From the NCBI RefSeq assembly GCF_007744515.1, contig NZ_CP036268.1, forward strand, positions 4,769,113 through 4,833,112: DNA of 64,000 bases, given 5' to 3'. Position numbers and translations under genes: made by a program. A model generated the notes under the pieces. That model had not been told where the DNA came from and did not search any database. It worked only from the letters and a program-made list of their open reading frames with translations. This document shows positions 1-64,000 of the stretch, piece after piece (position 1 is the stretch's first letter; every line of letters starts with the position of its first letter). This DNA comes from Stratiformator vulcanicus. GTDB lineage: Bacteria; Planctomycetota; Planctomycetia; Planctomycetales; Planctomycetaceae.

Positions 1-778
1 CCGAACCGAGTTTCATCGCGACGGTCGTCGTGCCGGAGATCGCTGCAACACCAGCGCAGCAAAAGCCAGCCATCCCGAACAGTTTCATCGGCGAAGCGAG
101 GTATTTCGTCAGATAGTGAACCGTCATCAAATCGAGCAGCACTCGGAAGACCCGTCCCATACCGTACTTCGAGACGCCGCGGGTCCGAGGGTGATGCCGC
201 GTGACGACTTCGGCGCACCTCGCACCGCGCTGGGCGGCGAGAATCGGAATGAAGCGGTGCATCTCGCCGACGAGGTTCAGTTCCTGGGCGACCTCACGCC
301 GCATCGCTTTGAGCGTGCAGCCGAGATCATGCACCGGCACCTTCGTCACCCAGGAGATCAGTCCGTTCGCGATCCAAGATGGGACTTTGCGATGCAGCAG
401 CGCGTCCTGTCGATCTTTCCGCCAGCCATGAACGAGATCGAAACCTTCATCTAACTTGGTGAGCATCATCGGGATGTCGCCGGGGTCATTTTGCAGGTCG
501 CCGTCGAGCGTGACGACCACGTCACCCGTCGCCGCGTGTAAACCTGCTTCCATCGCCGCGGTTTGACCGAAATTTCCGCGAAAAGAGACGACTTTGAAAC
601 GCCGGTCTTTCGCAGCCAAACTCTTGATCGCATTACCTGTTCCATCGAGCGAACCGTCGTCGACCAACACGACTTCGGATGATCGATCGAGCTTCGAGAT
701 CACGGCTTCGACAGCTTCGTACAACGGTTCGACGTTCTCGACTTCGTTGTAGAGCGGAATAACGATCGAAACGTCCAT
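1..778 (-). CDS. Family 2 glycosyltransferase (DPM1/ArnC-like), C-terminus cut by window edge
   Basis: The reverse strand from the ATG at 778 stays open to the window edge (259 codons). It opens with [12 protein letters not shown], the usual start of GT-A fold family 2 transferases, followed by VLVDDGS (residues about 37-43), the nucleotide-sugar loop, and [10 protein letters not shown] near residue 90, the metal-binding acidic motif of the dolichol-phosphate-mannose/undecaprenyl-phosphate sugar transferase group. The last visible residues ([18 protein letters not shown]) are hydrophobic and look like the first of the C-terminal membrane helices of ArnC/GtrB-type enzymes. It probably loads a sugar onto a polyprenyl phosphate at the cytoplasmic membrane; donor and acceptor cannot be read from the sequence. 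It is divergent from pyrF. Confidence 0.88.
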
Positions 779-917
779 GTTTTCCTGCGTCCGGAGCACT
801 GGGTTCGCAACAGAATGCGCAGCACGACGATGCCTGCCCATCGGCGCGGAAGTCTGGCACAATGACACCAAAGCGTCCAGACGAATCAAGGCCCCGCCAG
901 CCAGCGCAGATTGCCCG

Positions 918-1859
918 ATGTCACATTTCGCACAGCGTCTTCACGCCGCGATCAAACACAAACAGACGCCGGCTTTAGTCGGTCTCGATCCGCGACTATC
1001 GCAACTTCCGCCGCAAATTGTGAAGTCTGCGCGAACCCGGCATTCCGATGCAAATTTGGCGGCTGCCGCCGCATTCGAAGAGTTTTGCATCAGATTGATC
1101 GATGTCGTGACGCCGCTTGTCCCTGCGGTGAAGCCTCAATCGGCTTTTTTCGAGGAACTTGGACCGGCTGGGTCGCAGGCTCTGGCGAACGTCATCTCGC
1201 ATGCTCGGTCGCAGAAATTGATCGTGATTCTCGACGCCAAGCGGGGTGATATCGGCTCGACGGCCGAAGCCTACGCCCGGGGTTTGATCGGTGGCGCAGA
1301 CCCGCCGAGTCCTTGGATGGCCGACGCACTGACGGTGAACCCCTACCTTGGCACCGACACACTGCAACCGTTCGTCGATGTCGCGACCGAGCGAGGCGGC
1401 GGTATTTACGTGCTCGTCCGAACCAGCAATCCCGGTGCGTCCGCCTTTCAGGATCGGAGCGAGGACGGACAAAAATTGTTTGAAACCGTCGGCAGTGAAG
1501 TCGAACGTCTCGCTAGGGAGACGTCAGCCGAGGCCAATTACGGCTGCGTTGGAGCGGTTGTCGGCGCAACCTATCCTGCGGAACTTGCCGCACTTCGCGA
1601 GGCAATGCCGCACACACCCTTGCTCGTTCCAGGATACGGCAGCCAAGGGGGCACTGCGGCCGATGTCGCCTCGTCCTTCGATACGAGCGGACTCGGTGCC
1701 GTCATTAACAGCTCGCGGGCCATCAATTTCGCCTTTCGAGCTGAGCAGTACGCTACTGAATTCGGCGAAGAGCGATGGGAAGAGGCCGCCGAGGCGGCGA
1801 CGCGGGCGATGATTTCTGATCTCGCCGATCTCACGCCTGCAAGTGCGCTGCAGACTTAG
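918..1859 (+). CDS. pyrF: Orotidine 5'-phosphate decarboxylase
   Basis: 313 aa, decarboxylating OMP to UMP in the last step of de novo pyrimidine synthesis. The catalytic signature [15 protein letters not shown] lies near residue 100, with the Lys and Asp residues of the OMPDC active site; the TIM-barrel phosphate loop is seen as [10 protein letters not shown] near residue 240. The length fits the long group (type 2, about 270-310 aa) rather than the 230-aa E. coli type. I chose the ATG at 918 ([16 protein letters not shown]) because the reading frame upstream to 777 encodes nothing family-like and overlaps the divergent glycosyltransferase start. No clear Shine-Dalgarno site precedes it. It converges on the Uma2 gene, overlapping its end by four bases. 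Confidence 0.95.
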
Positions 1860-2428
1860 CGAGAAAAGAATCTGCTCACCGGCACCGCGAATCCCGGCAA
1901 ATGCGGTTCGCAGGTGATCTCGTCATCGCCGGAAACCATTCGCGGGGGAACGCCCGGTTCGAAAATTGTGACAGATCCATTTAACGGTTCGACTCGCCAG
2001 ACCACTTTCACTCCACCATCGAAATAGTCTTTGCACTTGGCGTCGATGAGCTTGATCGTGTCGGACGGCGAAAGGATCTCAACCGCCAAAGTGGGCGGCC
2101 CCGTCAGGAATGTGTCGTCCGCCTGAAATAGCTGCATCGCCTCGGCATCAAAATAGGCGACGTCGATGCCGAACAGGCTTTCGAGTTCTGGGAACAATAC
2201 CCCTGCCTCACCGCTGAAAACTTCCCCTCGCGGCTCAGGCTGCGTATCAATCCATTTCAGAATCTCGGCAGCGATCCGCGGCTCGCTTCCGGAATGCCGC
2301 CAGTTTCGATAAGTCATCGGTAACTCAATCAATTCGCCTCGAATCAACATTCGGTCCACTGAGTCGTCCTCAGGAAGCGCAAGGAACTCCTCGATCGTCA
2401 TCTGCTTCGGCGGGGAGGCGGTACTCAT
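1856..2428 (-). CDS. Uma2 family (DUF820) PD-(D/E)XK endonuclease-fold protein, copy 1
   Basis: 190 aa. The core pattern is that of Uma2/DUF820 proteins: [10 protein letters not shown] (first acidic residue), then [12 protein letters not shown] (the E-x-L strand) and a Lys-containing helix [20 protein letters not shown]. The fold is related to restriction endonucleases; the biological role of these proteins, abundant in cyanobacteria and planctomycetes, is not known. It is a tandem paralogue of the next gene upstream (2460-3035), with the first 29 residues identical except one and matching C-terminal segments. ATG start at 2428. It may be co-transcribed with its sister, 31 bases apart. Confidence 0.85.
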
Positions 2429-2459
2429 GGGAACTCATTCCAATTGTTCGACGTATGCA

Positions 2460-3035
2460 TCACGATCGCGCGAAGAACTTGCTCACCGGCACTGCAAATC
2501 CCGGCAGTTGAGGCTCGCAAGATACTTCACCGTTCCCCGAGACCATCCGTGGAGGAGTATTCGGTTCGAAAATCGTCACCGACCGAAATGCCGGATCGAC
2601 GACCCAGATGAGAGTCACTCCGGCCGCGAGATAATCCTTCACCTTCGCTTCGACGTATTGATGGCTGTCGGATGGTGAAAGAATTTCAACGACTAAAGTC
2701 GGCACACCGGTCAGATAAGTTTCATCATCCGCTTGCTGAGCTAATGTCGCAGCGTCGAAGTAAACGACGTCGACGCCGAACGAGGAACCAATTTCATCGA
2801 AGTTGACGCCAGCCTCGCCGCCAAAGACTTCCCCCCTCGGCTCCGGTCGCGACTCCAGCCACGATTCAAGCAGATGACAAATTCGCGAAATGCTCTTGGA
2901 GTGCCGCTTGTTACGCCTCGTCATCGGTAACTCAATCAATTCGCCTCGAATCAACATCCGGTCAACGGAGTCGTCTTCCGGAAGCGCAAGGAACTCCTCG
3001 ATCGTCATCCGCTTCGGCGGGGAGGCGGTACTCAT
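2460..3035 (-). CDS. Uma2 family (DUF820) PD-(D/E)XK endonuclease-fold protein, copy 2
   Basis: 191 aa. It has the same architecture as the downstream copy: [21 protein letters not shown] and EAKVKDYLAAGVTLIWVVDP, matching the Asp, Glu-x-Leu and Lys elements of the Uma2 nuclease-like fold. The N-terminal 40 residues and the last 20 are nearly identical to copy 1, while the middle (residues about 50-125) has diverged more. That pattern suits a local duplication with later divergence or partial gene conversion. ATG start at 3035. No toxin, transposase or restriction partner is adjacent. Confidence 0.85.
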   Translation of the reverse strand: MSTASPPKRMTIEEFLALPEDDSVDRMLIRGELIELPMTRRNKRHSKSISRICHLLESWLESRPEPRGEVFGGEAGVNFDEIGSSFGVDVVYFDAATLAQQADDETYLTGVPTLVVEILSPSDSHQYVEAKVKDYLAAGVTLIWVVDPAFRSVTIFEPNTPPRMVSGNGEVSCEPQLPGFAVPVSKFFARS

Positions 3036-3081
3036 GGGATCGATCCATTGTCAGTACGCGGGCGATTGATTCACCTATATT

Positions 3082-3963
3082 CTACTTCCAAGGCGGGGTC
3101 GCGGGGAGATAGCCTTCGAATTCTTCGACAACTTTTGCTTCGTAGGCCCCCGCATACTCTCCACTTAAGAATTTGCCACACGATTCGTTCAGAAATCGTT
3201 CCCAGCTTGCTTCTTCGTGACCCGGATTGATGGGGTAGAACAAAGCTCCCACCGCGCGGGCGGCTTTCATATCACCCGGGGCGTCACCGATCATCAAAAC
3301 CTTATCTTCGCCGTAGCCGAAATCTTTGGCCTGGCCCAGCGTTTCATTCTTTTTCCCGGCTTCCTGGCCGCAAATGGCATCGACGAACTGCTCGATGTCG
3401 TGCTCGCTCCACTCCTTCTGCAGCGCCGCGTTCGGTGTTGCCGAACACACGATCATGTCGGCCTGAGGACGAAGCTTTTCAAGGCTCTCACGCAGGTAGG
3501 GGAATGGCGAGACGCCGTGGACCATGTCGTCGACGGTCGCGTTGACGGCTTCGGACCATTTTAATGTCAGGACGAGATCCGGGTCGTTCGTCTTCTCGAC
3601 TTCCGCCTTGAGCGCGGGATTGCCCAGCTTCGACTCGCGGGCAATCCAGTCCCGCAGCCCCTTTAATTCCGGCAGCTTCGCCTTGCGGCGAACGACTTCC
3701 GGCCGCTCTTCCAGCCAATCCAACGCTTCGGTCAACGCCGGGAAGCGATTGATGCCCCGCGACTTACTATAGAGGTTCACGAACTCGGCACATTCGCGGG
3801 CATATTTGCTGACTGCTTGAAGCCCGAAGTAATTGATAATATTAGGAATGAAGCACTCTTTGTGCTTAATCTCCATCGTGTCGAACGCGCAGCCGTCGGA
3901 GTCGATTCCGATTAAGAACTCGTGCTTCTTCTCGAAATTGGTGTCGAGCGGATTGTCAGACAT
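3082..3963 (-). CDS. HAD superfamily hydrolase (phosphatase-like)
   Basis: 293 aa. HAD motif I is seen as GIDSDGCAFDT (residues 19-29; nucleophile Asp21 and general-acid Asp23), motif II as VCSATPN with its Ser/Thr, motif III as a Lys in the KKNETLG region, and motif IV as MIGDAPGDMKAA. A large alpha-helical cap (residues about 35-150) lies between motifs I and II, as in C1-type phosphatases. The substrate is unknown. The gene sits downstream of the phosphofructokinase on the same strand but is separated from it by a terminator hairpin, so it is probably transcribed on its own. ATG start at 3963. Confidence 0.82.
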   Translation of the reverse strand: MSDNPLDTNFEKKHEFLIGIDSDGCAFDTMEIKHKECFIPNIINYFGLQAVSKYARECAEFVNLYSKSRGINRFPALTEALDWLEERPEVVRRKAKLPELKGLRDWIARESKLGNPALKAEVEKTNDPDLVLTLKWSEAVNATVDDMVHGVSPFPYLRESLEKLRPQADMIVCSATPNAALQKEWSEHDIEQFVDAICGQEAGKKNETLGQAKDFGYGEDKVLMIGDAPGDMKAARAVGALFYPINPGHEEASWERFLNESCGKFLSGEYAGAYEAKVVEEFEGYLPATPPWK

Positions 3964-3992
3964 CGCTAACTCTCATCTTTTAATTGTTCAAG

Positions 3993-4022
3993 AAAAAAGC
4001 CCACGAGTCACACCCCGTGGGT
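3993..4022 (-). terminator. Intrinsic terminator downstream of phosphofructokinase
   Basis: A 6-bp GC-rich stem (4000-4005 pairing with 4016-4021) with a 10-base loop. On the minus strand it is followed at once by a T-run at 3998-3993. It lies between the phosphofructokinase stop (4047) and the HAD gene start (3963). On the plus strand the T content after the stem is weaker. Confidence 0.75.
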
Positions 4023-4046
4023 CTTTTATATTTATTACGCGGTGAT

Positions 4047-5336
4047 CTATTTTCGATCCGCCTGCGGAACATAAGGTTCCAGGTGCTGATCGGCAAAAAT
4101 GGGCTTCAGGCGCGTCAGGCGAAGCCGCCCGTCGACAACCGGAACGCTGACATGGTCCTGCCCGATCAGCGGCTTGCAGTAATTGACGAAGTCGTCCGTC
4201 ACATCGGTCCCATCTTTGGTGATCCAGTCGGAGGGGAATGTCCTCTCGCTATTGGCGACCTCCGGGAGCGGAACCTTATCGAACCGCACGTTATAAATCG
4301 GCCCCTCATCCCGCAGAATTGTCGACATATACCCGTGCTCGCCGCTCGCGGCCAGATGGGCTGCCTTCTGCCCGACCCGATAAGCTTCATCGAGATCGAC
4401 CGCGGAGGCGAACATCATATTGTGACGTTGATCGGTTCCGGGCACATTCGCGCGGGCAGCCCCTTTAACCGAAAGACCTTTCGAATTAAGGGCGTTAATC
4501 AGAGTTTGGGCGGTGGTAATCTGACTGGAACTGAACGAAGTATGCCCGAACGAGTCTTTCACCTCGCCAATATCGCCGAGCTTGAGGCCTTCACTGACGA
4601 CCACGATTGCCCGACCGTTCGACTTCAGCTTGTCGTTAATCTGATCGGCGATTTGTTCGATCGAGATCGGTCGCTCGGCAAGATAGATCAGCAGCGGCAT
4701 TTCCCGCTCGGGGTCGGCCAGCCGCGCAGCCGCCGGGATATATCCGATCTTTCGTCCCATCGCCTGCATCACCAAGACCGGATCGGCCGGGCAACTGCCG
4801 CGGTTTTCCTCATTCGCCAACTGGACGTTGTGAGCCCAGTAACGAGCGGTGCTGGCGTAGCCCGGCGTGTGATCGATCAGCTTGAATTCGCTGTCGCCGA
4901 CGTCATTGTCGATCGTCTTCGGCACGCCGACGCCGGTGACGTCCAAGCCCCGTTCGCGGGCGATGTTGGCCACCTTGTTCGCCGTATCCATCGAGTCATT
5001 TCCGCCGATGTAGCAGAAGTAACCGATGTTATGAGCCTTGAAGATTTCGATCACACGGTCGAAGTCTTGATTCTGGTGCTCTTTCAATTTGTAGCGACAC
5101 GTACCGATCGAACCGGCGGCGGGAGTCGTTCGCAGCAGCGCGATCTCGAGCGGATCCTGTTCGCTCAGGTTCAGCAACTCTTCTTTGAGCACCCCCTCGA
5201 TCCCGTGCCAGCCGCCGTAAATCGTTCCGATTTCGGGCAAGTCGCGAGCGGTTTCGACAAGTCCCCGCAGGCTGTTGTTGATGACGGGCGACGGGCCGCC
5301 CGATTGGGCGACAATCATATTTTTCGGAGCAGACAC
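4047..5336 (-). CDS. 6-phosphofructokinase, pyrophosphate-dependent type
   Basis: 429 aa. Phosphorylates fructose 6-phosphate in glycolysis, or runs reversibly if PPi-linked. The fold signatures are QSGGPSPVINN at residues 11-21, GGNDSMD at 111-117 and PKTIDND at 139-145. In ATP-dependent enzymes these last two are GGDGS and PGTIDND; an acidic residue after GG-N and a Lys in place of Gly in PKTIDND are the known hallmarks of PPi-dependent PFKs. Start codon is GTG at 5336, with a GAGG site about nine bases upstream; the next in-frame ATG is codon 7. Biochemical phosphate-donor preference is inferred, not proven. Ends in a terminator at 3993-4022. Confidence 0.9.
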   Translation of the reverse strand: MSAPKNMIVAQSGGPSPVINNSLRGLVETARDLPEIGTIYGGWHGIEGVLKEELLNLSEQDPLEIALLRTTPAAGSIGTCRYKLKEHQNQDFDRVIEIFKAHNIGYFCYIGGNDSMDTANKVANIARERGLDVTGVGVPKTIDNDVGDSEFKLIDHTPGYASTARYWAHNVQLANEENRGSCPADPVLVMQAMGRKIGYIPAAARLADPEREMPLLIYLAERPISIEQIADQINDKLKSNGRAIVVVSEGLKLGDIGEVKDSFGHTSFSSSQITTAQTLINALNSKGLSVKGAARANVPGTDQRHNMMFASAVDLDEAYRVGQKAAHLAASGEHGYMSTILRDEGPIYNVRFDKVPLPEVANSERTFPSDWITKDGTDVTDDFVNYCKPLIGQDHVSVPVVDGRLRLTRLKPIFADQHLEPYVPQADRK

Positions 5337-5524
5337 AACACGATCCTCTAAGCCACGAACGCAAAAGGGTGAGGCCGGGGGCGATCACCTGTGCGGGACG
5401 CGCTCCCGCCGCGCGGATCATAAAGCAACGCCAGCGCGTTTTCAAAATAGCTCGCCACGCGCAGACTCCGACCTGGTGCCCCTCGCCGGAAGGTCGCGTG
5501 AAAGCTTCTTGCAGTTCGTTACGC

Positions 5525-6745
5525 TCACTCAGTAATCGGTGACAACTCCACGATCACGCCCGAGTACGACGAACGCAGCCCCAGCGGCTCGAAGACTGCC
5601 TTGAGAAAAGCCGTCGCGTCGGCACTGCGCAAGTCGAGCGTGACTCTCTGATTGAGGTCGACCCCCGCCTGCCGCAGCGCCGCGGCGTCGTATTGAAACT
5701 GCACTCCGGTCGATTCCAAATTTGCGATGATCGCAGTGACCGGAACATTTTCGGCCGACAGGGTAAACCTCCGGTCTTTGAGCAGCACCACATCGGTTGG
5801 TGCGACCGGAGGCTTTCCGGTCTCACGCAGCGGGACTTCTTGCGAGAATTGGGCGTGGTCGGCAATTTCGCCGCGCAACGTGACAACGCGACGGCGAACG
5901 TCGAATTCGGCGTCGGGCCATCGCCGTCGCCATTCCGCCAGTGCCGCAGCCGAGGTTTTTTTCGGCCGATATGTCGCCGAATAGACGATTCGATCGGGGA
6001 TCGGAACGATTCGCACGATTCGCCCCGTCCGGTCAATGTCGATCGTTCGGTCGAATTGGATCAGCACGGCTGTCATCGCCGCCGCCGCGTCGGTTTGGGG
6101 CAGTACCCCACGCGGCCACAAATCGTGCGGAATCTCCTCCGGATTTTCGATCTGGAGCTCGAATCGGGTCGCGATCTCCGAAGCAATCTGCCGCGGCTCT
6201 GCCAAATCGCCCCAGCGAAACGTCTGCTCTTTGCGCAACTGATTGTTGGAAGACGCAACTTGAGCCATCCGCTCGCGAGTCCGCAAGAGAAGTGGCTCGA
6301 ATCGCTCAGCCGCCAGAGGCGGCGCGATCAGGACAAGTCCGTCGCTATGGGCGGTTCGACCTCCGGCTTCAGCGGCGATCTTCTCGACGACAGCCGCCAC
6401 CGATGCGACGCCGATTCTCAATGAAATCGGTCGGCTCGGATCGATCCGCCGGTCGACGAGGATGCTGAGGCGATGCGCGGTGCCGAGTTGTTCGCAAACG
6501 TTTCGTAACGGTGCGGCATCCCAGACCGCACCGGGAATGGTGCCAGCCCAAGATTCATCGGCAGCCTCGCCTACTTCGAACTGTGTGTCAGGCGGATCGA
6601 TCCGCACAACGATTTCATTTCCCACGGCGACCGAACAGCAGAGAACCGCCGGAAGACTTCCCGGCAAAGAGACCGCGATCACCACGACGAGGGTCGAAGC
6701 AAAAACGACTGATGATTGGCGGCCCGGAGCCATTAACCACTTCAT
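5525..6745 (-). CDS. Secreted STN/secretin-N-like domain protein
   Basis: 406 aa from the ATG at 6745 (a GTG three codons earlier is possible). A hydrophobic signal segment (about residues 13-40) is followed by a globular region. Residues about 70-140 (AAPLRNVCEQLGTAHRLSILVDRRID..., then a Val-Glu-Lys-Ile-Ala helix) and the last about 75 residues (LSAENVPVTAIIANLESTG... then DLRSADATAFLKAVFEPLGL) each look like the STN fold, the short alpha-beta module at the start of secretins and TonB receptors. No secretin pore domain follows. Role unknown; planctomycetes carry many such periplasmic proteins. The gene is divergent from the Hsp70 gene. Confidence 0.6.
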   Translation of the reverse strand: MKWLMAPGRQSSVVFASTLVVVIAVSLPGSLPAVLCCSVAVGNEIVVRIDPPDTQFEVGEAADESWAGTIPGAVWDAAPLRNVCEQLGTAHRLSILVDRRIDPSRPISLRIGVASVAAVVEKIAAEAGGRTAHSDGLVLIAPPLAAERFEPLLLRTRERMAQVASSNNQLRKEQTFRWGDLAEPRQIASEIATRFELQIENPEEIPHDLWPRGVLPQTDAAAAMTAVLIQFDRTIDIDRTGRIVRIVPIPDRIVYSATYRPKKTSAAALAEWRRRWPDAEFDVRRRVVTLRGEIADHAQFSQEVPLRETGKPPVAPTDVVLLKDRRFTLSAENVPVTAIIANLESTGVQFQYDAAALRQAGVDLNQRVTLDLRSADATAFLKAVFEPLGLRSSYSGVIVELSPITE

Positions 6746-6952
6746 ACTTGGCACCTTTGGAACTGGTCGCTCTCAAAACGTGATGATAACGTGAATGATG
6801 CGAATCTTCGCACGGGCTCGCTGATTCCGGCGGAAACCCGTTGATGTTCCGCGCGACTTACCGTTTTCTGATAATGCAATGGCACGGATTGCGCGACCGC
6901 GGATCGTCTACACTTGGCTTGCCAGCAAATATCCCCTTTCGGACCACCGGCC

Positions 6953-8695
6953 ATGACTGAGTTTCCCACACCGGCCGTCGGGATCGACCTCGGAACGACC
7001 TATTCGACCATCGCCTGCCTGAACGACCACGGTGAGCCGATTACGGTTCCGAACATCGACGGAGAGTTTTCGACTCCGTCGGTGCTTCTGTACGAAAATG
7101 GCGAGGTGATTGTCGGAACGCACGCTCTGCGCACCGCCGTCGCCAATCCGGAACGCGTCATCCAAGAATCGAAGCGATTCATGGGCGACGACGAAAAGCA
7201 GTGGGTGATTGACGGCCGGACGTTCACCCCGGTCGACGTCGCCGCAGAAATCCTCGGGTTCCTGCTCGCCACCGTCGAGCAGCAGACCGGGCCGGTCAAG
7301 CACGCCGTGATTACTGTCCCGGTGATGTTCGGCGATGCCCAACGGCGTGCGACCATTGAGGCGGCTCACCTCGCGGGACTCGAAAAGGTCGACCTAATCA
7401 ATGAGCCGGTCGCCGCGGCACTGTGCCACGTCCTCGGTAGCGAAGGGCTTTGGTTTACTGAACTTGCCGAGACGCAACGAATATTCGTTTTCGATCTCGG
7501 CGGCGGCACGCTCGATTTGTCAATCGTGCAGTACAACCCGCAATCGGTCAGCGTGATCGCCGGTGCGGGCGACTTGAAGCTCGGCGGAAACGATTGGAAT
7601 CGACGACTGATCGGCGGGCTGTCGAAGGAATTTGAACGAGAATTCGGAAGCGACCCGAAAAGCGATTTGAGCTCGCTTCAAACCCTCACCAATGAAATTG
7701 AAGCTGCCAAACGGAGCCTCACTTCTCGAAATCGTGTGCCGGTAACGATCCAACACGGCGGGGAGCGAAAGACCTACGAGGTCCGACGCGAACAGTTCGA
7801 ACGGATGACCGCCAAGCTCGTGGAGCGGGCTGAAAAACGGACTCTCGCCTTATTGAAACGGAAAAAATTCGGTTGGGCACACATCGATACCGTTCTCACA
7901 ACCGGCGGCGCCTCACGCATGCCGATGATCCGCGAAATGCTCAAGCGGCTCAGCGGAACGACCCTCAATACGGCCCTCTCGCCCGATCTGTCGGTCGCCC
8001 ACGGGGCCTGCTATTTCGCTGGGATCTTGCTCTCCAACAACGATTTCGCGCGATCGCTCATCAGCTCTGAACAGGCGGCCGAGAATTCGCGTCAGGTTTC
8101 CGCCCGAACAATCGCAATGAAGCAAGTCTCCGGCCGGAGTCTCGGAGTCCTTGTTCGCGACACCTCCGGCCATCGACTCATCCCGCATTACGTCATACCA
8201 AAAGACACTCCGCTGCCGGCGGAGGTCACGTTTGAAGTGGCGACGATTATTCCTAGTCAAAAGCAGGTCCGACTTCCGGTCATTGAGGAACAGGAGGACG
8301 AACCTGATTCAGCATCACAATTCAATCCGATCGGCCGTTGCGAACTGATCGACCTGCCGGCCGGATTGGATACGGGAACACCGCTCGACGTAACGATCAG
8401 ATACGACCGCAACGCCGTTGTGAATGTGACGGTCAAGGAGCGATCGAGCGGCCGGACCGGGGACGCGCGATTGCGCGCTAATCATGTCGATGATTCCGCA
8501 CCATCAAACCCACCATCGTCCACCCCCACCGCCGATAGCATCTCACTCAAGAATCCTCCGCCGAAGCCGCGTCGGACCAGGACGAAGCCGACAACAACGG
8601 CCGCCCCGAGTGATCGCCCCTCAATCACGGAAGCAGGCGAAGAGGAGTTCTGGCAGACGGTGGCAAGAACCGGAAGTCGGCGGCGACGGAAATAG
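6953..8695 (+). CDS. Hsp70/DnaK family chaperone, non-canonical paralogue
   Basis: 580 aa. ATPase signatures are complete: GIDLGTTYST (10-19, phosphate 1), VFDLGGGTLDLSIV (179-192, phosphate 2) and TTGGASRMP (316-324, adenosine). Residues about 400-520 form a short beta substrate-binding region; the helical lid and EEVD-type tail of true DnaK are missing. They are replaced by a Pro/Ser/Thr-rich tail (about 520-575) ending in a basic cluster (SRRRRK). No grpE or dnaJ is adjacent, so this is probably a specialised Hsp70 rather than the housekeeping DnaK. I chose the ATG at 6953; a TTG at 6914 in the same frame adds 13 unfamiliar residues. Confidence 0.88.
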   Translation: MTEFPTPAVGIDLGTTYSTIACLNDHGEPITVPNIDGEFSTPSVLLYENGEVIVGTHALRTAVANPERVIQESKRFMGDDEKQWVIDGRTFTPVDVAAEILGFLLATVEQQTGPVKHAVITVPVMFGDAQRRATIEAAHLAGLEKVDLINEPVAAALCHVLGSEGLWFTELAETQRIFVFDLGGGTLDLSIVQYNPQSVSVIAGAGDLKLGGNDWNRRLIGGLSKEFEREFGSDPKSDLSSLQTLTNEIEAAKRSLTSRNRVPVTIQHGGERKTYEVRREQFERMTAKLVERAEKRTLALLKRKKFGWAHIDTVLTTGGASRMPMIREMLKRLSGTTLNTALSPDLSVAHGACYFAGILLSNNDFARSLISSEQAAENSRQVSARTIAMKQVSGRSLGVLVRDTSGHRLIPHYVIPKDTPLPAEVTFEVATIIPSQKQVRLPVIEEQEDEPDSASQFNPIGRCELIDLPAGLDTGTPLDVTIRYDRNAVVNVTVKERSSGRTGDARLRANHVDDSAPSNPPSSTPTADSISLKNPPPKPRRTRTKPTTTAAPSDRPSITEAGEEEFWQTVARTGSRRRRK

Positions 8696-8790
8696 AGCCC
8701 GTATCATCGACGGCTGGAGTCTTCAATTAATCATTTCCGGCCTCACCCAGACACCAACTGGCACAGCTCAATTTTGCTGTCTTGAAAATT

Positions 8791-8830
8791 AAAAAGCCGC
8801 GGCACTCAGTTAATGAGTGCCGCGGCTTAT
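8791..8830. terminator. Bidirectional intrinsic terminator between convergent genes
   Basis: A perfect 13-bp stem (8796-8808 with 8814-8826) and a 5-base loop. It has a run of five A before it (T-run for minus-strand transcripts) and TTAT-TTC after it on the plus strand. It sits between the stop of the Hsp70 gene (8695) and the end of the convergent DUF2188 membrane gene (8882), so it can serve both. Confidence 0.88.
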
Positions 8831-8881
8831 TTCATTCTTAATTCGCATTAGGCCCGAGATTTAACTCGAGCTGCCGTGCCA

Positions 8882-9736
8882 TCAGGCCGTGGTTGGCTCT
8901 CTTAAGCCCGCGCCGAAGAAGCTGCCGGCGATCGCGGCTCCAAGCGAAAGAAGTATCGCGGCAAACGTCAGCCATGCGACCTCCGTGGCATTTCCTTCGA
9001 AAGCCGGGATGACGCTTTGCTCGGTGCTCATCATGCCTTGCACGGCACTGATCTGCTCTTCTTCCAAGCCGGCTTCCTCTAATTGCTCCGTCGAGATGGC
9101 GACTCCACCGTCGCTGCCACCGCTGAGCGCGCCGTATCCCATATTCATGCCCAACGCGGAAATCGCAGGCACGGCGAAGATGAACAACGACCACAAGATG
9201 GCACCGTAAACTGTGGGTTCCAAAGGCCCTTCTTCTCCAACCGTCAGGCGGGAGATAATCATGCCGCCGAAGAACAATGACCCGAGCATGGCGAGGGCGA
9301 CCCAAGTGCCAACGAACACCTGCAGGGCGTCGGCTGACATTACATAACTCAGACACAGAGCCAAGCACATACCGAGAACAGAGAGTGTTGTGCTGGCGGC
9401 CAGCGCCATAAAGAAGCCGGCGATCACTGCGCCCCAGCGGATCCGGATACCAGTGGATACGACTGTCTCAGCCATTGTTCGTCTCGTTTCTGTGGAAGTA
9501 CGACCGTTTGATTGCTCGTTTGATGCGGTTTCGCCGTTGCCGTCGACCGTCCGCACGTCACGAATCTGCCCATCCCGCTTATGAATGACGACCTGATGGA
9601 CGTCATCTTCCGCGCCGACCGCCGCTTCGACCGCCTCTTTCTGAGTGGAATGAGTCGAAGTCGGATCGCTTTCTCCCTGCCGCTTAACGGCCCAGCCGTC
9701 ATCGTGCGTCACAACGTGAAAAGTGTCGGTAGCCAT
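8882..9736 (-). CDS. DUF2188 domain protein with C-terminal membrane region
   Basis: 284 aa from the ATG at 9736. Residues 1-62 match the DUF2188 pattern (HVVTHDDGWAVKRQGE, then Ser/Thr-rich, QKEAVEAA, VVIHKRDGQIRD), a small fold usually read from YdhR/stress-type proteins. After a polar linker come four or five transmembrane helices: about residues 100-135 (GAVIAGFFMALAASTTLSVLG), 140-170 (MLGSLFFGGMII) and 190-210, with a last helix at 255-278 (LTFAAILLSLGAAIAGSFF). The fusion is unusual and its role unknown. It lies 59 bases downstream of a Pmp3 proteolipid gene on the same strand, suggesting a two-gene membrane-stress operon. A longer frame to 9874 covers the Pmp3 gene and is not used. 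Confidence 0.75.
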   Translation of the reverse strand: MATDTFHVVTHDDGWAVKRQGESDPTSTHSTQKEAVEAAVGAEDDVHQVVIHKRDGQIRDVRTVDGNGETASNEQSNGRTSTETRRTMAETVVSTGIRIRWGAVIAGFFMALAASTTLSVLGMCLALCLSYVMSADALQVFVGTWVALAMLGSLFFGGMIISRLTVGEEGPLEPTVYGAILWSLFIFAVPAISALGMNMGYGALSGGSDGGVAISTEQLEEAGLEEEQISAVQGMMSTEQSVIPAFEGNATEVAWLTFAAILLSLGAAIAGSFFGAGLREPTTA

Positions 9737-9795
9737 GAGTTGCCTTAGCCTTTGTAAAAAGAACTCGGCAGCAAAACTTAAAGATTGCCGCGTGA

Positions 9796-9978
9796 TTATC
9801 GGGTCAGAATGACATAGAGGGCGTGGATGACGCCGGGGATGAAGCCGAACAGCGTCAGGATGATGTTCAGCCAAAAGTGAAGCCCAATGCCGACCTCCAG
9901 AAACACGCCGACCGGCGGCAGCAACAGAGACAGCAGAATTTTAATGACGTCAGCACCAGTTTCGCCGCCGGCAGACAT
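9796..9978 (-). CDS. YqaE/Pmp3 family small membrane protein
   Basis: 60 aa with two transmembrane helices: residues about 11-33 (VIKILLSLLLPPVGVFLEVG) and 35-58 (FWLNIILTLFGFIPGVIHALYVI). This is the full-length pattern of the UPF0057/Pmp3 proteolipids, which in bacteria, plants and yeast are tied to salt, cold and membrane-potential stress. An AAGG ribosome site lies seven bases before the ATG at 9978. Probably first gene of an operon with the DUF2188 protein downstream. Confidence 0.88.
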   Translation of the reverse strand: MSAGGETGADVIKILLSLLLPPVGVFLEVGIGLHFWLNIILTLFGFIPGVIHALYVILTR

Positions 9979-10456
9979 GGAATCACCTTACGATTTAAGA
10001 GTAGGACTTGTTGATTTCTCCCCACGACGAGTAAGCAGATAGAGTGCCAACTCGCCTGAAGGGGCCAAAGAGCTTGCAGATACCGGGAGAGGCCCCACAA
10101 AGAGCGAGTTTGTATTTCGTTCGCCCACGAAATGAGTAGTGGTCGCTGAACGACCACCGACCAAACTGCGCGTTTCGAGTTCGCGCATGTGGCGACGCGT
10201 GCCGACAACGAACGACCGGGCAGCGTCTCTGATAAAATGTGATCAGGCTCAGCTACGGCTGCAGATCGAGTTCACACATCGAAGATTGCGTGGCACCTTC
10301 GGGCCTTCTCGGTCGGCGCGTGAAGGTTTGCCAGTCGATGGGCTTGTGACGATTCGCATCAGATCGCTCATGCGGGGTTGCCGCTTGCCCGATCGAAACG
10401 ATAGGGACCGTTCTCCCAAACCGATCGCGATTGTTCGCCATCAGGGGGCGTTAGAG
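9979..10456. other. Intergenic region between divergent genes
   Basis: No gene is supported in these 478 bases. It must hold the promoters of the Pmp3 operon (minus) and the secreted protein gene (plus). The only structure I see is a 7-bp stem with a 5-base loop at 10139-10157 and no T-run. Reading frames here have no recognisable sequence. Confidence 0.5.
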
Positions 10457-10837
10457 ATGCGCTATTGCTCGGCCGCACTTACGGCCTCACTCTTCGTGCT
10501 CGCGCCGATCACGTCAGCCAGCGCACAAACCTTCGACGCCCCCGCCTACGGACCAATTCGACTCGCTCAAGTTGATGACGACGTCGATGCGGGTCTCAAA
10601 CCGCGGATGGAGAACGTGCCGCCGACGCCGCGTGTCGTCGGGCCGCAGATGCTGATCTATCTACGCGCCAACCGGCAGGCGGCCGGTCGCCGCGCTCGGA
10701 TCGAAGCGCGCAAGGCGGCGGGAATCTCCGTGAGTCGCCCGCTCGTTGTGGGTCGCCCCTACTTCGATCCGCTCGGCGGAGTTACTCGCGCGCCAGCCTA
10801 TTGGTATCCCGCAGCCGTTCCGGTATTGATCCGATAA
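10457..10837 (+). CDS. Small secreted protein of unknown function
   Basis: 126 aa. The ATG at 10457 gives a clean signal peptide (RYCSAALTASLFVLAPITSASAQ, likely cut after Ala-Gln or ASA). The mature chain is short, basic in the middle (RANRQAAGRRARIEARKAA) and ends in a Pro/Tyr/Trp-rich part (FDPLGGVTRAPAYWYP). No family recognised. A longer frame from 10139 exists but lacks a plausible signal. It converges on rho with about 20 bases between the stops. Confidence 0.6.
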   Translation: MRYCSAALTASLFVLAPITSASAQTFDAPAYGPIRLAQVDDDVDAGLKPRMENVPPTPRVVGPQMLIYLRANRQAAGRRARIEARKAAGISVSRPLVVGRPYFDPLGGVTRAPAYWYPAAVPVLIR

Positions 10838-10855
10838 AGTTGCGGACCGGTCACG

Positions 10856-12565
10856 TCAAAGAATTTCCTTGATTCGCGATAGGAAGTCGGCGTTCGTATC
10901 GAACCGCCTCAGATTGCGGACCAGATCGTCCATGGCCTGCACCGGCGAAAGCGAGATGAGTGCCCGCCGTAACGCGGTCACGCCGTCCAACGTTTCGGGA
11001 TCGAGAATCTTCTCTTCACGTCGCGTTCCCGACTGAGCGATGTCGATTGCTGGCCAGATTCTCCGATCGGCAAGCTCGCGGCTCAGCACGAGTTCCATAT
11101 TGCCGGTCCCTTTGAACTCTTGGAAGATCGCGTCGTCCATTCGCGAGCCGGTCTCAATCAGCGCGGTTCCGGCAACGGTCAGCGATCCGCCTTCTTCGAA
11201 CAGGCGAGCCGTTCCGAACAGCTTTTTCGGAATATCGAGGGCTCGAATGTCGAGACCACCGGTCGCGGTTCGCCCGGTGTTGCTCCACTTATTGAAGGCG
11301 CGAGCAAGCCGCGTGATGCTGTCGAGCAGCACGAATACGTCCTTGCCTTCTTCAGCCAATCGTTTCGCCCGCTCAATCACGAGTTGGCTCACGCGAATGT
11401 GGCTTTCCAGCTCCTTGTCGAGCGAACTGGCAACGACTTCGCCTTTGACCGAGCGACGCATCTCGGTGACCTCTTCGGGCCGCTCGTCGACGAGCAGCAC
11501 GATGAGGTGAATCTCGGGATGATTCTCGCTGACCGATTCAGCGATGTCCTGCAGCAGCATCGTTTTGCCGGACCGGGGCGGAGCGACGATGAGTGCCCGC
11601 TGCCCCTTGCCGATTGGCGTTAGCAGATCCATGACCCGCATCGTGGCCGGATCCTTACCCCGCTCCAAAATCACCTGTTCGTGCGGGTTGATCGGCGTCA
11701 GATTGTCGAAGTGTTCGATCTCGGCGTAAGCCTCGGGATCACGGCCGTCGATCGTTTCAACCACCTTGAGCCGGGGGCCCTGTCCGCGCGACCCCGGTCC
11801 GACATCACCACGAATGATGACGCCTTCGCGAAGGCCGTACTTTTCGATGACGGAACTGGAGACGAATGCGTCCGAGTCTTTGGACCCGTAGTCGTTCTTG
11901 GGATCGCGGAGAAACCCGTACCCTTTCGGGTGCAGTTCGAGAATTCCTTCGATCGTGCCGGTGACTTCGTCAGAGACGGGACCTCCGCCGCCGCCGCCAC
12001 GCTGATTACGCCCACGCTGATTGCGTCCGCGACCTCCCCCGCCTCCGCCGCCCCCGCGTTGGGAGTTGTTGTACTGGCCACCTTGACCGCCTTGGCCACT
12101 ACCCTGCCCGCCTTGGCCTCCTTGACCGCGTCGACGTCGACGGCGGCGGCGGCGATTTCCGTCGTCACGCCCGCCGTCATCGCGACTACCTTCGCGTTGA
12201 GGCCGGCCGGACGATTCTCCTGACGATTGCTCGCCCGCAGAATTTGTCGGCTGTGCTGTCTCAGCCGCCTGATGGTCGCTCTCGGAAGACTCCGCCGCGG
12301 CATCGCGATCGGAACCAGACCGTGTGCTGCCGGATTCGACGGGCGCATCGTCCTCGTCGGCTTTTTTGCGTGTCCGGCGCTTCTTGGGCGCAGCTTTCTT
12401 TGACGATCGCGACTTCGCATCGTCTCGGACGTCGATCCCGTCACCGAAGTCATCGGGCACGTCGGTCGTCAGGGTGGCGGCTTCGACTCCATCGCTCTTG
12501 GAATCCGCTTTGCGGCGGGTTCGGCGACGGGTCGGCTTCTTTTCCGTTGACTCAGAGGAGTCCAT
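10856..12565 (-). CDS. rho: Transcription termination factor Rho with long disordered N-terminal domain
   Basis: 569 aa. A hexameric RNA helicase that ends transcription. The conserved core starts near residue 199 (EVTGTIEGILELHPKGYGFLR, the RNA-binding OB fold). It goes on through the P-loop APPRSGKT (328-335) and LIVLLVDERPEEVTEM (Walker B, about 354-369), to a C-terminal region closing with DFLSRIKEIL. In front is about 195 residues of low complexity: acidic/Ser-rich and Lys/Arg-rich blocks (1-145), then a Gly-Gln and Arg-Gly-Gly tract (146-195). ATG at 12565 has an AAAGG site five bases upstream; a GTG at 12610 is less likely. Long disordered inserts are known in Rho of several phyla and can drive condensate or prion-like behaviour. 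Confidence 0.95.
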   Translation of the reverse strand: MDSSESTEKKPTRRRTRRKADSKSDGVEAATLTTDVPDDFGDGIDVRDDAKSRSSKKAAPKKRRTRKKADEDDAPVESGSTRSGSDRDAAAESSESDHQAAETAQPTNSAGEQSSGESSGRPQREGSRDDGGRDDGNRRRRRRRRRGQGGQGGQGSGQGGQGGQYNNSQRGGGGGGGGRGRNQRGRNQRGGGGGGPVSDEVTGTIEGILELHPKGYGFLRDPKNDYGSKDSDAFVSSSVIEKYGLREGVIIRGDVGPGSRGQGPRLKVVETIDGRDPEAYAEIEHFDNLTPINPHEQVILERGKDPATMRVMDLLTPIGKGQRALIVAPPRSGKTMLLQDIAESVSENHPEIHLIVLLVDERPEEVTEMRRSVKGEVVASSLDKELESHIRVSQLVIERAKRLAEEGKDVFVLLDSITRLARAFNKWSNTGRTATGGLDIRALDIPKKLFGTARLFEEGGSLTVAGTALIETGSRMDDAIFQEFKGTGNMELVLSRELADRRIWPAIDIAQSGTRREEKILDPETLDGVTALRRALISLSPVQAMDDLVRNLRRFDTNADFLSRIKEIL

Positions 12566-13547
12566 AAGCACCTTTCTCGACAGCCCACACTTTCTCGCAG
12601 GCGTGTCCACAACTTCTAAAACACAGAAAAATGTTTCGCATTATTTCGCCAGTCACATCTTCACCGACATCGAACCGATATCGCGTTTGTGACAGCCGAT
12701 CTTCGCAAAGGGCCCGTCAGGCCCGGAAAGCAAGTTTATTTCATTCCGGCGAATATGCCTCCGAACGTCTGCCTGACGCCGAAAAAATTCGGTTGGCAAA
12801 GCTTTGTGAGGCTTCGAGTCGCCATTTCGCCAGCTATTGAGCGGCTCATTGATCATTTCACCGACCGACCCGACGCATGAGGGTAGTTCCGCAGTCGATT
12901 GCGGAAAGCCACCGGCGAAAGAAACGGCCGAGATTCCGACACGAATTCATAAACTCGTCAAGAAATACTTCATTGGACCGCGGGCACAAAGTGCCTACGG
13001 CATCACTGGGTGCCGACTCGTGGATTGTTCACCCAGTCCGAATCGACCGTGGAAACCGGCAGTTCCCACGTATTAACGCGGGCTGACCGATGAACGGACG
13101 CGGAATAATTCCGCAGAACCGCTTGCGCAAGAAGTTCGCAGTTAGCGAAGCTCTTCGAAAGATTTTGAACCGACGACTCGCTGAGCCATCGACTGACCGA
13201 AAGATGGGTCGCCGCTCAGAGTCCGGTCGGTCTCACAATCGCCGAAGCCGGAAAGTCCCGAGCACACGCCCGACAGAGAGCAGTTCGGAGAGTCAATCGG
13301 TTACCGCAGTATCCGATTAACGCGCAAGTGAACTGCCATGAATCAGCCCTATGTTAGTTTTCACAGCGGACCTGTCAATCGGATTCGCATGGTTTCACAG
13401 ATTCGGTGAGACAATTGGACCAGATACCGATCGCGCTTTACCCGGTCGCGCAACGTGTTTTTTTAGCTCGGCCGCATGATTTGCGATCGCTTTTGAGCCG
13501 TTTCAACGCTTGAGCCGCTGCCTCAGCCGAGCGAGAGTTTCGCCCCG
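12566..13547. other. Long intergenic region upstream of rho
   Basis: 982 bases without a gene I can support. It lies between the 3' end of the thioredoxin gene and the rho start, both on the minus strand, so it should carry the rho promoter and possibly a long leader. Several frames of 60-80 codons run through it on both strands; none shows a ribosome site or a recognisable protein. No strong hairpin with a T-run was found. Confidence 0.5.
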
Positions 13548-14483
13548 CTACTCGATTCGCGTCGTGTCGATTTCGTCGAGCAGTACGATCGCCCGGCGGT
13601 TCATAAACTCGCTCGGATCATCACGGAATGCGGACCGGGTCTTCGCACCGGCAAAAAGGTACAGCACTTCATCGTAGAACGCGGCGTGTTCAACACTGCC
13701 GGGAACCGCTTTGCCGGTCGTGAAGTAAATGACCGGATCACAGCCGAGCAGCCGCGGTGCATATTGCTCCGGACCTTCACGAAACCGAGACGCCGCTCGA
13801 GCCGACACGCAGAAGTAACTGATGCCCTGATGTTCGACCGAGAAACGCTTTGAACCGCGGGTCCATTGTCTCGATCCATGCAGCGTGACCGGGCAAAAAC
13901 CCCGCAATCCCAACAGTTGTGATTGCTTGCCCCGACCATCGCGGACGGTCGGCTGACGTCGCCCGGGTGTGCGGCCGCGCGCGATCGATTCGTCGGGTTC
14001 GTTTGCGCCGACGTCTGGTTTTTTCGTTCTCGCAAAATAATCATCGATCGCGGTGACACGGCGAACGTAATCCCGCTTATCGCGAAAGCCGTTCATCATC
14101 CCCAAGACATGTCCGTCCGGAGCGACGAACACGTCAGCCGGGATCGAACTGACTCCGAAGCGAGACGCAAGGTCGCGGTTGTGATCGGAATTCAATTGAA
14201 CACCGACGACACTTTGACCGACAATGCGAGTCACCTCGTCGGTGTGCAGGACCTCGCGTTCCATCCGCTTACAGGGCACGCACCAATCGGCATAAAAGTG
14301 GACTAGCAGTGGCTTTTGATCGCGCTTCGCGATCTGCAGTGCGGTGTCGAAGTCACGTTGCCAATATTTGCCGACGCCGCCGCCGAGGACGAAACTCGCT
14401 CCCACGCCGAACAACAGAGCGACGGCGCTGACGGCGAAAACCGGCGCGACTGAGCGATTGTGAGCAGATGTTTGATGCGACAC
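13548..14483 (-). CDS. Membrane-anchored thioredoxin-fold protein with C-terminal YHS-like domains
   Basis: 311 aa. One N-terminal membrane helix (residues 13-33, APVFAVSAVALLFGVGASFVLG) places the rest outside the cytoplasm. Residues about 42-150 are a thioredoxin domain with redox motif WCVPCK (66-71) and the cis-Pro loop SSIPADVFV. The second half (from about 190) has two repeats with the look of YHS-type modules: GFCPVTLHGSRQWTRG...FCVSARAASRFREGPEQYAP and VEHAAFYDEVLYLFAGAKTRSAFRDDPSEFM. Probably an extracytoplasmic thiol reductase or metal-handling protein. Start codon is GTG at 14483, with a GAGG site six bases before it. It is the end of a cluster followed by the long rho upstream region. 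Confidence 0.78.
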   Translation of the reverse strand: MSHQTSAHNRSVAPVFAVSAVALLFGVGASFVLGGGVGKYWQRDFDTALQIAKRDQKPLLVHFYADWCVPCKRMEREVLHTDEVTRIVGQSVVGVQLNSDHNRDLASRFGVSSIPADVFVAPDGHVLGMMNGFRDKRDYVRRVTAIDDYFARTKKPDVGANEPDESIARGRTPGRRQPTVRDGRGKQSQLLGLRGFCPVTLHGSRQWTRGSKRFSVEHQGISYFCVSARAASRFREGPEQYAPRLLGCDPVIYFTTGKAVPGSVEHAAFYDEVLYLFAGAKTRSAFRDDPSEFMNRRAIVLLDEIDTTRIE

Positions 14484-14644
14484 GAAAACCTCGGGGGAAG
14501 GAAAGGTCCCTTCTCCCGTATCGGTCCGCGCGCCATGCTTCCGCCGTTCAGGTTTGAATCGAGCCTTAGATCGAGAGCAACCCGGCTTCGATCATTCCGA
14601 CCGAATCGATCGCATCGATTACGAAAGCAGCCGAACACCTGACA

Positions 14645-15817
14645 TCAAAACTCGTCTTCAAGCCCCGTCAGTCGGACGGACAGTTCGAGCGTTTCATTCT
14701 CCCTTATGACGGTAACGTCGACGACGTCCCCCTCGCTCTTGGAATCGAGAATCCGATAGACGTCGTTGGTATTGGCGACAGCCTGGTCATCGATTCCAAT
14801 AATCAGATCGGCGCGAAGCAGAGCGTCTTCACCCTCGGAATCTTGACCGCTTCGCCTGTTCTCCTGCACCAGCGCCCCCAGCCGCGGAATGATGCCGCGT
14901 CGCGCGACCTCACGCACCACGCTGTCGGGAAAGAGCACGACCCCCAGGCCCGCGCGACTGGCCCGGCCCGTTCGAATTAACTGCGGCACGATCGTGTTGA
15001 CCGTGTCGACCGGTACGGCAAAACCAATGCCTGCATAGGTTCGGGTCGGGCTGAAGATCGCCGTGTTGATCCCGACGAGCCGGCCGGCGCTATCGAGCAG
15101 CGGACCGCCCGAATTCCCCGGATTGATCGCGGCATCGGTTTGAATCACGCCCTGAATTGGTCGCCCCGTCTTGGCGGAAATCTCGCGATCCAACCCGCTG
15201 ATCACGCCCGTCGTCAGTGTGCGGTCGAATCCGAACGGACTGCCGATGGCAAAGACCTTCTGGCCGACGAGCAAATCTTCCGACGTTCCAACCGCGATCG
15301 GGATAAGCCGCTCTTTCGGCGCGTCCAATATCTTTAGGACGGCGAGATCCCGATTCGCCGACGAGCCGACCCGCTCGGCCCGCCACTCGGTCCCGTCTTC
15401 GAGCGTGACGCTGTAACCGCCATTCGGGAAGACGACACGACCGTCTTTGATGTCGCCGATTACATGCATATTGGTGACGACATGGCCGTCTTCGTCCCAG
15501 ATAAATCCCGTGCCGCTGCCGCTCGGAATCGCGAAGATATTCCGACTCAAGACGTCGCGCCGGACGTCGATTCGCGAGACATAAACGACCGATGGCGATG
15601 CGGTTTGGAATAGCTCAATCGTCGCCCGTTCGTCTTCGGCGAGATCACCCCGCGCGGCGACCGTTCGCGCTATAGCGTCGGGATCGTGCAAGCTGTCGTC
15701 ACGTCCGAAGAAGACTTCGCCACCGCGAAATAGCAGAGCACCGATTGCGATCAGCAATCCCGCAACGAGCCACGGGTTCAAGGAATTCCCGCCCCGATGT
15801 TCATTCGCGTCCGACAT
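14645..15817 (-). CDS. HtrA/DegP-like trypsin-fold serine protease with PDZ domain
   Basis: 390 aa from the ATG at 15817 (a GTG sixteen codons earlier is possible). Membrane anchor at about residues 15-34 (PWLVAGLLIAIGALLFRGG). The protease domain carries the full triad: His118 in NMHVIG, Asp157 in NRDLAVL and Ser236 in GNSGGP. A PDZ domain follows (about 290-385: LGVVLFPDSVV..., ADLIIGIDDQAV, GDVVDVTVIREN). One PDZ and an anchor match the DegS/DegP-like S1C proteases of the periplasm, which degrade or sense misfolded proteins. Confidence 0.92.
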   Translation of the reverse strand: MSDANEHRGGNSLNPWLVAGLLIAIGALLFRGGEVFFGRDDSLHDPDAIARTVAARGDLAEDERATIELFQTASPSVVYVSRIDVRRDVLSRNIFAIPSGSGTGFIWDEDGHVVTNMHVIGDIKDGRVVFPNGGYSVTLEDGTEWRAERVGSSANRDLAVLKILDAPKERLIPIAVGTSEDLLVGQKVFAIGSPFGFDRTLTTGVISGLDREISAKTGRPIQGVIQTDAAINPGNSGGPLLDSAGRLVGINTAIFSPTRTYAGIGFAVPVDTVNTIVPQLIRTGRASRAGLGVVLFPDSVVREVARRGIIPRLGALVQENRRSGQDSEGEDALLRADLIIGIDDQAVANTNDVYRILDSKSEGDVVDVTVIRENETLELSVRLTGLEDEF

Positions 15818-15969
15818 CGATTCGCACTCCGCTCGGCGACATTCCGATTCACGCAGTCTCTTCACGCAATCTCAGTCACGCGATTGTAGCGGCTGGTGCG
15901 AGTCGATTCGTCCCGAAAGCTGCCGGCGATTTTACGAGCCGGAATTTATGGTCGGACGTCGAGATGCCG

Positions 15970-16815
15970 TCAGCGCAGCGAAGCCAGCTTCTCCATCAGT
16001 TCTTCGGCAGCGACGAAAATTCGCGTTCGTTTTGCTTCGGGCAGCGACCGCATATCTTCGATTAAGTCGTCCGTGAGCGCTGCCGTAAAGCGTTCGAGTC
16101 CGGACGCAATCTTTTTGGCAAGTTGTTCCGGCGTGGGTGGCTCTTTGCGAGCCGACCCGTTGCTTTCCCCCGGCCCGGGGGAGGCGGCGTCGGGACGGAA
16201 TGGGGCGTAATCACCGTTCTCGCCCGCCGATCGGGCGACCGCAGCCGCCATCTCTTGTTCGGCAGTTCCTTTTTGATACGGACCCTCTCCCCCACCCTCA
16301 CCCGGCTGCCAATCTCCGGGCGCCTTCACCTCTGTCGGTGTGTTCGACAAAAACGTGATCGACGGATCGCCCCCGAACGGGTCCGGCGGGGACTCGGCCG
16401 AGGGATCTTCGTCTCCGTGGAGCACACGACGCCAGGCACGCAATTCGGCGACGGTCGCGGAATTCTCTTCGGCCCACTCCAGACAGGCGTCGGCGTCCTC
16501 CCAATTCAATGCGACGTAGTAGTGCGACCACTTGAGGCCGGACTCAGGACGAAACTCCAGACCGAATCGCTCCCAAACGCGTCGGCGCTGGTAAACCTGA
16601 TCCGGGCTGAGACCGACGAGCCGGGCGAAATCGGCATCGGTTCGACCGCGGGCATATTTTTTCGTCCATTCGGCCGCGCACTCGCCGACCGTCCAATTGC
16701 ATTGGCTGACGGCCGTTCGCGCCGCGTCAACGAGTTCCCCTTCGGTCTTTTCCGCCGCATCAACCGCCATGTCTGCCATTGCCGTCTCGATCAGAGTCGT
16801 CTCGAATTCGCGCAT
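15970..16815 (-). CDS. Conserved hypothetical protein, putative helix-turn-helix
   Basis: 281 aa from the ATG at 16815. Residues about 30-120 are Trp-rich and helical (NWTVGECAAEWTKKYARGRTDADFARLVGLSPDQVYQRRRVWERFG). DFARLVGLSPDQVYQRRRVW reads like a helix-turn-helix with its recognition helix; LKWSHYYVALNW and AEENSATVAELRAWRR follow. The middle (140-225) is Pro/Gly/Glu-rich and probably unfolded. The C-terminal 50 residues are helical. A frame starting at a TTG (16968) would add 51 residues without support. No named family; DNA binding is an inference. Confidence 0.6.
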   Translation of the reverse strand: MREFETTLIETAMADMAVDAAEKTEGELVDAARTAVSQCNWTVGECAAEWTKKYARGRTDADFARLVGLSPDQVYQRRRVWERFGLEFRPESGLKWSHYYVALNWEDADACLEWAEENSATVAELRAWRRVLHGDEDPSAESPPDPFGGDPSITFLSNTPTEVKAPGDWQPGEGGGEGPYQKGTAEQEMAAAVARSAGENGDYAPFRPDAASPGPGESNGSARKEPPTPEQLAKKIASGLERFTAALTDDLIEDMRSLPEAKRTRIFVAAEELMEKLASLR

Positions 16816-17211
16816 GCCGATACACCCGGCCCGCCGCACCGCCTGCGACGCAAATCGTAGGTAGACGCTCGGCCGGACAACAGCAAGCGGAGCGACATTC
16901 CCGCCTGTAGTGGCGTGAAATCGCCGAGCGTCGTCGATCGTGGCTGATTCGGCTTCACGTAACTCCAATGAAATCGAGCGTTAAGGTTTATTCAAACTCC
17001 TTGACCCCCCGAACCGGTCAATCTACGATCGGTTTCCGAGTCGTCGATTCAGCGCGAACAACCCGTCAGTGGTTGGTGTCGAAACTGACCGGAAACGTGC
17101 CGTCGACACCACCCGCGAGAGGCAAACCGCGAAACAACCGGTTTGCGATTTTCGGACGAACTCATTCAACCGCTACGCGGGGAATTGCCGATACAACAGT
17201 CACGACCGGAA
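16816..17211. other. Intergenic region upstream of tRNA-Cys
   Basis: 396 bases without a protein gene I can support. A sigma70-like pair TTGACC (17001-17006) and TACGAT (17024-17029) with a 17-base spacer lies about 180 bases before the tRNA. It is the best promoter candidate but not close enough to be sure. TTGACC also pairs with GGTCAA at 17016-17021. Confidence 0.3.
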
Positions 17212-17285
17212 GGCGCCGTGGCCAAGTGGTCTAAGGCAGTGGATTGCAAATCCACCATTCGGCGGTTCGAATCCGCCCGGCGCCT
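17212..17285 (+). tRNA. tRNA-Cys (anticodon GCA)
   Basis: 74 bases fold into a full cloverleaf. The 7-bp acceptor stem is 17212-17218 with 17278-17284, and the anticodon stem is 17239-17243 with 17251-17255. The anticodon GCA lies at 17246-17248 in loop TTGCAAA; the T-arm has a TTCGAAT loop. The discriminator base is T (U73), as expected for tRNA-Cys. CCA is not encoded. A terminator follows within ten bases. Confidence 0.96.
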
Positions 17286-17293
17286 CTTCGCAA

Positions 17294-17321
17294 GCCTCCC
17301 CGTTTTCGGGGAGGCTTTTTT
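17294..17321 (+). terminator. Intrinsic terminator of tRNA-Cys
   Basis: A perfect 9-bp GC-rich stem (17294-17302 with 17307-17315), a TTTT loop and a run of six T (17316-17321), nine bases after the tRNA 3' end. Confidence 0.93.
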
Positions 17322-17528
17322 GTTGTCAGGCGGCCGAAGCATGTCTTCGTCGAACTTTGCAGCCGCTCGCGCGTTCGCGTTATGACGGTCGAATCGAGCG
17401 GAATCGCAGATTCCTGCAGCATTCCCGGCTCGACCGCCCTCCAAACCTCCCGGTCGCGACTTCTGCACTAGAGTTGGACACCAGATCAAGCGATCTCCCG
17501 ATCGTCCAGCCCCCAACCGGCTCGAACC

Positions 17529-17876
17529 ATGCTCTCACTCTTTTGCCAGCTCACCCGTGACGAGGCCGGAGCCGTCCTGTCGGCCGAAGCCGTCCTGATT
17601 CTGACGATCTTCGTCCTCGGCTCGGTCGTCGGACTCGCCCAAGTCACCCATGCCGTAAACTACAGCATGGGCGGCATTTACTCTTCGTTCGAACGATCGA
17701 ATTCCGCGTATGCCCCGATGAACGACTTCGGTGATTACGGCGGCGATGATTACCGCGGCGGCGGCAATTACGGCGACGATTACGCCTCAACATCCGACGG
17801 ATCGTTCACCCACTTCGTCAGCGATGCCTCTCGCGACGTCGTGACCCGACCGTTACACAGCGTCCGCCTCGACTAA
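17529..17876 (+). CDS. Small single-pass membrane protein, Flp-pilin-like
   Basis: 115 aa. The N-terminus (LTRDEAGAVLSAEAVLILTIFVLGSVVGLAQVTHAV) has a charged DEAG patch, then a Glu five to six residues into a hydrophobic helix (residues 18-40). That layout recalls Flp/Tad pilins and TadE-like proteins. The rest (about 60-95) is low-complexity, rich in Gly, Asp and Tyr (FGDYGGDDYRGGGNYGDDYA), unlike standard Flp pilins. Similar small proteins are common in planctomycetes; whether it is exported or processed is not known. No tad genes are adjacent. ATG at 17529. Confidence 0.55.
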   Translation: MLSLFCQLTRDEAGAVLSAEAVLILTIFVLGSVVGLAQVTHAVNYSMGGIYSSFERSNSAYAPMNDFGDYGGDDYRGGGNYGDDYASTSDGSFTHFVSDASRDVVTRPLHSVRLD

Positions 17877-17895
17877 GCAGCGCACCCACACCAAG

Positions 17896-17917
17896 CCGCA
17901 CTTCCTGTGAAGTGCGG
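17896..17917. terminator. Hairpin after the Flp-like gene, possible terminator
   Basis: A perfect 9-bp stem (17896-17904 with 17909-17917) and a CTGT tetraloop, 20 bases after the stop at 17876. No T-run follows on either strand, so it could be a factor-dependent pause or an mRNA 3' end stabiliser rather than a simple intrinsic terminator. Confidence 0.5.
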
Positions 17918-18028
17918 ATCGAATACGCCAAGAAGCGTAACGGAACGCATCGGCCGCGAACCGCGCTCCGTCCGCGGCTCGCGGGAGCCTCTGCTCGTGG
18001 GGTTTGGGTTTGCCTCGACCCCGAAATC

Positions 18029-19744
18029 TCAGGGCAAGTCGTCCGTCACGGGCGACTCATCGATGGCCGCAGGCTCGGCTTCGGCGGCCATCCAGTCGGG
18101 TAGTTCGAAGTCAATCATCTCGCCCGGCCGATGTGATTCGAACTGCCGCGCGAGTTCCACGTAAACCGCGCACTCGGCGACGTGGCCGTAAAGATTGATC
18201 ACGCCCTCCCAGACTTTCTTCGCTTCGAGCAGATTTCCCTCGCGGTACTGCCGGTACGCTTCGCCCATCGACTCGCGAAGTAACTCGTCGCGGTTTCGCA
18301 ATCCGCCTTCGGCTTTGATCGCCGCGATCTTCGAGTTGGCCAGCCTCAGAAATATTTGATTGTCTTCGGTCGATTCGGCGCTGGCGAGAATATTGGCCAT
18401 GTCCTCATAGTATTCGAGGGCCGTGACGCGGTCGCCGAACCGCTGAAACTGCCACGCTTCGACGAAGAGCTGCTCGGCAGCCGATCTCGGCGGTTGGCTC
18501 AGTCGCGCCCGCGTGATCGCCTGTCGTTCCCGCTTCGACATTTCGATGCGGTCGATCCAACCCTGAGCTTCCTCCGCATATCGCCCGTCGGGGAATCGGC
18601 TGAGCAATTGCTCAATGTACCTGCGTCGGGCGTCGTCCCAGTCGGACGGGCTGTCGCTGGCCATCAATTCGTTGGAGTAGACGTACAACCGCTCTTCACT
18701 GGGGAACATGTTCCAATAGGTCAGGCCGCCGACTCCGATCAACAACGCCGCCAGACAGGTCGCCAAAAACCATGTCTGCTCCAGCAGAGGCTTTTTCTTT
18801 TTCCGTTTCTTCTTGCGAGTCTCGCCTTTGAGCGTGCGGATGAGATCGCGATCTTCCTTGCTCACTTTCGTCGCCCGAGACGTTCCCGCGCTCGTGCGCC
18901 CGATGAAACTGAGTTGCTGCTCGACCTTCGTTTTGACGTCGTCGAGCGCCACCTGCGTGGCGAGCGCATCGAAGTAACGATCCTCCGGTTTTTTCTCGAG
19001 CAGTCGATCAATGACTTCCTCAAACCATACGGGGCAGTCGTTATTGAATTCGCGGACCCGCGGCGGGTCATCATTCAGATGCATGAACAGCATCTCCGCC
19101 GGCGTCGTCGCATCGAACGGCGTGCGCCCCGTCAGTAGCTCAAAGCTGACACACCCCAGCGCGTACAGGTCAGTCTTATTAGAAACCGGCGGAGTGCTCG
19201 CGATTTGCTCCGGGGCCATGTAGGCGTAAGTTCCGACCGTCTTGCCGGCCGCCGTCAGCGCCGTCGCGCCGGTATCGCGGGCGATCCCGAAGTCGCCGAG
19301 TTTGATCCGGCCTTCTTTACCGATGAATAAGTTCGCCGGCTTTAAGTCGCGGTGAATCACGCCTTGGTTGTGTGAGTACTCCAGCGCCTGGGCGACCTGC
19401 CGGGTGATGTCGAGGGCTTCTTCCCAAGGAAGCCGCTTCTTCTTCGCGAGGACGTCTTCGACCGATCCCCCCTCCATCAGTTCCATCGCGTAATAGAGCT
19501 GACCGCCGCTTTTGCCCCCGCCGAAATATTGCACCACGTTTTCGTGCCGCAGTCGCTTCAGAATCTGCATCTCGCGTTCGAAGCGCTTGTTGAGCTGCTC
19601 GTTGGATGCAAGGCCCGGCGATAGCGCTTTGAGCGCCACCTTCCGTCCGGTTTCGATGTAGGTCGCCTGGTAAACAACGCCCATACCCCCCACGCCGAGC
19701 TTGCGCTCCAGAATGAACGGACCCATGCGTCGCTTGGTGCTCAT
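18029..19744 (-). CDS. Membrane-anchored serine/threonine protein kinase
   Basis: 571 aa from the ATG at 19744. The Hanks-type kinase domain (about 8-270) has a Gly-rich loop GVGGMGVVY, the ATP Lys in VALKAL, catalytic loop HRDLKPANLF, DFG in LGDFGIARD, and MAPEQ. A basic stretch (TRKKKRKKKK) precedes one transmembrane helix (about 345-367, FLATCLAALLIGVGGLTYW). The extracytoplasmic part is helical with TPR-like spacing (RYIEQLLSRFPDGRYAEEAQGWI, FVEAWQFQRFGDRVTALEYYED). It probably senses an envelope or periplasmic signal and phosphorylates cytoplasmic targets. It lies directly downstream of an MFS gene on the same strand. Confidence 0.92.
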   Translation of the reverse strand: MSTKRRMGPFILERKLGVGGMGVVYQATYIETGRKVALKALSPGLASNEQLNKRFEREMQILKRLRHENVVQYFGGGKSGGQLYYAMELMEGGSVEDVLAKKKRLPWEEALDITRQVAQALEYSHNQGVIHRDLKPANLFIGKEGRIKLGDFGIARDTGATALTAAGKTVGTYAYMAPEQIASTPPVSNKTDLYALGCVSFELLTGRTPFDATTPAEMLFMHLNDDPPRVREFNNDCPVWFEEVIDRLLEKKPEDRYFDALATQVALDDVKTKVEQQLSFIGRTSAGTSRATKVSKEDRDLIRTLKGETRKKKRKKKKPLLEQTWFLATCLAALLIGVGGLTYWNMFPSEERLYVYSNELMASDSPSDWDDARRRYIEQLLSRFPDGRYAEEAQGWIDRIEMSKRERQAITRARLSQPPRSAAEQLFVEAWQFQRFGDRVTALEYYEDMANILASAESTEDNQIFLRLANSKIAAIKAEGGLRNRDELLRESMGEAYRQYREGNLLEAKKVWEGVINLYGHVAECAVYVELARQFESHRPGEMIDFELPDWMAAEAEPAAIDESPVTDDLP

Positions 19745-19876
19745 GAAATCGCCCGAGCCGCTGGGGCTCGTTGTCGTCACGGGGTGCGGCAAAGAGGTGA
19801 TCGTGCCGAACGGTAGTGCCGGGTAGAACAGGCACGTCGTTCGACCCCCGCATTCTGGATGCGTCGGACTCGGAGT

Positions 19877-21100
19877 TCAATCGGTGCCGCCTGCAGCCGT
19901 AGCGCGAAACCTCGGCTCGTCCAACAAAAACGTGCCCGCGAACGCGAGGAGAATCAGCACCGTGCCGCCCAGAAAGACCGGCAGATGTCCCAGCCAACCG
20001 ACGAGGATTCCGATCGGTATCGCCGTAACGATCGGCACCGCCAGACAGAGCCGGAGCGTGCTGATATAGCGCGCGTGATTCTCGACTGCGGTCAGTTCGA
20101 GCGTGTAGTTCGTCAACGCCCGAAAGGTGACCGGCATCATCCCGAGCACGAAGTATGGGATCATAAACCAAATCGACGACCCGAACTCAAAGGTCAGCAG
20201 TGCGAGGGCCGGAACGGTTGAATTGATGAGCACGCTGCTGCGCACCGCCATGCGATTGCCAAGCCGGTCGCCGATCCGTCCGATCACCACGCTAAATAGT
20301 CCGACGCCGATATTCTGCGACACGACGAAGTAGATCAAATCCCGCCCCGACGCACCCTCGGATTGCCGCACCAGCGTCACATAGTGCGGAAACAGCGAGT
20401 ACGCAGCCATAAACAGCATCGCGCAGACCGCCAACACACGGAAGTTGCGATCCCCGCGCAGGACCTCAAAGACCGGGCCGAACGAAAATCGCTTCGCAGG
20501 ATGATTCGAGTTGTCATCTGCCGGTTCCGCGAGCGCGATCGCGATCGTCGCGGCGACGAACATACCGAACGCCGTAATCCCGAACGGCAGTAAGAAATCG
20601 GACGCTTCATCTCCCGACCACCCGCCTAGTACGAGAAAGATGGCCGTCACCGATAAGACCGACCCCACTACTCCTGCGATTCCGAGTAACCGACCGCGGC
20701 GGTCAGCCCGGATCAGTTTGCCCTGCAGCGTTCCAAACACGACTTGGTTCAGACCGGTCATCGCGAAGAACAGGCAATAAGCCGACAGAAACAACGGAGC
20801 CGCCGCAACGGCCACCCAGGGCTGATCTCGCAACGCGATCAATCCGCAAATTACCGCAAAGCACAGCCCCATTCCCGCCGTCGTCACCAACAGCAGCCAC
20901 TTCTTTTTCGGCGTATCGCGGATGCTGTCGGACGCGAGAATCGGCGGCACACTCTGCCCCAACCGATTGAGTACGGGCAGGCATCCCTGAACCCAAGCCG
21001 GCCCCGCGATCGACTGCAAGAACGCGGGGATGAAGACCGTTTCCGTTTTGAAAACCCACGCCAGACGCAACAAGACCTGATACGTCGCCATCAGCAACAT
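19877..21100 (-). CDS. MFS transporter
   Basis: 407 aa with about 12 predicted transmembrane helices, e.g. residues 75-95 (LLLVTTAGMGLCFAVICGLIAL), 100-125, 145-165 and 170-195. The loop LQGKLIRADRRGRLLGIAG after helix 4-5 carries the Arg-rich turn of the major facilitator superfamily between helices 2/3 or its repeat. FGPVFEVLRGDRNFRVL marks the central cytoplasmic loop between the two halves. Substrate unknown. The frame stays open upstream of the ATG at 21100 for over 100 bases without another ATG, so a non-ATG start further up cannot be excluded. Confidence 0.82.
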   Translation of the reverse strand: MLLMATYQVLLRLAWVFKTETVFIPAFLQSIAGPAWVQGCLPVLNRLGQSVPPILASDSIRDTPKKKWLLLVTTAGMGLCFAVICGLIALRDQPWVAVAAAPLFLSAYCLFFAMTGLNQVVFGTLQGKLIRADRRGRLLGIAGVVGSVLSVTAIFLVLGGWSGDEASDFLLPFGITAFGMFVAATIAIALAEPADDNSNHPAKRFSFGPVFEVLRGDRNFRVLAVCAMLFMAAYSLFPHYVTLVRQSEGASGRDLIYFVVSQNIGVGLFSVVIGRIGDRLGNRMAVRSSVLINSTVPALALLTFEFGSSIWFMIPYFVLGMMPVTFRALTNYTLELTAVENHARYISTLRLCLAVPIVTAIPIGILVGWLGHLPVFLGGTVLILLAFAGTFLLDEPRFRATAAGGTD

Positions 21101-21280
21101 ATTCCGCGGTTCGCACGATTCGATTTCCGACCGCTGCGTTACATCAGAGTCTTCTGGGATCGAATCTTTCGAGGCGGCCAGGCTCGGAGCGGAATGGGTG
21201 GAGACAGAAGTCAGGGGAGATCGGCGGGCTGAAGCGAGGGATTGGAACGTCGCCCGAACTATAGCACTTCGCCCCTCGTC

Positions 21281-21301
21281 CGTTTAGCCGCGACCGTCGG
21301 G
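21281..21301. repeat. R3 family half-site
   Basis: A 21-base match to the left arm of the palindrome at 29344-29397 (CGTTTAGCCGCGACC core), in the gap between the divergent MFS and lipoprotein genes. No matching second arm is seen nearby, so it is a decayed or partial copy. Confidence 0.55.
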
Positions 21302-21392
21302 CTCAACGCTCGATCCGCTCGTAATCCCTCTTTTCTCAATCGTTGGAATGTCCTAGCGTTCACACTTACCTTCGCCTCATGGACGTTCCAAC

Positions 21393-22388
21393 ATGCGTCG
21401 ACTCGCCATCGTTCTAACCCTGTTGATTGGCAGCGTCATCGGTTGCACGGGATCGGGAAAATCGCGCTGGGCAATGTCGGACGCCCTTTACCGCGACAAA
21501 TGGGGCAAGCCATACGAACACTCGAAGCTCCACCCCGATTCACTGAAGCGTCGACTCGTGCAAGCGAACGATGCCACTTTCGTTAAGCAGCGGACCGGTG
21601 TCACCGTCGGCGGTTTCGGAGCCGATCAGCCCGTCGCGGCCGGTGCTGAATTCGGCTTGGTCTATTTCCCGGCCTCTTGGGTTGAGGCGCGCGGCACATT
21701 GGCCGGCGTAATCGCTGAAGGCGCGGAAACCGCCAACGGCGGACTCAACCTCGCTCTGCGTGCGCATTCGCCGACACGCCTATCACCGTTCGTTGGGGTC
21801 GGCTCCTATATTGGGGCCGGCAAGAGAACCCTCTCCGCAGAGGACGATCAGCGCGATAACGACGGCGACCTCTTCATTGATGAAGCGGGTGAAGAATCGG
21901 AAGAGTCACACGGCTTCCTCACAATCTACCCGGAAGCCGGGCTGCATTACTGGCTGTCTCCCAGTTTTCGTCTCACCGGGTCGGCGGCCTATCATGTGAC
22001 TTCTCAAGGACGCGATGCCGATTTTCTGGCGTTCGGGCTGTCGATCACATTTGTGCCACCGAACGATGCTTCCGATATCTTCATGCCGCCGCAGCCGCCG
22101 CCCGGACACGTTGAGGTCGGGCACGACGACACCGGAATCACTCACTACAAACGAAGCCGTTCCTTGGAGAATGCGGCGGAGAAAGCGTTGCGTCCCGCGT
22201 CGCCGACGTCTTCGCCGCGGTTGCAAACGTATGAAGCGCAGGAAAACGAGGTGACGGCTTTCGAACTTGCCGAACCCGATCCGCTGGACCCACCCTACGA
22301 ACCAATGCGGGATCCGGAGTATCTTCGTATGAAGTACCAACCCACGCTACCCGCGCCGCCAGTTCGAATCGAAGTCGATGACGAATGA
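21393..22388 (+). CDS. Predicted lipoprotein with beta-rich (outer-membrane-like) domain
   Basis: 331 aa. The N-terminus (MRRLAIVLTLLIGSVIGCTGSG) is a lipoprotein signal with lipobox V-I-G-C, lipidated Cys at residue 18. Residues about 65-225 alternate hydrophobic and polar residues in strand-like runs (VTVGGFGADQPVAAGAEFGLVYFPASWVEARG, LSPFVGVGSYIGAG, LHYWLSPSFRLTGSAAYHV, FLAFGLSITFV). This is the look of a small beta-barrel with an acidic DDQRDNDGD loop that could bind calcium. The tail (230-331) is Pro-rich and polar. It overlaps the CCA-adding enzyme gene by 11 bases, so translation may be coupled. Confidence 0.65.
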   Translation: MRRLAIVLTLLIGSVIGCTGSGKSRWAMSDALYRDKWGKPYEHSKLHPDSLKRRLVQANDATFVKQRTGVTVGGFGADQPVAAGAEFGLVYFPASWVEARGTLAGVIAEGAETANGGLNLALRAHSPTRLSPFVGVGSYIGAGKRTLSAEDDQRDNDGDLFIDEAGEESEESHGFLTIYPEAGLHYWLSPSFRLTGSAAYHVTSQGRDADFLAFGLSITFVPPNDASDIFMPPQPPPGHVEVGHDDTGITHYKRSRSLENAAEKALRPASPTSSPRLQTYEAQENEVTAFELAEPDPLDPPYEPMRDPEYLRMKYQPTLPAPPVRIEVDDE

Positions 22389-23685
22389 CCCGACACCCGA
22401 CGAAACCTTCGCTACTGACGTCGTACGACGTTTGACCGCCGCCGGGCACACCGCCCTGTTCGCCGGCGGTTGTGTGCGAGACCTCGTACTCGGCAAACTT
22501 CCGAAAGACTACGACGTCGCCACCGATGCTCGACCGGAGCAGGTCCGCGATCTCTTCGGCCGACGACGCACGCTCGCCGTGGGCGAGAGCTTCGGCGTGA
22601 TTATCGTATTGCCGCCACGGAAGTCAGGGGCGCAACAGGTCGAGGTCGCAACATTTCGCACCGAAGGCCCCTATCTCGATGGTCGAAGGCCCGAAGCGGT
22701 CTCGTTCGCGACGCCCGAAGAAGACGCCAGCCGACGCGACTTCACGATCAACGGCATGTTCTACGACCCGCTTGCCAAACAAGCCCGCGACTACGTCGGC
22801 GGCCAGCGCGACATCAAGCGGGCAGTCGTGCGGGCCATCGGCGATCCCCACGAGCGGATGACCGAGGACAAGCTTCGGCTGCTTCGCGCCGTCCGTTTTG
22901 CCGCGACGTTGGAATTCGAACTCGAGCACGAAACCGGCGAGGCGATCCGCCGGATGGCCGTCGATCTGACGATGGTCAGTGCCGAACGGATCGGTGAAGA
23001 GTTGAAGCGAATGCTCGCAGACCAACACCGCCGTCGTGCCGTGCTATTACTTGCTGATACGCAGTTGTGGCCGGTGATATTCCCCGAGTTGCGTGACCTG
23101 CCTCGATTGGAAGAGCAACGCTGGGAACGGATGACGGCGGCACTCGCCCTATTGGAGACCGATCGCTTCGAGCCCGCACTGGCGATCATTGCTGCCGAGA
23201 TGTTTGACGCGATCGACCCGGCGTCGGTGAGATTCCCGGAACATAAGCCGGAAGGACTCGACGAAGTCCACGATCTCTGCCGGAGACTGAGGCTATCGAA
23301 CGAAGAAACAGACCGGGTCTGCTGGCTTGCCGCCCGGCTTCCGTCGATCGCCGCATTCAATCGCCTGTCACTTCCGCAGAAGAAACGTCTCTTGGCTCAC
23401 GCCGACGCCCCGCTGCTCCTGCAAACCGCGGAGGCAGTGATGGCGGCAAACAGCGACGACCACGAGCCGATTCGACTCGCCACAGAGATATTGGCACGAG
23501 GCGAACACGAATTGAAACCTCCGCCGCTGCTGTCGGGAAAGGACCTCATCGACCTGGGCCTCCGGCCTGGCCCGCAGTTTAAAGCGATCCTCGACGATGT
23601 CCGCGATCAGCAACTGGCCGAAGAAATCGCCACACCCGAAGCAGCCCTCATCGAGGCGCGATACCGCATTGACGCAATCGAATAA
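22378..23685 (+). CDS. CCA tRNA nucleotidyltransferase / poly(A) polymerase family
   Basis: 435 aa. The class II nucleotidyltransferase head has GGCVRDL at residues 30-36 and metal-binding DYDVAT at 44-49, then EDASRRDFTINGMFYD and DKLRLLRAVRFAA of the neck. The remaining helical body and tail (about 210-435) are typical of bacterial CCA-adding enzymes. It adds or repairs the CCA end of tRNAs; this fits the tRNA-Cys of this window, which lacks encoded CCA. A poly(A) polymerase role cannot be ruled out from sequence alone. ATG at 22378 lies inside the 3' end of the upstream lipoprotein gene. Confidence 0.9.
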   Translation: MTNDPTPDETFATDVVRRLTAAGHTALFAGGCVRDLVLGKLPKDYDVATDARPEQVRDLFGRRRTLAVGESFGVIIVLPPRKSGAQQVEVATFRTEGPYLDGRRPEAVSFATPEEDASRRDFTINGMFYDPLAKQARDYVGGQRDIKRAVVRAIGDPHERMTEDKLRLLRAVRFAATLEFELEHETGEAIRRMAVDLTMVSAERIGEELKRMLADQHRRRAVLLLADTQLWPVIFPELRDLPRLEEQRWERMTAALALLETDRFEPALAIIAAEMFDAIDPASVRFPEHKPEGLDEVHDLCRRLRLSNEETDRVCWLAARLPSIAAFNRLSLPQKKRLLAHADAPLLLQTAEAVMAANSDDHEPIRLATEILARGEHELKPPPLLSGKDLIDLGLRPGPQFKAILDDVRDQQLAEEIATPEAALIEARYRIDAIE

Positions 23686-23701
23686 TAGAAGCCGCGTTTA
23701 A

Positions 23702-23780
23702 AACAAGCCGCGCACGTAGTAAGCGGATAGCGAGGGGCGTTGCCGCACACTTGATCCGCTTACTACGTGCGCGGCTTGTT
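23702..23780. repeat. R1 palindromic repeat, copy 1
   Basis: Perfect 27-bp inverted repeat: left arm 23702-23728, right arm 23754-23780, 25-base spacer. Arm core AAGCCGCGCACGTAGTAAGC. It lies 16 bases after the CCA-enzyme stop. Related copies are at 24580-24656, 34934-35014 and, decayed, 56718-56823. Confidence 0.92.
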
Positions 23781-23810
23781 GGGGTTAAGTGCTACATGAA
23801 TTCTGGGTGG

Positions 23811-23954
23811 CGGGGTGCGTGTCGCCCCCGCATCTGGGCCGTCACCTGCTTATTGCACAGATAACTCCCGCGACAGCTCTTCGATTTCGCGTAATGAGCG
23901 GTGCAAGGAGCATGCGAACTCAACCCTGCGGGGGCGACACGCCCCCGGCACCCC
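23811..23954. repeat. R2 palindromic repeat pair, copy A
   Basis: Two inverted arms (left 23813-23832, right 23926-23954) flank about 95 bases. Each arm is itself a hairpin around GGGGGCG-ACA-CGCCCCC or a truncated form of it. The right arm is intact, the left lacks its outer half. The centre shares long stretches with copy B (e.g. TGCTTATTGCACAGA). Confidence 0.85.
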
Positions 23955-24007
23955 GTGTTCGCAAAGATCCGCTTACTTCGTGCGCGGCTTGTGTGAGACG
24001 CGGGGCG

Positions 24008-24514
24008 TCAATGCTTCTTGCAATTGCCGCAGCCGCCGCCGGATTGTAGCGGAATCGGGCCCTCGGCTGAGACGGGTTGCACTTCGATCACGCCGAATCC
24101 CTTGGTGGCGGCCATGAGAGCCAGTTTCGTCGTGTCGTTGCCGCGATCACCGAGCACGTACAGGATCAGCTTCTCGCCGTCGAGCGTGCGATCGATATCG
24201 ATCAAATCGAGTTCGAGGTTCCAATCCTCGATCCGCTGCAGCCAATCAACGAACTCGGCTTCACACTGCATTCGTAGCGCTGTGGCCCGTTCGCGATCGG
24301 TTTCGTCGGCGAGACGTAACACGTGAAAGGATTTCTCGTCGACTTCTTCTTCGTCAGTCCCGGCTGCCCGAGGTTCAAGCGGTTCACCCAGCACTGCACC
24401 GGTCGGCCCGCGAACGACCAGAGCCTCATCGCGTTCAAACGCCAATCCCGCAGGCACCGCGAACTTCGCGACCTCGGGAACCTTGCCGTAACGGATGAGA
24501 ACTTGGTCGGGCAT
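24008..24514 (-). CDS. PSP1 C-terminal-domain-like protein
   Basis: 168 aa from the ATG at 24514. The N-terminal part (QVLIRYGKVPEVAKF) and the helix-strand order LRMQCEAEFVDWLQRIEDWNLELDLIDIDRTLDGEKLILYVLGDRGNDTTKLALMAATKGFGVIEVQPV follow the PSP1/RicT (YaaT) domain, where the matching text is usually of the type DGxKLIFYF. Bacillus RicT works with RicA/RicF in RNA maturation. Here the chain ends in a short Cys motif GGGCGNCKKH that could bind a metal or Fe-S cluster, as the RicT cysteines do. The gene is boxed in by the two R1-R2 composites. The function is inferred only at family level. Confidence 0.65.
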   Translation of the reverse strand: MPDQVLIRYGKVPEVAKFAVPAGLAFERDEALVVRGPTGAVLGEPLEPRAAGTDEEEVDEKSFHVLRLADETDRERATALRMQCEAEFVDWLQRIEDWNLELDLIDIDRTLDGEKLILYVLGDRGNDTTKLALMAATKGFGVIEVQPVSAEGPIPLQSGGGCGNCKKH

Positions 24515-24579
24515 GTGCAATCGATAAAGGGGATCGTCTCAGTATCTCTCGAAGGAGTGATCGAGGGAAGTCTATCGCC

Positions 24580-24656
24580 AACAAGCCGCGCACGTAGTAA
24601 GCGGATTAAGTGTGCGGAAACGTTCGAGCTATCCGCTTACTTCGTGCGCGGCTTGT
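24580..24656. repeat. R1 palindromic repeat, copy 2
   Basis: Left arm 24580-24606 is identical to that of copy 1. The right arm 24631-24656 differs by one base (TTCG for TACG), giving one mismatch in a 26-bp stem. Spacer 24 bases. It lies 65 bases upstream of the PSP1-like start and may separate its promoter from the hom gene end. Confidence 0.92.
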
Positions 24657-24866
24657 ATGGGGGATGCTGCATGAATTGAGGGTGGCGGAGTGCGTGTCGC
24701 CCCCGCGTCTGGGCCGTCGCCTGCTTATTGCACAGACAACTCCCGCGACAGCTTCTTCGGGGAGTGCTGGAAATGATGCAAGAACCGATCGGGCTCTACA
24801 CTGCGGGGGCGACACGCCCCCGGCACCCGCGCGAAGTTTCATTCTCGCACTTCGTGTGCGGCTTGT
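24580..24866. repeat. R1-R2 composite repeat, copy B
   Basis: R1 (24580-24656), R2 left arm (24691-24707), R2 right arm (24801-24828) and a decayed R1 right arm (24849-24866), in the same order as copy A. Outside the arms, stretches such as TGCATGAATT, GGGTGGCGG, TCTGGGCCGTC, TGCTTATTGCACAGA and AACTCCCGCGACAGC are shared. Both copies are in direct orientation. They fill the 361-base gap between the PSP1-like and homoserine dehydrogenase genes. Confidence 0.85.
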
Positions 24867-24875
24867 GGGGCTGAC

Positions 24876-26189
24876 TTAATCCGCGACGGCCATGCGGACC
24901 CATGGATTGCGTAGGGCAGCCAGCTTCATCAATTCCTTTTCAGCCGACCCGACCTGTCCCTCGGTGGCGTGATGAGTCATCACGACGAGCGGCACCACGA
25001 ACGGTGAGTCGATCTCGCCCTCCTCGACCTCAGGGGCCTCGTGCTGCATGACCGAAGCGAGACTAATCTTGTTGCGGCCCAGGATGTCGGCGATATCGGC
25101 CAGCACGTGCGGCCGATCTTCGACATGGAAGCGGAAATAGTACCTCATGCGGACATCGGACGGAGGCACCAACTCGCGCGGCTCGCCTTCGCCGAACAAA
25201 TCGAGCGTGCGGAATGTCTCGGCGGCTCGCCCGGTCGCGGCGTCGATGATGTCGGCCATTACGGCCGAGGCCGTGGGCATCATCCCGGCACCGGGTCCGG
25301 CGAACCACACTTTCCCAACGGCGTCGGCCTCAACGACGATCATATTTTGCGGTCCGTCGACGGCCGAGAGGGGGCGTCCGTACTTTACGAGCGTCGGCTG
25401 CACATGCATCTCGAGGCGATCGTCGATCAGCTTCGCGATGGCCAGCAGCTTCACCGCGTAGCCGAGTTCATCCGCGTATTGCAGGTCGGCAAGGTCGAGC
25501 CGGTCGATCCCCTGCCGGGTGAAATCGGCGGGGCGAATGCGTGTGCCACCGGCGAGCAGCATCAGCAGCGACAGCTTTTGGGCCGCGTCGGTCCCATCGA
25601 CGTCCATCGCCGGATCGGCCTCCGCGTAGCCCAACGCCTGTGCTTCAGAAACCGCTTCCTCGTACGAAATGTCGGCGTCGAGCATCCGCGTGAGGATAAA
25701 ATTGCTCGTCCCGTTGAGGATCGCCTCGATCGACGTCACTTGATTACCGCTGAGAGCCTGTCCGATGCCGGAGACAATCGGCACTCCGCCGGCGACGGCG
25801 GCTTCGAACCCGATCGTGCAGCCGTGCTCGCGAGCGACGGGGAAGAGTTCATCCCCGTACTCGCACATCAACGCCTTGTTCGCGGTGACAACACTTTTGC
25901 CGGCTTTCAGAGCATTGAGCACGATCTCTCGCGCGGGCGAGATGCCGCCGATGAGTTCGACCACGACATCGACTTCCGGGTCGTTGATCGCCTTATCGAC
26001 ATCCGTGTGAACGACGCCGGCGGGGAGCTCGATTTCTCGCGGCTTGTCGGGATTCTTCACGACGGCATGTCGGATTTCGATCGGCCGCCCCGCACGACGA
26101 GAGGTTCGTTCCGCGTGCTCGGTCAGAATTTTGGCGACACCGGTTCCGACGGTGCCGAGGCCGATCAGGGCAAGCTGCAGCGGTTTCAT
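24876..26189 (-). CDS. hom: Homoserine dehydrogenase
   Basis: 437 aa. Reduces aspartate semialdehyde to homoserine, the branch point to threonine and methionine. NAD(P)-binding loop GLGTVGTGVAKIL (11-23), catalytic-domain signature ILNGTSNFIL (about 168-177) with the Glu/Lys region EAQALGYAEADPAMDVDGTDAAQKL, and a C-terminal ACT domain (about 345-437: YYFRFHVEDRPHVLADIADILG) for feedback control. Length and order match bacterial ThrA-type monofunctional enzymes. ATG at 26189. It is divergent from the mqn operon. Confidence 0.95.
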   Translation of the reverse strand: MKPLQLALIGLGTVGTGVAKILTEHAERTSRRAGRPIEIRHAVVKNPDKPREIELPAGVVHTDVDKAINDPEVDVVVELIGGISPAREIVLNALKAGKSVVTANKALMCEYGDELFPVAREHGCTIGFEAAVAGGVPIVSGIGQALSGNQVTSIEAILNGTSNFILTRMLDADISYEEAVSEAQALGYAEADPAMDVDGTDAAQKLSLLMLLAGGTRIRPADFTRQGIDRLDLADLQYADELGYAVKLLAIAKLIDDRLEMHVQPTLVKYGRPLSAVDGPQNMIVVEADAVGKVWFAGPGAGMMPTASAVMADIIDAATGRAAETFRTLDLFGEGEPRELVPPSDVRMRYYFRFHVEDRPHVLADIADILGRNKISLASVMQHEAPEVEEGEIDSPFVVPLVVMTHHATEGQVGSAEKELMKLAALRNPWVRMAVAD

Positions 26190-27218
26190 GAAAGAATTCG
26201 TAAACCGAAAGAGTGAAGGAACGGGAGCGTTTGCGGTCTTTATTTGAGTGGGCCGGGCATCGTAACCCGGCTCCGAAGTAATGGACAGTTCGTACCCCGG
26301 TTCTCAACTCAGTTCGCAGCGCTGATTGCGACATCGGGTCGGCCCCCTATAATTCTGCGAACACCCACCGCGCTATGATTCGCCGCCAGCCCGTCGCCGC
26401 CGACCGCAGCCGTGGTCGCCATCGCCCGATGAAAAGCTCCAATCGACCGCATCGCCGTATTGCCGCGGTCTCATACCTGAACTCAAAGCCTTTGATTGCA
26501 GGGCTTTCGGCTGCGCTCGCCCCGGACAAGTTTTCGGTCGACGTGCCCAGTCGGCTCGCCGACGATCTCGTCCGGTCGAATCTCGACGTCGCCCTCGTCC
26601 CCACGGTCGAAGTGCTCAGGCATCCGGGGCATGAGATCATCTCCGATGCGTGCGTCTCTGCTCGTGGGCCGGTCCGCAGCGTGAAACTGTATTGCCGGGT
26701 TTCGCCGGGCGAAGTGAAATCCCTCGCGCTCGACGAAGGCTCCCGCACCAGTGCGACCCTCACCCGGCTGATTCTGCTCGAGAAGTACGGCGTTAGGCCG
26801 ACCGCCGAACCGCTGCCTTTGTCGCATTCGACCGCAGACACCACTGCGGACGCGGTCTTACTGATCGGCGACCGGGCTATGTTTCCGCCCGAAGAACATT
26901 TCCATACCGTGTGGGACCTCGGCCAACACTGGTACGACTGGACGGGGCTGCCGTTCGTGTTCGCCGTGTGGGCGGCACGTTCGGGCGTCATGACCGAGGA
27001 TATCGACCGCAAGCTCCGTGAGGCGCGAGACCGCGGGGTCGAGGCGATCGATGAGATCTCCGCCCGAGAGGCGCCGCTTTTGGGACTGAGCGTCGACTCG
27101 GCGATCGACTATCTCCGGCACAATCTGCACTTCACGCTCGGCGATGCCGAACGGGCCGGGCTGAAACTCTTCCGACAACTTTGCACCGACGCGGGACTGC
27201 TCCCCCAAGGAGAAGACA

Positions 27219-28415
<1,197 letters not shown>

Positions 28416-28587
28416 ATTCCTGAAGCCTCGCCCCGTATTCGGCGCTCGCGCGGCGTACGTTCTGACGTAGACTTCTCCACTTGCGATAAGGCCAGAGGCG
28501 AGTGGCTAGAGGCGAGAGATATTTTTAGGCGAGCCGTAAGCGTCAGCGATCGGAGTTCTCGCGACGTCATCACTAACGGGCGACTCC

Positions 28588-29352
28588 ATGATCCGCGTTC
28601 AGGACTTGCGAAAGGATTTCGACGACCTGAAGCGTGGTCAGGTGACGGCGCTGGACGGGGTCAGTTTCGAAGTTCGCCCCGGCGAGGTTTATGGCTTGCT
28701 CGGCCCGAACGGTGCCGGCAAGACGACCTGCCTGCGAATCCTGAGCACTGTGCTGCAATCGACGGGCGGTTTCGCCGAAGTCGCCGGGCATGACGTGAGT
28801 CGTTTCCCGGCAAAAGTCCGGGCGAGCATCGGCTTCATGTCGAACAACACCGGCATCTACGATCGCATGACCGCCCGCGAACTCGTTGAGCATTACGGCC
28901 GACTCTACGGCCTCGGCGAAGACCGCCTAAAAGAACGGATCGACGAGGTCTTCGAGACCCTTCAGATGCACGAGATCGCCGATATGCTGGGGTCGAAAAT
29001 GTCGACCGGCAATCGGCAGAAAGTCTCGATCGCCCGCACGATCATTCACGACCCGCCGGTGCTGATCTTCGACGAACCGACGAGCGGACTCGATGTGCTG
29101 GTGGCCCGGGCAGTACTCGACGCCGTCCGGAAACTGCGTGACAGCGGCAAGTGCATCATCTATTCCACGCACATCATGCGGGAAGTCGAAAAGCTCTGCG
29201 ACCGCATCGCGATCATCCACCGCGGACGAATCCTCGCGGCGGGCTCCGTCGATGAATTGGAGCGCGAGCATGACGAACCGGACATGGAAGAGCTGTTCTT
29301 CGATCTGATTTCCGAGTACGAAAAATCACGAAGCGAAACATCGCCCGTTTAG
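28588..29352 (+). CDS. ABC transporter ATP-binding protein (NatA-like)
   Basis: 254 aa. Walker [10 protein letters not shown] (39-47), Q-loop region, Walker [13 protein letters not shown] with the D-loop, and switch His in [13 protein letters not shown]. The ABC signature reads MSTGNRQKV in place of LSGGQ-, a variant seen in the Na+/drug exporter (NatA, COG4555) group. It pairs with the permease 82 bases downstream. Exporter of unknown substrate. ATG at 28588. Confidence 0.92.
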
Positions 29353-29397
29353 CCGCGACCGACAGGGAGCGCTCCTTGTCAGTCGCGGCTAAACGGG
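29344..29397. repeat. R3 palindromic repeat, full copy
   Basis: An imperfect palindrome of about 54 bases in the gap between the ABC ATPase and permease genes. The outer arms CCCGTTTAGCCGCGAC and their complement pair with one mismatch across the adjacent bases. The centre GGAGCGCTCC is itself self-complementary. Partial copies are at 21281, 36891, 49433 and 52131. It may form a hairpin in the operon mRNA and lower permease expression. Confidence 0.85.
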
Positions 29398-29433
29398 GAA
29401 CCGCATTCATATATCCCCGAAACGCAGTCGCCG

Positions 29434-31845
29434 ATGAATTGGAATAACGTTCGCCTCATTCTGCTGCGTGAGATTCGCGATCAACTGCGCGATCGGCGGA
29501 CGATCTTCATGGTCGTCGTGCTGCCGCTGATTTTGTACCCGGCCCTCGGGATCGGGATGGTGCAAATGATGGTGCTGTTCACCGAACAGCCGCGGACCGT
29601 CGTTGTGCTGGGGGCGGAAAACCTGCCCGACCCGCCACTGATCGAAGGCGATCAGTTTCGTCCCGAATGGTTCGAGCTGCCCGGCGATGCCGACCGCTTG
29701 CGCGTTGTGACGGCGAGCACGATGGCCGACGCCGAGGCGGGTGCGCAAAAACAACAGGCGGAACTACTGGCATCCGCCGAATCGGTTCGCGATGCGCACA
29801 CAAAAGTCGCCGCCTTGCAGGACGACCTTACGGCCGCGCTGCAGGCCGAAGACGAAGCGAAGATCACACAACTAAAATCTCGACTGGATGCCGCACGCGA
29901 GCAGCGCCGCAAACAATTCGGCGAGGGCTTGGCCGAGGTCGTCATCCTTGTGCCCGAAGGTTTCGCGGAGAGCGTCGCGCGGGCGAATACGCGAATCAGT
30001 GAGCGAGATCGCGAGGGGGGTGACGTTGCAATCAGCCGGCCCGTCGTGTTGCACAACAAAGCCAAAGAGAAGTCGTTGCTCGCTTACACGTGGGTGAAAG
30101 AGGCGCTCGGCCAATGGGAAAGCGCTTTACTCAACAAACGGCTCGAACTGGCGCAGCTCCCGCAGTCACTGCCGAATCCCGTCAATCCGGAATCGGTCGA
30201 TCTCGCAATCGCGAAAGATCGAGCCGCCTCGGTTTGGAGTAAGTTGTTCCCGGCCCTGCTGATTCTGATGACCGTGACCGGCGCCTTCTATCCGGCGATC
30301 GATCTCGGCGCGGGAGAGAAGGAGCGAGGGACGATGGAAACGCTTCTGATCTGTCCGGCGTCTCGGGCAGAGATCGTGCTCGGCAAATTCTTTACGGTGC
30401 TCGCTTTCTCGATCGGGACGGCCGTACTCAATCTCGCGAGCATGGGTTTTACTGGGAACCACATGGCCTCGATGGCCGGGGGGGCCGCATCGGCGAGCAA
30501 ACTGGGGGCACTCGCGGCCCCGCCATTAGCCTCGTTGATTTGGGTCGCCGTATTGATGGTGCCGATCGCGGCGCTGTTCAGTTCGCTGTGCCTGTCGTTG
30601 GCAACCTTCGCCAAGAGCAGCAAGGAGGGCCAGTACTACCTCACGCCTTTGCTCGTCGTGACGATCGGACTGACGGTCTTTTGCCTTTCGCCGGCGGTCG
30701 AACTCACGCCGCTCTACAGTATCTTACCGGTCATCGGGCCGGCGCTGCTGCTCAAGGAGTTGCTATCGGCCGGTGGGGCGGGCGATCAATTGTGGTATGC
30801 GCCGGCGGTGCTCGCCACCAGTATCGGCTACGGGCTGCTCGCCCTGTGGTGGGCGATCGATCAATTCAATCGCGAAGAAGTCCTCTTCCGCGAGGCGGAG
30901 CGGTTCGACCTGAGTCTGTGGCTGCGGCACTTGATGCGAGACAAAGAAGACACGCCCAGCTTCGCCGAGGCGGGTGTCTGTTTCGTCCTCATTCTCCTGC
31001 TGCAATTCATCGCGCTGCCATTTTTGCGCGGGGCTCTGCCGCCGCCGGAGAGCGAGGCATTTGGAGTCGCCATGGTGCGGCTGCTACTCGTCCAGCAGAT
31101 CGCCATCATCGCGACACCCGCCCTGCTCATGGGCGTGATGCTGACTCGGAGTTTCCGTCAAACTTTCAGCCTCTACTGGCCGAGTTGGAAGTACCTCGCC
31201 GGTGCGGTCCTGCTGTCGATCTTCGCTCACCCACTGGCGACCACCCTGCTGCAACAGCTCGATTGGTTCTTCCCGACATTACCGCCTTCGGTCATGCGGC
31301 AATTCGCTGCGATGTCGGACGCGAATGTGCCTTTCTGGCTCGCGATCCTCGGCTTCGCCGTCGCCCCAGCTCTTTGCGAGGAGATCACGTTCCGCGGCTT
31401 CATGCTGAGCGGCTTTCGGAACCGCGGTCGGGTCTGGCTCGCGATCACGCTCTCGGCACTCACGTTCGGCCTGATCCACATGATCCCGCAGCAAGTATTT
31501 AACGCCTCGCTGCTGGGACTGCTGCTGGGTTGGATCGCGATCCGCTCGAAATCTCTGCTGCCGGGCATCCTGTTCCACTTCATTTGGAACGGCACCGAGG
31601 TGATGCTGATGCGGGTCGACGAAAAGTATTTTCAAGACACATCGCTCAAATGGCTGGCGTCCGCAGGGGAGCAGGGACTCGTCTTCCATTGGCCCATACT
31701 ACTGGTCTGCGGACTAGTCACGGTCGGCACAATCCGCTGGCTGATGCACGATGCAAGCCCGTCGGAAGACTCGAATCGACTCGATGAGGACCCTTCGCTC
31801 CCGGTCTCGAGCGACTTGCCTCAGCAACCAGTCAGTGTCGGCTGA
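29434..31845 (+). CDS. ABC transporter permease (NatB-like) fused to CPBP intramembrane protease
   Basis: 803 aa. The N-terminal half has one helix (28-48), a large extracytoplasmic region with a coiled-coil-like Ala/Gln/Glu-rich stretch (about 90-160), and then a bundle of helices (about 265-485), as in NatB/ABC-2 permeases. From about residue 510 a second helical domain carries the CPBP/CAAX-protease motifs: EEITFRG near 648, FGLIHMIPQ and HFIWNGTEV. So transporter and putative protease are one chain. Its ATPase is directly upstream and an amidohydrolase gene follows after 11 bases. Confidence 0.88.
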   Translation: MNWNNVRLILLREIRDQLRDRRTIFMVVVLPLILYPALGIGMVQMMVLFTEQPRTVVVLGAENLPDPPLIEGDQFRPEWFELPGDADRLRVVTASTMADAEAGAQKQQAELLASAESVRDAHTKVAALQDDLTAALQAEDEAKITQLKSRLDAAREQRRKQFGEGLAEVVILVPEGFAESVARANTRISERDREGGDVAISRPVVLHNKAKEKSLLAYTWVKEALGQWESALLNKRLELAQLPQSLPNPVNPESVDLAIAKDRAASVWSKLFPALLILMTVTGAFYPAIDLGAGEKERGTMETLLICPASRAEIVLGKFFTVLAFSIGTAVLNLASMGFTGNHMASMAGGAASASKLGALAAPPLASLIWVAVLMVPIAALFSSLCLSLATFAKSSKEGQYYLTPLLVVTIGLTVFCLSPAVELTPLYSILPVIGPALLLKELLSAGGAGDQLWYAPAVLATSIGYGLLALWWAIDQFNREEVLFREAERFDLSLWLRHLMRDKEDTPSFAEAGVCFVLILLLQFIALPFLRGALPPPESEAFGVAMVRLLLVQQIAIIATPALLMGVMLTRSFRQTFSLYWPSWKYLAGAVLLSIFAHPLATTLLQQLDWFFPTLPPSVMRQFAAMSDANVPFWLAILGFAVAPALCEEITFRGFMLSGFRNRGRVWLAITLSALTFGLIHMIPQQVFNASLLGLLLGWIAIRSKSLLPGILFHFIWNGTEVMLMRVDEKYFQDTSLKWLASAGEQGLVFHWPILLVCGLVTVGTIRWLMHDASPSEDSNRLDEDPSLPVSSDLPQQPVSVG

Positions 31846-31856
31846 GAGTCAACCAG

Positions 31857-33134
31857 ATGGCTCAATCAATCGACTCGTTTCTCCATCGCGATCTCCGCGC
31901 GACAGCCGTCTCGGCTCGCTGCGTGTTCGTTGACGATTGGGAGCCGATCGACGGCGGCGTCATCGAGATCGATAGAGAGGGTCGGATCGCTGATCGACAC
32001 GATCGGACCCACGAAGCCGAGTATGACCTCGGCTCGGTCGCGCTCCTCCCCGGCTTGGTGAATGCCCACACGCACCTGGAGTTCAGCGACATCCGCGAAC
32101 CGATCGCGCCCGGCCCTCCCTTCCCCGATTGGATTCGGCGACTCGTTCAGTGGCGACGTGAACACGGTTGGGCGAAGGGAGACGCTCTGCACGCCGGTTG
32201 GAATGAGTCGGCCTGCTGCGGCACGACGCTGCTTGGCGAAATCTCGACCGGCGGTGATGTCACCCCGCACGACCCGATGGGAGCCGTCATCTTCCGCGAG
32301 GTGATCGGTTTCTTGCCCGAGCAGAAAGACGCGGCCCTTCAGGCTGCTCGGCAATTCCTCGACGATGAAATCGCGGAACCGGGGGCTACTACCATCAGCC
32401 GCAAAGGCCTCAGCCCGCACGCGCCATACAGCGTGCATCCGGAATTATTTAACGCCCTCGTCGACCTCGCTGCCGAGCATGCTGCACCGGTCGCGGTGCA
32501 TCTGGCCGAAACGCGGGAAGAATTGCAATTTCTTCGTGATGCCGACGGCCCGCTCGCAGATCTTCTCCGCCACTTCGGGGTGTTCCGCGATGATGCCTTC
32601 AATGGAGGCTTGCGTCCCCTTGCGTATCTGGAAAAACTAGCAAAGCTGGAGAAGGTGCTGGTCGTCCACGGAAATTACCTTGGGCCGGAGGAGATCGACT
32701 TCCTCGCGACCCGTCCGCAGTTCTCGGTCGTCTACTGCCCCCGGACGCATCGCTTCTTTGAACACGAATCGCATCCGTGGCGCGAGTTACTCGAACGCGG
32801 CATCAATGTCGCACTCGGGACCGATGGTCGCGGATCGAACCCCGATCTTTCGATTTGGAATGAAATGCTGCTCTTGAGATCACGACATCCGGAGCTTGAA
32901 GCGGCGACCCTCGCGGACCTCGTCACAAGGGGTGGCGCCGTTGCGCTCGGCTGCGATGACCAACAGGGCCGACTGTCCGTGGGGAAACGGGCGTGCTGGA
33001 CGGAAGTCGCACTCGATGATGCGTGCGATGCTAAGGTCACTCTCGATTCGGTGATCTCGGCGGGTCGACGCGTGACGGGTTCCGCGGTGGATGGCTTTCG
33101 GATCGCCTCGCTGTTCGGAGGCGTCGATGGCTGA
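31857..33134 (+). CDS. Amidohydrolase family deaminase (COG0402-like)
   Basis: 425 aa. Metal-dependent TIM-barrel hydrolase: HTHLEF (His71, His73), a catalytic VHLAETREEL with His and Glu, LVVHGNYL with its His, and GTDGRGSNPDLSIWNEM with the metal Asp. The pattern (SPHAPYSVHPEL, LAETREELQFL) is that of the 5'-methylthioadenosine/S-adenosylhomocysteine/guanine deaminase group. Given its place in an operon with mqnA and mqnC, it may be the aminodeoxyfutalosine deaminase of the menaquinone pathway, a role known to be filled by COG0402 members in some bacteria. That is an inference from context. Confidence 0.85.
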   Translation: MAQSIDSFLHRDLRATAVSARCVFVDDWEPIDGGVIEIDREGRIADRHDRTHEAEYDLGSVALLPGLVNAHTHLEFSDIREPIAPGPPFPDWIRRLVQWRREHGWAKGDALHAGWNESACCGTTLLGEISTGGDVTPHDPMGAVIFREVIGFLPEQKDAALQAARQFLDDEIAEPGATTISRKGLSPHAPYSVHPELFNALVDLAAEHAAPVAVHLAETREELQFLRDADGPLADLLRHFGVFRDDAFNGGLRPLAYLEKLAKLEKVLVVHGNYLGPEEIDFLATRPQFSVVYCPRTHRFFEHESHPWRELLERGINVALGTDGRGSNPDLSIWNEMLLLRSRHPELEAATLADLVTRGGAVALGCDDQQGRLSVGKRACWTEVALDDACDAKVTLDSVISAGRRVTGSAVDGFRIASLFGGVDG

Positions 33135-34926
33135 CGATGCACTCCGGCTCGACGCCCCCCTGCCCCCCGGATTTCAAGAGTGCCCCGATGGCGAATTCAT
33201 CGCGGCGCTGCAATTTGCCGAGGACGCCGCACCCGCGTTTCGCAAAGCGCAGCAATCACGCGATCTCGAAATGTTCTGGCGGGTCGTCGCGGGCGACTTG
33301 GCGATGCGGCGCGGCGCCGCGAAACAAAAGGGCCGGCCGAAACTCGACGGTGATGACCGGCGACGGCTTTTGACGTGCGGACTGCCCGCCGACGAGCGGA
33401 AAGCGATTGCCGGTCTTGTGCAAATCATCGATCGTCCGAAAACCAGTCTTAAGAAGTCGACGTCGGCGTACGAAGAATTGTGTCTGAGACTGCCCGATGC
33501 CGCAGCCACGATCATCGCACTCGACGTTCTGATCGACGACGGCGCGTCACTCGATCCCGCCTTGCTCAGCAAAATCTATCGCGACGGTGTTATCCAATCG
33601 GCCGCCGTCGAAGCGTGGGAGCCCGAGACAATCGCCGATGAATTCGCGCTTGCTGAAATCGAATTTAAGGCCGGCCATGTCCTCGGTGCGATTGCCGGGG
33701 CTGATACCGTGCATCGCCGGGGTCGCGATCGATTGCGAGAATTACTCGACGAACATACCGACACCGACGGCACACCTCACGGCCGCATTCTGCCGGAACT
33801 CGAATTGATCTTCGCCTCTCTCGTCCGCTCGATCGAGTTCGCCGCGCGAGTCGACACGCGCCTCAGAAATCGACGGATGGTCGAACGATTTGCCGATCTC
33901 GTCTCGGTCGTCGCGAGACTAATCGACCGCGACGGTACCCTCGGGAGCTTTGTGTCTGGAGATCGCCTTCGTGGAGTTCTGGCCACCGCGCGGACATTAA
34001 GCGGCTTGAAGAAAGGCTCGTTGCCGGGCCGACTGATCAACGAAATCGGCTCCGCAAAGAAGAAAGCGAACGCGAAGCTCAGCGGTCATGATGACGTGAG
34101 CGTGCAATCGGATTGGGCTCGCATCGCGCTATTGAGAGCAAGTTGGAAACTGCGGTCCGATACGCTGCTGATTGAACATGCCGGTGCCGAGCCTTTCTTC
34201 GAATTAAGACCGGAAAATTCGGCCATCATCTCCGGTTCCATTCCGATCTCCGCGACCGTCGATGGCAAGACAATCGAACCGGACGACGAATGGGAATGCG
34301 TTTGCACTCATTCCGACGACGATGGCGACTACGTGGAACTGTTTCTGGAAACCGGCGGCGTAAAGTTCGGTCGGCAGTTCTATCTGTCACGGGCGGAGAC
34401 GTGTGCGGTTCTGGTCGACTCGGCTTGTGCCAAGCCGGCGAATGAAGTGCGCGTCGATACCCGACTTCCGCTGGTTGCCGGCGCGGCGGTCGAAGCGGCG
34501 CGGCCGATTCGAGAACTTCGGCTTGCGAAAGGGAAGCAGCGGATGCGGCTCATCCCCGCCGGACTGCCTGATCGCCGGGAAATCAGTACGGCCGGTCATT
34601 TCCGGGAGCACGAAGGCACGTTGGAATTAAGTGCCGCCAACTACGGCGTCGCGTTCAGTCCGCTCGTCATCGACTGGAGCCCCGAACGACGCCGGAAGCC
34701 GGTCGACTGGCGATTACTGACGACCGCTGAGGAAGGTCGAGAACTCGCCCCGCATGAAGCGACCGCCTGCCGTGTGCGGATCGGCGACTTTCAACTCGTC
34801 GTCTATCGGCGGTTCGATGAGTCGAAAGAAATGCGGACGGTCCTCGGAATGCACCACAACAACGAGACGGTCATTGGGCAGTTCATGAACGACGGCGAGA
34901 TCAATCCATTGCTGCTCGTGGAATGA
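33127..34926 (+). CDS. Large protein of unknown function, last gene of the mqn-ABC operon
   Basis: 599 aa. The start ATG at 33127 overlaps the amidohydrolase stop by eight bases, so translation is likely coupled. No signal peptide or membrane helix is seen. The N-terminal half (to about 340) is helical and charged. From about residue 350 the chain turns strand-rich (LIEHAGAEPFFELRPENSAIISGSIPISATVDGK..., WECVCTHSDDDGDYVELFLETGGVKFGRQFYLSRAETCAVLVDSA). This looks like a beta-sandwich with a loosely heparinase II/III-like flavour, too weak to name. Planctomycete-restricted as far as I can tell. Confidence 0.65.
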   Translation: MADDALRLDAPLPPGFQECPDGEFIAALQFAEDAAPAFRKAQQSRDLEMFWRVVAGDLAMRRGAAKQKGRPKLDGDDRRRLLTCGLPADERKAIAGLVQIIDRPKTSLKKSTSAYEELCLRLPDAAATIIALDVLIDDGASLDPALLSKIYRDGVIQSAAVEAWEPETIADEFALAEIEFKAGHVLGAIAGADTVHRRGRDRLRELLDEHTDTDGTPHGRILPELELIFASLVRSIEFAARVDTRLRNRRMVERFADLVSVVARLIDRDGTLGSFVSGDRLRGVLATARTLSGLKKGSLPGRLINEIGSAKKKANAKLSGHDDVSVQSDWARIALLRASWKLRSDTLLIEHAGAEPFFELRPENSAIISGSIPISATVDGKTIEPDDEWECVCTHSDDDGDYVELFLETGGVKFGRQFYLSRAETCAVLVDSACAKPANEVRVDTRLPLVAGAAVEAARPIRELRLAKGKQRMRLIPAGLPDRREISTAGHFREHEGTLELSAANYGVAFSPLVIDWSPERRRKPVDWRLLTTAEEGRELAPHEATACRVRIGDFQLVVYRRFDESKEMRTVLGMHHNNETVIGQFMNDGEINPLLLVE

Positions 34927-34933
34927 TGGCCTT

Positions 34934-35014
34934 ACAAGCCGCGCACGAAGTAAGCGGATCGATTGAGGGAAGCATTTCCCAGAGTCTAATCCGCTTACTT
35001 CGTGCGCGGCTTGT
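34934..35014. repeat. R1 palindromic repeat, copy 3
   Basis: Perfect 26-bp inverted repeat (34934-34959 and 34989-35014), 29-base spacer. It starts eight bases after the stop of the upstream operon. Arms carry CGAAG where copy 1 has CGTAG, with the compensating change in the other arm. It could act as an mRNA 3' end structure of the operon. Confidence 0.93.
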
Positions 35015-35072
35015 TTAGTGAGATGATCCGCTCGCTGCTCGCACGGCTTGTTGAGCGGGAGCGCGCCGCCGG

Positions 35073-35669
35073 ATGTTGCGACCGGTTAGGTCGTCTCGTA
35101 ACTTATCTTCATCACTTTCGAGCCCCAGCGCCCTGCCCGCCGTGTTCCGCCTCCACGTTTCCCGCACCGAAGCGATCGTCGCTGCCGTAACCACGGTCGC
35201 GATCTTGCTGCATTTGGTGGGCGTGCGCATCGACAATTACGTGGCCATCGGCGGCCTGTTCCCGTGTGCCAATCACCGTTGCGGCTGCGATTCGGCTGAG
35301 AAGTGCCTGACGAATTGCTGCTGCTTCTCGCCGAAAGAGCAGGCCGCATGGGCCCAGTCGCGCGGCATCCCGGTCCCGACGGTTGTCGAAAAGGCCATTG
35401 CGAACGATCCCGATTCGTTGTGCAAGCCGCCCGATCTTTCGTTGGCCAGCCGCAAGGCCGCGACGGAATCGGATGAAGAACCGCGGCCCCCGTGCTTCAA
35501 CGTCCCGCCGTGTCACGGGCCCGGTTCGACCTACGTGGTCAACTTCTGGCCGTGGCTGGGACCGTCACCCCTGAAAATTTTCGGGGAGCAACGGCCGTCC
35601 GAGCTGATCACCGAACGACAGCTCGATCCACCCGCAACGTGCTTTCCCCCTCCGACGCGTCCCGGCTAG
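35073..35669 (+). CDS. Cys-rich single-pass membrane protein of unknown function
   Basis: 198 aa. A likely membrane helix at residues 31-52 (TEAIVAAVTTVAILLHLVGVRI) is followed by a Cys cluster (CANHRCGCDSAEKCLTNCCCF) at about 65-86, then a Pro/Arg-rich tail. The Cys spacing suggests metal binding or disulfides outside the cytoplasm. No family recognised. The true start is uncertain: a GTG near residue 24 would place the helix closer to the N-terminus. Followed after about 90 bases by the DUF1559 gene. Confidence 0.55.
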   Translation: MLRPVRSSRNLSSSLSSPSALPAVFRLHVSRTEAIVAAVTTVAILLHLVGVRIDNYVAIGGLFPCANHRCGCDSAEKCLTNCCCFSPKEQAAWAQSRGIPVPTVVEKAIANDPDSLCKPPDLSLASRKAATESDEEPRPPCFNVPPCHGPGSTYVVNFWPWLGPSPLKIFGEQRPSELITERQLDPPATCFPPPTRPG

Positions 35670-35760
35670 CGACTCCCATTCGGTAAGAGTTCTCGCTACC
35701 GGTCCGCGCCGTCGATCTCCTTCGACAGGCTGCGGTTTCCCCTATTCTTCGGAGGAATGA

Positions 35761-36840
35761 ATGACTGTCTGTTTTCGTGCTGCGCTGCGCCACAAGCGCC
35801 GCGGCTTCACGCTGATCGAACTGCTCGTCGTGATCGCGATCATCGCGATCCTGATCGCCCTGCTCCTACCCGCGGTGCAACAGGCACGCGAGGCGGCGCG
35901 GCGGAGTCAATGTAAGAACAATTTGAAGCAACTGGGCTTGGCCCTGCACAACCATCACGCGACGTTCGGGCATCTGCCATCGCATCGCGATATTAAAGAG
36001 GCCCCAGTACCGCCTGCCGAGCAAAGCTTTTATCGCTGGTCGATGCACGCCATGCTCACTCCGTTTCTCGATCAGTCGATCATCTACAATCAGGTCGATC
36101 TTAAATCGCCGTTGATCGTACTTGCCCCGTTTCCGACCTATAACCCCGCCCTCTCAAACGTCGTCGCGACAAAGGTGTCGGTCTTCCTTTGTCCCAGCGA
36201 CCCAGTCGTGCAAATCGACCCGAACTTCGGACCGACGAATTACGTTGCGTCCAACGGCAGCGGAAACATCGGCGGCCGATTTGAGCGGCACACGGCTGAT
36301 GACGAAGCGACCGACATGTGGGGCTTTGTCGACAACGAAGACCCCGATGGCGCGTTCTACATCGACTCGCAGACCAAGTTTCGCGACTTAACCGACGGCA
36401 CCTCGAACACCGTCTTAATGAGCGAAACTTTGAAAGGGGGTGGCGGCGCGGCCCCGGCGACACTCGCTGACGCCAAATTGCAGCCGGCCGGTCTTCGTTA
36501 TCGCAATTATGTCTGGACCACCGACGGCTCCGAGGACAAATCGGTCGACGACGCGTGGTGTCTGGACGACTCAAAAACGGTTGAACGAACGCGCGGTGAG
36601 AAGTGGGTCGACGGAGCCGTGTCACAAAACGGCTACCATCACGCCCGCACGCCCAACAGCAAGGTCAATGACTGTGCGTCCCGCTTCGCTGCGATCATGT
36701 CAGCCCGCAGCCTGCACACCAGTGGCGTCAACGCTCTGTTGGGCGACGGAGCAGTCCGATTCTTCAGTGACAACGTCGACCTGACGACCTGGCAACGCCT
36801 CGGCTCGATCTCCGACGGACAGCCAATCGGGCAATTCTGA
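35761..36840 (+). CDS. DUF1559 domain protein with type II pseudopilin N-terminus
   Basis: 359 aa. The N-terminal [32 protein letters not shown] is a prepilin peptidase site (cleavage between Gly and Phe, Glu5 of the mature chain) followed by the pilin helix. The extracellular DUF1559 domain follows ([23 protein letters not shown] ... CPSDP... [13 protein letters not shown] ... [13 protein letters not shown]). These proteins are hugely expanded in planctomycetes and form surface or pilus-like structures of unknown function. A GGAGG site lies five bases before the ATG at 35761. Confidence 0.95.
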
Positions 36841-36890
36841 TTTCGGTCTGGGGAGAAGAGGGTGGAGCGGGTTGTATTGTCCGCTTCGCC

Positions 36891-36918
36891 CTCGCTTCCT
36901 TTCGGTCGCGGCTAAACA
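36891..36918. repeat. R3 family half-site
   Basis: Right-arm-like sequence GGTCGCGGCTAAAC with the preceding GCTTCCTTTC resembling the R3 centre. Left arm absent. Intergenic, after the DUF1559 gene. Confidence 0.45.
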
Positions 36919-37037
36919 TCCTTGCGCCCGCCGAACACCCGGTTGCTCTCGACTTCTCTGATTCGTTGTTAAACTACTCCTGCGCTGTCTGACATCGCTG
37001 CGCCCACCCCACTATCCTCTCACTGTTTGAGTGTCTG

Positions 37038-38306
37038 ATGAATCTCGCCCTCGTGATCCTTTCGCTCGCCGCGCTCGGCGAGGTGGCCTGGCCCGAATTT
37101 CTCGGCCCGTCGTCAGAGCAGGTCGATCCCGCATCGATCCCTGTTGCGTGGTCGCCGGATGAAAATCTCGCATGGTCGGCCGACCTTCCGGGTTATGGCC
37201 AGTCGAGTCCGGTCGTCTGGGGCGAAATTGTTTATGTCACGACGATCGAGGGGCCGAACAAGGAGACGAATCATCTGACCGCGCTGAATCTATCGGACGG
37301 CGGAGAGTTGTGGCGACACTCTTCGGAGTCATCGATGCCGGTAAAGAACTCGTATTATGTCAGCCGGGCTGCTCCGACGCCGGTTGTTGACGCCGGCGGA
37401 GTGTATGCGTTTTGGGAAAGCGGCGACCTTGTTGCTCTCGATCACGACGGCGAGCAACGGTGGAAGATGTCCCTCACCGAAACGTACGGGCCGATCAAAA
37501 ATCGCTTCGGATTGGGCGGCTCGCTGATTCAGACCGATGCAGCGGTGATCGTGCTCGTGGACGACACCGAGGGCGGCTACATCGCTGCTTTTTCCAAGGC
37601 GACCGGCGAAGTCTCATGGAAGACCGACCGCACGAAGCGGATGAGTTGGGCTTCGCCCGCCCTGATTGAGGTTGATGGCACCGCGATGGTGGTCGTAAGT
37701 TCGGAAGGCTCGATCGACGGTTACGACCCCGCAAGCGGAGAGCAGCTTTGGACGTTGGATGGACTCAGCGGCAACACTGCCGCCAAGCCGTATGTCTTCG
37801 GGGACGGCAAGCTTCTGATCGGGGCATCCGCCGGGCGTGGCGGAAGAGATGCCGGTGCGCGTGACTCCAATTTGGCACTCTCGATTACCAAGGCCGGGGA
37901 CGAATGGGAGCCGGAGATTCTCTGGCGAGCCGACGGAGCGTTGACGACGTTCGCCACCCCGACCGCCCATGCGGGCTACGCTTATTGGGTCAATCGCGTC
38001 GGCGCGCTTTATTGCATCAATGTCGAGACGGGTGAACTCGCCTACCGGGAGCGGATCGCGAACAGTTGCTGGGCCACGCCGATCGGCTTGGGCGACCACG
38101 TCTACATCTTCGGGAAAGACGGCGTTACCACGGTGCTTCGAGCCGGGCCGGAATTCGAAGTGCTTGCTGAAAACCGCGTCTATGAAGCGGAATCAGGCGG
38201 CGAAGACACGTCCCGCTTCGCCAAGCCGATTCAATACGCGGCCGCAGTCGTTGATGACTCGCTGCTCATCCGAACCGGCCGGACGCTCTATTGCGTAAGG
38301 AAATAA
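37038..38306 (+). CDS. PQQ-like beta-propeller protein
   Basis: 422 aa. Repeated propeller blades of the BamB/PQQ-dehydrogenase type: WSADLPGYGQSSPVVWGEIVYV, LVALDHDGEQRWKMS, YIAAFSKATGEVSWKTDRT, SIDGYDPASGEQLWTLDG, LYCINVETGELAYRERIANSCWATPIGLGDHVYIFG. Each has the A-x-D-x-x-T-G-x-x-x-W pattern. A weak hydrophobic N-terminus (LALVILSLAALGEVAWP) may be a signal peptide. No quinoprotein dehydrogenase residues stand out, so it may be structural. Two further members of this family lie in the window. Confidence 0.85.
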   Translation: MNLALVILSLAALGEVAWPEFLGPSSEQVDPASIPVAWSPDENLAWSADLPGYGQSSPVVWGEIVYVTTIEGPNKETNHLTALNLSDGGELWRHSSESSMPVKNSYYVSRAAPTPVVDAGGVYAFWESGDLVALDHDGEQRWKMSLTETYGPIKNRFGLGGSLIQTDAAVIVLVDDTEGGYIAAFSKATGEVSWKTDRTKRMSWASPALIEVDGTAMVVVSSEGSIDGYDPASGEQLWTLDGLSGNTAAKPYVFGDGKLLIGASAGRGGRDAGARDSNLALSITKAGDEWEPEILWRADGALTTFATPTAHAGYAYWVNRVGALYCINVETGELAYRERIANSCWATPIGLGDHVYIFGKDGVTTVLRAGPEFEVLAENRVYEAESGGEDTSRFAKPIQYAAAVVDDSLLIRTGRTLYCVRK

Positions 38307-38330
38307 ATCGGCATTCGGCGGCGATCGAAA

Positions 38331-38771
38331 CTAATCGTTCTGCCCGGGCATCAACGGAAGCAGTTCGATCTTTTGCTCGCAAAAGCGGCATGCGACGACC
38401 TGCCCCACGTATTTGAAGTTGATCCGCAGCGTCTTCTCGCAATGGGGACAATGCACATATCCCACCCGGAATTCACTCGGCGGCTTCCGGAGGTCAACCT
38501 TCGCTCCGCATAGCTTGCACGCGATCTTCGTTCCGACATATCGCCCGTTGACCCTTAATTCGCGATGGCAGCTTTCGCACTCGTGATAAATGCCGCGGGC
38601 CGCCACCTCGGCGTGCTCTTTGATTTCTTTTAGCGGGACGAACGCCGGAATCTCGACCGTATCACAATCGAGATCGGTGTTGAGCATCGCGCGGCAATTG
38701 CGGCAGCGGACCATGCGTGCCGGCATGTCTTCGCCGCATTCAGGGCAGGCTCCCCCGGGCCAAGCGGGCAT
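38331..38771 (-). CDS. Small protein with several zinc ribbons
   Basis: 146 aa. Three to four CxxC pairs: GACPECGEDMPARMVRCRNCRAM (1-29), ECESCHRELRVNGRYVGTKIACKLCGAKV (about 65-93) and HCPHCEKTLRINFKYVGQVVACRFCEQKI (about 108-137). The latter two are near-duplicates with the shared core LRxNxxYVGxxxACxxC. No other domain. Zinc binding is certain in kind; partner and role unknown. It converges on the upstream PQQ gene (24 bases apart). Confidence 0.75.
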   Translation of the reverse strand: MPAWPGGACPECGEDMPARMVRCRNCRAMLNTDLDCDTVEIPAFVPLKEIKEHAEVAARGIYHECESCHRELRVNGRYVGTKIACKLCGAKVDLRKPPSEFRVGYVHCPHCEKTLRINFKYVGQVVACRFCEQKIELLPLMPGQND

Positions 38772-38850
38772 GACAGGTTCCTCAATACGACCAAAATCAA
38801 ATTCAACGACGTCAGCCCGCGGCCTACTCAGGATAACACGACAGAAGACA

Positions 38851-40149
38851 TTAGTCTTGGCCGGGCAGACACATCAGCCGATGGAACGTCCGCAAAAAGA
38901 GCTTATTATTCGCAACCGCGGGGGTCGAATAGCTCGGGTCGCCCAAGGCCGTCCGACCGAGCAACTCGAATCGGTCGGACGCGGAAACCACGTACGCCGT
39001 GCCGTCCTCGCTCATCGCACACAACCGACCGTCGATGCAGACGGGCGAGCCGCTGAACGCCGCACCGGGCAGACGTTCGATCCAGAGACGACGAAAGTCG
39101 GTCGCGTCGAGACAGACGATGATTCCGCCGTCGGTCCACAGGAACAGTTTGCCGTCGTAGTAAACCGGAGTCGGAACATAGGGCAGTGAGCGCGTCATTT
39201 CCTTCACGATCGAACCGGCTTTTCGGTCTCCCTTGCCGTACGGGTCGATCGCCAGAAAATCCTTTCCGCCACCGCCCTGCCCAGCCGTTTGGATCACGAA
39301 GTCACCGGCCAGGATCGGGCTGCCGACGACCCGCTGCCGGAACCCGCGCGTCGACCAGACTTCTGAACCATCAGCCACGTCGACGGCCGTCACACCCGAG
39401 GCGCTGCTGGAGAGAACCACTTGCTTGCGGCCGTTCCGCTCAATCATCAACGGCGTTGAGTAAGCGGTGTGCCCGGAAGCCCGGTCGAGCTTCCAACGGA
39501 CCTCGCCGTCGAACTTCGAGAAGGCGTACGTTGCACTCGGTCCCAATTGGTCATTCGTCACAATGACGAGATCACCCACCAGCAATGGCGACGCGCCGTG
39601 TCCGTGCTTGCTGTCGAACGGCCCGACGTCTTGCCGCCACAACAGTTCGCCATCGTGATCGAATGCGGAGACGACGAATTGCTCCGTATCGGCGAACGTC
39701 GTGCAGACGACGTCGGCATCGACGGCGGGCGATCCGGAGGCCCAACTGTTTTTCTGGTGCAGATGATTTGAATCGAGGTTGAGGTCGACCGACCAGATGG
39801 ACGCACCGGTGGCGATGTCGATCGCGATCAATCGGCGATCGCGGCCGTCGTTCGTGGCCGTGTTGAGGAACAGGCGATCCCCCCACACGACCGGCGACGA
39901 ATGGCCCACCCCTTCGATTTCGACGTTCCACAAGTAGTCTTCGGCAGCCCATTTGCTGGGGATGGTTGTTCCACTGACGACACCGGCGCCATCCGGTCCA
40001 CGAAATCGCGGCCAATGTTCGGCCGCCGAGGCTTGGGCGGGGTAGGCAATAAGGACGATCATTCCCAGCGCAACAGCGAATTGGACTGATTTAGAGATAG
40101 GAATCGCGCGACCGAACAGGGCACTTCGCAGAGCCGAAATTGATGTCAT
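38851..40149 (-). CDS. PQQ-like beta-propeller protein, secreted
   Basis: 432 aa with a signal-like hydrophobic stretch (about 22-43, VQFAVALGMIVLIAYPAQASAAE). Propeller blades repeat the G-x-x-x-W pattern: WNVEIEGVGHSSPVVWGDRLFL, LIAIDIATGASIWSVDLNLDS, VSAFDHDGELLWRQDVGPFD, YAFSKFDGEVRWKLDRASGHT, VTAVDVADGSEVWSTRGFRQRVVGSP and IVCLDATDFRRLWIERLPG. It is a paralogue of 37038-38306 and 57016-58413. ATG at 40149, divergent from the sigma54 activator gene. Confidence 0.85.
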   Translation of the reverse strand: MTSISALRSALFGRAIPISKSVQFAVALGMIVLIAYPAQASAAEHWPRFRGPDGAGVVSGTTIPSKWAAEDYLWNVEIEGVGHSSPVVWGDRLFLNTATNDGRDRRLIAIDIATGASIWSVDLNLDSNHLHQKNSWASGSPAVDADVVCTTFADTEQFVVSAFDHDGELLWRQDVGPFDSKHGHGASPLLVGDLVIVTNDQLGPSATYAFSKFDGEVRWKLDRASGHTAYSTPLMIERNGRKQVVLSSSASGVTAVDVADGSEVWSTRGFRQRVVGSPILAGDFVIQTAGQGGGGKDFLAIDPYGKGDRKAGSIVKEMTRSLPYVPTPVYYDGKLFLWTDGGIIVCLDATDFRRLWIERLPGAAFSGSPVCIDGRLCAMSEDGTAYVVSASDRFELLGRTALGDPSYSTPAVANNKLFLRTFHRLMCLPGQD

Positions 40150-40369
40150 GTTTGGAAACTCTTGAGTAAAGACCGCGGAAGGAATTGCAAGCGGCGGTTG
40201 TCGAAGTTGCTGTCAAAGATGCCGTGTTCGTCATCGCCAAATGGGGCAATGATCATCATGGAAACTGCCCGGCGAGTCCATCGTATCGGATTAGGCGCAT
40301 CGGATCGCCTCTTTTGCGTACAATTGGCGTCAGCTTGGTCCCAGACGCTCGACAGCGTATTTTGTCAAC

Positions 40370-42361
40370 ATGGGCGGGATAAGTGAAACTGACATGCGGA
40401 CACGGGAACACCTAGCGCAGGATCATGCGTATCTCGTCGTGCGCAGCGGCGCGAGTTGGCGCGACGTCTATCGGCTCGAGCCGGACCGGGTCCTCACGGT
40501 CGGACGCGCCGCCGAAAATCGCATCGTTCTCGCCGACGAAATGTGCAGCCGGCGTCACTGCGAGATCTACGGTCAGGCCGAGCAATGGAAGGTCCGTGAC
40601 CTCGATAGTCGAAATGGGACGGAGGTCGACGGCAAACCGATCATCGAACTGGAACTGTCCGAAGGCAACGTCATTCAGATCGGCAGCACCGAGCTGATGT
40701 TTTCGTTCGATCTCGGGCGGATCGAGGCGGCACGCAACGGCGAAGATCAGCAATCGGCCACGATCACCGCTACTGGTCCGGAGATTCTCGATCGGCGAAA
40801 GGTCACCAGTTACCTGTCGCTCGAAGACTTGGAGCGTGCCGAAGACCTCGCGCGGCTCGGGGAGGATTTGGCGAGCCTGTATCGCCTGGCACTCAGCATG
40901 GCCGAGGTGGACGATATCTCCGACCTCGGACGGCGCGTCCTCGATCAACTCTGCAAGCGAACCGGGGCGGAGATCGGCGCGTTACTAATCACGAAGAAGT
41001 CGTCGCTCGACCTGCCACGCCTCAAGGTGCCCAACGACTTCGATTTGACCGCGTTTCACTCTGCCGATGGCGATCAGCCGAATCTGTCGCATTCCGTCTC
41101 CGAGATCGTACTCGACAGCGACGAAGCCGTGCTCGCTAACGATCTCGCCGACGACAGTCGACTCTCCGATCGAGACAGCCTTGGTGAATTACGGGCGCGG
41201 GGCGTGATTTGTGCGCCGATGCGGTGGGACGAAAAGACTTACGGGCTCGTCCACCTCTACACGATGAATCCGCAAATTCGATTGGGCACCAATGACCTCG
41301 ACTTCACGTTGGCCGTTGCCAACCAATTGGCGATCGTCGTCAATCAGAAGCACGAGCGAGACCGCCTGACGCTGAACCTGACTCGGGCCGAAAGCGAAAA
41401 TCGAAACCTCAAGCAGCAGCTTCGATCTGAGACCGAGATCATCGGCGACAGCCCGCCGATGCAGCAGCTTAAGACCGAGATTGCTCGGGTCGCTCCGACC
41501 GAGGCGACGGTCCTCGTGCGGGGCGAAAGCGGCGTTGGCAAGGAACTGGTCGCACGGGCCCTGCACGCCGGCAGCGGCCGCGCTAGCGGCCCGCTCGTCT
41601 GCCTCAACTGCGCGGCTCTCGCCGAGAGCCTATTGGAAAGCGAACTCTTCGGACACGAAAAAGGGGCCTTTACCGGCGCGACGGCCAAGAAAGCGGGTAA
41701 GTTCGAACAAGCCGACGGCGGGACGCTCTTTCTGGACGAAGTCGGCGAAATGCCCATGTCGATTCAGGCGAAGTTCCTGCGAGCGATGGAGGGACACGCC
41801 TTCGAACGGGTCGGCGGAAGCCGCCCGATCTCGGCCGATGTGCGGATCGTGGCGGCGACCAATCGCGATCTTGAAACAGCCGTGCGCGAGGGAGACTTTC
41901 GCCGAGACCTCTACTTTCGCCTCAATGTGGTCATCGTCACGGTGCCTCCACTGAAGCGACGAACAGGCGACATCGACATTCTAGCCCGGCACTTCGTGCA
42001 AAAGTTTTCGATGCGCAGCGACCGCGTGATTCGCGGCTTGACCAAATCGGCGGTCGAGTTGCTGCGGCACCATTCTTGGCCCGGGAACGTGCGAGAGCTT
42101 CAAAATACAATCGAACGTGCTGTCATCCTGTGCGAGGGGGACGAGATCGCTGACACCGATCTGCAACTCATGCCGCTCGATCAGGAAGAGGTCTCAACCG
42201 ATACCGCAGAGTTCGCACCCGTTTCGCTTGCGGAAGTGGAGCGCCGACACATTCTGGCGACGCTCACGTCGACCGACGGCAACAAATCGAAGGCCGCCCA
42301 GATCCTCGGCATCGAACGTTCGACACTCGATCGCAAACTCAAGCGATATCGCGACGGTTAA
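40370..42361 (+). CDS. Sigma54-dependent activator with FHA and GAF domains
   Basis: 663 aa (an ATG at 40394 is also possible; neither has a good ribosome site). FHA domain at about 25-105 ([35 protein letters not shown]), binding a phospho-Thr partner. A GAF domain follows (about 160-325). The AAA+ domain has Walker A GESGVGKE, the sigma54 loop GAFTGAT and Walker [13 protein letters not shown]. It ends in a Fis-type helix-turn-helix ([23 protein letters not shown]). No response-regulator receiver, so it is likely switched by phosphorylation of a Ser/Thr-kinase target rather than by a histidine kinase; FHA plus the window's Ser/Thr kinase would fit. Confidence 0.93.
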
Positions 42362-42681
42362 CAAAACGACGTATCTCGATGTTTGCCAAACTGAACAGGA
42401 CAAATGCGTCGAGATGCCGCATCGCACCCTACTTTTCTGAACTTTCCGCTAGTAATTTGCCGGAAAGTTATTGACCCGTTTGAAATTCCGGCGAGAATCG
42501 GCGCGTTAAAGAACGAAAGCCGCCTTGGCTGGTCCTGCCACATCAGAGACTCCCTGTCGTTTGTTTGGGAGCCTCCGTGTCTTATTTAACGGGCTGACCG
42601 CGAGTTCATCACTCGGCGTGTATCGCCGTCTGGACTTCGAGGCGCTTCGATTCGATTTTCGCTGGTTCTAGGAGTACGGAT
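42362..42681. promoter_or_regulatory. Promoter region of the small acidic protein
   Basis: No coding gene in these 320 AT-richer bases. A 9-bp inverted repeat (42440-42448 with 42461-42469, AACTTTCCG arms, 12-base spacer) abuts a sigma70-like promoter: TTGACC at 42471-42476, 16-base spacer and GAGAAT at 42493-42498. A further stem (42546-42575, CTCCC with GGGAG, outer GAG with CTC) lies in the leader. The inverted repeat looks like an operator. This is a pattern reading only. Confidence 0.45.
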
Positions 42682-42966
42682 ATGTCTTTTACGTTCGATG
42701 AAGAAGTTGAAGGTCAGCAGAGTGAATATTTGGAGCACCCTTCGGACGAATATGATTTTCTGACCGAAGAGGATTTCCTGGCCATGGGAATCGATCCGAC
42801 GATGCCGACCGAAGCAAAGCCCGGGTCTGAAGACAAGGTTCTGATGTTGGCTGCCCGTTATGCAGCCGGCTTGCCTCTGTGGCACGATTGCGACCGATAT
42901 GATCACGGACCGGCGGTTTTTGACCCCTCAATGCTTGAATTTGCGGCTCAGGATGACGCCAAATAG
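42682..42966 (+). CDS. Small acidic protein of unknown function
   Basis: 94 aa, strongly acidic (FDEEVEGQQSEYLEHPSDEYDFLTEEDF) and without signal or membrane helix. The C-terminal half has a Trp-His-Asp-Cys run (AGLPLWHDCDRYDHGP). An AGGAG ribosome site lies eight bases before the ATG and a very strong terminator follows, so the gene looks real and separately controlled. No family recognised. Confidence 0.7.
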   Translation: MSFTFDEEVEGQQSEYLEHPSDEYDFLTEEDFLAMGIDPTMPTEAKPGSEDKVLMLAARYAAGLPLWHDCDRYDHGPAVFDPSMLEFAAQDDAK

Positions 42967-42996
42967 TTGAGCAAACGCCGTTCCAAGACGAATCGC

Positions 42997-43033
42997 AAAA
43001 GGCCCCGAAGGTCGCTGACCTTCGGGGCCTTTT
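42997..43033. terminator. Strong bidirectional terminator
   Basis: A perfect 17-bp stem (42997-43013 with 43017-43033) with a GCT loop, flanked by A/T runs on both sides. It sits between the stop of the small acidic gene and the end of the convergent greA, and can serve both. Confidence 0.92.
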
Positions 43034-43102
43034 ATTTCAATTTCGCGGCGATGCCGTAGTCAATCGCTCGATTTTGACTCGCATCAAAAGCAGACGGCCG
43101 CG

Positions 43103-43585
43103 TCACTCAGCCGGTTCGATTTTGACGATCTCGAGCCGCAATGTGCCGGTCGGAATCTCTGTCTCGGCCTGATCGCCCACCTTCTTGCCTTCGAGCGCCT
43201 GCGCGATCGGGCTACTTGTGAGAATCTTCATCGGCTCGGCGGAATAGTCCTCTTCGCCCGGCCCGACGAGTTCGTACTGTTCTTCTATATCGTCCGACAG
43301 GTCTTTGACCGTCACGATCGTTCCGAAACCGACCACGTCCTTCGGCAGGTCTTCCTTCTTGACGATCACGCAATTGGAGAGTCGGCTCTTCAACTGGTAG
43401 ATCTTGGCCTGCAGCATCCCCTGCTGTTCTCGCTGGCCATGATATTCCGCATTCTCGCTCAGATCGCCTTCTTCGCGGGCGACTTTGATCGCCTCGCGGA
43501 CCTGCGGCATCTCGACTTCTTCGAGCTGTTTGATCTCGGCCAGAATCTTGTCGTAGCCAGCTTGGGTGATCGGTTGTCGGTCCAT
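43103..43585 (-). CDS. greA: Transcription elongation factor GreA
   Basis: 160 aa from the ATG at 43585. The N-terminal coiled-coil hairpin (about 1-75: [50 protein letters not shown]) has the tip acidic pair in [11 protein letters not shown], which enters the RNA polymerase channel and stimulates transcript cleavage. The C-terminal FKBP-like domain follows ([42 protein letters not shown]). A longer frame to 43672 adds 29 basic residues without support. Confidence 0.95.
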
Positions 43586-43728
43586 AAGTACGCCCTCGCA
43601 ATACAGAATCGCCACGTCCGGATTTTCCGGCGGGCGAAAAGAAAGACGGGCCGCACGTCGTCGGCCCGTCACTTCATTTTGAACAGCGAAACATTATATC
43701 AACGCCGCGAGACGTTTCGCCAGCGTAA

Positions 43729-44868
43729 TCAGCCCGCAACGTCGGTCCAGCAACGCTCCTTCGCACTGTGGAGCACTGCATCGCAAACCTGCTGGGTCTC
43801 CAGAGCATCCCGGAACGTCGGACCGGCGGCCTCGCCGGTTTCGAGGCTCTTCAGGAAGTCCGCCACCTGATGGATGAAGGTGTGCTCGTACCCGATGCAT
43901 AGTCCGGGGACCCACCAGTGATCCATGTAAGGCATGTCACCATCAGTGATGTGAACCGTCCGCCAACCACGGACGACCGAGTCGTCGCTGTGGTCGAAGT
44001 ACTCCAGTCGGTTCAGATCGTGCAGGTCCCAGCGGATAGATGCCTTTTCGCCATTGATCTCGAACGTGTAAAGCGCCTTGTGCCCGCGGGCGTAACGGGT
44101 CGACTCGAACAGCCCCAGCGAACCGTTGCCGAAGTGGCACAGAAACGCACAGGCATCGTCGATCTTCACCGCTTCCATTTTTCCGGTCAGGTTGTGCATC
44201 CGCTCTTTGACGAAGGTCTCGGTCATCGCGGAGACATCGGTGATCGAGCCGTTGAGCCAAATCGCGGTGTCGATGCAGTGGGCCAGCAGGTCGCCGGTCA
44301 CCCCACTCCCGGCGGCTTCGGCATCGAGTCGCCACAGCGCCGCCCCGCCCTGCGGTAAGTCCGCGTTGATCGTCCAGTCCTGCAGGAAGTTGGCGCGATA
44401 GTGGAATATCTTGCCGAGACGACCTTCGTCGATGAGTTGCTTGGCGAGCGTGACGGCCGGGATGCGGCGATAGTTGTACCAAACGATATTGGGGACACCG
44501 GCCTTCTCGACCGCCTCGCACATCTTCTCCGCTTCTTCGGAATCAATGGCCAACGGCTTTTCGCACAGGATCGTCTTGCCCGCTTCTGCGGCAGCGATCG
44601 CCGGTCCACTGTGCAGGTTGTTCGGCGTGCAGATATCGATCGCGTCGATGTCATTCCGCGCGATCAACTGCTTCCAGTCGGTCTCGACCGATTCGTAGCC
44701 CCATTGATCGGCAAAGGCCTGTGCCTTCTCCTTATCCCGCCCGCAGACAGCCTTCTTCACCGGCTTATACTCGGTGTCGAAGAAATGGCTGACTTGTGAG
44801 TAAGCGTTCGAATGCGTCCGGCCCATAAAGCCGTAACCGATCAGGCCGATGTTGAGTGGTTTAGACAT
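43729..44868 (-). CDS. Gfo/Idh/MocA family oxidoreductase
   Basis: 379 aa. NAD(P)-binding N-terminus [17 protein letters not shown], then [33 protein letters not shown], where the EKP Lys is the conserved catalytic residue. The C-terminal half is the beta-sheet substrate domain (HVGGAAL-type helix [16 protein letters not shown]). Substrate is a sugar or inositol derivative, not determinable from sequence. Other sugar genes lie upstream on the same strand (46397-49296) with two unrelated genes between. Confidence 0.93.
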
Positions 44869-44920
44869 GGTGTGGGTTCCCTATAGTGGCGAAAAAAAAC
44901 TCAATTGCGCGGCTGACAAA

Positions 44921-45484
44921 TCAGCGTGACGACTTCAGTTCCGCAAGCATGTTGCAGAGCATTGCTCCTTGCTCAATCGCATCGTCAAGTGCTTTGTGGG
45001 TGTGAGGCAACTTGTCGAACCAGCGTTTGGGCATGTTCCGTTTCGTCGAATTACGATAGTCCTTTCGGAGTAAGGCCATCGCAAGCGTCTTCATATCGAG
45101 CGCGGAGTGCGAAAACGGGCTGCGACCGACGAATCGAATGAGATACCAATAGACAAACAGGAAGTCGAAACCGGCCGGATAGGCCGCGAACACGGGCTTC
45201 CCCTCAAGGCTCTCGATCCAGCTCACATATCGATGCATTGCTTTGTCGGGAGGCTGCGGCTCGGTTCGACACGCGGCCCACGCGTCGGGCTGAGTTTTCC
45301 ACCACTTCATGGTGTCGGGATGTCCGCTTGCTCCATCAAGCAAATCGAGATTGACCTCGAAGGTGTTCACGAGCGACTTATCGGCAAGATACGCGGCGCT
45401 ACCGAGACTGAGCATTGAATGCGGGCCGGGGATGGGGCCGTCAGTTTCGACGTCAGTGCTGATGTAGATTTCGGGTTTAGGCAT
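44921..45484 (-). CDS. DEDD-type 3'-5' exonuclease
   Basis: 187 aa, a single DnaQ-like nuclease domain. Motif Exo I is STDVETDG (Asp11, Glu13), Exo II lies in the [17 protein letters not shown] region, and Exo III is [13 protein letters not shown] (His and Asp). It may act on RNA or DNA ends; it lacks the RNase T or oligoribonuclease hallmarks I would need to name it. The gene stands three bases from the DUF4058 gene on the same strand. Confidence 0.82.
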
Positions 45485-45487
45485 GGT

Positions 45488-46270
45488 TCAATGTCGCAAT
45501 TTCGCAGCGCGCAGAACGCCATCCGCCCATGCGGCATCTTCGGCCTCGAGCGGCGGGTTCGGCTCTTCCGTATAGTCGATACGGTCTTCGTAAGGCCCCG
45601 TGTCGAAAGCAGCGTTGACGCAAACCTGCAGGTCAAGCACGACATCGGTGTCGCGAGCTCTGAGAGGAACCGGGATGCGCGGAAGGCGTTCGCGAACGCC
45701 GAGTAAGTAGAATTCGAAATCCTCGGACCCACGCCGCCCGATGTTGATTGCGTAGTCGTGCGCCTTGCTATTCTCGAAGACAGCCGGCGGCAGGTCGACG
45801 ATCGGCCGACCACCGCGAAGCAGGTCGACCTCGACCAAGTGAATGCCCGCCCGGCGGGTTTCTTTTTGCTTACGTCGGTAAAGCCTACGACCTTTCCCAC
45901 GGCTTTTATTTGCCGGACTAACAATCTCGATTCCCGATACGATTTGATTTCCATCCTTGGAATAAATTTCGATGTATGGCTGTCGGTACTCAATCTCGGT
46001 TCGAGCGACGCGGATCGGTTCATCGGCGTCGAGTACCGCCACGTTCGGCTCGCGCATCGTGGCGGGACGTCGCAGCACGGTCAGGTCGGGCAGGATTCGC
46101 TGGCCAGCCTCCGCGAGCCAGATGCGTTCTCCCACATCCGCGAAATAGCCGGCCGCTCTGAGCGGCATTTTGAGTTGGCGGAGAATTTCGACGATCAAGA
46201 CTTGATGAAAGCCAACCCAGTGAATCGGCGACTCCAAGTAGGGATCCATTCCCGGAAACGGACTCGGCAT
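45488..46270 (-). CDS. DUF4058 family protein
   Basis: 260 aa. The family opening MPSPFPGMDPYLESPIHWVGFHQVLIVEIL is complete, with the later ERLPRIPVPLRARDTDVVLDLQVCVNAAFD block. DUF4058 proteins are common in planctomycetes and cyanobacteria; function unknown. It is immediately upstream of the exonuclease gene, with a three-base gap, suggesting one transcript. Confidence 0.88.
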   Translation of the reverse strand: MPSPFPGMDPYLESPIHWVGFHQVLIVEILRQLKMPLRAAGYFADVGERIWLAEAGQRILPDLTVLRRPATMREPNVAVLDADEPIRVARTEIEYRQPYIEIYSKDGNQIVSGIEIVSPANKSRGKGRRLYRRKQKETRRAGIHLVEVDLLRGGRPIVDLPPAVFENSKAHDYAINIGRRGSEDFEFYLLGVRERLPRIPVPLRARDTDVVLDLQVCVNAAFDTGPYEDRIDYTEEPNPPLEAEDAAWADGVLRAAKLRH

Positions 46271-46396
46271 ATTTTAGCCTCTCACAGTCTCACCGGGCGA
46301 ACGGACGCATCGCCACCCGGCGTTTACCTCCGCCAGTTTATACGAAGAAGACCTTCGAGCCATAGAACTCTGTTTTCCTCAGCCGGGCATTGAATC

Positions 46397-47422
<1,026 letters not shown>

Positions 47423-47434
47423 TTTTTCTCCTAC

Positions 47435-47460
47435 CAAGGCGACGACATGTCGTCGCCTTG
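47435..47460. repeat. REP-like palindrome, downstream side of RAYT gene
   Basis: A perfect 26-base palindrome (CAAGGCGACGACA and its complement), five bases past the RAYT stop and four bases from the Shine-Dalgarno site of the next gene. It is nearly identical to the palindrome at 48033-48062, with two base changes in the middle. Confidence 0.9.
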
Positions 47461-47465
47461 ACGTG

Positions 47466-48008
47466 TTACTCAAAAGGTGATTTCCAATCGAAAACCGTCG
47501 CGCCCTGTTCCTCGTGTTTTTTCACATAGGCGACGGCGTTCAGGTACTCGCGCTCTGTCGGTTTCGACTTCATATGACAGCACCGGCTCCAGGCCCGCCC
47601 CGAGGTCATTCCTAAGGAGTGCAACTGTCGAGTCGCGGCTGCCTTGAGACGACCAACAGCCTTTCGGATTTCGAGTGAACCGAACTTGGCCAACAGGTGA
47701 GTGTGGTCTGACATGACCGCAATCACCGAGGGCTGTAACTCCATCGAACTGGATTCGTCATAGACTGCGGCGACAACAATCTGCTGTTCATTTTCCTCGA
47801 GATAGACAGGTTCCGCCGCCATCATCTGCTCAGCACTATAGTGCAGGTCCTCGTATCTCCTCGCCTCGTAGGTCTTTTCGTTATGTTTCGCATACCGCTC
47901 GGGCGGCGGCACGTACTCGCGCTTGCGCCATGTCTGAAAGCCGCGGGGGTCGCCAGGAAGCCACGTACCGTAGGTGGACCAAGTAACGAGCCACCACTTC
48001 CCGGTCAT
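47466..48008 (-). CDS. RAYT: IS200-like REP-associated tyrosine transposase
   Basis: 180 aa from the ATG at 48008, with an AGGA site about eight bases upstream. The HUH-nuclease fold of the Y1/IS200 family is recognisable: [20 protein letters not shown] at the start, then [17 protein letters not shown]. There the usual His-hydrophobic-His is His102-Thr-His104. The later helix [14 protein letters not shown] carries the likely catalytic Tyr161. Such enzymes cut and move REP hairpins rather than themselves. Here the gene is bracketed by almost identical palindromes (47435-47460 and 48033-48062), the REPtron arrangement. It separates two sugar-metabolism genes that are otherwise adjacent. Confidence 0.85.
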
Positions 48009-48032
48009 TGGATTTTCCTCGAACGAATTAAA

Positions 48033-48062
48033 ACCAAGGCGACGACAAGTCATCGCCTTGGT
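48033..48062. repeat. REP-like palindrome, upstream side of RAYT gene
   Basis: A 30-base inverted repeat (10-bp arms ACCAAGGCGA with TCGCCTTGGT, 10-base centre CGACAAGTCA). Compared with the downstream copy it has A for T and A for G in the centre, but the arms are the same. It begins about ten bases after the stop of the cupin gene. Confidence 0.9.
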
Positions 48063-48072
48063 GAGATCGAAA

Positions 48073-49296
48073 TCAATCCTTATAAGCCCCCATCTCCGGC
48101 GCATCGGGTTGGGCCCCCGGGCCGAAGTACCGCAGGCCGACGAGGGGTTCTGTTCCCGTGTTCTCGAACTTCACGCCGTCTTTCGCCGCTTTCGCCGTGA
48201 CGAAGACTTCGTCTTCGGTCATCGCGCCGAAGCGAATCATCGCCGGGGTTTGCAGTTTCAAATTGCCGATCCGGCCCGATCCCTGCACCGTGATCCAGCC
48301 GTAGGCGCCGCCGTCTTTGATCGTGCAGTTTGCGCCGGGCTGTAGGGTGAGTTCCTTCGCCGTAAAGAGTTGTTCACCGCCGACCTTGCCGTAGACGATC
48401 CACTTGTCGACCCAGCCTTCCGACTCGCCTCCTTCGGAAATCACCGGCTCCAGGTAGTGGTTGTCCTTAAAATTCGGATCGACGTTGCCATCCCAGTCGA
48501 GGGCGTCGACGATGTATTCCAGATCCTGATGCTTGTCCTCCGGGAAGTCTTTCACCAAGAGCGACCAAGGCACGTCGCGGCCTTCGACCAGCGACTGGTA
48601 CATCGCGAAAACGTCGCTGCCCCACTGGGGCTCGTACGTGACGAGACTGCCCGGTGCGTGCAGCACGCAAGGCGGGATCAACCAACCGGTGCCGGGTTTG
48701 AGGCGATAGGCCTTCGAGAAGTCGATGATGCCGTTGTCGCCGTCATTCCAGCGCTCCAGGCATTTGACGATGTCGTCCTTCGTGGTGCCCGGCTCAAGCC
48801 CCATGAACGTGTACGGGAAGTTATTTCCGATCGCGTTCATCTGCGGCGGGAAGTAGTACGATTCCGGCTTGCCTTCCTGTCCGACGAGTTTGGCCTGCTC
48901 GGCGCTTTGGTGCATGTGGTGCGGGATCGGGCCCATGTTGTCGAAAAACTTGGAATAGACGGGCCATTTGCCGTACTTGTTCCAAATCTCCTCGCCGATC
49001 ACGTCGCCCTTCAGCTCTTCAATCGCTTCTTTAAGCGTGAATCGTTCGCCTTGGAACACACAGTAGCTCAGGCCCTCATCGGGCGGTGCACCTTCATTGG
49101 CGGCCGGGGTCGTCGAGCCAAACCAACGTTCGTCGATGCCGCCGCGATCCTTTCCGAGGGCGTAGTAATCGTCCGGGTGGAGTTTCAGCCGACGGCCCGG
49201 TTGCAGGAAAGAGCGAGGCACCCATGTCGGGGCGAGACGGAAGATGCCGCCCCCTTCGGTGAGGGCATTGATCGCGGTTTGAGCAGCCTTGGACAT
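48073..49296 (-). CDS. Mannose-6-phosphate isomerase-like cupin protein
   Basis: 407 aa from the ATG at 49296. Metal-binding patterns of type I phosphomannose isomerases are seen: MGPIPHHMHQ and YYFPPQMNAIGNN in the first half, and WLIPPCVLHAPGSL with its His in the cupin core. A second cupin-like region follows from about residue 300 (GGEQLFTAKELTLQPGANCTIKDGGAYGWITVQGSGRIG). It likely isomerises or epimerises a sugar phosphate; exact substrate uncertain. The next gene on the strand, past the RAYT unit, is a sugar isomerase-like protein. Confidence 0.75.
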   Translation of the reverse strand: MSKAAQTAINALTEGGGIFRLAPTWVPRSFLQPGRRLKLHPDDYYALGKDRGGIDERWFGSTTPAANEGAPPDEGLSYCVFQGERFTLKEAIEELKGDVIGEEIWNKYGKWPVYSKFFDNMGPIPHHMHQSAEQAKLVGQEGKPESYYFPPQMNAIGNNFPYTFMGLEPGTTKDDIVKCLERWNDGDNGIIDFSKAYRLKPGTGWLIPPCVLHAPGSLVTYEPQWGSDVFAMYQSLVEGRDVPWSLLVKDFPEDKHQDLEYIVDALDWDGNVDPNFKDNHYLEPVISEGGESEGWVDKWIVYGKVGGEQLFTAKELTLQPGANCTIKDGGAYGWITVQGSGRIGNLKLQTPAMIRFGAMTEDEVFVTAKAAKDGVKFENTGTEPLVGLRYFGPGAQPDAPEMGAYKD

Positions 49297-49432
49297 CGCA
49301 GTGAACCTCTCCGGCAGTCGCCGGTCATTGCCAGGATGAATCGGTTGGAATCCGTATTTTGCCACCGCACTCCGCACTGCGAAACCGTAGGCGGAAATTG
49401 ATGCGATACTCGAGGGTGGAGCGGCACGTCGC

Positions 49433-49460
49433 CGTTTGGCCGCGACCGACAGGGAGCGCT
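49433..49460. repeat. R3 family left half
   Basis: Matches the left half of R3 including the centre (TTTGGCCGCGACC then ACAGGGAGCGCT), with one change (TTTGG for TTTAG). No right arm follows. It lies in the gap between the divergent cupin and argC genes. Confidence 0.6.
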
Positions 49461-49555
49461 ACAGCGTGACTCGATTCGCCTTGTCACGACGATTCGTTAC
49501 CGTAGATAGAGCACGCCGAGGGGTGTGTGGGACGCGACGGCGCAGGAGCACAAAA

Positions 49556-50563
49556 ATGCGGGTGGGAGTACTGGGAGCGACCGGCTACACGGCGCTTGAA
49601 CTGCTGAAGATTCTCGTGCGGCATCCCGATGTCGAAGTCACTGGTCTGACGACGCGGCAGGAGCACACGCCGCACGTCTCGGAGGTGCATCCGAGCCTCA
49701 CGGGTCGGCTCGATCTGAAGTGCGAAGACCTCCGTACAGCCGAACTCGCCGAGCGGGCCGAGTTGGTTTTCTGCGCCGTACCGCACGGCGCGGCGATGGC
49801 GGCAGTGCCGGAACTACTAGAAGCCGGTTGCAAGGTCATTGACCTGAGCGCCGATTACCGACTCAGCGACCCGGCGGTCTATGAATCCTGGTACGGCCTC
49901 GTCCACACCGACCCGACCCGATTGGGGACGACCGTCTATGGGCTACCTGAGCTGTTCGCAGATGACATTCCCGGCAAAGACCTGATCGCGAACCCCGGCT
50001 GCTACACCAGCACGTCGATCCTTGGCCTCGCCCCGCTTCTGGCTGAAGGACTGATCGAACCAACGGGGATCATTATCGACGCCAAGAGCGGCGTCTCCGG
50101 GGCCGGTCGGACACCCAAGATGACGACGCTGTACCCCGAGTGCAACGAGTCGATCAGCGCCTACGCCGTCGGGCGGCACCGACACACACCGGAAATCGAG
50201 CAAGTGCTGTCGAAGGTCTCTGGCAAGTCGGTCGAGGTGCTCTTCACACCCCATCTGGTCCCGATGGATCGCGGGATTCTCGCCACGATGTATGCCACGC
50301 CGACGGAGCAGCGCAGCGATGACGACCTGCTCGAAGCGATGCGAAACTACTACCGGGGCAAACCGTTCGTCCGTGTCGTCGACCGACTCCCCGCCACCAA
50401 GGACGTCTCCGGCACCAACTTCTGCGACGTCACCGTCCGCCAATGCCGCGGCAAGGTGCTGGTACTCTCGGTGACCGATAACCTCATCAAAGGCGCATCG
50501 GGCGTGGCGGTGCAGAATCTGAATTTGCTGGCCGGGTTCGACGAGACCGCGGGGTTGTTGTGA
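49556..50563 (+). CDS. argC: N-acetyl-gamma-glutamyl-phosphate reductase
   Basis: 335 aa. NADPH-dependent third step of arginine synthesis. NADP loop [17 protein letters not shown] at the N-terminus; catalytic Cys149 in [17 protein letters not shown]; His in [11 protein letters not shown]; and the conserved [10 protein letters not shown]. An AGGAG site eight bases before the ATG at 49556 fixes the start. Its partner argJ lies 1.6 kb further along on the same strand. Confidence 0.95.
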
Positions 50564-50614
50564 ACAAAGCTAAACGTCTCTTTTTGGCAATAGAGATCAC
50601 CAAGTGGCGGAGGT

Positions 50615-50827
50615 TTACTCTCTGTCGCCAGACACCCCGCTGACGCCGACAGGCTGCGTCGAATGCGTCGCCGATTTTGGCTGCCACATCGGGCGACCAG
50701 ACTCCGCGGCACGACTTGCCGCATCGGCGGCGATCGCCGCGACATCACCACCAAACCGTTCAGATATATCGCGCCGGACGCGATGAATCTCTTCGATGGG
50801 GCTTTCAGGTTTCGGTTTCTGAGTCAT
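50615..50827 (-). CDS. Small antitoxin-like protein, partner of the PIN toxin
   Basis: 70 aa. The first 40 residues (PIEEIHRVRRDISERFGGDVAAIAADAASRAAESGRP) resemble short helical proteins often found beside PIN toxins, with the pattern V-R-R-D-I ... D-V-x-A-I-A-x-D-A. The start at 50827 overlaps the toxin stop (50805) by 23 bases. In this order the toxin is first, the reverse of the usual VapBC order, so assignment as antitoxin is tentative. Confidence 0.55.
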   Translation of the reverse strand: MTQKPKPESPIEEIHRVRRDISERFGGDVAAIAADAASRAAESGRPMWQPKSATHSTQPVGVSGVSGDRE

Positions 50828-51293
50828 CTCCGAGCAACTCCTCCGGTGTGCAAATTACCGGGATCGGGACACCGGTGTCTAAAAGAACCTGATGAATGCG
50901 GGGCAATATTTTCGCGTTTGCAATGTGCTTGCAGTTCCACGTCAGCAAGTATTGTATTCGATGATGGGCAACTGTGGCGATGTGCAATGCGTCCACTTGG
51001 GCTTTTGCAGGCAGGATCGCCCTCGACATGATCTCACCGGCAATTTGAGTGATTTCAGGCGCATCAGGAAGAAGCGGGATTCCATCCAGCGCTTGCAGCC
51101 GATCCGCGGCGAGAATTGGATCGCCAGCGGAAACTTCGTCGATCACGAATTGGGACACGACCAGCTCGTAATTGTCCCGTTCGGCTTCCCACCATCGATG
51201 GGTCAGCAATTGGCGAGCTGCCATCACGACTTGCGAACTCGGACGTTGTCGGAGATAGCTGACAACCGAGGTCTCGATGTAAACGGTGGCCAT
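50805..51293 (-). CDS. PIN domain toxin (VapC-like)
   Basis: 162 aa. The PIN fold is marked by VYIETSVVSYL at the N-terminus (Glu7 in the place of the usual Asp, as in the YIETS subfamily), Glu/Asp in VIDEVSAGD, Asp101 in AQVDALHIATVAHH and TWNCKHIANA. VapC-type proteins are Mg-dependent RNases. The region is lower in GC (about 48% over one 60-base stretch) than its neighbours argC and argJ, suggesting a late arrival. Confidence 0.85.
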   Translation of the reverse strand: MATVYIETSVVSYLRQRPSSQVVMAARQLLTHRWWEAERDNYELVVSQFVIDEVSAGDPILAADRLQALDGIPLLPDAPEITQIAGEIMSRAILPAKAQVDALHIATVAHHRIQYLLTWNCKHIANAKILPRIHQVLLDTGVPIPVICTPEELLGDDSETET

Positions 51294-51385
51294 TACACCA
51301 CTCTATCCGGCAAAGAGCGAAGGAGATATACGGGGCTAGAACGCAAAGACTGCCCAACCTGAGGCAAGCACGCTACCCCTTCGTT

Positions 51386-52057
51386 CTAGATACTTGGGGG
51401 GAGGAAATGCCATGCCGCCACATTGCTCAACAGGACGATGAAGTTACCGCCGGCGTGGAGCAGAAATGGGATCAAGATGCTCTCGCTGATGACGAATGCC
51501 CAAGCGATCAAAAATCCACCAAAGATGTTCTCAGGACTCGGATTTCCGTAGACCACGTGGAGAACGGCGAATACGGCTCCGCTAGTAAAAATCGTCTTCC
51601 AGCCGCCGATAGCTGCGGCCAGTGGAACGCACAGGATGAAGCGGTAAATTGCTTCTTCCATCGTCGGTGCGAGGACGCACATCTGCCAGAAGTAACTGGT
51701 AAAAAAAGCCGGTGGACATCGTCGAATCGGCAACGTCTGACCGAACAATATTAGCACTCCGGCATAAAGCCCGAGCGCGATCGCAATAACAAGAGCCAGG
51801 CCGAACACGGATTTAGTCCACCAGAGCCATCCTTGTCTTGGCGTGAACCGTAGCCCCAATGACTGGGCGTCACCATCCGCCAGGCCGACAATAGCTGCAC
51901 AGCCAACCAAGGCCAGGACCAGCCTTTTCTCCTCATCGTAGGCGCCCGGAAAGCCTACGATCAAGAAGTCGAGCACCGTCACGGTGAGCGCGAGACTGAC
52001 GGCGATCGCACGATTTCGTGGCCTTGATCGTAAGCAACTGCCAATCGCCGTCTTCAT
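51386..52057 (-). CDS. CPBP family intramembrane protease
   Basis: 223 aa from the ATG at 52057. Six or so helices; motifs EEAIYRFIL (Glu-Glu...Arg), [19 protein letters not shown] (His) and [12 protein letters not shown] (His-x3-Asn type) are those of CPBP/CAAX-like intramembrane proteases. The same fold is fused to an ABC permease at 29434-31845. Unclear substrate. It lies between argC and argJ on the opposite strand, beside the PIN toxin pair. Confidence 0.82.
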
Positions 52058-52130
52058 TGTGTCCGGCCTATTTCGCGGCAGAAGTCGGTCCAATGTATCG
52101 GTTTTTCGAAACCAGATTATACTCCGCAAC

Positions 52131-52167
52131 CCGACAGGGAGCGCTCCCTTGCGGTCGCGGCTCAACG
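52131..52167. repeat. R3 family right half
   Basis: Centre GGGAGCGCTCCC and right arm GCGGTCGCGGCTCAACG of the R3 palindrome, with the left outer arm missing. It lies 30 bases before the argJ start. Confidence 0.6.
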
Positions 52168-52196
52168 AATTCTCTGACGCTCGATCAACAATACCA

Positions 52197-53399
52197 ATGC
52201 CTGACCTCCATCTCCCGCTCGGATTCCAATATGCCGGTGTGCATTGCGGGGTGAAATCCGATGCGAAGAAGCCCGACCTGTCGCTGTTCGTCTCTGATCG
52301 CCCCTGTGCGGCGGTCGGCGTTTACACGCAGAATCGCGTTGTCGGGGCGCCGGTGATCGTTGATCGGGCGCGGACGCCGAGTGACTCGGTGCGGGCGGTC
52401 GTGATTAACTCAGGCAATGCGAACGCCTGCACCGGTGAGCGGGGAGTCGAAGATGCTCAGCGGATGACCGCGCTCGTTGCAATCGCCGTCGATGCGGCGA
52501 GGGAGGACGTGCTCGTCTGTTCGACGGGAATCATCGGGCATCACCTGCCGATGGAGCAGATCGAGAACGGGATCGGCCTCGCCAAAGGTGTGTTGAGCGG
52601 TTCCGCCGAGTCATTGGAATTGGCCGCCCGCGGCATGATGACGACCGATACCTTCCCCAAGATCGCCTCACGCTCCGAAGACTGGGACGGCACGATTGTC
52701 ACGGTGACCGGCGCCTGCAAAGGGGCGGCGATGATCGCTCCGAACATGGCGACGATGCTCGCGGTCGTGATGACGGACGTCGCGATCGACGCGACTCAAG
52801 CAAGCATGATTTTGAAGGAAGCCGTCGACGAGTCATTCAACTCGATCAGCGTCGACGGACACACCAGCACGAGTGACACGGTGCTGCTCCTCGCCAATGG
52901 AGCCTCGGGTCGACCGGCCGAGACTCCCGAAGAGATCGAATCGGTCCGGTCGATGGTGACGCTCGTCTGCCAGAACCTTGCCGAGATGATCATTCGCGAT
53001 GCCGAGGGGGCCGAGCACTTCGTGCGGATCGAAATCGCCGGCCTGCCCGATCGAAATGACGCCCGCAAAATTGCCAAGACGATCGCCGAGGGAGCCCTGT
53101 GCAAGACGGCAATCACCGGCAACGACCCGAACTGGGGCCGGTTCGTCTCCGCGGCGGGCTATTCGGAGGTCGAATTCGACCTCAACCAGCTCTCGCTAGA
53201 CATCAATGGGGTGCGTGTCTTCGAATCCGGCTCGCCGGTTGTGTATGATGAGGCATTGGTCAGCAGCCGAATGGCCGAGGGAGAGGTCAACCTCCACCTC
53301 GACTTCGGCGGCGAGACCGACCCGGCCGGTCCGGTGGTGTTTCTGACGAGCGACCTGACGGCAGAGTACGTGCGACTGAATTCGGAATATACGACCTGA
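52197..53399 (+). CDS. argJ: Glutamate N-acetyltransferase / amino-acid acetyltransferase
   Basis: 400 aa. Moves acetyl from acetylornithine to glutamate, or makes acetylglutamate from acetyl-CoA. Cleavage motif [14 protein letters not shown], where Thr186 becomes the N-terminal nucleophile of the beta subunit after self-cleavage. Other family blocks: [39 protein letters not shown] and [15 protein letters not shown]. The ATG at 52197 gives the family start [14 protein letters not shown]; the frame upstream to 51984 is unsupported. Confidence 0.95.
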
Positions 53400-53407
53400 T
53401 CCGAAGT

Positions 53408-53562
53408 GGGTGCCGGGGGCGTGTCGCCCCCGCAGTGTTGAGCCCGATTTGATGTTGCACAGTTTCAAATAGCAAAATTTCAATTAGTTGGTCGGATTGT
53501 CGATCAGCGGTGCAAGGAGCGATTGACGTTCTCCCTGCGGGGGCGACACGCCCCCGGCACCC
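53408..53562. repeat. R2 palindromic repeat pair, copy C
   Basis: Perfect 28-bp inverted repeat (53408-53435 with 53535-53562) around 99 bases. Each arm also folds on itself (GGGGGCG-TGT-CGCCCCC). It begins nine bases after the argJ stop and ends 129 bases before putA. Part of the centre (TTGCACAG, GCGGTGCAAGGAGC) recurs in composite A. Confidence 0.92.
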
Positions 53563-53690
53563 GATGACTTATTGGATCGACCCGGAAAGACGCAGGAACG
53601 GATACCTGTTGAACGAAAACGCTTCGCGGCGAACAATTCTCTTTCCGTCCGCGGATACGAGTCCGCGCGAGCCGGTATGGGAGAGTCTAC

Positions 53691-56690
53691 ATGAGCGTTT
53701 CCACTGAAAACGCCGATACAACGAGCGCCGTTGAGGAGGAAACTCGGCGGATCGCGCAAGACGTTTGGCATCGGCTGGCGCATCGCCGTCCGTCGCTGTT
53801 CGAACGCCGCTGGTGGGATGATCGGCTGATGGACTGGGCGATGGCCGACGAATCGGTCAAAGTCCAGATGTTCCGTTTCGTCGACGTGCTGCCGATGCTC
53901 CGCACGCACGAATCGGTCACCCGACACCTGCGGGAATACTTCGAAGAGGCAAAGCGCCACCTGCCGTTGGCGGCGCGGCTGGTGGTCGACGCCGGCCCGC
54001 CCGATTCGATGCTCGGCCGGGCCGTCGCCGTCAGCGCCCGCAGCAATGCGACCCGCATGGCGAAGCGGTTCATCGCCGGTGAGACGGTCGACGAGGTCTT
54101 TCACTCGGTGAAGGAACTCCGCGACTCCGGTTTCGCCTTTACGCTCGACTTGCTCGGTGAGGCGGTCATCAGCGATGTCGAGGCCGATCACTATCAGCAA
54201 CAGTATCTCAAGCTGATCGAAGGACTGAGCGGCCGCGTGGAAGAATGGCCGGAAGATCCGCAGCTCGACTGGGATCACGAGGGGCGTATCCCGAGGGTCA
54301 ATATGTCGGTCAAGCTGTCGGCCCTCGATAGCCACTTCGACCCGACCGATCCCGATGGAACCTCGGGGCGGGTCAAAGAGCGACTGCGGGAGATTTTCAG
54401 AACGGCCCGACAACACGGGGCGTTCATCAACATCGACATGGAACAGTACGCCTACAAAACTCTCACGCAGCGAATCTTCAAAGAGACGCTGTCCGAGCCG
54501 GAGTTTGCGGACGTTGCCGATGTCGGCATCGTCAATCAGGCCTATCTCGTCGACAGTGAAGACGACCTGCGATCGCTCAACGAATGGGCGCGAAAACGCG
54601 GGACGCCGATTCATGTCCGGTTGGTCAAAGGTGCCTATTGGGACTACGAAACCGTCGTGGCGAAATCCCGCGGCTGGCCGATCCCCGTCTTCCGCCAGAA
54701 ATGGCAATCGGACGCCAGCTTCGAACGACAGTCGAAGTATCTGCTCGAGAACTACGAGTATCTTCGCCCCGCGATTGCGAGCCACAATTTGCGGAGCATC
54801 GCGCATGCCCTCGCATGGGCCAAAGTGCTCGACGTTCCGCAACATGCTTATGAGTTGCAGATGCTCTACGGCATGGCAGGGGACCCGGCCGACCTCTTCG
54901 CAGAGCGGGGTTATCGTGTCCGCATCTATACACCGTTCGGGGCTTTGGTGCCGGGGATGGGCTACCTCGTTCGGCGTCTACTCGAGAACACTTCTAACGA
55001 TTCTTTCCTCCGGCACAGCTACGAGCCGAACGCTTCGATCGAGGACCTGATCATGAATCCGAATGACATCGGCGCGACAGCGCCCCCGGTCGAAGACGAG
55101 CCGTACGCCGAATTCGAAAACGAGCCGCTCGTCGACTTCACGCAAGACGAGAGCCGGGAGGCAATGCTCGCTGCGCTAGAGGAAGTCCGCGATCAGTTCG
55201 GTCGAGAATACGCCCTGGTCATTAACGGCCGGGCGATCGACACCTCGAAGCGGTTGGAGTCGGCCAATCCTTCCAACAAGAAGGAAAAGCTCGGGCACGT
55301 CTCAATGGCGACTCCGGCGCAGGCGACCGAGGCCATCGACGCGGCCCGCAATGCTTTCAAAGCATGGTCGGAGACGCCGGCCGATCGACGTGCCGAGTTA
55401 CTTGAACTCGTTGCCGCCGAAATGCGGATGCGGCGGTACGAACTCGCTGCGTGGATCGTATTCGAAGTCGGCAAGCCTTGGGCGGAAGCCGACGGCGACG
55501 TGGCTGAAGCGATCGACTTCTGCCGCTATTACGCCCAACGGGTCCGCGCGATGGACGACCCGCGCGCCGTCAATATTCCGGGCGAGGAGAACTCCTATTG
55601 GTACCGACCCCGCGGGGTCGCGGTCGTGATTTCACCATGGAACTTCCCGCTGGCGATCCTGACCGGCATGACGACCGCGGCACTCGCGACGGGCAACACG
55701 GTCGTGATGAAGCCGGCCGAGCAGTCGTCGATCATCGCCTTCAAACTGATGCAGATCTTCCAGAACGCCGGCATCCCCGATGGCGTCGTCAACTATCTAC
55801 CGGGTGTGGGTGAAGAAGTCGGCCCCGAACTCGTGGGCAGTCCCGATGTCGACTTGATCGCCTTTACCGGCTCGAAAGATGTCGGCTTGGCGATCAACGC
55901 GACGGCGGCCGACACCGATGATCGGCAAACATCGGTCAAGCAGGTCATTGCGGAGATGGGCGGCAAGAACGCCATTCTGATCGATGAGGATGCCGATTTG
56001 GACGAAGCCGTCGTCGGCGTCATGGAAAGTGCCTTCGGCTATGCCGGGCAGAAGTGCTCGGCCTGCTCTCGGGCGATCGTGATCGGAGACGTTTATGACG
56101 CCTTTATCGAGCGGCTGGTGGAAGCCACGAAGAGCTTGCACATCGGTCCCGCCGAGGAATCAGGAACACAGGTCGGCCCGGTCATCGACAAAGAAGCACT
56201 GGCGAAGATTCAAAGCTATATCGAGTTCGCCGATGAAATAAACGAGCCGACTTACCGCGCGGATGTGAAAAGTCTCGCGAAGCAAGGACACTTCATCGGC
56301 CCGCACATTTACACCGAGGTCGCTCCCGAAGACCGGATTGCGCAGGAAGAAATCTTCGGCCCGGTCCTCGCAGTGATACGAGCCGGCGACATCGACGAGG
56401 CGATCGAAATCGCCAACAACACAAAGTTTGCCCTCACCGCGGGCATCTTCAGCCGCAGCCCCGTCAACCTGCGGAAGGCCGCGTCGCGGCTGCAGGCGGG
56501 CAACATTTACCTCAACCGCGGCATCACCGGTGCCCTCGTCAATCGCCAGCCGTTCGGCGGCTACCACATGTCAGGCATCGGCTCGAAGGCGGGAGGACCC
56601 GATTACCTCTTGCAGTTCGTCGTGCCGGTGAACGTAACCGAAAACACCATGCGGCGCGGCTTCGCCCCTGAGAAAGACAGCGAAGCATAA
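53691..56690 (+). CDS. putA: Bifunctional proline dehydrogenase / L-glutamate gamma-semialdehyde dehydrogenase
   Basis: 999 aa. Oxidises proline to glutamate at the membrane. The FAD-binding proline dehydrogenase barrel fills about 50-480 (NMSVKLSALDSHFDP, DMEQYAYKTLTQRIF, HVRLVKGAYWDYE, DLFAERGYRVRIYTPFG). The aldehyde dehydrogenase half follows from about 500, with VISPWNFPLAIL, the NAD loop VAFTGS-type LIAFTGSKDV and catalytic Cys789 in GQKCSACSR. It lacks the N-terminal DNA-binding domain of E. coli PutA, as in short type A enzymes, so it does not self-regulate. ATG at 53691; no clear ribosome site. Confidence 0.95.
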   Translation: MSVSTENADTTSAVEEETRRIAQDVWHRLAHRRPSLFERRWWDDRLMDWAMADESVKVQMFRFVDVLPMLRTHESVTRHLREYFEEAKRHLPLAARLVVDAGPPDSMLGRAVAVSARSNATRMAKRFIAGETVDEVFHSVKELRDSGFAFTLDLLGEAVISDVEADHYQQQYLKLIEGLSGRVEEWPEDPQLDWDHEGRIPRVNMSVKLSALDSHFDPTDPDGTSGRVKERLREIFRTARQHGAFINIDMEQYAYKTLTQRIFKETLSEPEFADVADVGIVNQAYLVDSEDDLRSLNEWARKRGTPIHVRLVKGAYWDYETVVAKSRGWPIPVFRQKWQSDASFERQSKYLLENYEYLRPAIASHNLRSIAHALAWAKVLDVPQHAYELQMLYGMAGDPADLFAERGYRVRIYTPFGALVPGMGYLVRRLLENTSNDSFLRHSYEPNASIEDLIMNPNDIGATAPPVEDEPYAEFENEPLVDFTQDESREAMLAALEEVRDQFGREYALVINGRAIDTSKRLESANPSNKKEKLGHVSMATPAQATEAIDAARNAFKAWSETPADRRAELLELVAAEMRMRRYELAAWIVFEVGKPWAEADGDVAEAIDFCRYYAQRVRAMDDPRAVNIPGEENSYWYRPRGVAVVISPWNFPLAILTGMTTAALATGNTVVMKPAEQSSIIAFKLMQIFQNAGIPDGVVNYLPGVGEEVGPELVGSPDVDLIAFTGSKDVGLAINATAADTDDRQTSVKQVIAEMGGKNAILIDEDADLDEAVVGVMESAFGYAGQKCSACSRAIVIGDVYDAFIERLVEATKSLHIGPAEESGTQVGPVIDKEALAKIQSYIEFADEINEPTYRADVKSLAKQGHFIGPHIYTEVAPEDRIAQEEIFGPVLAVIRAGDIDEAIEIANNTKFALTAGIFSRSPVNLRKAASRLQAGNIYLNRGITGALVNRQPFGGYHMSGIGSKAGGPDYLLQFVVPVNVTENTMRRGFAPEKDSEA

Positions 56691-56717
56691 CGGCGATCGA
56701 TATCAACGCGACCAATG

Positions 56718-56823
56718 CAGCCGCGACTGGCAAAGAGCGGATCAAGTCACCGGGTTGCATTTGGTGGGGCGGATAGAGACATCAGCCGCTCGTTGCTTAA
56801 TCCGCTTACTGCCGTGCGCGGCT
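56718..56823. repeat. R1 palindromic repeat, decayed copy
   Basis: The right arm AATCCGCTTACTGCCGTGCG (56799 on) keeps most of the R1 sequence. The left arm (56718-56742, CAGCCGCGACTGGCAAAGAG onwards) is degenerate. The gap of 325 bases between putA and the PQQ lipoprotein gene holds nothing else I can support. Confidence 0.55.
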
Positions 56824-57015
56824 CTATTGGCGATTCGCAAAGGTGATGCATTCATTGGCGACTCCACCGCTATCATAGAGCGGGCGGGAGCGAATGTCCG
56901 GCCCAATCGGCTGCCTGGCTCCAGAAAGACCGGCAACCAACGCCACTTCTGGTTACCATGTTCCGAACTCGATCACTGATCGTCGAACAAAACTGACCAT
57001 CGAACAAAGCTGTCT

Positions 57016-58413
57016 ATGACAACTACACCGATAGCAAGACTCTTCATCCTTGCCGCAGCGATTGTCTTCCTCGGCTGCGGTCGCCCTCAAGGCGGCGGCC
57101 CGGGCGGAGCGACGGAGGAAGTCACCGAGATCAAAACGTCGGTTTCCGAAGGGAAGACGCTCGTTGCCGACGACGACCCGTATATGCTCTCCCCGGCGAA
57201 GCCAGGCGTCGAGATCGAGCCCGATGCCAAGCATGGTTGGCCGCAATGGCGGGGTCCGAATCGCAACGGCGTTGCCCCCAACGTCTCCCCTCCGCTGGAA
57301 TGGTCGGCTGACAACAATGTGATTTGGTCGTCAAAGGTGCCGGGACGCGGCCATTCGTCACCCACGGTTTATGGCGGGCAGGTCTATCTGGCGACAGCCG
57401 ACGAACAGGCACAAGCGCAATCGCTCTTGGCCTTCGATGCCGAAACAGGGGAGCCGACTTGGTCGGCTGTAGTCTCCAAAGGAGGATTCCCGCCTGACAA
57501 TCGAATGCATCCCGAAAGCAGCTTCGCTTCCTCGACGCCGGCAACCGATGGCGAGCGAGTCTATATCAGCTTTCTACATGACGCGGCGATTTTCGTTTCC
57601 GCCTTTTCGTTAAGCGGCGAACCAGTGTGGGGCGAGGTCGACGCCGGTCCGTTCGACTCGCGCTTCGGTTACGCCCCCTCGCCGGTGCTCTATGGCCCTT
57701 ATGTGATCATCACCGGGGATCACTCCGGCGGCGGGTTTATCGCCGCACTCGATCGCGCCACCGGCGAGGTCGTTTGGCGGACGGCCCGGCCGGAAGCCTC
57801 CAGCTATGCGACTCCGCTCATTGTGACGATGGCAGGCCGCGCTCAGGCGATCATCGGCGGAGCGGATCGGATTGCCTCATTCGATCCCGCGTCTGGCGAT
57901 GAGTTATGGAGCATCGATGGAACGACCGAAGCGGTAGCCGGCACCGCTGTTTACGCCGAAGGTCTCGCTATTGCCAGCGGGGGCTATCCCGGATCGGAGA
58001 CACTCGCGGTGTCGGTCGGCGATACGCCAAAGCCCGCTTGGCGGGAACGCTCGAAAGCCTATGTGCCTTCGCTGCTCGCCAAAGACGATCTACTCTTTCT
58101 CGTATCCGACAAGGGGCAGACTTGGTGCTTCGATGTGGCGACCGGCGAGGAACAATGGAAGACACGCTTGCGCGGATCGCTGTTCCGCGCGTCCCCCGTT
58201 TGGGCAGACGGGCACGTCCTCGCGACAAACCACGAAGGCCTCACGCACGTCTTTAAAGCAACAGGATCAGGCTTCGAATCGGTTACCGAGAATCAACTCG
58301 GCGAGGAGATGTATTCGAGTATCACCGTCGTCGGCGACCGGTTGTATCTAAGAGTTGCCGACGGCCGCGGCCCGCAACGTCAGGAGACGTTGTACTGCGT
58401 GGGTGGCGAGTGA
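57016..58413 (+). CDS. PQQ-like beta-propeller lipoprotein
   Basis: 465 aa. Signal MTTTPIARLFILAAAIVFLGCG with lipobox F-L-G-C, lipid Cys near residue 21. Eight or so propeller blades, e.g. WSSKVPGRGHSSPTVYGGQVYLA, LLAFDAETGEPTWSAVVSKGG, FIAALDRATGEVVWRTARPEAS, IASFDPASGDELWSIDGTTE and TWCFDVATGEEQWKTRLRGSLFRASPVW. It is a BamB-like scaffold anchored to an outer or inner membrane leaflet. Paralogue of the genes at 37038-38306 and 38851-40149. Confidence 0.88.
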   Translation: MTTTPIARLFILAAAIVFLGCGRPQGGGPGGATEEVTEIKTSVSEGKTLVADDDPYMLSPAKPGVEIEPDAKHGWPQWRGPNRNGVAPNVSPPLEWSADNNVIWSSKVPGRGHSSPTVYGGQVYLATADEQAQAQSLLAFDAETGEPTWSAVVSKGGFPPDNRMHPESSFASSTPATDGERVYISFLHDAAIFVSAFSLSGEPVWGEVDAGPFDSRFGYAPSPVLYGPYVIITGDHSGGGFIAALDRATGEVVWRTARPEASSYATPLIVTMAGRAQAIIGGADRIASFDPASGDELWSIDGTTEAVAGTAVYAEGLAIASGGYPGSETLAVSVGDTPKPAWRERSKAYVPSLLAKDDLLFLVSDKGQTWCFDVATGEEQWKTRLRGSLFRASPVWADGHVLATNHEGLTHVFKATGSGFESVTENQLGEEMYSSITVVGDRLYLRVADGRGPQRQETLYCVGGE

Positions 58414-58473
58414 TCAAAAGGGTCGATGACTTCGGACGGCGCAGGATGCAACTATCCCGGCGAGGACGCTTTG

Positions 58474-59124
58474 ATGAAATCGACCCTCCTGACATGCCTC
58501 GGCTCGTTAATCTTGGTCGGATCGATCAGTGTTTCCGTTGCCGGTGATCTTGAAGAGAGCGCCAACTCTTTCGAACGCATTGCTGATCGAATCGAAGCAG
58601 GCCTCCCCGCTGGCTGGGAAATCGTTCGGTCCAACCAACCGGCGATACTGATTCGGTCAAGCGAGCCGCTGCTTGCAGAAAGGATCATATTCAACCCCAA
58701 TCCCGATGATGCTCCGCAAAAGGAGCCGCACTCCATTGAGATATCCTTTCGAATCGTGCCGTACTTGTCACCGCTTGAGCAGGCTCGGCAAACGTCATTC
58801 AACGCCGCGAAGGAATTGAAGCGAGAACGATTTGCCAAAGAGCAGCTTTCGGGGATCCGCTCAGCGCACATGGGGCCAACGCCATTGCCCCCTTACGCCT
58901 TCAAACCCGAGTCGCCCGACGAACAGGCACGGGTCCGCCGGTATGCCTTCCTATGGGTTGAGACGGAGCCCGAGCGACTGCCCACCCATCATGCCGAAGG
59001 GCTCTCCTTCGTCATGTTCCGGGACCACTACTTAAGGATTATCGATCCTTCCAAGGCCGAAGAGCTCGAGGCCGTCATCAGCGCTGCTGAAGAAATCGTG
59101 GTGCCGTATTCGAATGACGAGTAA
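58474..59124 (+). CDS. Secreted protein of unknown function
   Basis: 216 aa from the ATG at 58474, with an AGGA site eight bases upstream. Signal peptide MKSTLLTCLGSLILVGSISVSVAG, cut before Asp-Leu-Glu-Glu. The mature chain (about 190 aa) is mixed alpha-beta (ERIADRIEAGLPAGWEIVRSNQPAILIRS, VPYLSPLEQARQTSFNAAKELKRE) and ends in a helix (AEELEAVISAAEEIVV). No family named. It follows the PQQ lipoprotein with a 60-base gap and may be transcribed with it. Confidence 0.6.
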   Translation: MKSTLLTCLGSLILVGSISVSVAGDLEESANSFERIADRIEAGLPAGWEIVRSNQPAILIRSSEPLLAERIIFNPNPDDAPQKEPHSIEISFRIVPYLSPLEQARQTSFNAAKELKRERFAKEQLSGIRSAHMGPTPLPPYAFKPESPDEQARVRRYAFLWVETEPERLPTHHAEGLSFVMFRDHYLRIIDPSKAEELEAVISAAEEIVVPYSNDE

Positions 59125-59162
59125 TTCGATGATGCGGCCGAGACTCAGCGTTTAGAGAATTT

Positions 59163-59185
59163 CAGCCGTCGTCCATTCTTCGTCG
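59163..59185. repeat. Direct repeat flanking the TIR cassette, distal copy
   Basis: CAGCCGTCGTCCATTCTTCG plus TCG, 23 bases, identical to 60346-60368. Read on the minus strand it continues for six in-frame codons (Lys-Phe-Ser-Lys-Arg-stop), as an alternative end for the methyltransferase gene. Confidence 0.95.
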
Positions 59186-59231
59186 GCAGTCCAATTGAAG
59201 ACTTTATTGCACATGAGTTCCGTATGCAAAA

Positions 59232-59843
59232 TCACTCGGGAGCGGCAGTGAGTCGACCCACGGTTGGAAGATCACCGCGTTTTCGCATCTTGATGAGTTC
59301 CTGAACCAACCGCTCTGCTCCACGGACGATACCTGCCTTCTCGCGAAATCGAGCTGAAATTTCTCCAGACAATGATGGTCTGCGAACAAGTTGGTCCGTC
59401 GGGATTCCAACTTCAGAATAGACGTCTCGCAATGTAGAGCGATCTTCGTCTGAAAACGGCTCAATCGTTGGGCGAATCATTTCCGGGAACGAGTTGAGCT
59501 GGCTGATCGGCACCATCCTGTATTCGCGGAGAAACCGTGGGATCGACTGAGGTTCGACACCACTGTAGAGACTGAAGATTGGCTTATTCCAAGCCATCGC
59601 AGCGCCTGCCTCGTAGGCAAGATTTGGTGACTCGCGGAAAGACGGCGTCAGCAGAAAAACAACGGCACTACACTCTGCAAGGGAATCACGGATTTCGGCG
59701 CTGAGGTCTTCTCCCGGTTGAGGCACATCATGCTGGAAAACACCGAGCCCTCCTTGGTCTAGTTCATGAGCGACCAAGTCGGCGAGACTGCTGTCTGCGG
59801 AGCTATGTGACAGAAAGACATCAAATAATTGCACGCTACTCAC
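59232..59843 (-). CDS. TIR domain protein, second gene of the pair
   Basis: 203 aa. TIR fold at about 6-130: FDVFLSHSSADSSLADLVAHEL (box 1), GVFQHDVPQPGEDLSAEIRDSLAECSAVVFLLTPSF, then NLAYEAGAAMAW with the predicted NAD-hydrolysing Glu78. A C-terminal tail of about 70 residues is helical (RDVYSEVGIPTDQLV, EKAGIVRGAERLVQELIKMRKRG). The start is GTG at 59843, with an AGGA site seven bases upstream, and overlaps the stop of the first TIR gene by four bases (GTGA). Bacterial TIR proteins act as NADases or NAD-derived signal makers in antiphage defence; that role is inferred here. Confidence 0.85.
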   Translation of the reverse strand: MSSVQLFDVFLSHSSADSSLADLVAHELDQGGLGVFQHDVPQPGEDLSAEIRDSLAECSAVVFLLTPSFRESPNLAYEAGAAMAWNKPIFSLYSGVEPQSIPRFLREYRMVPISQLNSFPEMIRPTIEPFSDEDRSTLRDVYSEVGIPTDQLVRRPSLSGEISARFREKAGIVRGAERLVQELIKMRKRGDLPTVGRLTAAPE

Positions 59844-60289
59844 GTGATCTTCCTTTCGATTCGACCGACCAAGTCTTCGAGATAGTCATCGATTTCGTCA
59901 AGTTGATACCCACGTCTTCGTGTCACAAAGGCAGGAAGATTGTTCGGTTCAGCGTGGTAAAAGAATGGGACAATCTGGACATCGTCTCTCATATCAGCCA
60001 TTCCCATTTCATAATGGACCCACGGCCTTTCAGCAGACTCCGGTGTCATAATAACGCAAAACTCGTGGCATTGCTTAATCGCATCCCGAATTGCTTCAGG
60101 GATGACATCTCCGCCGTTGATATCGCGGTCGTCACGAAATGTTGTCGCGTTCTCGTGGCAAGCCTCGATCTTCTCGCAGATCACCTTCGCGAGAAATTTA
60201 TCATACGTCGCATGGCTTACGAACACGCGGAATTCAGCGTCATCCTCTTGGCCAGACTTTTTCCGTTTTCGGCTGGTTGGTCGGGGCAC
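59840..60289 (-). CDS. TIR domain protein, first gene of the pair
   Basis: 149 aa, little more than one TIR domain. A basic N-terminus (PRPTSRKRKKSG) is followed by FRVFVSHATYDKFLAKVICEKIE, TTFRDDRDINGGDVIPEAIRDAIKQCHEFCVIMTPES and WVHYEMGMADM, with the predicted catalytic Glu94. I chose GTG at 60289 because a GAGGG site lies six bases upstream; the TTG at 60295 would touch that site. Stop overlaps the next TIR gene by four bases. It starts about 40 bases after the methyltransferase stop (60328) on the same strand. Confidence 0.85.
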   Translation of the reverse strand: MPRPTSRKRKKSGQEDDAEFRVFVSHATYDKFLAKVICEKIEACHENATTFRDDRDINGGDVIPEAIRDAIKQCHEFCVIMTPESAERPWVHYEMGMADMRDDVQIVPFFYHAEPNNLPAFVTRRRGYQLDEIDDYLEDLVGRIERKIT

Positions 60290-60327
60290 TGCCAACCCTC
60301 AGTATATGGTGACCTAAAGTTTTTTTG

Positions 60328-61296
60328 CTATTTAGCATAGTTAGACAGCCGTCGTCCATTCTTCGTCGACGGCGCACTAACGAGCGGGTTCTCCGGTCCG
60401 GTCAGTGGATCGCCGACGACGATGTCGGACAGTCGTTTTTCGGCTTGGCGGGCGTAATCCTTCGACATTTCGCAGCCGAGAAATGATCGGCCCAGCTTCT
60501 TCGCGACCGCGAGCGTCGTTCCGCTGCCAGCGAAGGGGTCGAAGACGATATCGCCTTCATTCGAACAGGAGCGGATGATCCGCCCGAGGAGTTGCTCGGG
60601 CATCTGGCAGCCGTGCCAGCCGGCTCGTTGCTTGAACGTGCCCGCGACGCGGGGGAAGTACCACACGCTGCCGTCGTCGCGAAAACCGGTCGGAGCGTCC
60701 TGAGGACGCAGGACCCATTTCTCTTCGTCACCCTCGGCAACTTCCGGCAGCGATCCGTCGTGATTTGGGATCATCACCCAAGTGTCATCCGGCAGTCGGC
60801 CCTTCGGATTAGCCCGTTTATCGCCGTAGACGAGTTGCCTGGCGCTCGGCACGCGGACGTCGGGGTCGTCGGCATTAAAGGTGAAGTTCTTCGGGTCCTT
60901 CACGAAGTAAAGCAGGTGCGCGTGCGAGCGGCTGAACTTGTGCGTGCAATTCACGCCGAAGGTGTAGTACCAGATGACCCAACTGCGGAGCTTGAGCCGC
61001 TCTTCGTTCTGGCGGGTGAGCATCACTTTCATCTCGGCGGCATACTCATCGCCGATGGCCAGCCAAAACGTGCCATCCGGTTTGAGCAGCCGGGCGATTT
61101 CGCTCGTCCACTCACCGCACCAGTCGAGGTAGTCATCGCAGTCGCGGCGGTCGTCGTACTCATCGTACGAGTATCCGATGTTATACGGCGGATCGGCGAA
61201 GACGAGGTCGAGGCAGCCTTCCGGAAGCTTTCGCATCTGCTCGACGCAGTCGCCACGGATCAGTCGGTCAAATTTGAGCTGACGCTGTTTCGCCAT
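60328..61296 (-). CDS. DNA adenine/N4-cytosine methyltransferase, orphan
   Basis: 322 aa from the ATG at 61296. Catalytic motif [17 protein letters not shown] (34-50) comes before the AdoMet-binding DPFAGSGTT (253-261), the beta-class order shared with CcrM/HinfI-type enzymes. No restriction gene is adjacent. The last codons (TKNGRRL) lie in the 23-bp direct repeat 60346-60368, after which the chain ends SNYAK. The second copy of the repeat would end KFSKR instead. Divergent from mutY. Confidence 0.93.
60346..60368. repeat. Direct repeat flanking the TIR cassette, proximal copy in the methyltransferase 3' end
   Basis: Identical to 59163-59185 over 23 bases; mismatches begin on both sides (A for T before, A for G after). 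It codes for the TKNGRRL end of the methyltransferase. Confidence 0.95.
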
Positions 61297-61422
61297 TGTC
61301 GTTTCGATCCTGTCAGGAACATCATCGGATGGCACACTCCAGCGCGATCTCCCTCGTTCGTCAAGCGAGACCGCCGGGACTACACTTCCGGCGGCCACTT
61401 GCCCACAGAGTTTTTACAATCT

Positions 61423-62625
61423 GTGTTCTCACAACTCGTCGAATCATTTGCCTTGTCGAAGCTGCTGACCGAATCCCCCGCCAAGCTGAAGCGGTTCCGA
61501 GAGAAGCTCCTCGCGTGGTACGCCGAACGAGGTCGCGATTTGCCGTGGCGACGGACTTGTGATCCGTACGCAATCTGGATCAGCGAGATCATGCTGCAGC
61601 AGACGACGGTGGCGGCAGTGATCCCCTATTTCGAGCGGTTTCTCGATCGATTCCCGACCGTGCAGCAACTCGCTGCCGCCGAAGAGGCCGATGTCCTCAA
61701 GTTATGGGAGGGTCTCGGTTATTACAGTCGCGCTAGAAATCTGCACGCGGCCGCACAGGATATTGCGACCAACCACGCGGGTTCGTTCCCGCGTACGGCT
61801 GAAGAACTGCAATCGCTCAAAGGCATCGGCCGCTACACCGCCGGGGCGATCGCGTCATTCGCATTCGATGAGCGGGCGCCGATCGTCGAAGCCAATACGC
61901 AGCGGCTTTACTGTCGCCTCTTGGGCGAGCGCGGCGATCCGAAATCGACGGGCGTCCAAAAGACGTTATGGCAATTCGCTGAGACGATCCTCCCGAAAAA
62001 TGACTGCGGCCTCTTCAATCAAGCACTGATGGAACTGGGCGGGACCGTCTGCACGATCGAGTCGCCTTCGTGCGGCGACTGTCCGGCATCTCGCTACTGC
62101 GTTGCCGCGCGGCATGATCTGCAACAGCAAATTCCGGCGGCCAAACGTCGGTCGAAACCGACGCCGCTGGTCGATGTCACAGTGGCAGTCCGCAAAGACG
62201 ACCGATATCTCATCCGCCAACGGGGCCTTGGCGAATGGTGGACGGGTCTGTGGGATTTCCCACGGTTGACCCTCGACGAGACGCTGCTGACACGCATCAC
62301 GTTACCATCGGTCCCGGCACGCTCTTCCCGAGACCAACCGAATCTTTTCACGCGCGAACCGGTTTGCGAGGAATTACGGAGTACGATCGAACAGTTCATT
62401 TGTGACCAAACCGGCGTGTCCTGCCGTCTCAGGGGGGCCGAGTTGGAAGTGCGACATGCCGTAACACGATACAAAATTCGGCTATTTTGCTGCCTGGCGG
62501 ACTATCAATCGGGCCGACTTTCGAGCGATCAGCCGCTCAAATGGGTGAGGGTCAACGCTCTTTCAGAACTCGCGTTTTCGCAGCCGGGCCGCCGTTTTGC
62601 CGATCGATTGATCGAAATTTCCTAA
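61423..62625 (+). CDS. mutY: A/G-specific adenine glycosylase
   Basis: 400 aa. Removes adenine opposite 8-oxoguanine. Catalytic Glu55 in ISEIMLQQT, helix-hairpin-helix LKGIGRYTAGAI (132-143), iron-sulfur cluster CTIESPSCGDCPASRYC (Cys210, 217, 220, 226), and a C-terminal NUDIX-like recognition domain (VDVTVAVRKDDRYLIRQRGLGEWWTGLWDFPR). The position of the second catalytic acid (Asp138 in E. coli, in LDGNV) holds Glu156 (VEANTQR). The frame has no ATG before the conserved part; I chose GTG at 61423. The long open frame upstream, antisense to the methyltransferase, is not coding. Confidence 0.9.
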   Translation: MFSQLVESFALSKLLTESPAKLKRFREKLLAWYAERGRDLPWRRTCDPYAIWISEIMLQQTTVAAVIPYFERFLDRFPTVQQLAAAEEADVLKLWEGLGYYSRARNLHAAAQDIATNHAGSFPRTAEELQSLKGIGRYTAGAIASFAFDERAPIVEANTQRLYCRLLGERGDPKSTGVQKTLWQFAETILPKNDCGLFNQALMELGGTVCTIESPSCGDCPASRYCVAARHDLQQQIPAAKRRSKPTPLVDVTVAVRKDDRYLIRQRGLGEWWTGLWDFPRLTLDETLLTRITLPSVPARSSRDQPNLFTREPVCEELRSTIEQFICDQTGVSCRLRGAELEVRHAVTRYKIRLFCCLADYQSGRLSSDQPLKWVRVNALSELAFSQPGRRFADRLIEIS

Positions 62626-62795
62626 GTGAAGACAAGAAGTTGCGTCGAATTCAGTGCTCGTCTCCCGTTTCTTCCAATACGGCCGTATTCGGCGGCTGAT
62701 TTGCATCATTGTTGCCTCACAGATCGGTTGACCCGATAAAAAGAGAGAAAGAACACGTATTCACGGAGCTTGTTGGGTTCAATCCCGGTTAGAAT

Positions 62796-63782
62796 ATGAT
62801 CGATAATAGTGCGCGACCCGTGTCGAAGGATTTGCCGGCCCAGCGCGGCAGGTCGCACGGAGATCGCAGCCACCGAGGTTCTCAGTCCAAGCGAGATCGA
62901 ATCGATCCGATGAGTTCAGCCGCCCCGGCCAAAGCTCGTTCGAAGGCGGTGTCCCCGCCCCCACCGGCCCCGAATTGGGTTTCGGGTTCGCGGTCCGCCA
63001 TCGCTACTGAAGCCGATGCCGATCAGCGGACCATCGACCAACGCGTCTTCGACTGGCTTGTCAGCGTTACGCCGAAGGCCCTGCTGATATCGCTCCTGCT
63101 TCACTGCGCGGCCTTAATGATTGCCGGCCTCGTCTTCATATCCGATCCGTTTGAGAACGGCTTGACGACCGTTGCCGGATTCAATCGCGAGGAATCCGAG
63201 AGTCTTGACCAGCTCATCGACACATCGTTCGAGCAACTTTCGGGCGGTATGGAGGTCGAACAGACAACGGTGCCGGAATTCGAGCCGGTCCGCATGGAGA
63301 TGGAACTCAACGAGGCACTTGCTAAGGCGGATGAAGCTTTAGAAGTGAAGACCGATTCGATCGGTCAAGGACTCGGTGAAACTGCCGGAAATGCGGCCGG
63401 GCTTGGGAAGAGCGAGCGGGAAGAATTAGGGCTCGCCAAGCCGGGAGGGAACGCGATCACAAAGGGGAACTTCACGGCATGGACAGACCCGGAAGACCCC
63501 AAACCACTGGAGCCCTATGTAATCTTCATCGAGATCAAACTTCCGGAAAAACTTCGGAAAAAAATGAAGAAGTATCCTAAGGCTGATCTGTCTGGATTCG
63601 TCATCGGCACGGACACTTATCAGCAACCGGTACCCGGACCGGGAATGCCGGCACTCCCGATCAAAGGCAATATCGTGCAGCTTTCCGTGATTGTTCCGGG
63701 ATCGTACGAGTTGGTTCAGGACACGATCGTGATCAGATCGAAGATGCTCAAAGAGCAGCAGATTCTGAAGCTCACGTTTTGA
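62796..63782 (+). CDS. Single-pass membrane protein of unknown function
   Basis: 328 aa (an ATG at 62910 would remove 38 residues). A basic, Pro-rich N-terminus is followed by one membrane helix (about 93-115, PKALLISLLLHCAALMIAGLVFI). The rest lies outside and is acidic (FNREESESLDQLIDTSFEQL, ELNEALAKADEALEVKTDSIG), ending in a strand-rich domain (YVIFIEIKLPEKLRKKMKKYP, GNIVQLSVIVPGSYELVQDTIVI). The order (Pro-rich, anchor, extracytoplasmic part) recalls TonB-like proteins, but the TonB end domain is not recognised. It precedes the gene at 63802. Confidence 0.55.
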   Translation: MIDNSARPVSKDLPAQRGRSHGDRSHRGSQSKRDRIDPMSSAAPAKARSKAVSPPPPAPNWVSGSRSAIATEADADQRTIDQRVFDWLVSVTPKALLISLLLHCAALMIAGLVFISDPFENGLTTVAGFNREESESLDQLIDTSFEQLSGGMEVEQTTVPEFEPVRMEMELNEALAKADEALEVKTDSIGQGLGETAGNAAGLGKSEREELGLAKPGGNAITKGNFTAWTDPEDPKPLEPYVIFIEIKLPEKLRKKMKKYPKADLSGFVIGTDTYQQPVPGPGMPALPIKGNIVQLSVIVPGSYELVQDTIVIRSKMLKEQQILKLTF

Positions 63783-63801
63783 CGACGCCGAGACGACGGC
63801 G

Positions 63802-64000
63802 ATGAAGACGCTGTGGGTCGGTAATTTCGACTTTGAGCATCGGCTCGCAACTCAGACCGACGGTCTGAATCACCTGCTGCCGGAAAAGCTTCGGGCGATC
63901 AATCGGCGTCTCGCTCCACTGCTTCGACCGCTGCTGCGACCCGGTGACGCCATCTTTATCAACGGGCCGTCCATCGAAGGTCCCGATTTCATCGGGTCAG
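63802..64000 (+). CDS. Protein of unknown function, cut by the right edge
   Basis: The frame from the ATG at 63802 is open to the window end: MKTLWVGNFDFEHRLA..., then LRAINRRLAPLLRPLLRPGDAIFINGPSIEGPDF. It is not recognised. The start lies 17 bases after the previous stop, so both genes are probably in one transcript. The 66 visible residues are not enough to assign a family. Confidence 0.55.
   Translation, partial: MKTLWVGNFDFEHRLATQTDGLNHLLPEKLRAINRRLAPLLRPLLRPGDAIFINGPSIEGPDFIGS

Follow-up and report, generated by a model that had tools for sequence, protein, structure and literature searches.

The described phenomenon nearest to the locus considered here, and the main rival to the explanation that we favour, is insertion with long target duplication, for which the source studies are said to be those of Nobusato in 2000 and Furuta in 2010. 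Restriction-modification (R-M) genes are found inserted with long, variable duplications of the target, “in the order of 100 bp” (PMC3031569, PMC3874152). As described in these two papers, the insertion is a small unit that has no transposase of its own and lies between direct copies of its target, the length of which varies. The present locus is similar in these respects, with a target sequence copied at both ends over 23 bp here and over 79 bp at a second locus (G264), within the tens to hundreds of bp expected of an insertion of the R-M type. Three further systems invite comparison: Thoeris, in which a second thsB gene can occur (PMC7272460); SPARTA, the short-Argonaute TIR-APAZ system; and the orphan CcrM/YhdJ-like N6 DNA methyltransferases.

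The 64,000-nucleotide stretch of Stratiformator vulcanicus DNA that was analysed (the window) contains a gene for a predicted DNA methyltransferase (MTase) followed by genes for two TIR proteins, TIRa and TIRb, and a direct repeat of the MTase 3′ end brackets the TIR pair, as is expected of an integrase-mobilised genomic island at a gene 3′ end. The features are as follows.

59145-59162, minus strand: old-looking MTase 3′ tail, KFSKR-stop (sequence and joined reading frame)
59163-59185, minus strand: far copy of the 23-bp repeat, TKNGRRL (sequence, genome search, resampling)
59232-59843, minus strand: TIRb, a TIR domain plus a C-terminal “RKxGKLP” domain (Pfam TIR_2, 4.3e-13; AF2; Foldseek)
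59250-59465, minus strand: C-terminal helical domain of TIRb, common to orphan MTases and GIY-YIG proteins (HMM, alignment, AF2)
59840-60295, minus strand: TIRa, a stand-alone TIR domain (Pfam TIR_2, 1.9e-13; alignment; profile matches)
60328-60345, minus strand: present MTase 3′ tail, SNYAK-stop, 32 bp ahead of the TIRa start (sequence)
60346-60368, minus strand: near copy of the 23-bp repeat, within the MTase reading frame (sequence, genome search)
60328-61296, minus strand: N6/N4 DNA methyltransferase, MTase (Pfam N6_N4_Mtase, 6e-56; relatives); the listed ORF runs to 61398, and ATG 61296 is the likely start
61423-62625, plus strand: MutY-type adenine glycosylase, divergent from the MTase (Pfam HhH-GPD and NUDIX_4; synteny)

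Our preferred, though tentative, explanation is that these genes form a three-gene MTase-TIRa-TIRb cluster in which the 23-bp repeat represents two MTase 3′ ends, the result of gene-end capture by homology.

The 23-bp repeat and a second gene-end duplication

As the earlier note had reported, positions 59163-59185 and 60346-60368 are identical (23/23, spacing 1183). Both read CAGCCGTCGTCCATTCTTCGTCG and translate on the minus strand as TKNGRRL, and exactly two copies are present in the whole genome, even when 3 mismatches are allowed. Direct reading also bears out that the near copy continues into SNYAK-stop and the far copy into KFSKR-stop. Joined to the far tail (59162-59145), the MTase frame stays open through to the stop codon, and 20 bp separate the end of this tail from the stop codon of the convergent gene at 58426-59124, as though the MTase had formerly finished here. 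The 1183 bp between the copies contain two TIR ORFs and nothing else; no tyrosine or serine recombinase is encoded inside the segment, just as the earlier note had said of an integrase, and no tRNA was found in 50000-64000.

It is scarcely credible that the repeat arose by chance or by misassembly. It is known from assembled sequence alone, but the genome is a single contig and 98.7% complete; 200 first-order Markov resamplings of 57000-63000 gave direct repeats of at most 16 bp, compared with the 23 bp observed; and an independent analogue exists at hisH. Elsewhere in the window, further clusters of long direct repeats are seen at 2313-3011 (up to 38 bp, spacing 607) and at 23702-24830 (up to 28 bp, spacing 660-880).

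The analogue is a TIR pair in genome G264 (L087), read in one genome of that genus, which is flanked on either side by a 79-bp copy of the hisH 3′ end, stop codon included (95% identity between the copies), and in which TIRa is truncated. Gene-end-bracketed TIR pairs thus occur elsewhere too. Of the ~33 pairs for which the sequence on either side could be read, 2 show a clear gene-end duplication, and the other pairs have nothing comparable. By our own count over 513 kb, clusters of isolated direct repeats of this type occur at a low frequency, about one per 64 kb, at which two tight brackets in a set of ~33 pairs are more than would be expected. The duplication of gene ends is real, but the loci share no attachment sequence: the MTase repeat (23 bp) and the hisH repeat (79 bp) are unrelated, and a common attachment site was rejected on this ground.

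Other candidates at the TIR loci did not hold. At L078 and L083 the repeats are part of neighbouring genes that are themselves repeated or duplicated, and they were rejected as clean gene-end copies, and the 12-15-bp matches near gene ends at L071 (mqnA) and L079 (asd) are within chance. In an empty-site comparison of the mqnA locus with L103, the flanking genes are contiguous there, at a divergence too great for boundaries to be placed at the level of single bases.

The earlier note had read the repeat as the mark of site-specific recombination, which would have taken place at an attB site in the MTase 3′ end, with the integrase since lost or acting in trans. The position at a gene end, the remade 3′ end and a repeat length typical of att cores all fit this reading, but we consider it highly doubtful. 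The cassette carries no recombinase, its repeat bears no relation to the one at hisH, and a search for other cassettes between copies of the 23-mer yielded no third copy in the genome and no match in 2.9 million viral contigs. Nor was the pair found in the collections of plasmids, phages and viruses that were searched: TIRa has no relatives in phage records and viral contigs and, in plasmids, only weak partial TIR matches (~30%) on three of them, and TIRb has none in plasmids or viral contigs. Mobile carriers of the pair were rejected on this basis.

The TIR pair and its methyltransferase neighbour

Both proteins have the features of a TIR-domain NADase, judged by sequence and model, namely a TIR fold and a conserved catalytic glutamate. 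In TIRa, Glu96 is invariant in an alignment of relatives and accompanied by an RDDRDIxGGD motif, and the profile matches solved TIR structures, AbTIR among them. In TIRb, Glu78 is conserved in >90% of TIRb proteins, and the AF2 model (pLDDT 91) matches the TIR domains of SARM1, BtpA, AbTir and SPARTA in Foldseek. From these features we infer TIR activity and a role in defence: upon infection, the domains would be predicted to cleave NAD or to cyclise it. In the TIRb of genome G020 (L065:4467-5081), the glutamate that almost all other TIRb proteins retain is absent, and thus one TIR of that pair may be non-catalytic.

TIRa matches are present in 58 of 397 genomes of the class, with ~22 loci being close relatives, and a scan of 84,980 species genomes gave 65 TIRa loci, the close ones nearly all from Planctomycetota. 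The TIRa-TIRb pair is conserved at ~38 loci of this phylum, always in the order TIRa-TIRb in the close relatives with both flanks readable. Its neighbours vary and include genes that we take, from recognition of their sequences without a family search, to be mqnA, asd (twice, before truA), guaA, hisH and others. In two pirellulal genomes, sister pairs lie between asd and truA (L079 and L109), a case of stable inheritance at one site. Between L073 and L078, which represent two families, the DNA of the pair is 82% identical across 1051 bp, and this identity ends at the limits of the pair, which points to a compact unit of ~1 kb that travels or persists alone. The pair is a conserved planctomycete module that has repeatedly come to lie next to this MTase family, and its most likely role is that of an NAD-consuming or NAD-signalling anti-phage system.

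The earlier note had also remarked on the low GC content of the segment. The difference itself stands (46-53% inside vs 57-63% outside), but the pair is lower in GC than its flanks at 38 of 39 homologous pairs, by 6 points on average. Low GC is therefore a property of the pair and was rejected as a mark of recent insertion.

MTase relatives are present in 56 of 59 genomes searched, and the MTase is the sole neighbour family to reach 5 of the 39 pair loci (within 3 kb): the window, G020, G034, L106 and L113. In the TIR tree, these five pairs span at least 3-4 lineages (the window with G020; G034; L106; L113). At L113 the MTase is divergent from its TIR pair, an adjacency that is not explicable by insertion at an MTase 3′ end. 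Since the partnership recurs among relatives, repeated pairing is likelier than a one-off site-specific jump.

The pairs of the window and of G020, which belongs to another genus, are sisters with 100% support. The G020 pair comes after the orthologous MTase, again in a P62796-MutY-MTase context, and no repeat of the 23-bp type surrounds it. G034 likewise carries the TIR genes without the repeat, an arrangement that, by the earlier note's own reasoning, speaks against insertion at this site. The TIR proteins are ~50% identical between the window and G020, compared with 23/23 identity of the repeat, which makes the repeat younger than the MTase-TIR association. The pair may thus predate both genera, and the repeat may stem from a later event. 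The G020 MTase gene also contains an in-frame repeated CCCTCTCCCGAGGGAGAGGGG-type palindromic stretch within its catalytic part (L065:3345-3600).

This shared context could be taken to mean that an MTase-TIRa-TIRb operon was inherited vertically and that the far copy is what remains, ~41 bp at the 3′ end, of a second MTase gene that once stood after TIRb and was otherwise deleted. The synteny, the sister TIR pairs and the finding that G020 is the best relative for MTase, MutY and TIR alike are all in keeping with vertical descent. An extra gene and its near-complete deletion would be required, however, and identity at all 23 positions, third positions included, demands two very similar MTase genes; we regard this history as distinctly unlikely.

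Insertion with long target duplication, in which the SNYAK tail would be an accidental read-through into cassette DNA, is possible, if somewhat unlikely. It accounts for exact 23-bp copies at both ends, for a frame that is open once the insert is removed and for the 79-bp hisH copy in G264, and the variable repeat length and unrelated targets agree with the published R-M cases. It is at odds with G020, where no duplication accompanies the sister pair at the corresponding MTase. The differences between the hisH copies are also mostly synonymous (3 of 4; a weak signal, P about 0.1), a pattern not favoured by decay of a non-coding copy after insertion and expected if the copies derive from two functional hisH genes.

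The ends of the MTase relatives bear on which of the two tails is original. Many relatives have a C-terminal extension after an SAPST..GRxL motif that finishes in a GIY-YIG-like domain; the MTases of the window and of G020 are short forms without it. The earlier note had expected KFSKR and SNYAK ends in related genomes without and with the cassette, respectively. Most short-form relatives do have basic, KFSKR-like tails, but SNYAK is found in none of the relatives compared. Its picture of a cassette landing at the gene end is upheld insofar as the 3′ end looks remade and an old-looking end lies beyond the TIR genes; G020 speaks against a simple recent landing, and so does the recurrence of MTase-TIR adjacency in other lineages.

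The repeat and the G020 association are best reconciled by gene-end capture, that is, by a homologous MTase-TIR segment that replaced or invaded the resident MTase. The KFSKR end would be the resident gene's own, and the SNYAK end would have arrived with TIR-bearing DNA from outside, or been remade by it, through recombination at the end of the gene. This DNA, consisting of a related MTase end and then TIRa-TIRb, would have paired with the resident MTase, and its far side would have rejoined the last bases of that gene. The MTase upstream would thereby stay functional, and ~41 bp of the resident gene would be left on the other side of TIRb. We infer the direction and order of these events, and their mechanism, from the gene arrangement; no empty-site relative or donor is known, the nearest MTases being 60-73% identical.

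The RKxGKLP domain and a possible link to methylation

The C-terminal domain of TIRb comprises ~65 residues (AF2 model, pLDDT 88), and in the proteins scanned no model of Pfam or NCBIfam matches it. When an HMM built from TIRb C termini only was run against 10,274 ORFs, TIRb proteins were followed, below E 1, solely by this MTase family: L113 (4e-5), L106 (1e-3) and L032 (9e-3), then L025 and L011. Iteration brought in most long-form MTases at 1e-12 to 1e-16, values that are partly circular. Across the wider set of genomes, the domain is also present in stand-alone GIY-YIG proteins and, duplicated, in others. Two kinds of protein are seen at L183, L184, L185, L187, L186 and L189: stand-alone ones that combine a pair of RKxGKLP domains with GIY-YIG, some of them with an N-terminal hydrophobic stretch, and small ones composed only of two RKxGKLP domains.

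Long-form MTases (L066, L032, L011, L191, L192 and others) combine one or two RKxGKLP domains with a GIY-YIG-like domain at the C terminus, which suggests that planctomycetes have a methylase-nuclease in a single chain. As a domain found in DNA enzymes, RKxGKLP may bring TIRb to DNA. A fold search with the domain alone gave matches too weak for reliance, the best (E 0.64) being to Zeste/GT-1-type DNA-binding domains. Because the domain is found in proteins unrelated to the MTase or the TIR proteins, domain sharing alone is no proof of a working partnership.

One speculative model, which we hold to be improbable, is methylation-gated TIR immunity. The MTase would mark host DNA, and TIRb would sense an unmarked invader through its DNA-reading C-terminal domain and, with TIRa, trigger NAD depletion. 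This would be restriction-modification logic with a TIR effector replacing the nuclease, and its classical counterpart would be found in related MTases, where this domain is continued by a GIY-YIG nuclease-like end.

Comparison with known systems

The window TIR proteins give weak matches to profiles of the Thoeris protein ThsB: PADLOC ThsB models give partial matches at 5e-8 and 4e-5, and NCBIfam ThcB4 falls below its cut-off. Unlike in Thoeris, the TIR proteins form an obligate pair, and TIRb has a different C-terminal domain. No ThsA is found among the window neighbours, and no effector gene recurs across the 39 pair loci; PF20016 and PF18185 gave no signal in the genome, with the controls equally silent. 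As in SPARTA, a TIR domain is joined to a second domain and accompanied by a partner protein, and the TIR domain of TIRb superposes on SPARTA TIRs with a Z of about 16 at 2.3 Å. In contrast to SPARTA, no Argonaute or APAZ domain is seen, and the partner is a second TIR.

The MTase resembles orphan CcrM/YhdJ-like enzymes in that its catalytic domain matches the PRK11524 and CcrM models. It differs from them in that these matches lie under the curated cut-offs and in that many of its relatives have RKxGKLP domains and a GIY-YIG-like end. We know of no description of DNA methylation linked to TIR immunity; if the pairing is functional, it would tie the two together in a phylum whose defences have so far received little attention. 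The RKxGKLP domain, for which Pfam and NCBIfam have no model, connects DNA methylases, GIY-YIG proteins and TIR proteins.

The main differences from the R-M insertions are that the cargo is a TIR pair rather than a restriction enzyme and that the copied target is both times the 3′ end of a gene. With the gene-end duplications seen here, insertion with long target duplication would come to include TIR genes as well as restriction genes.
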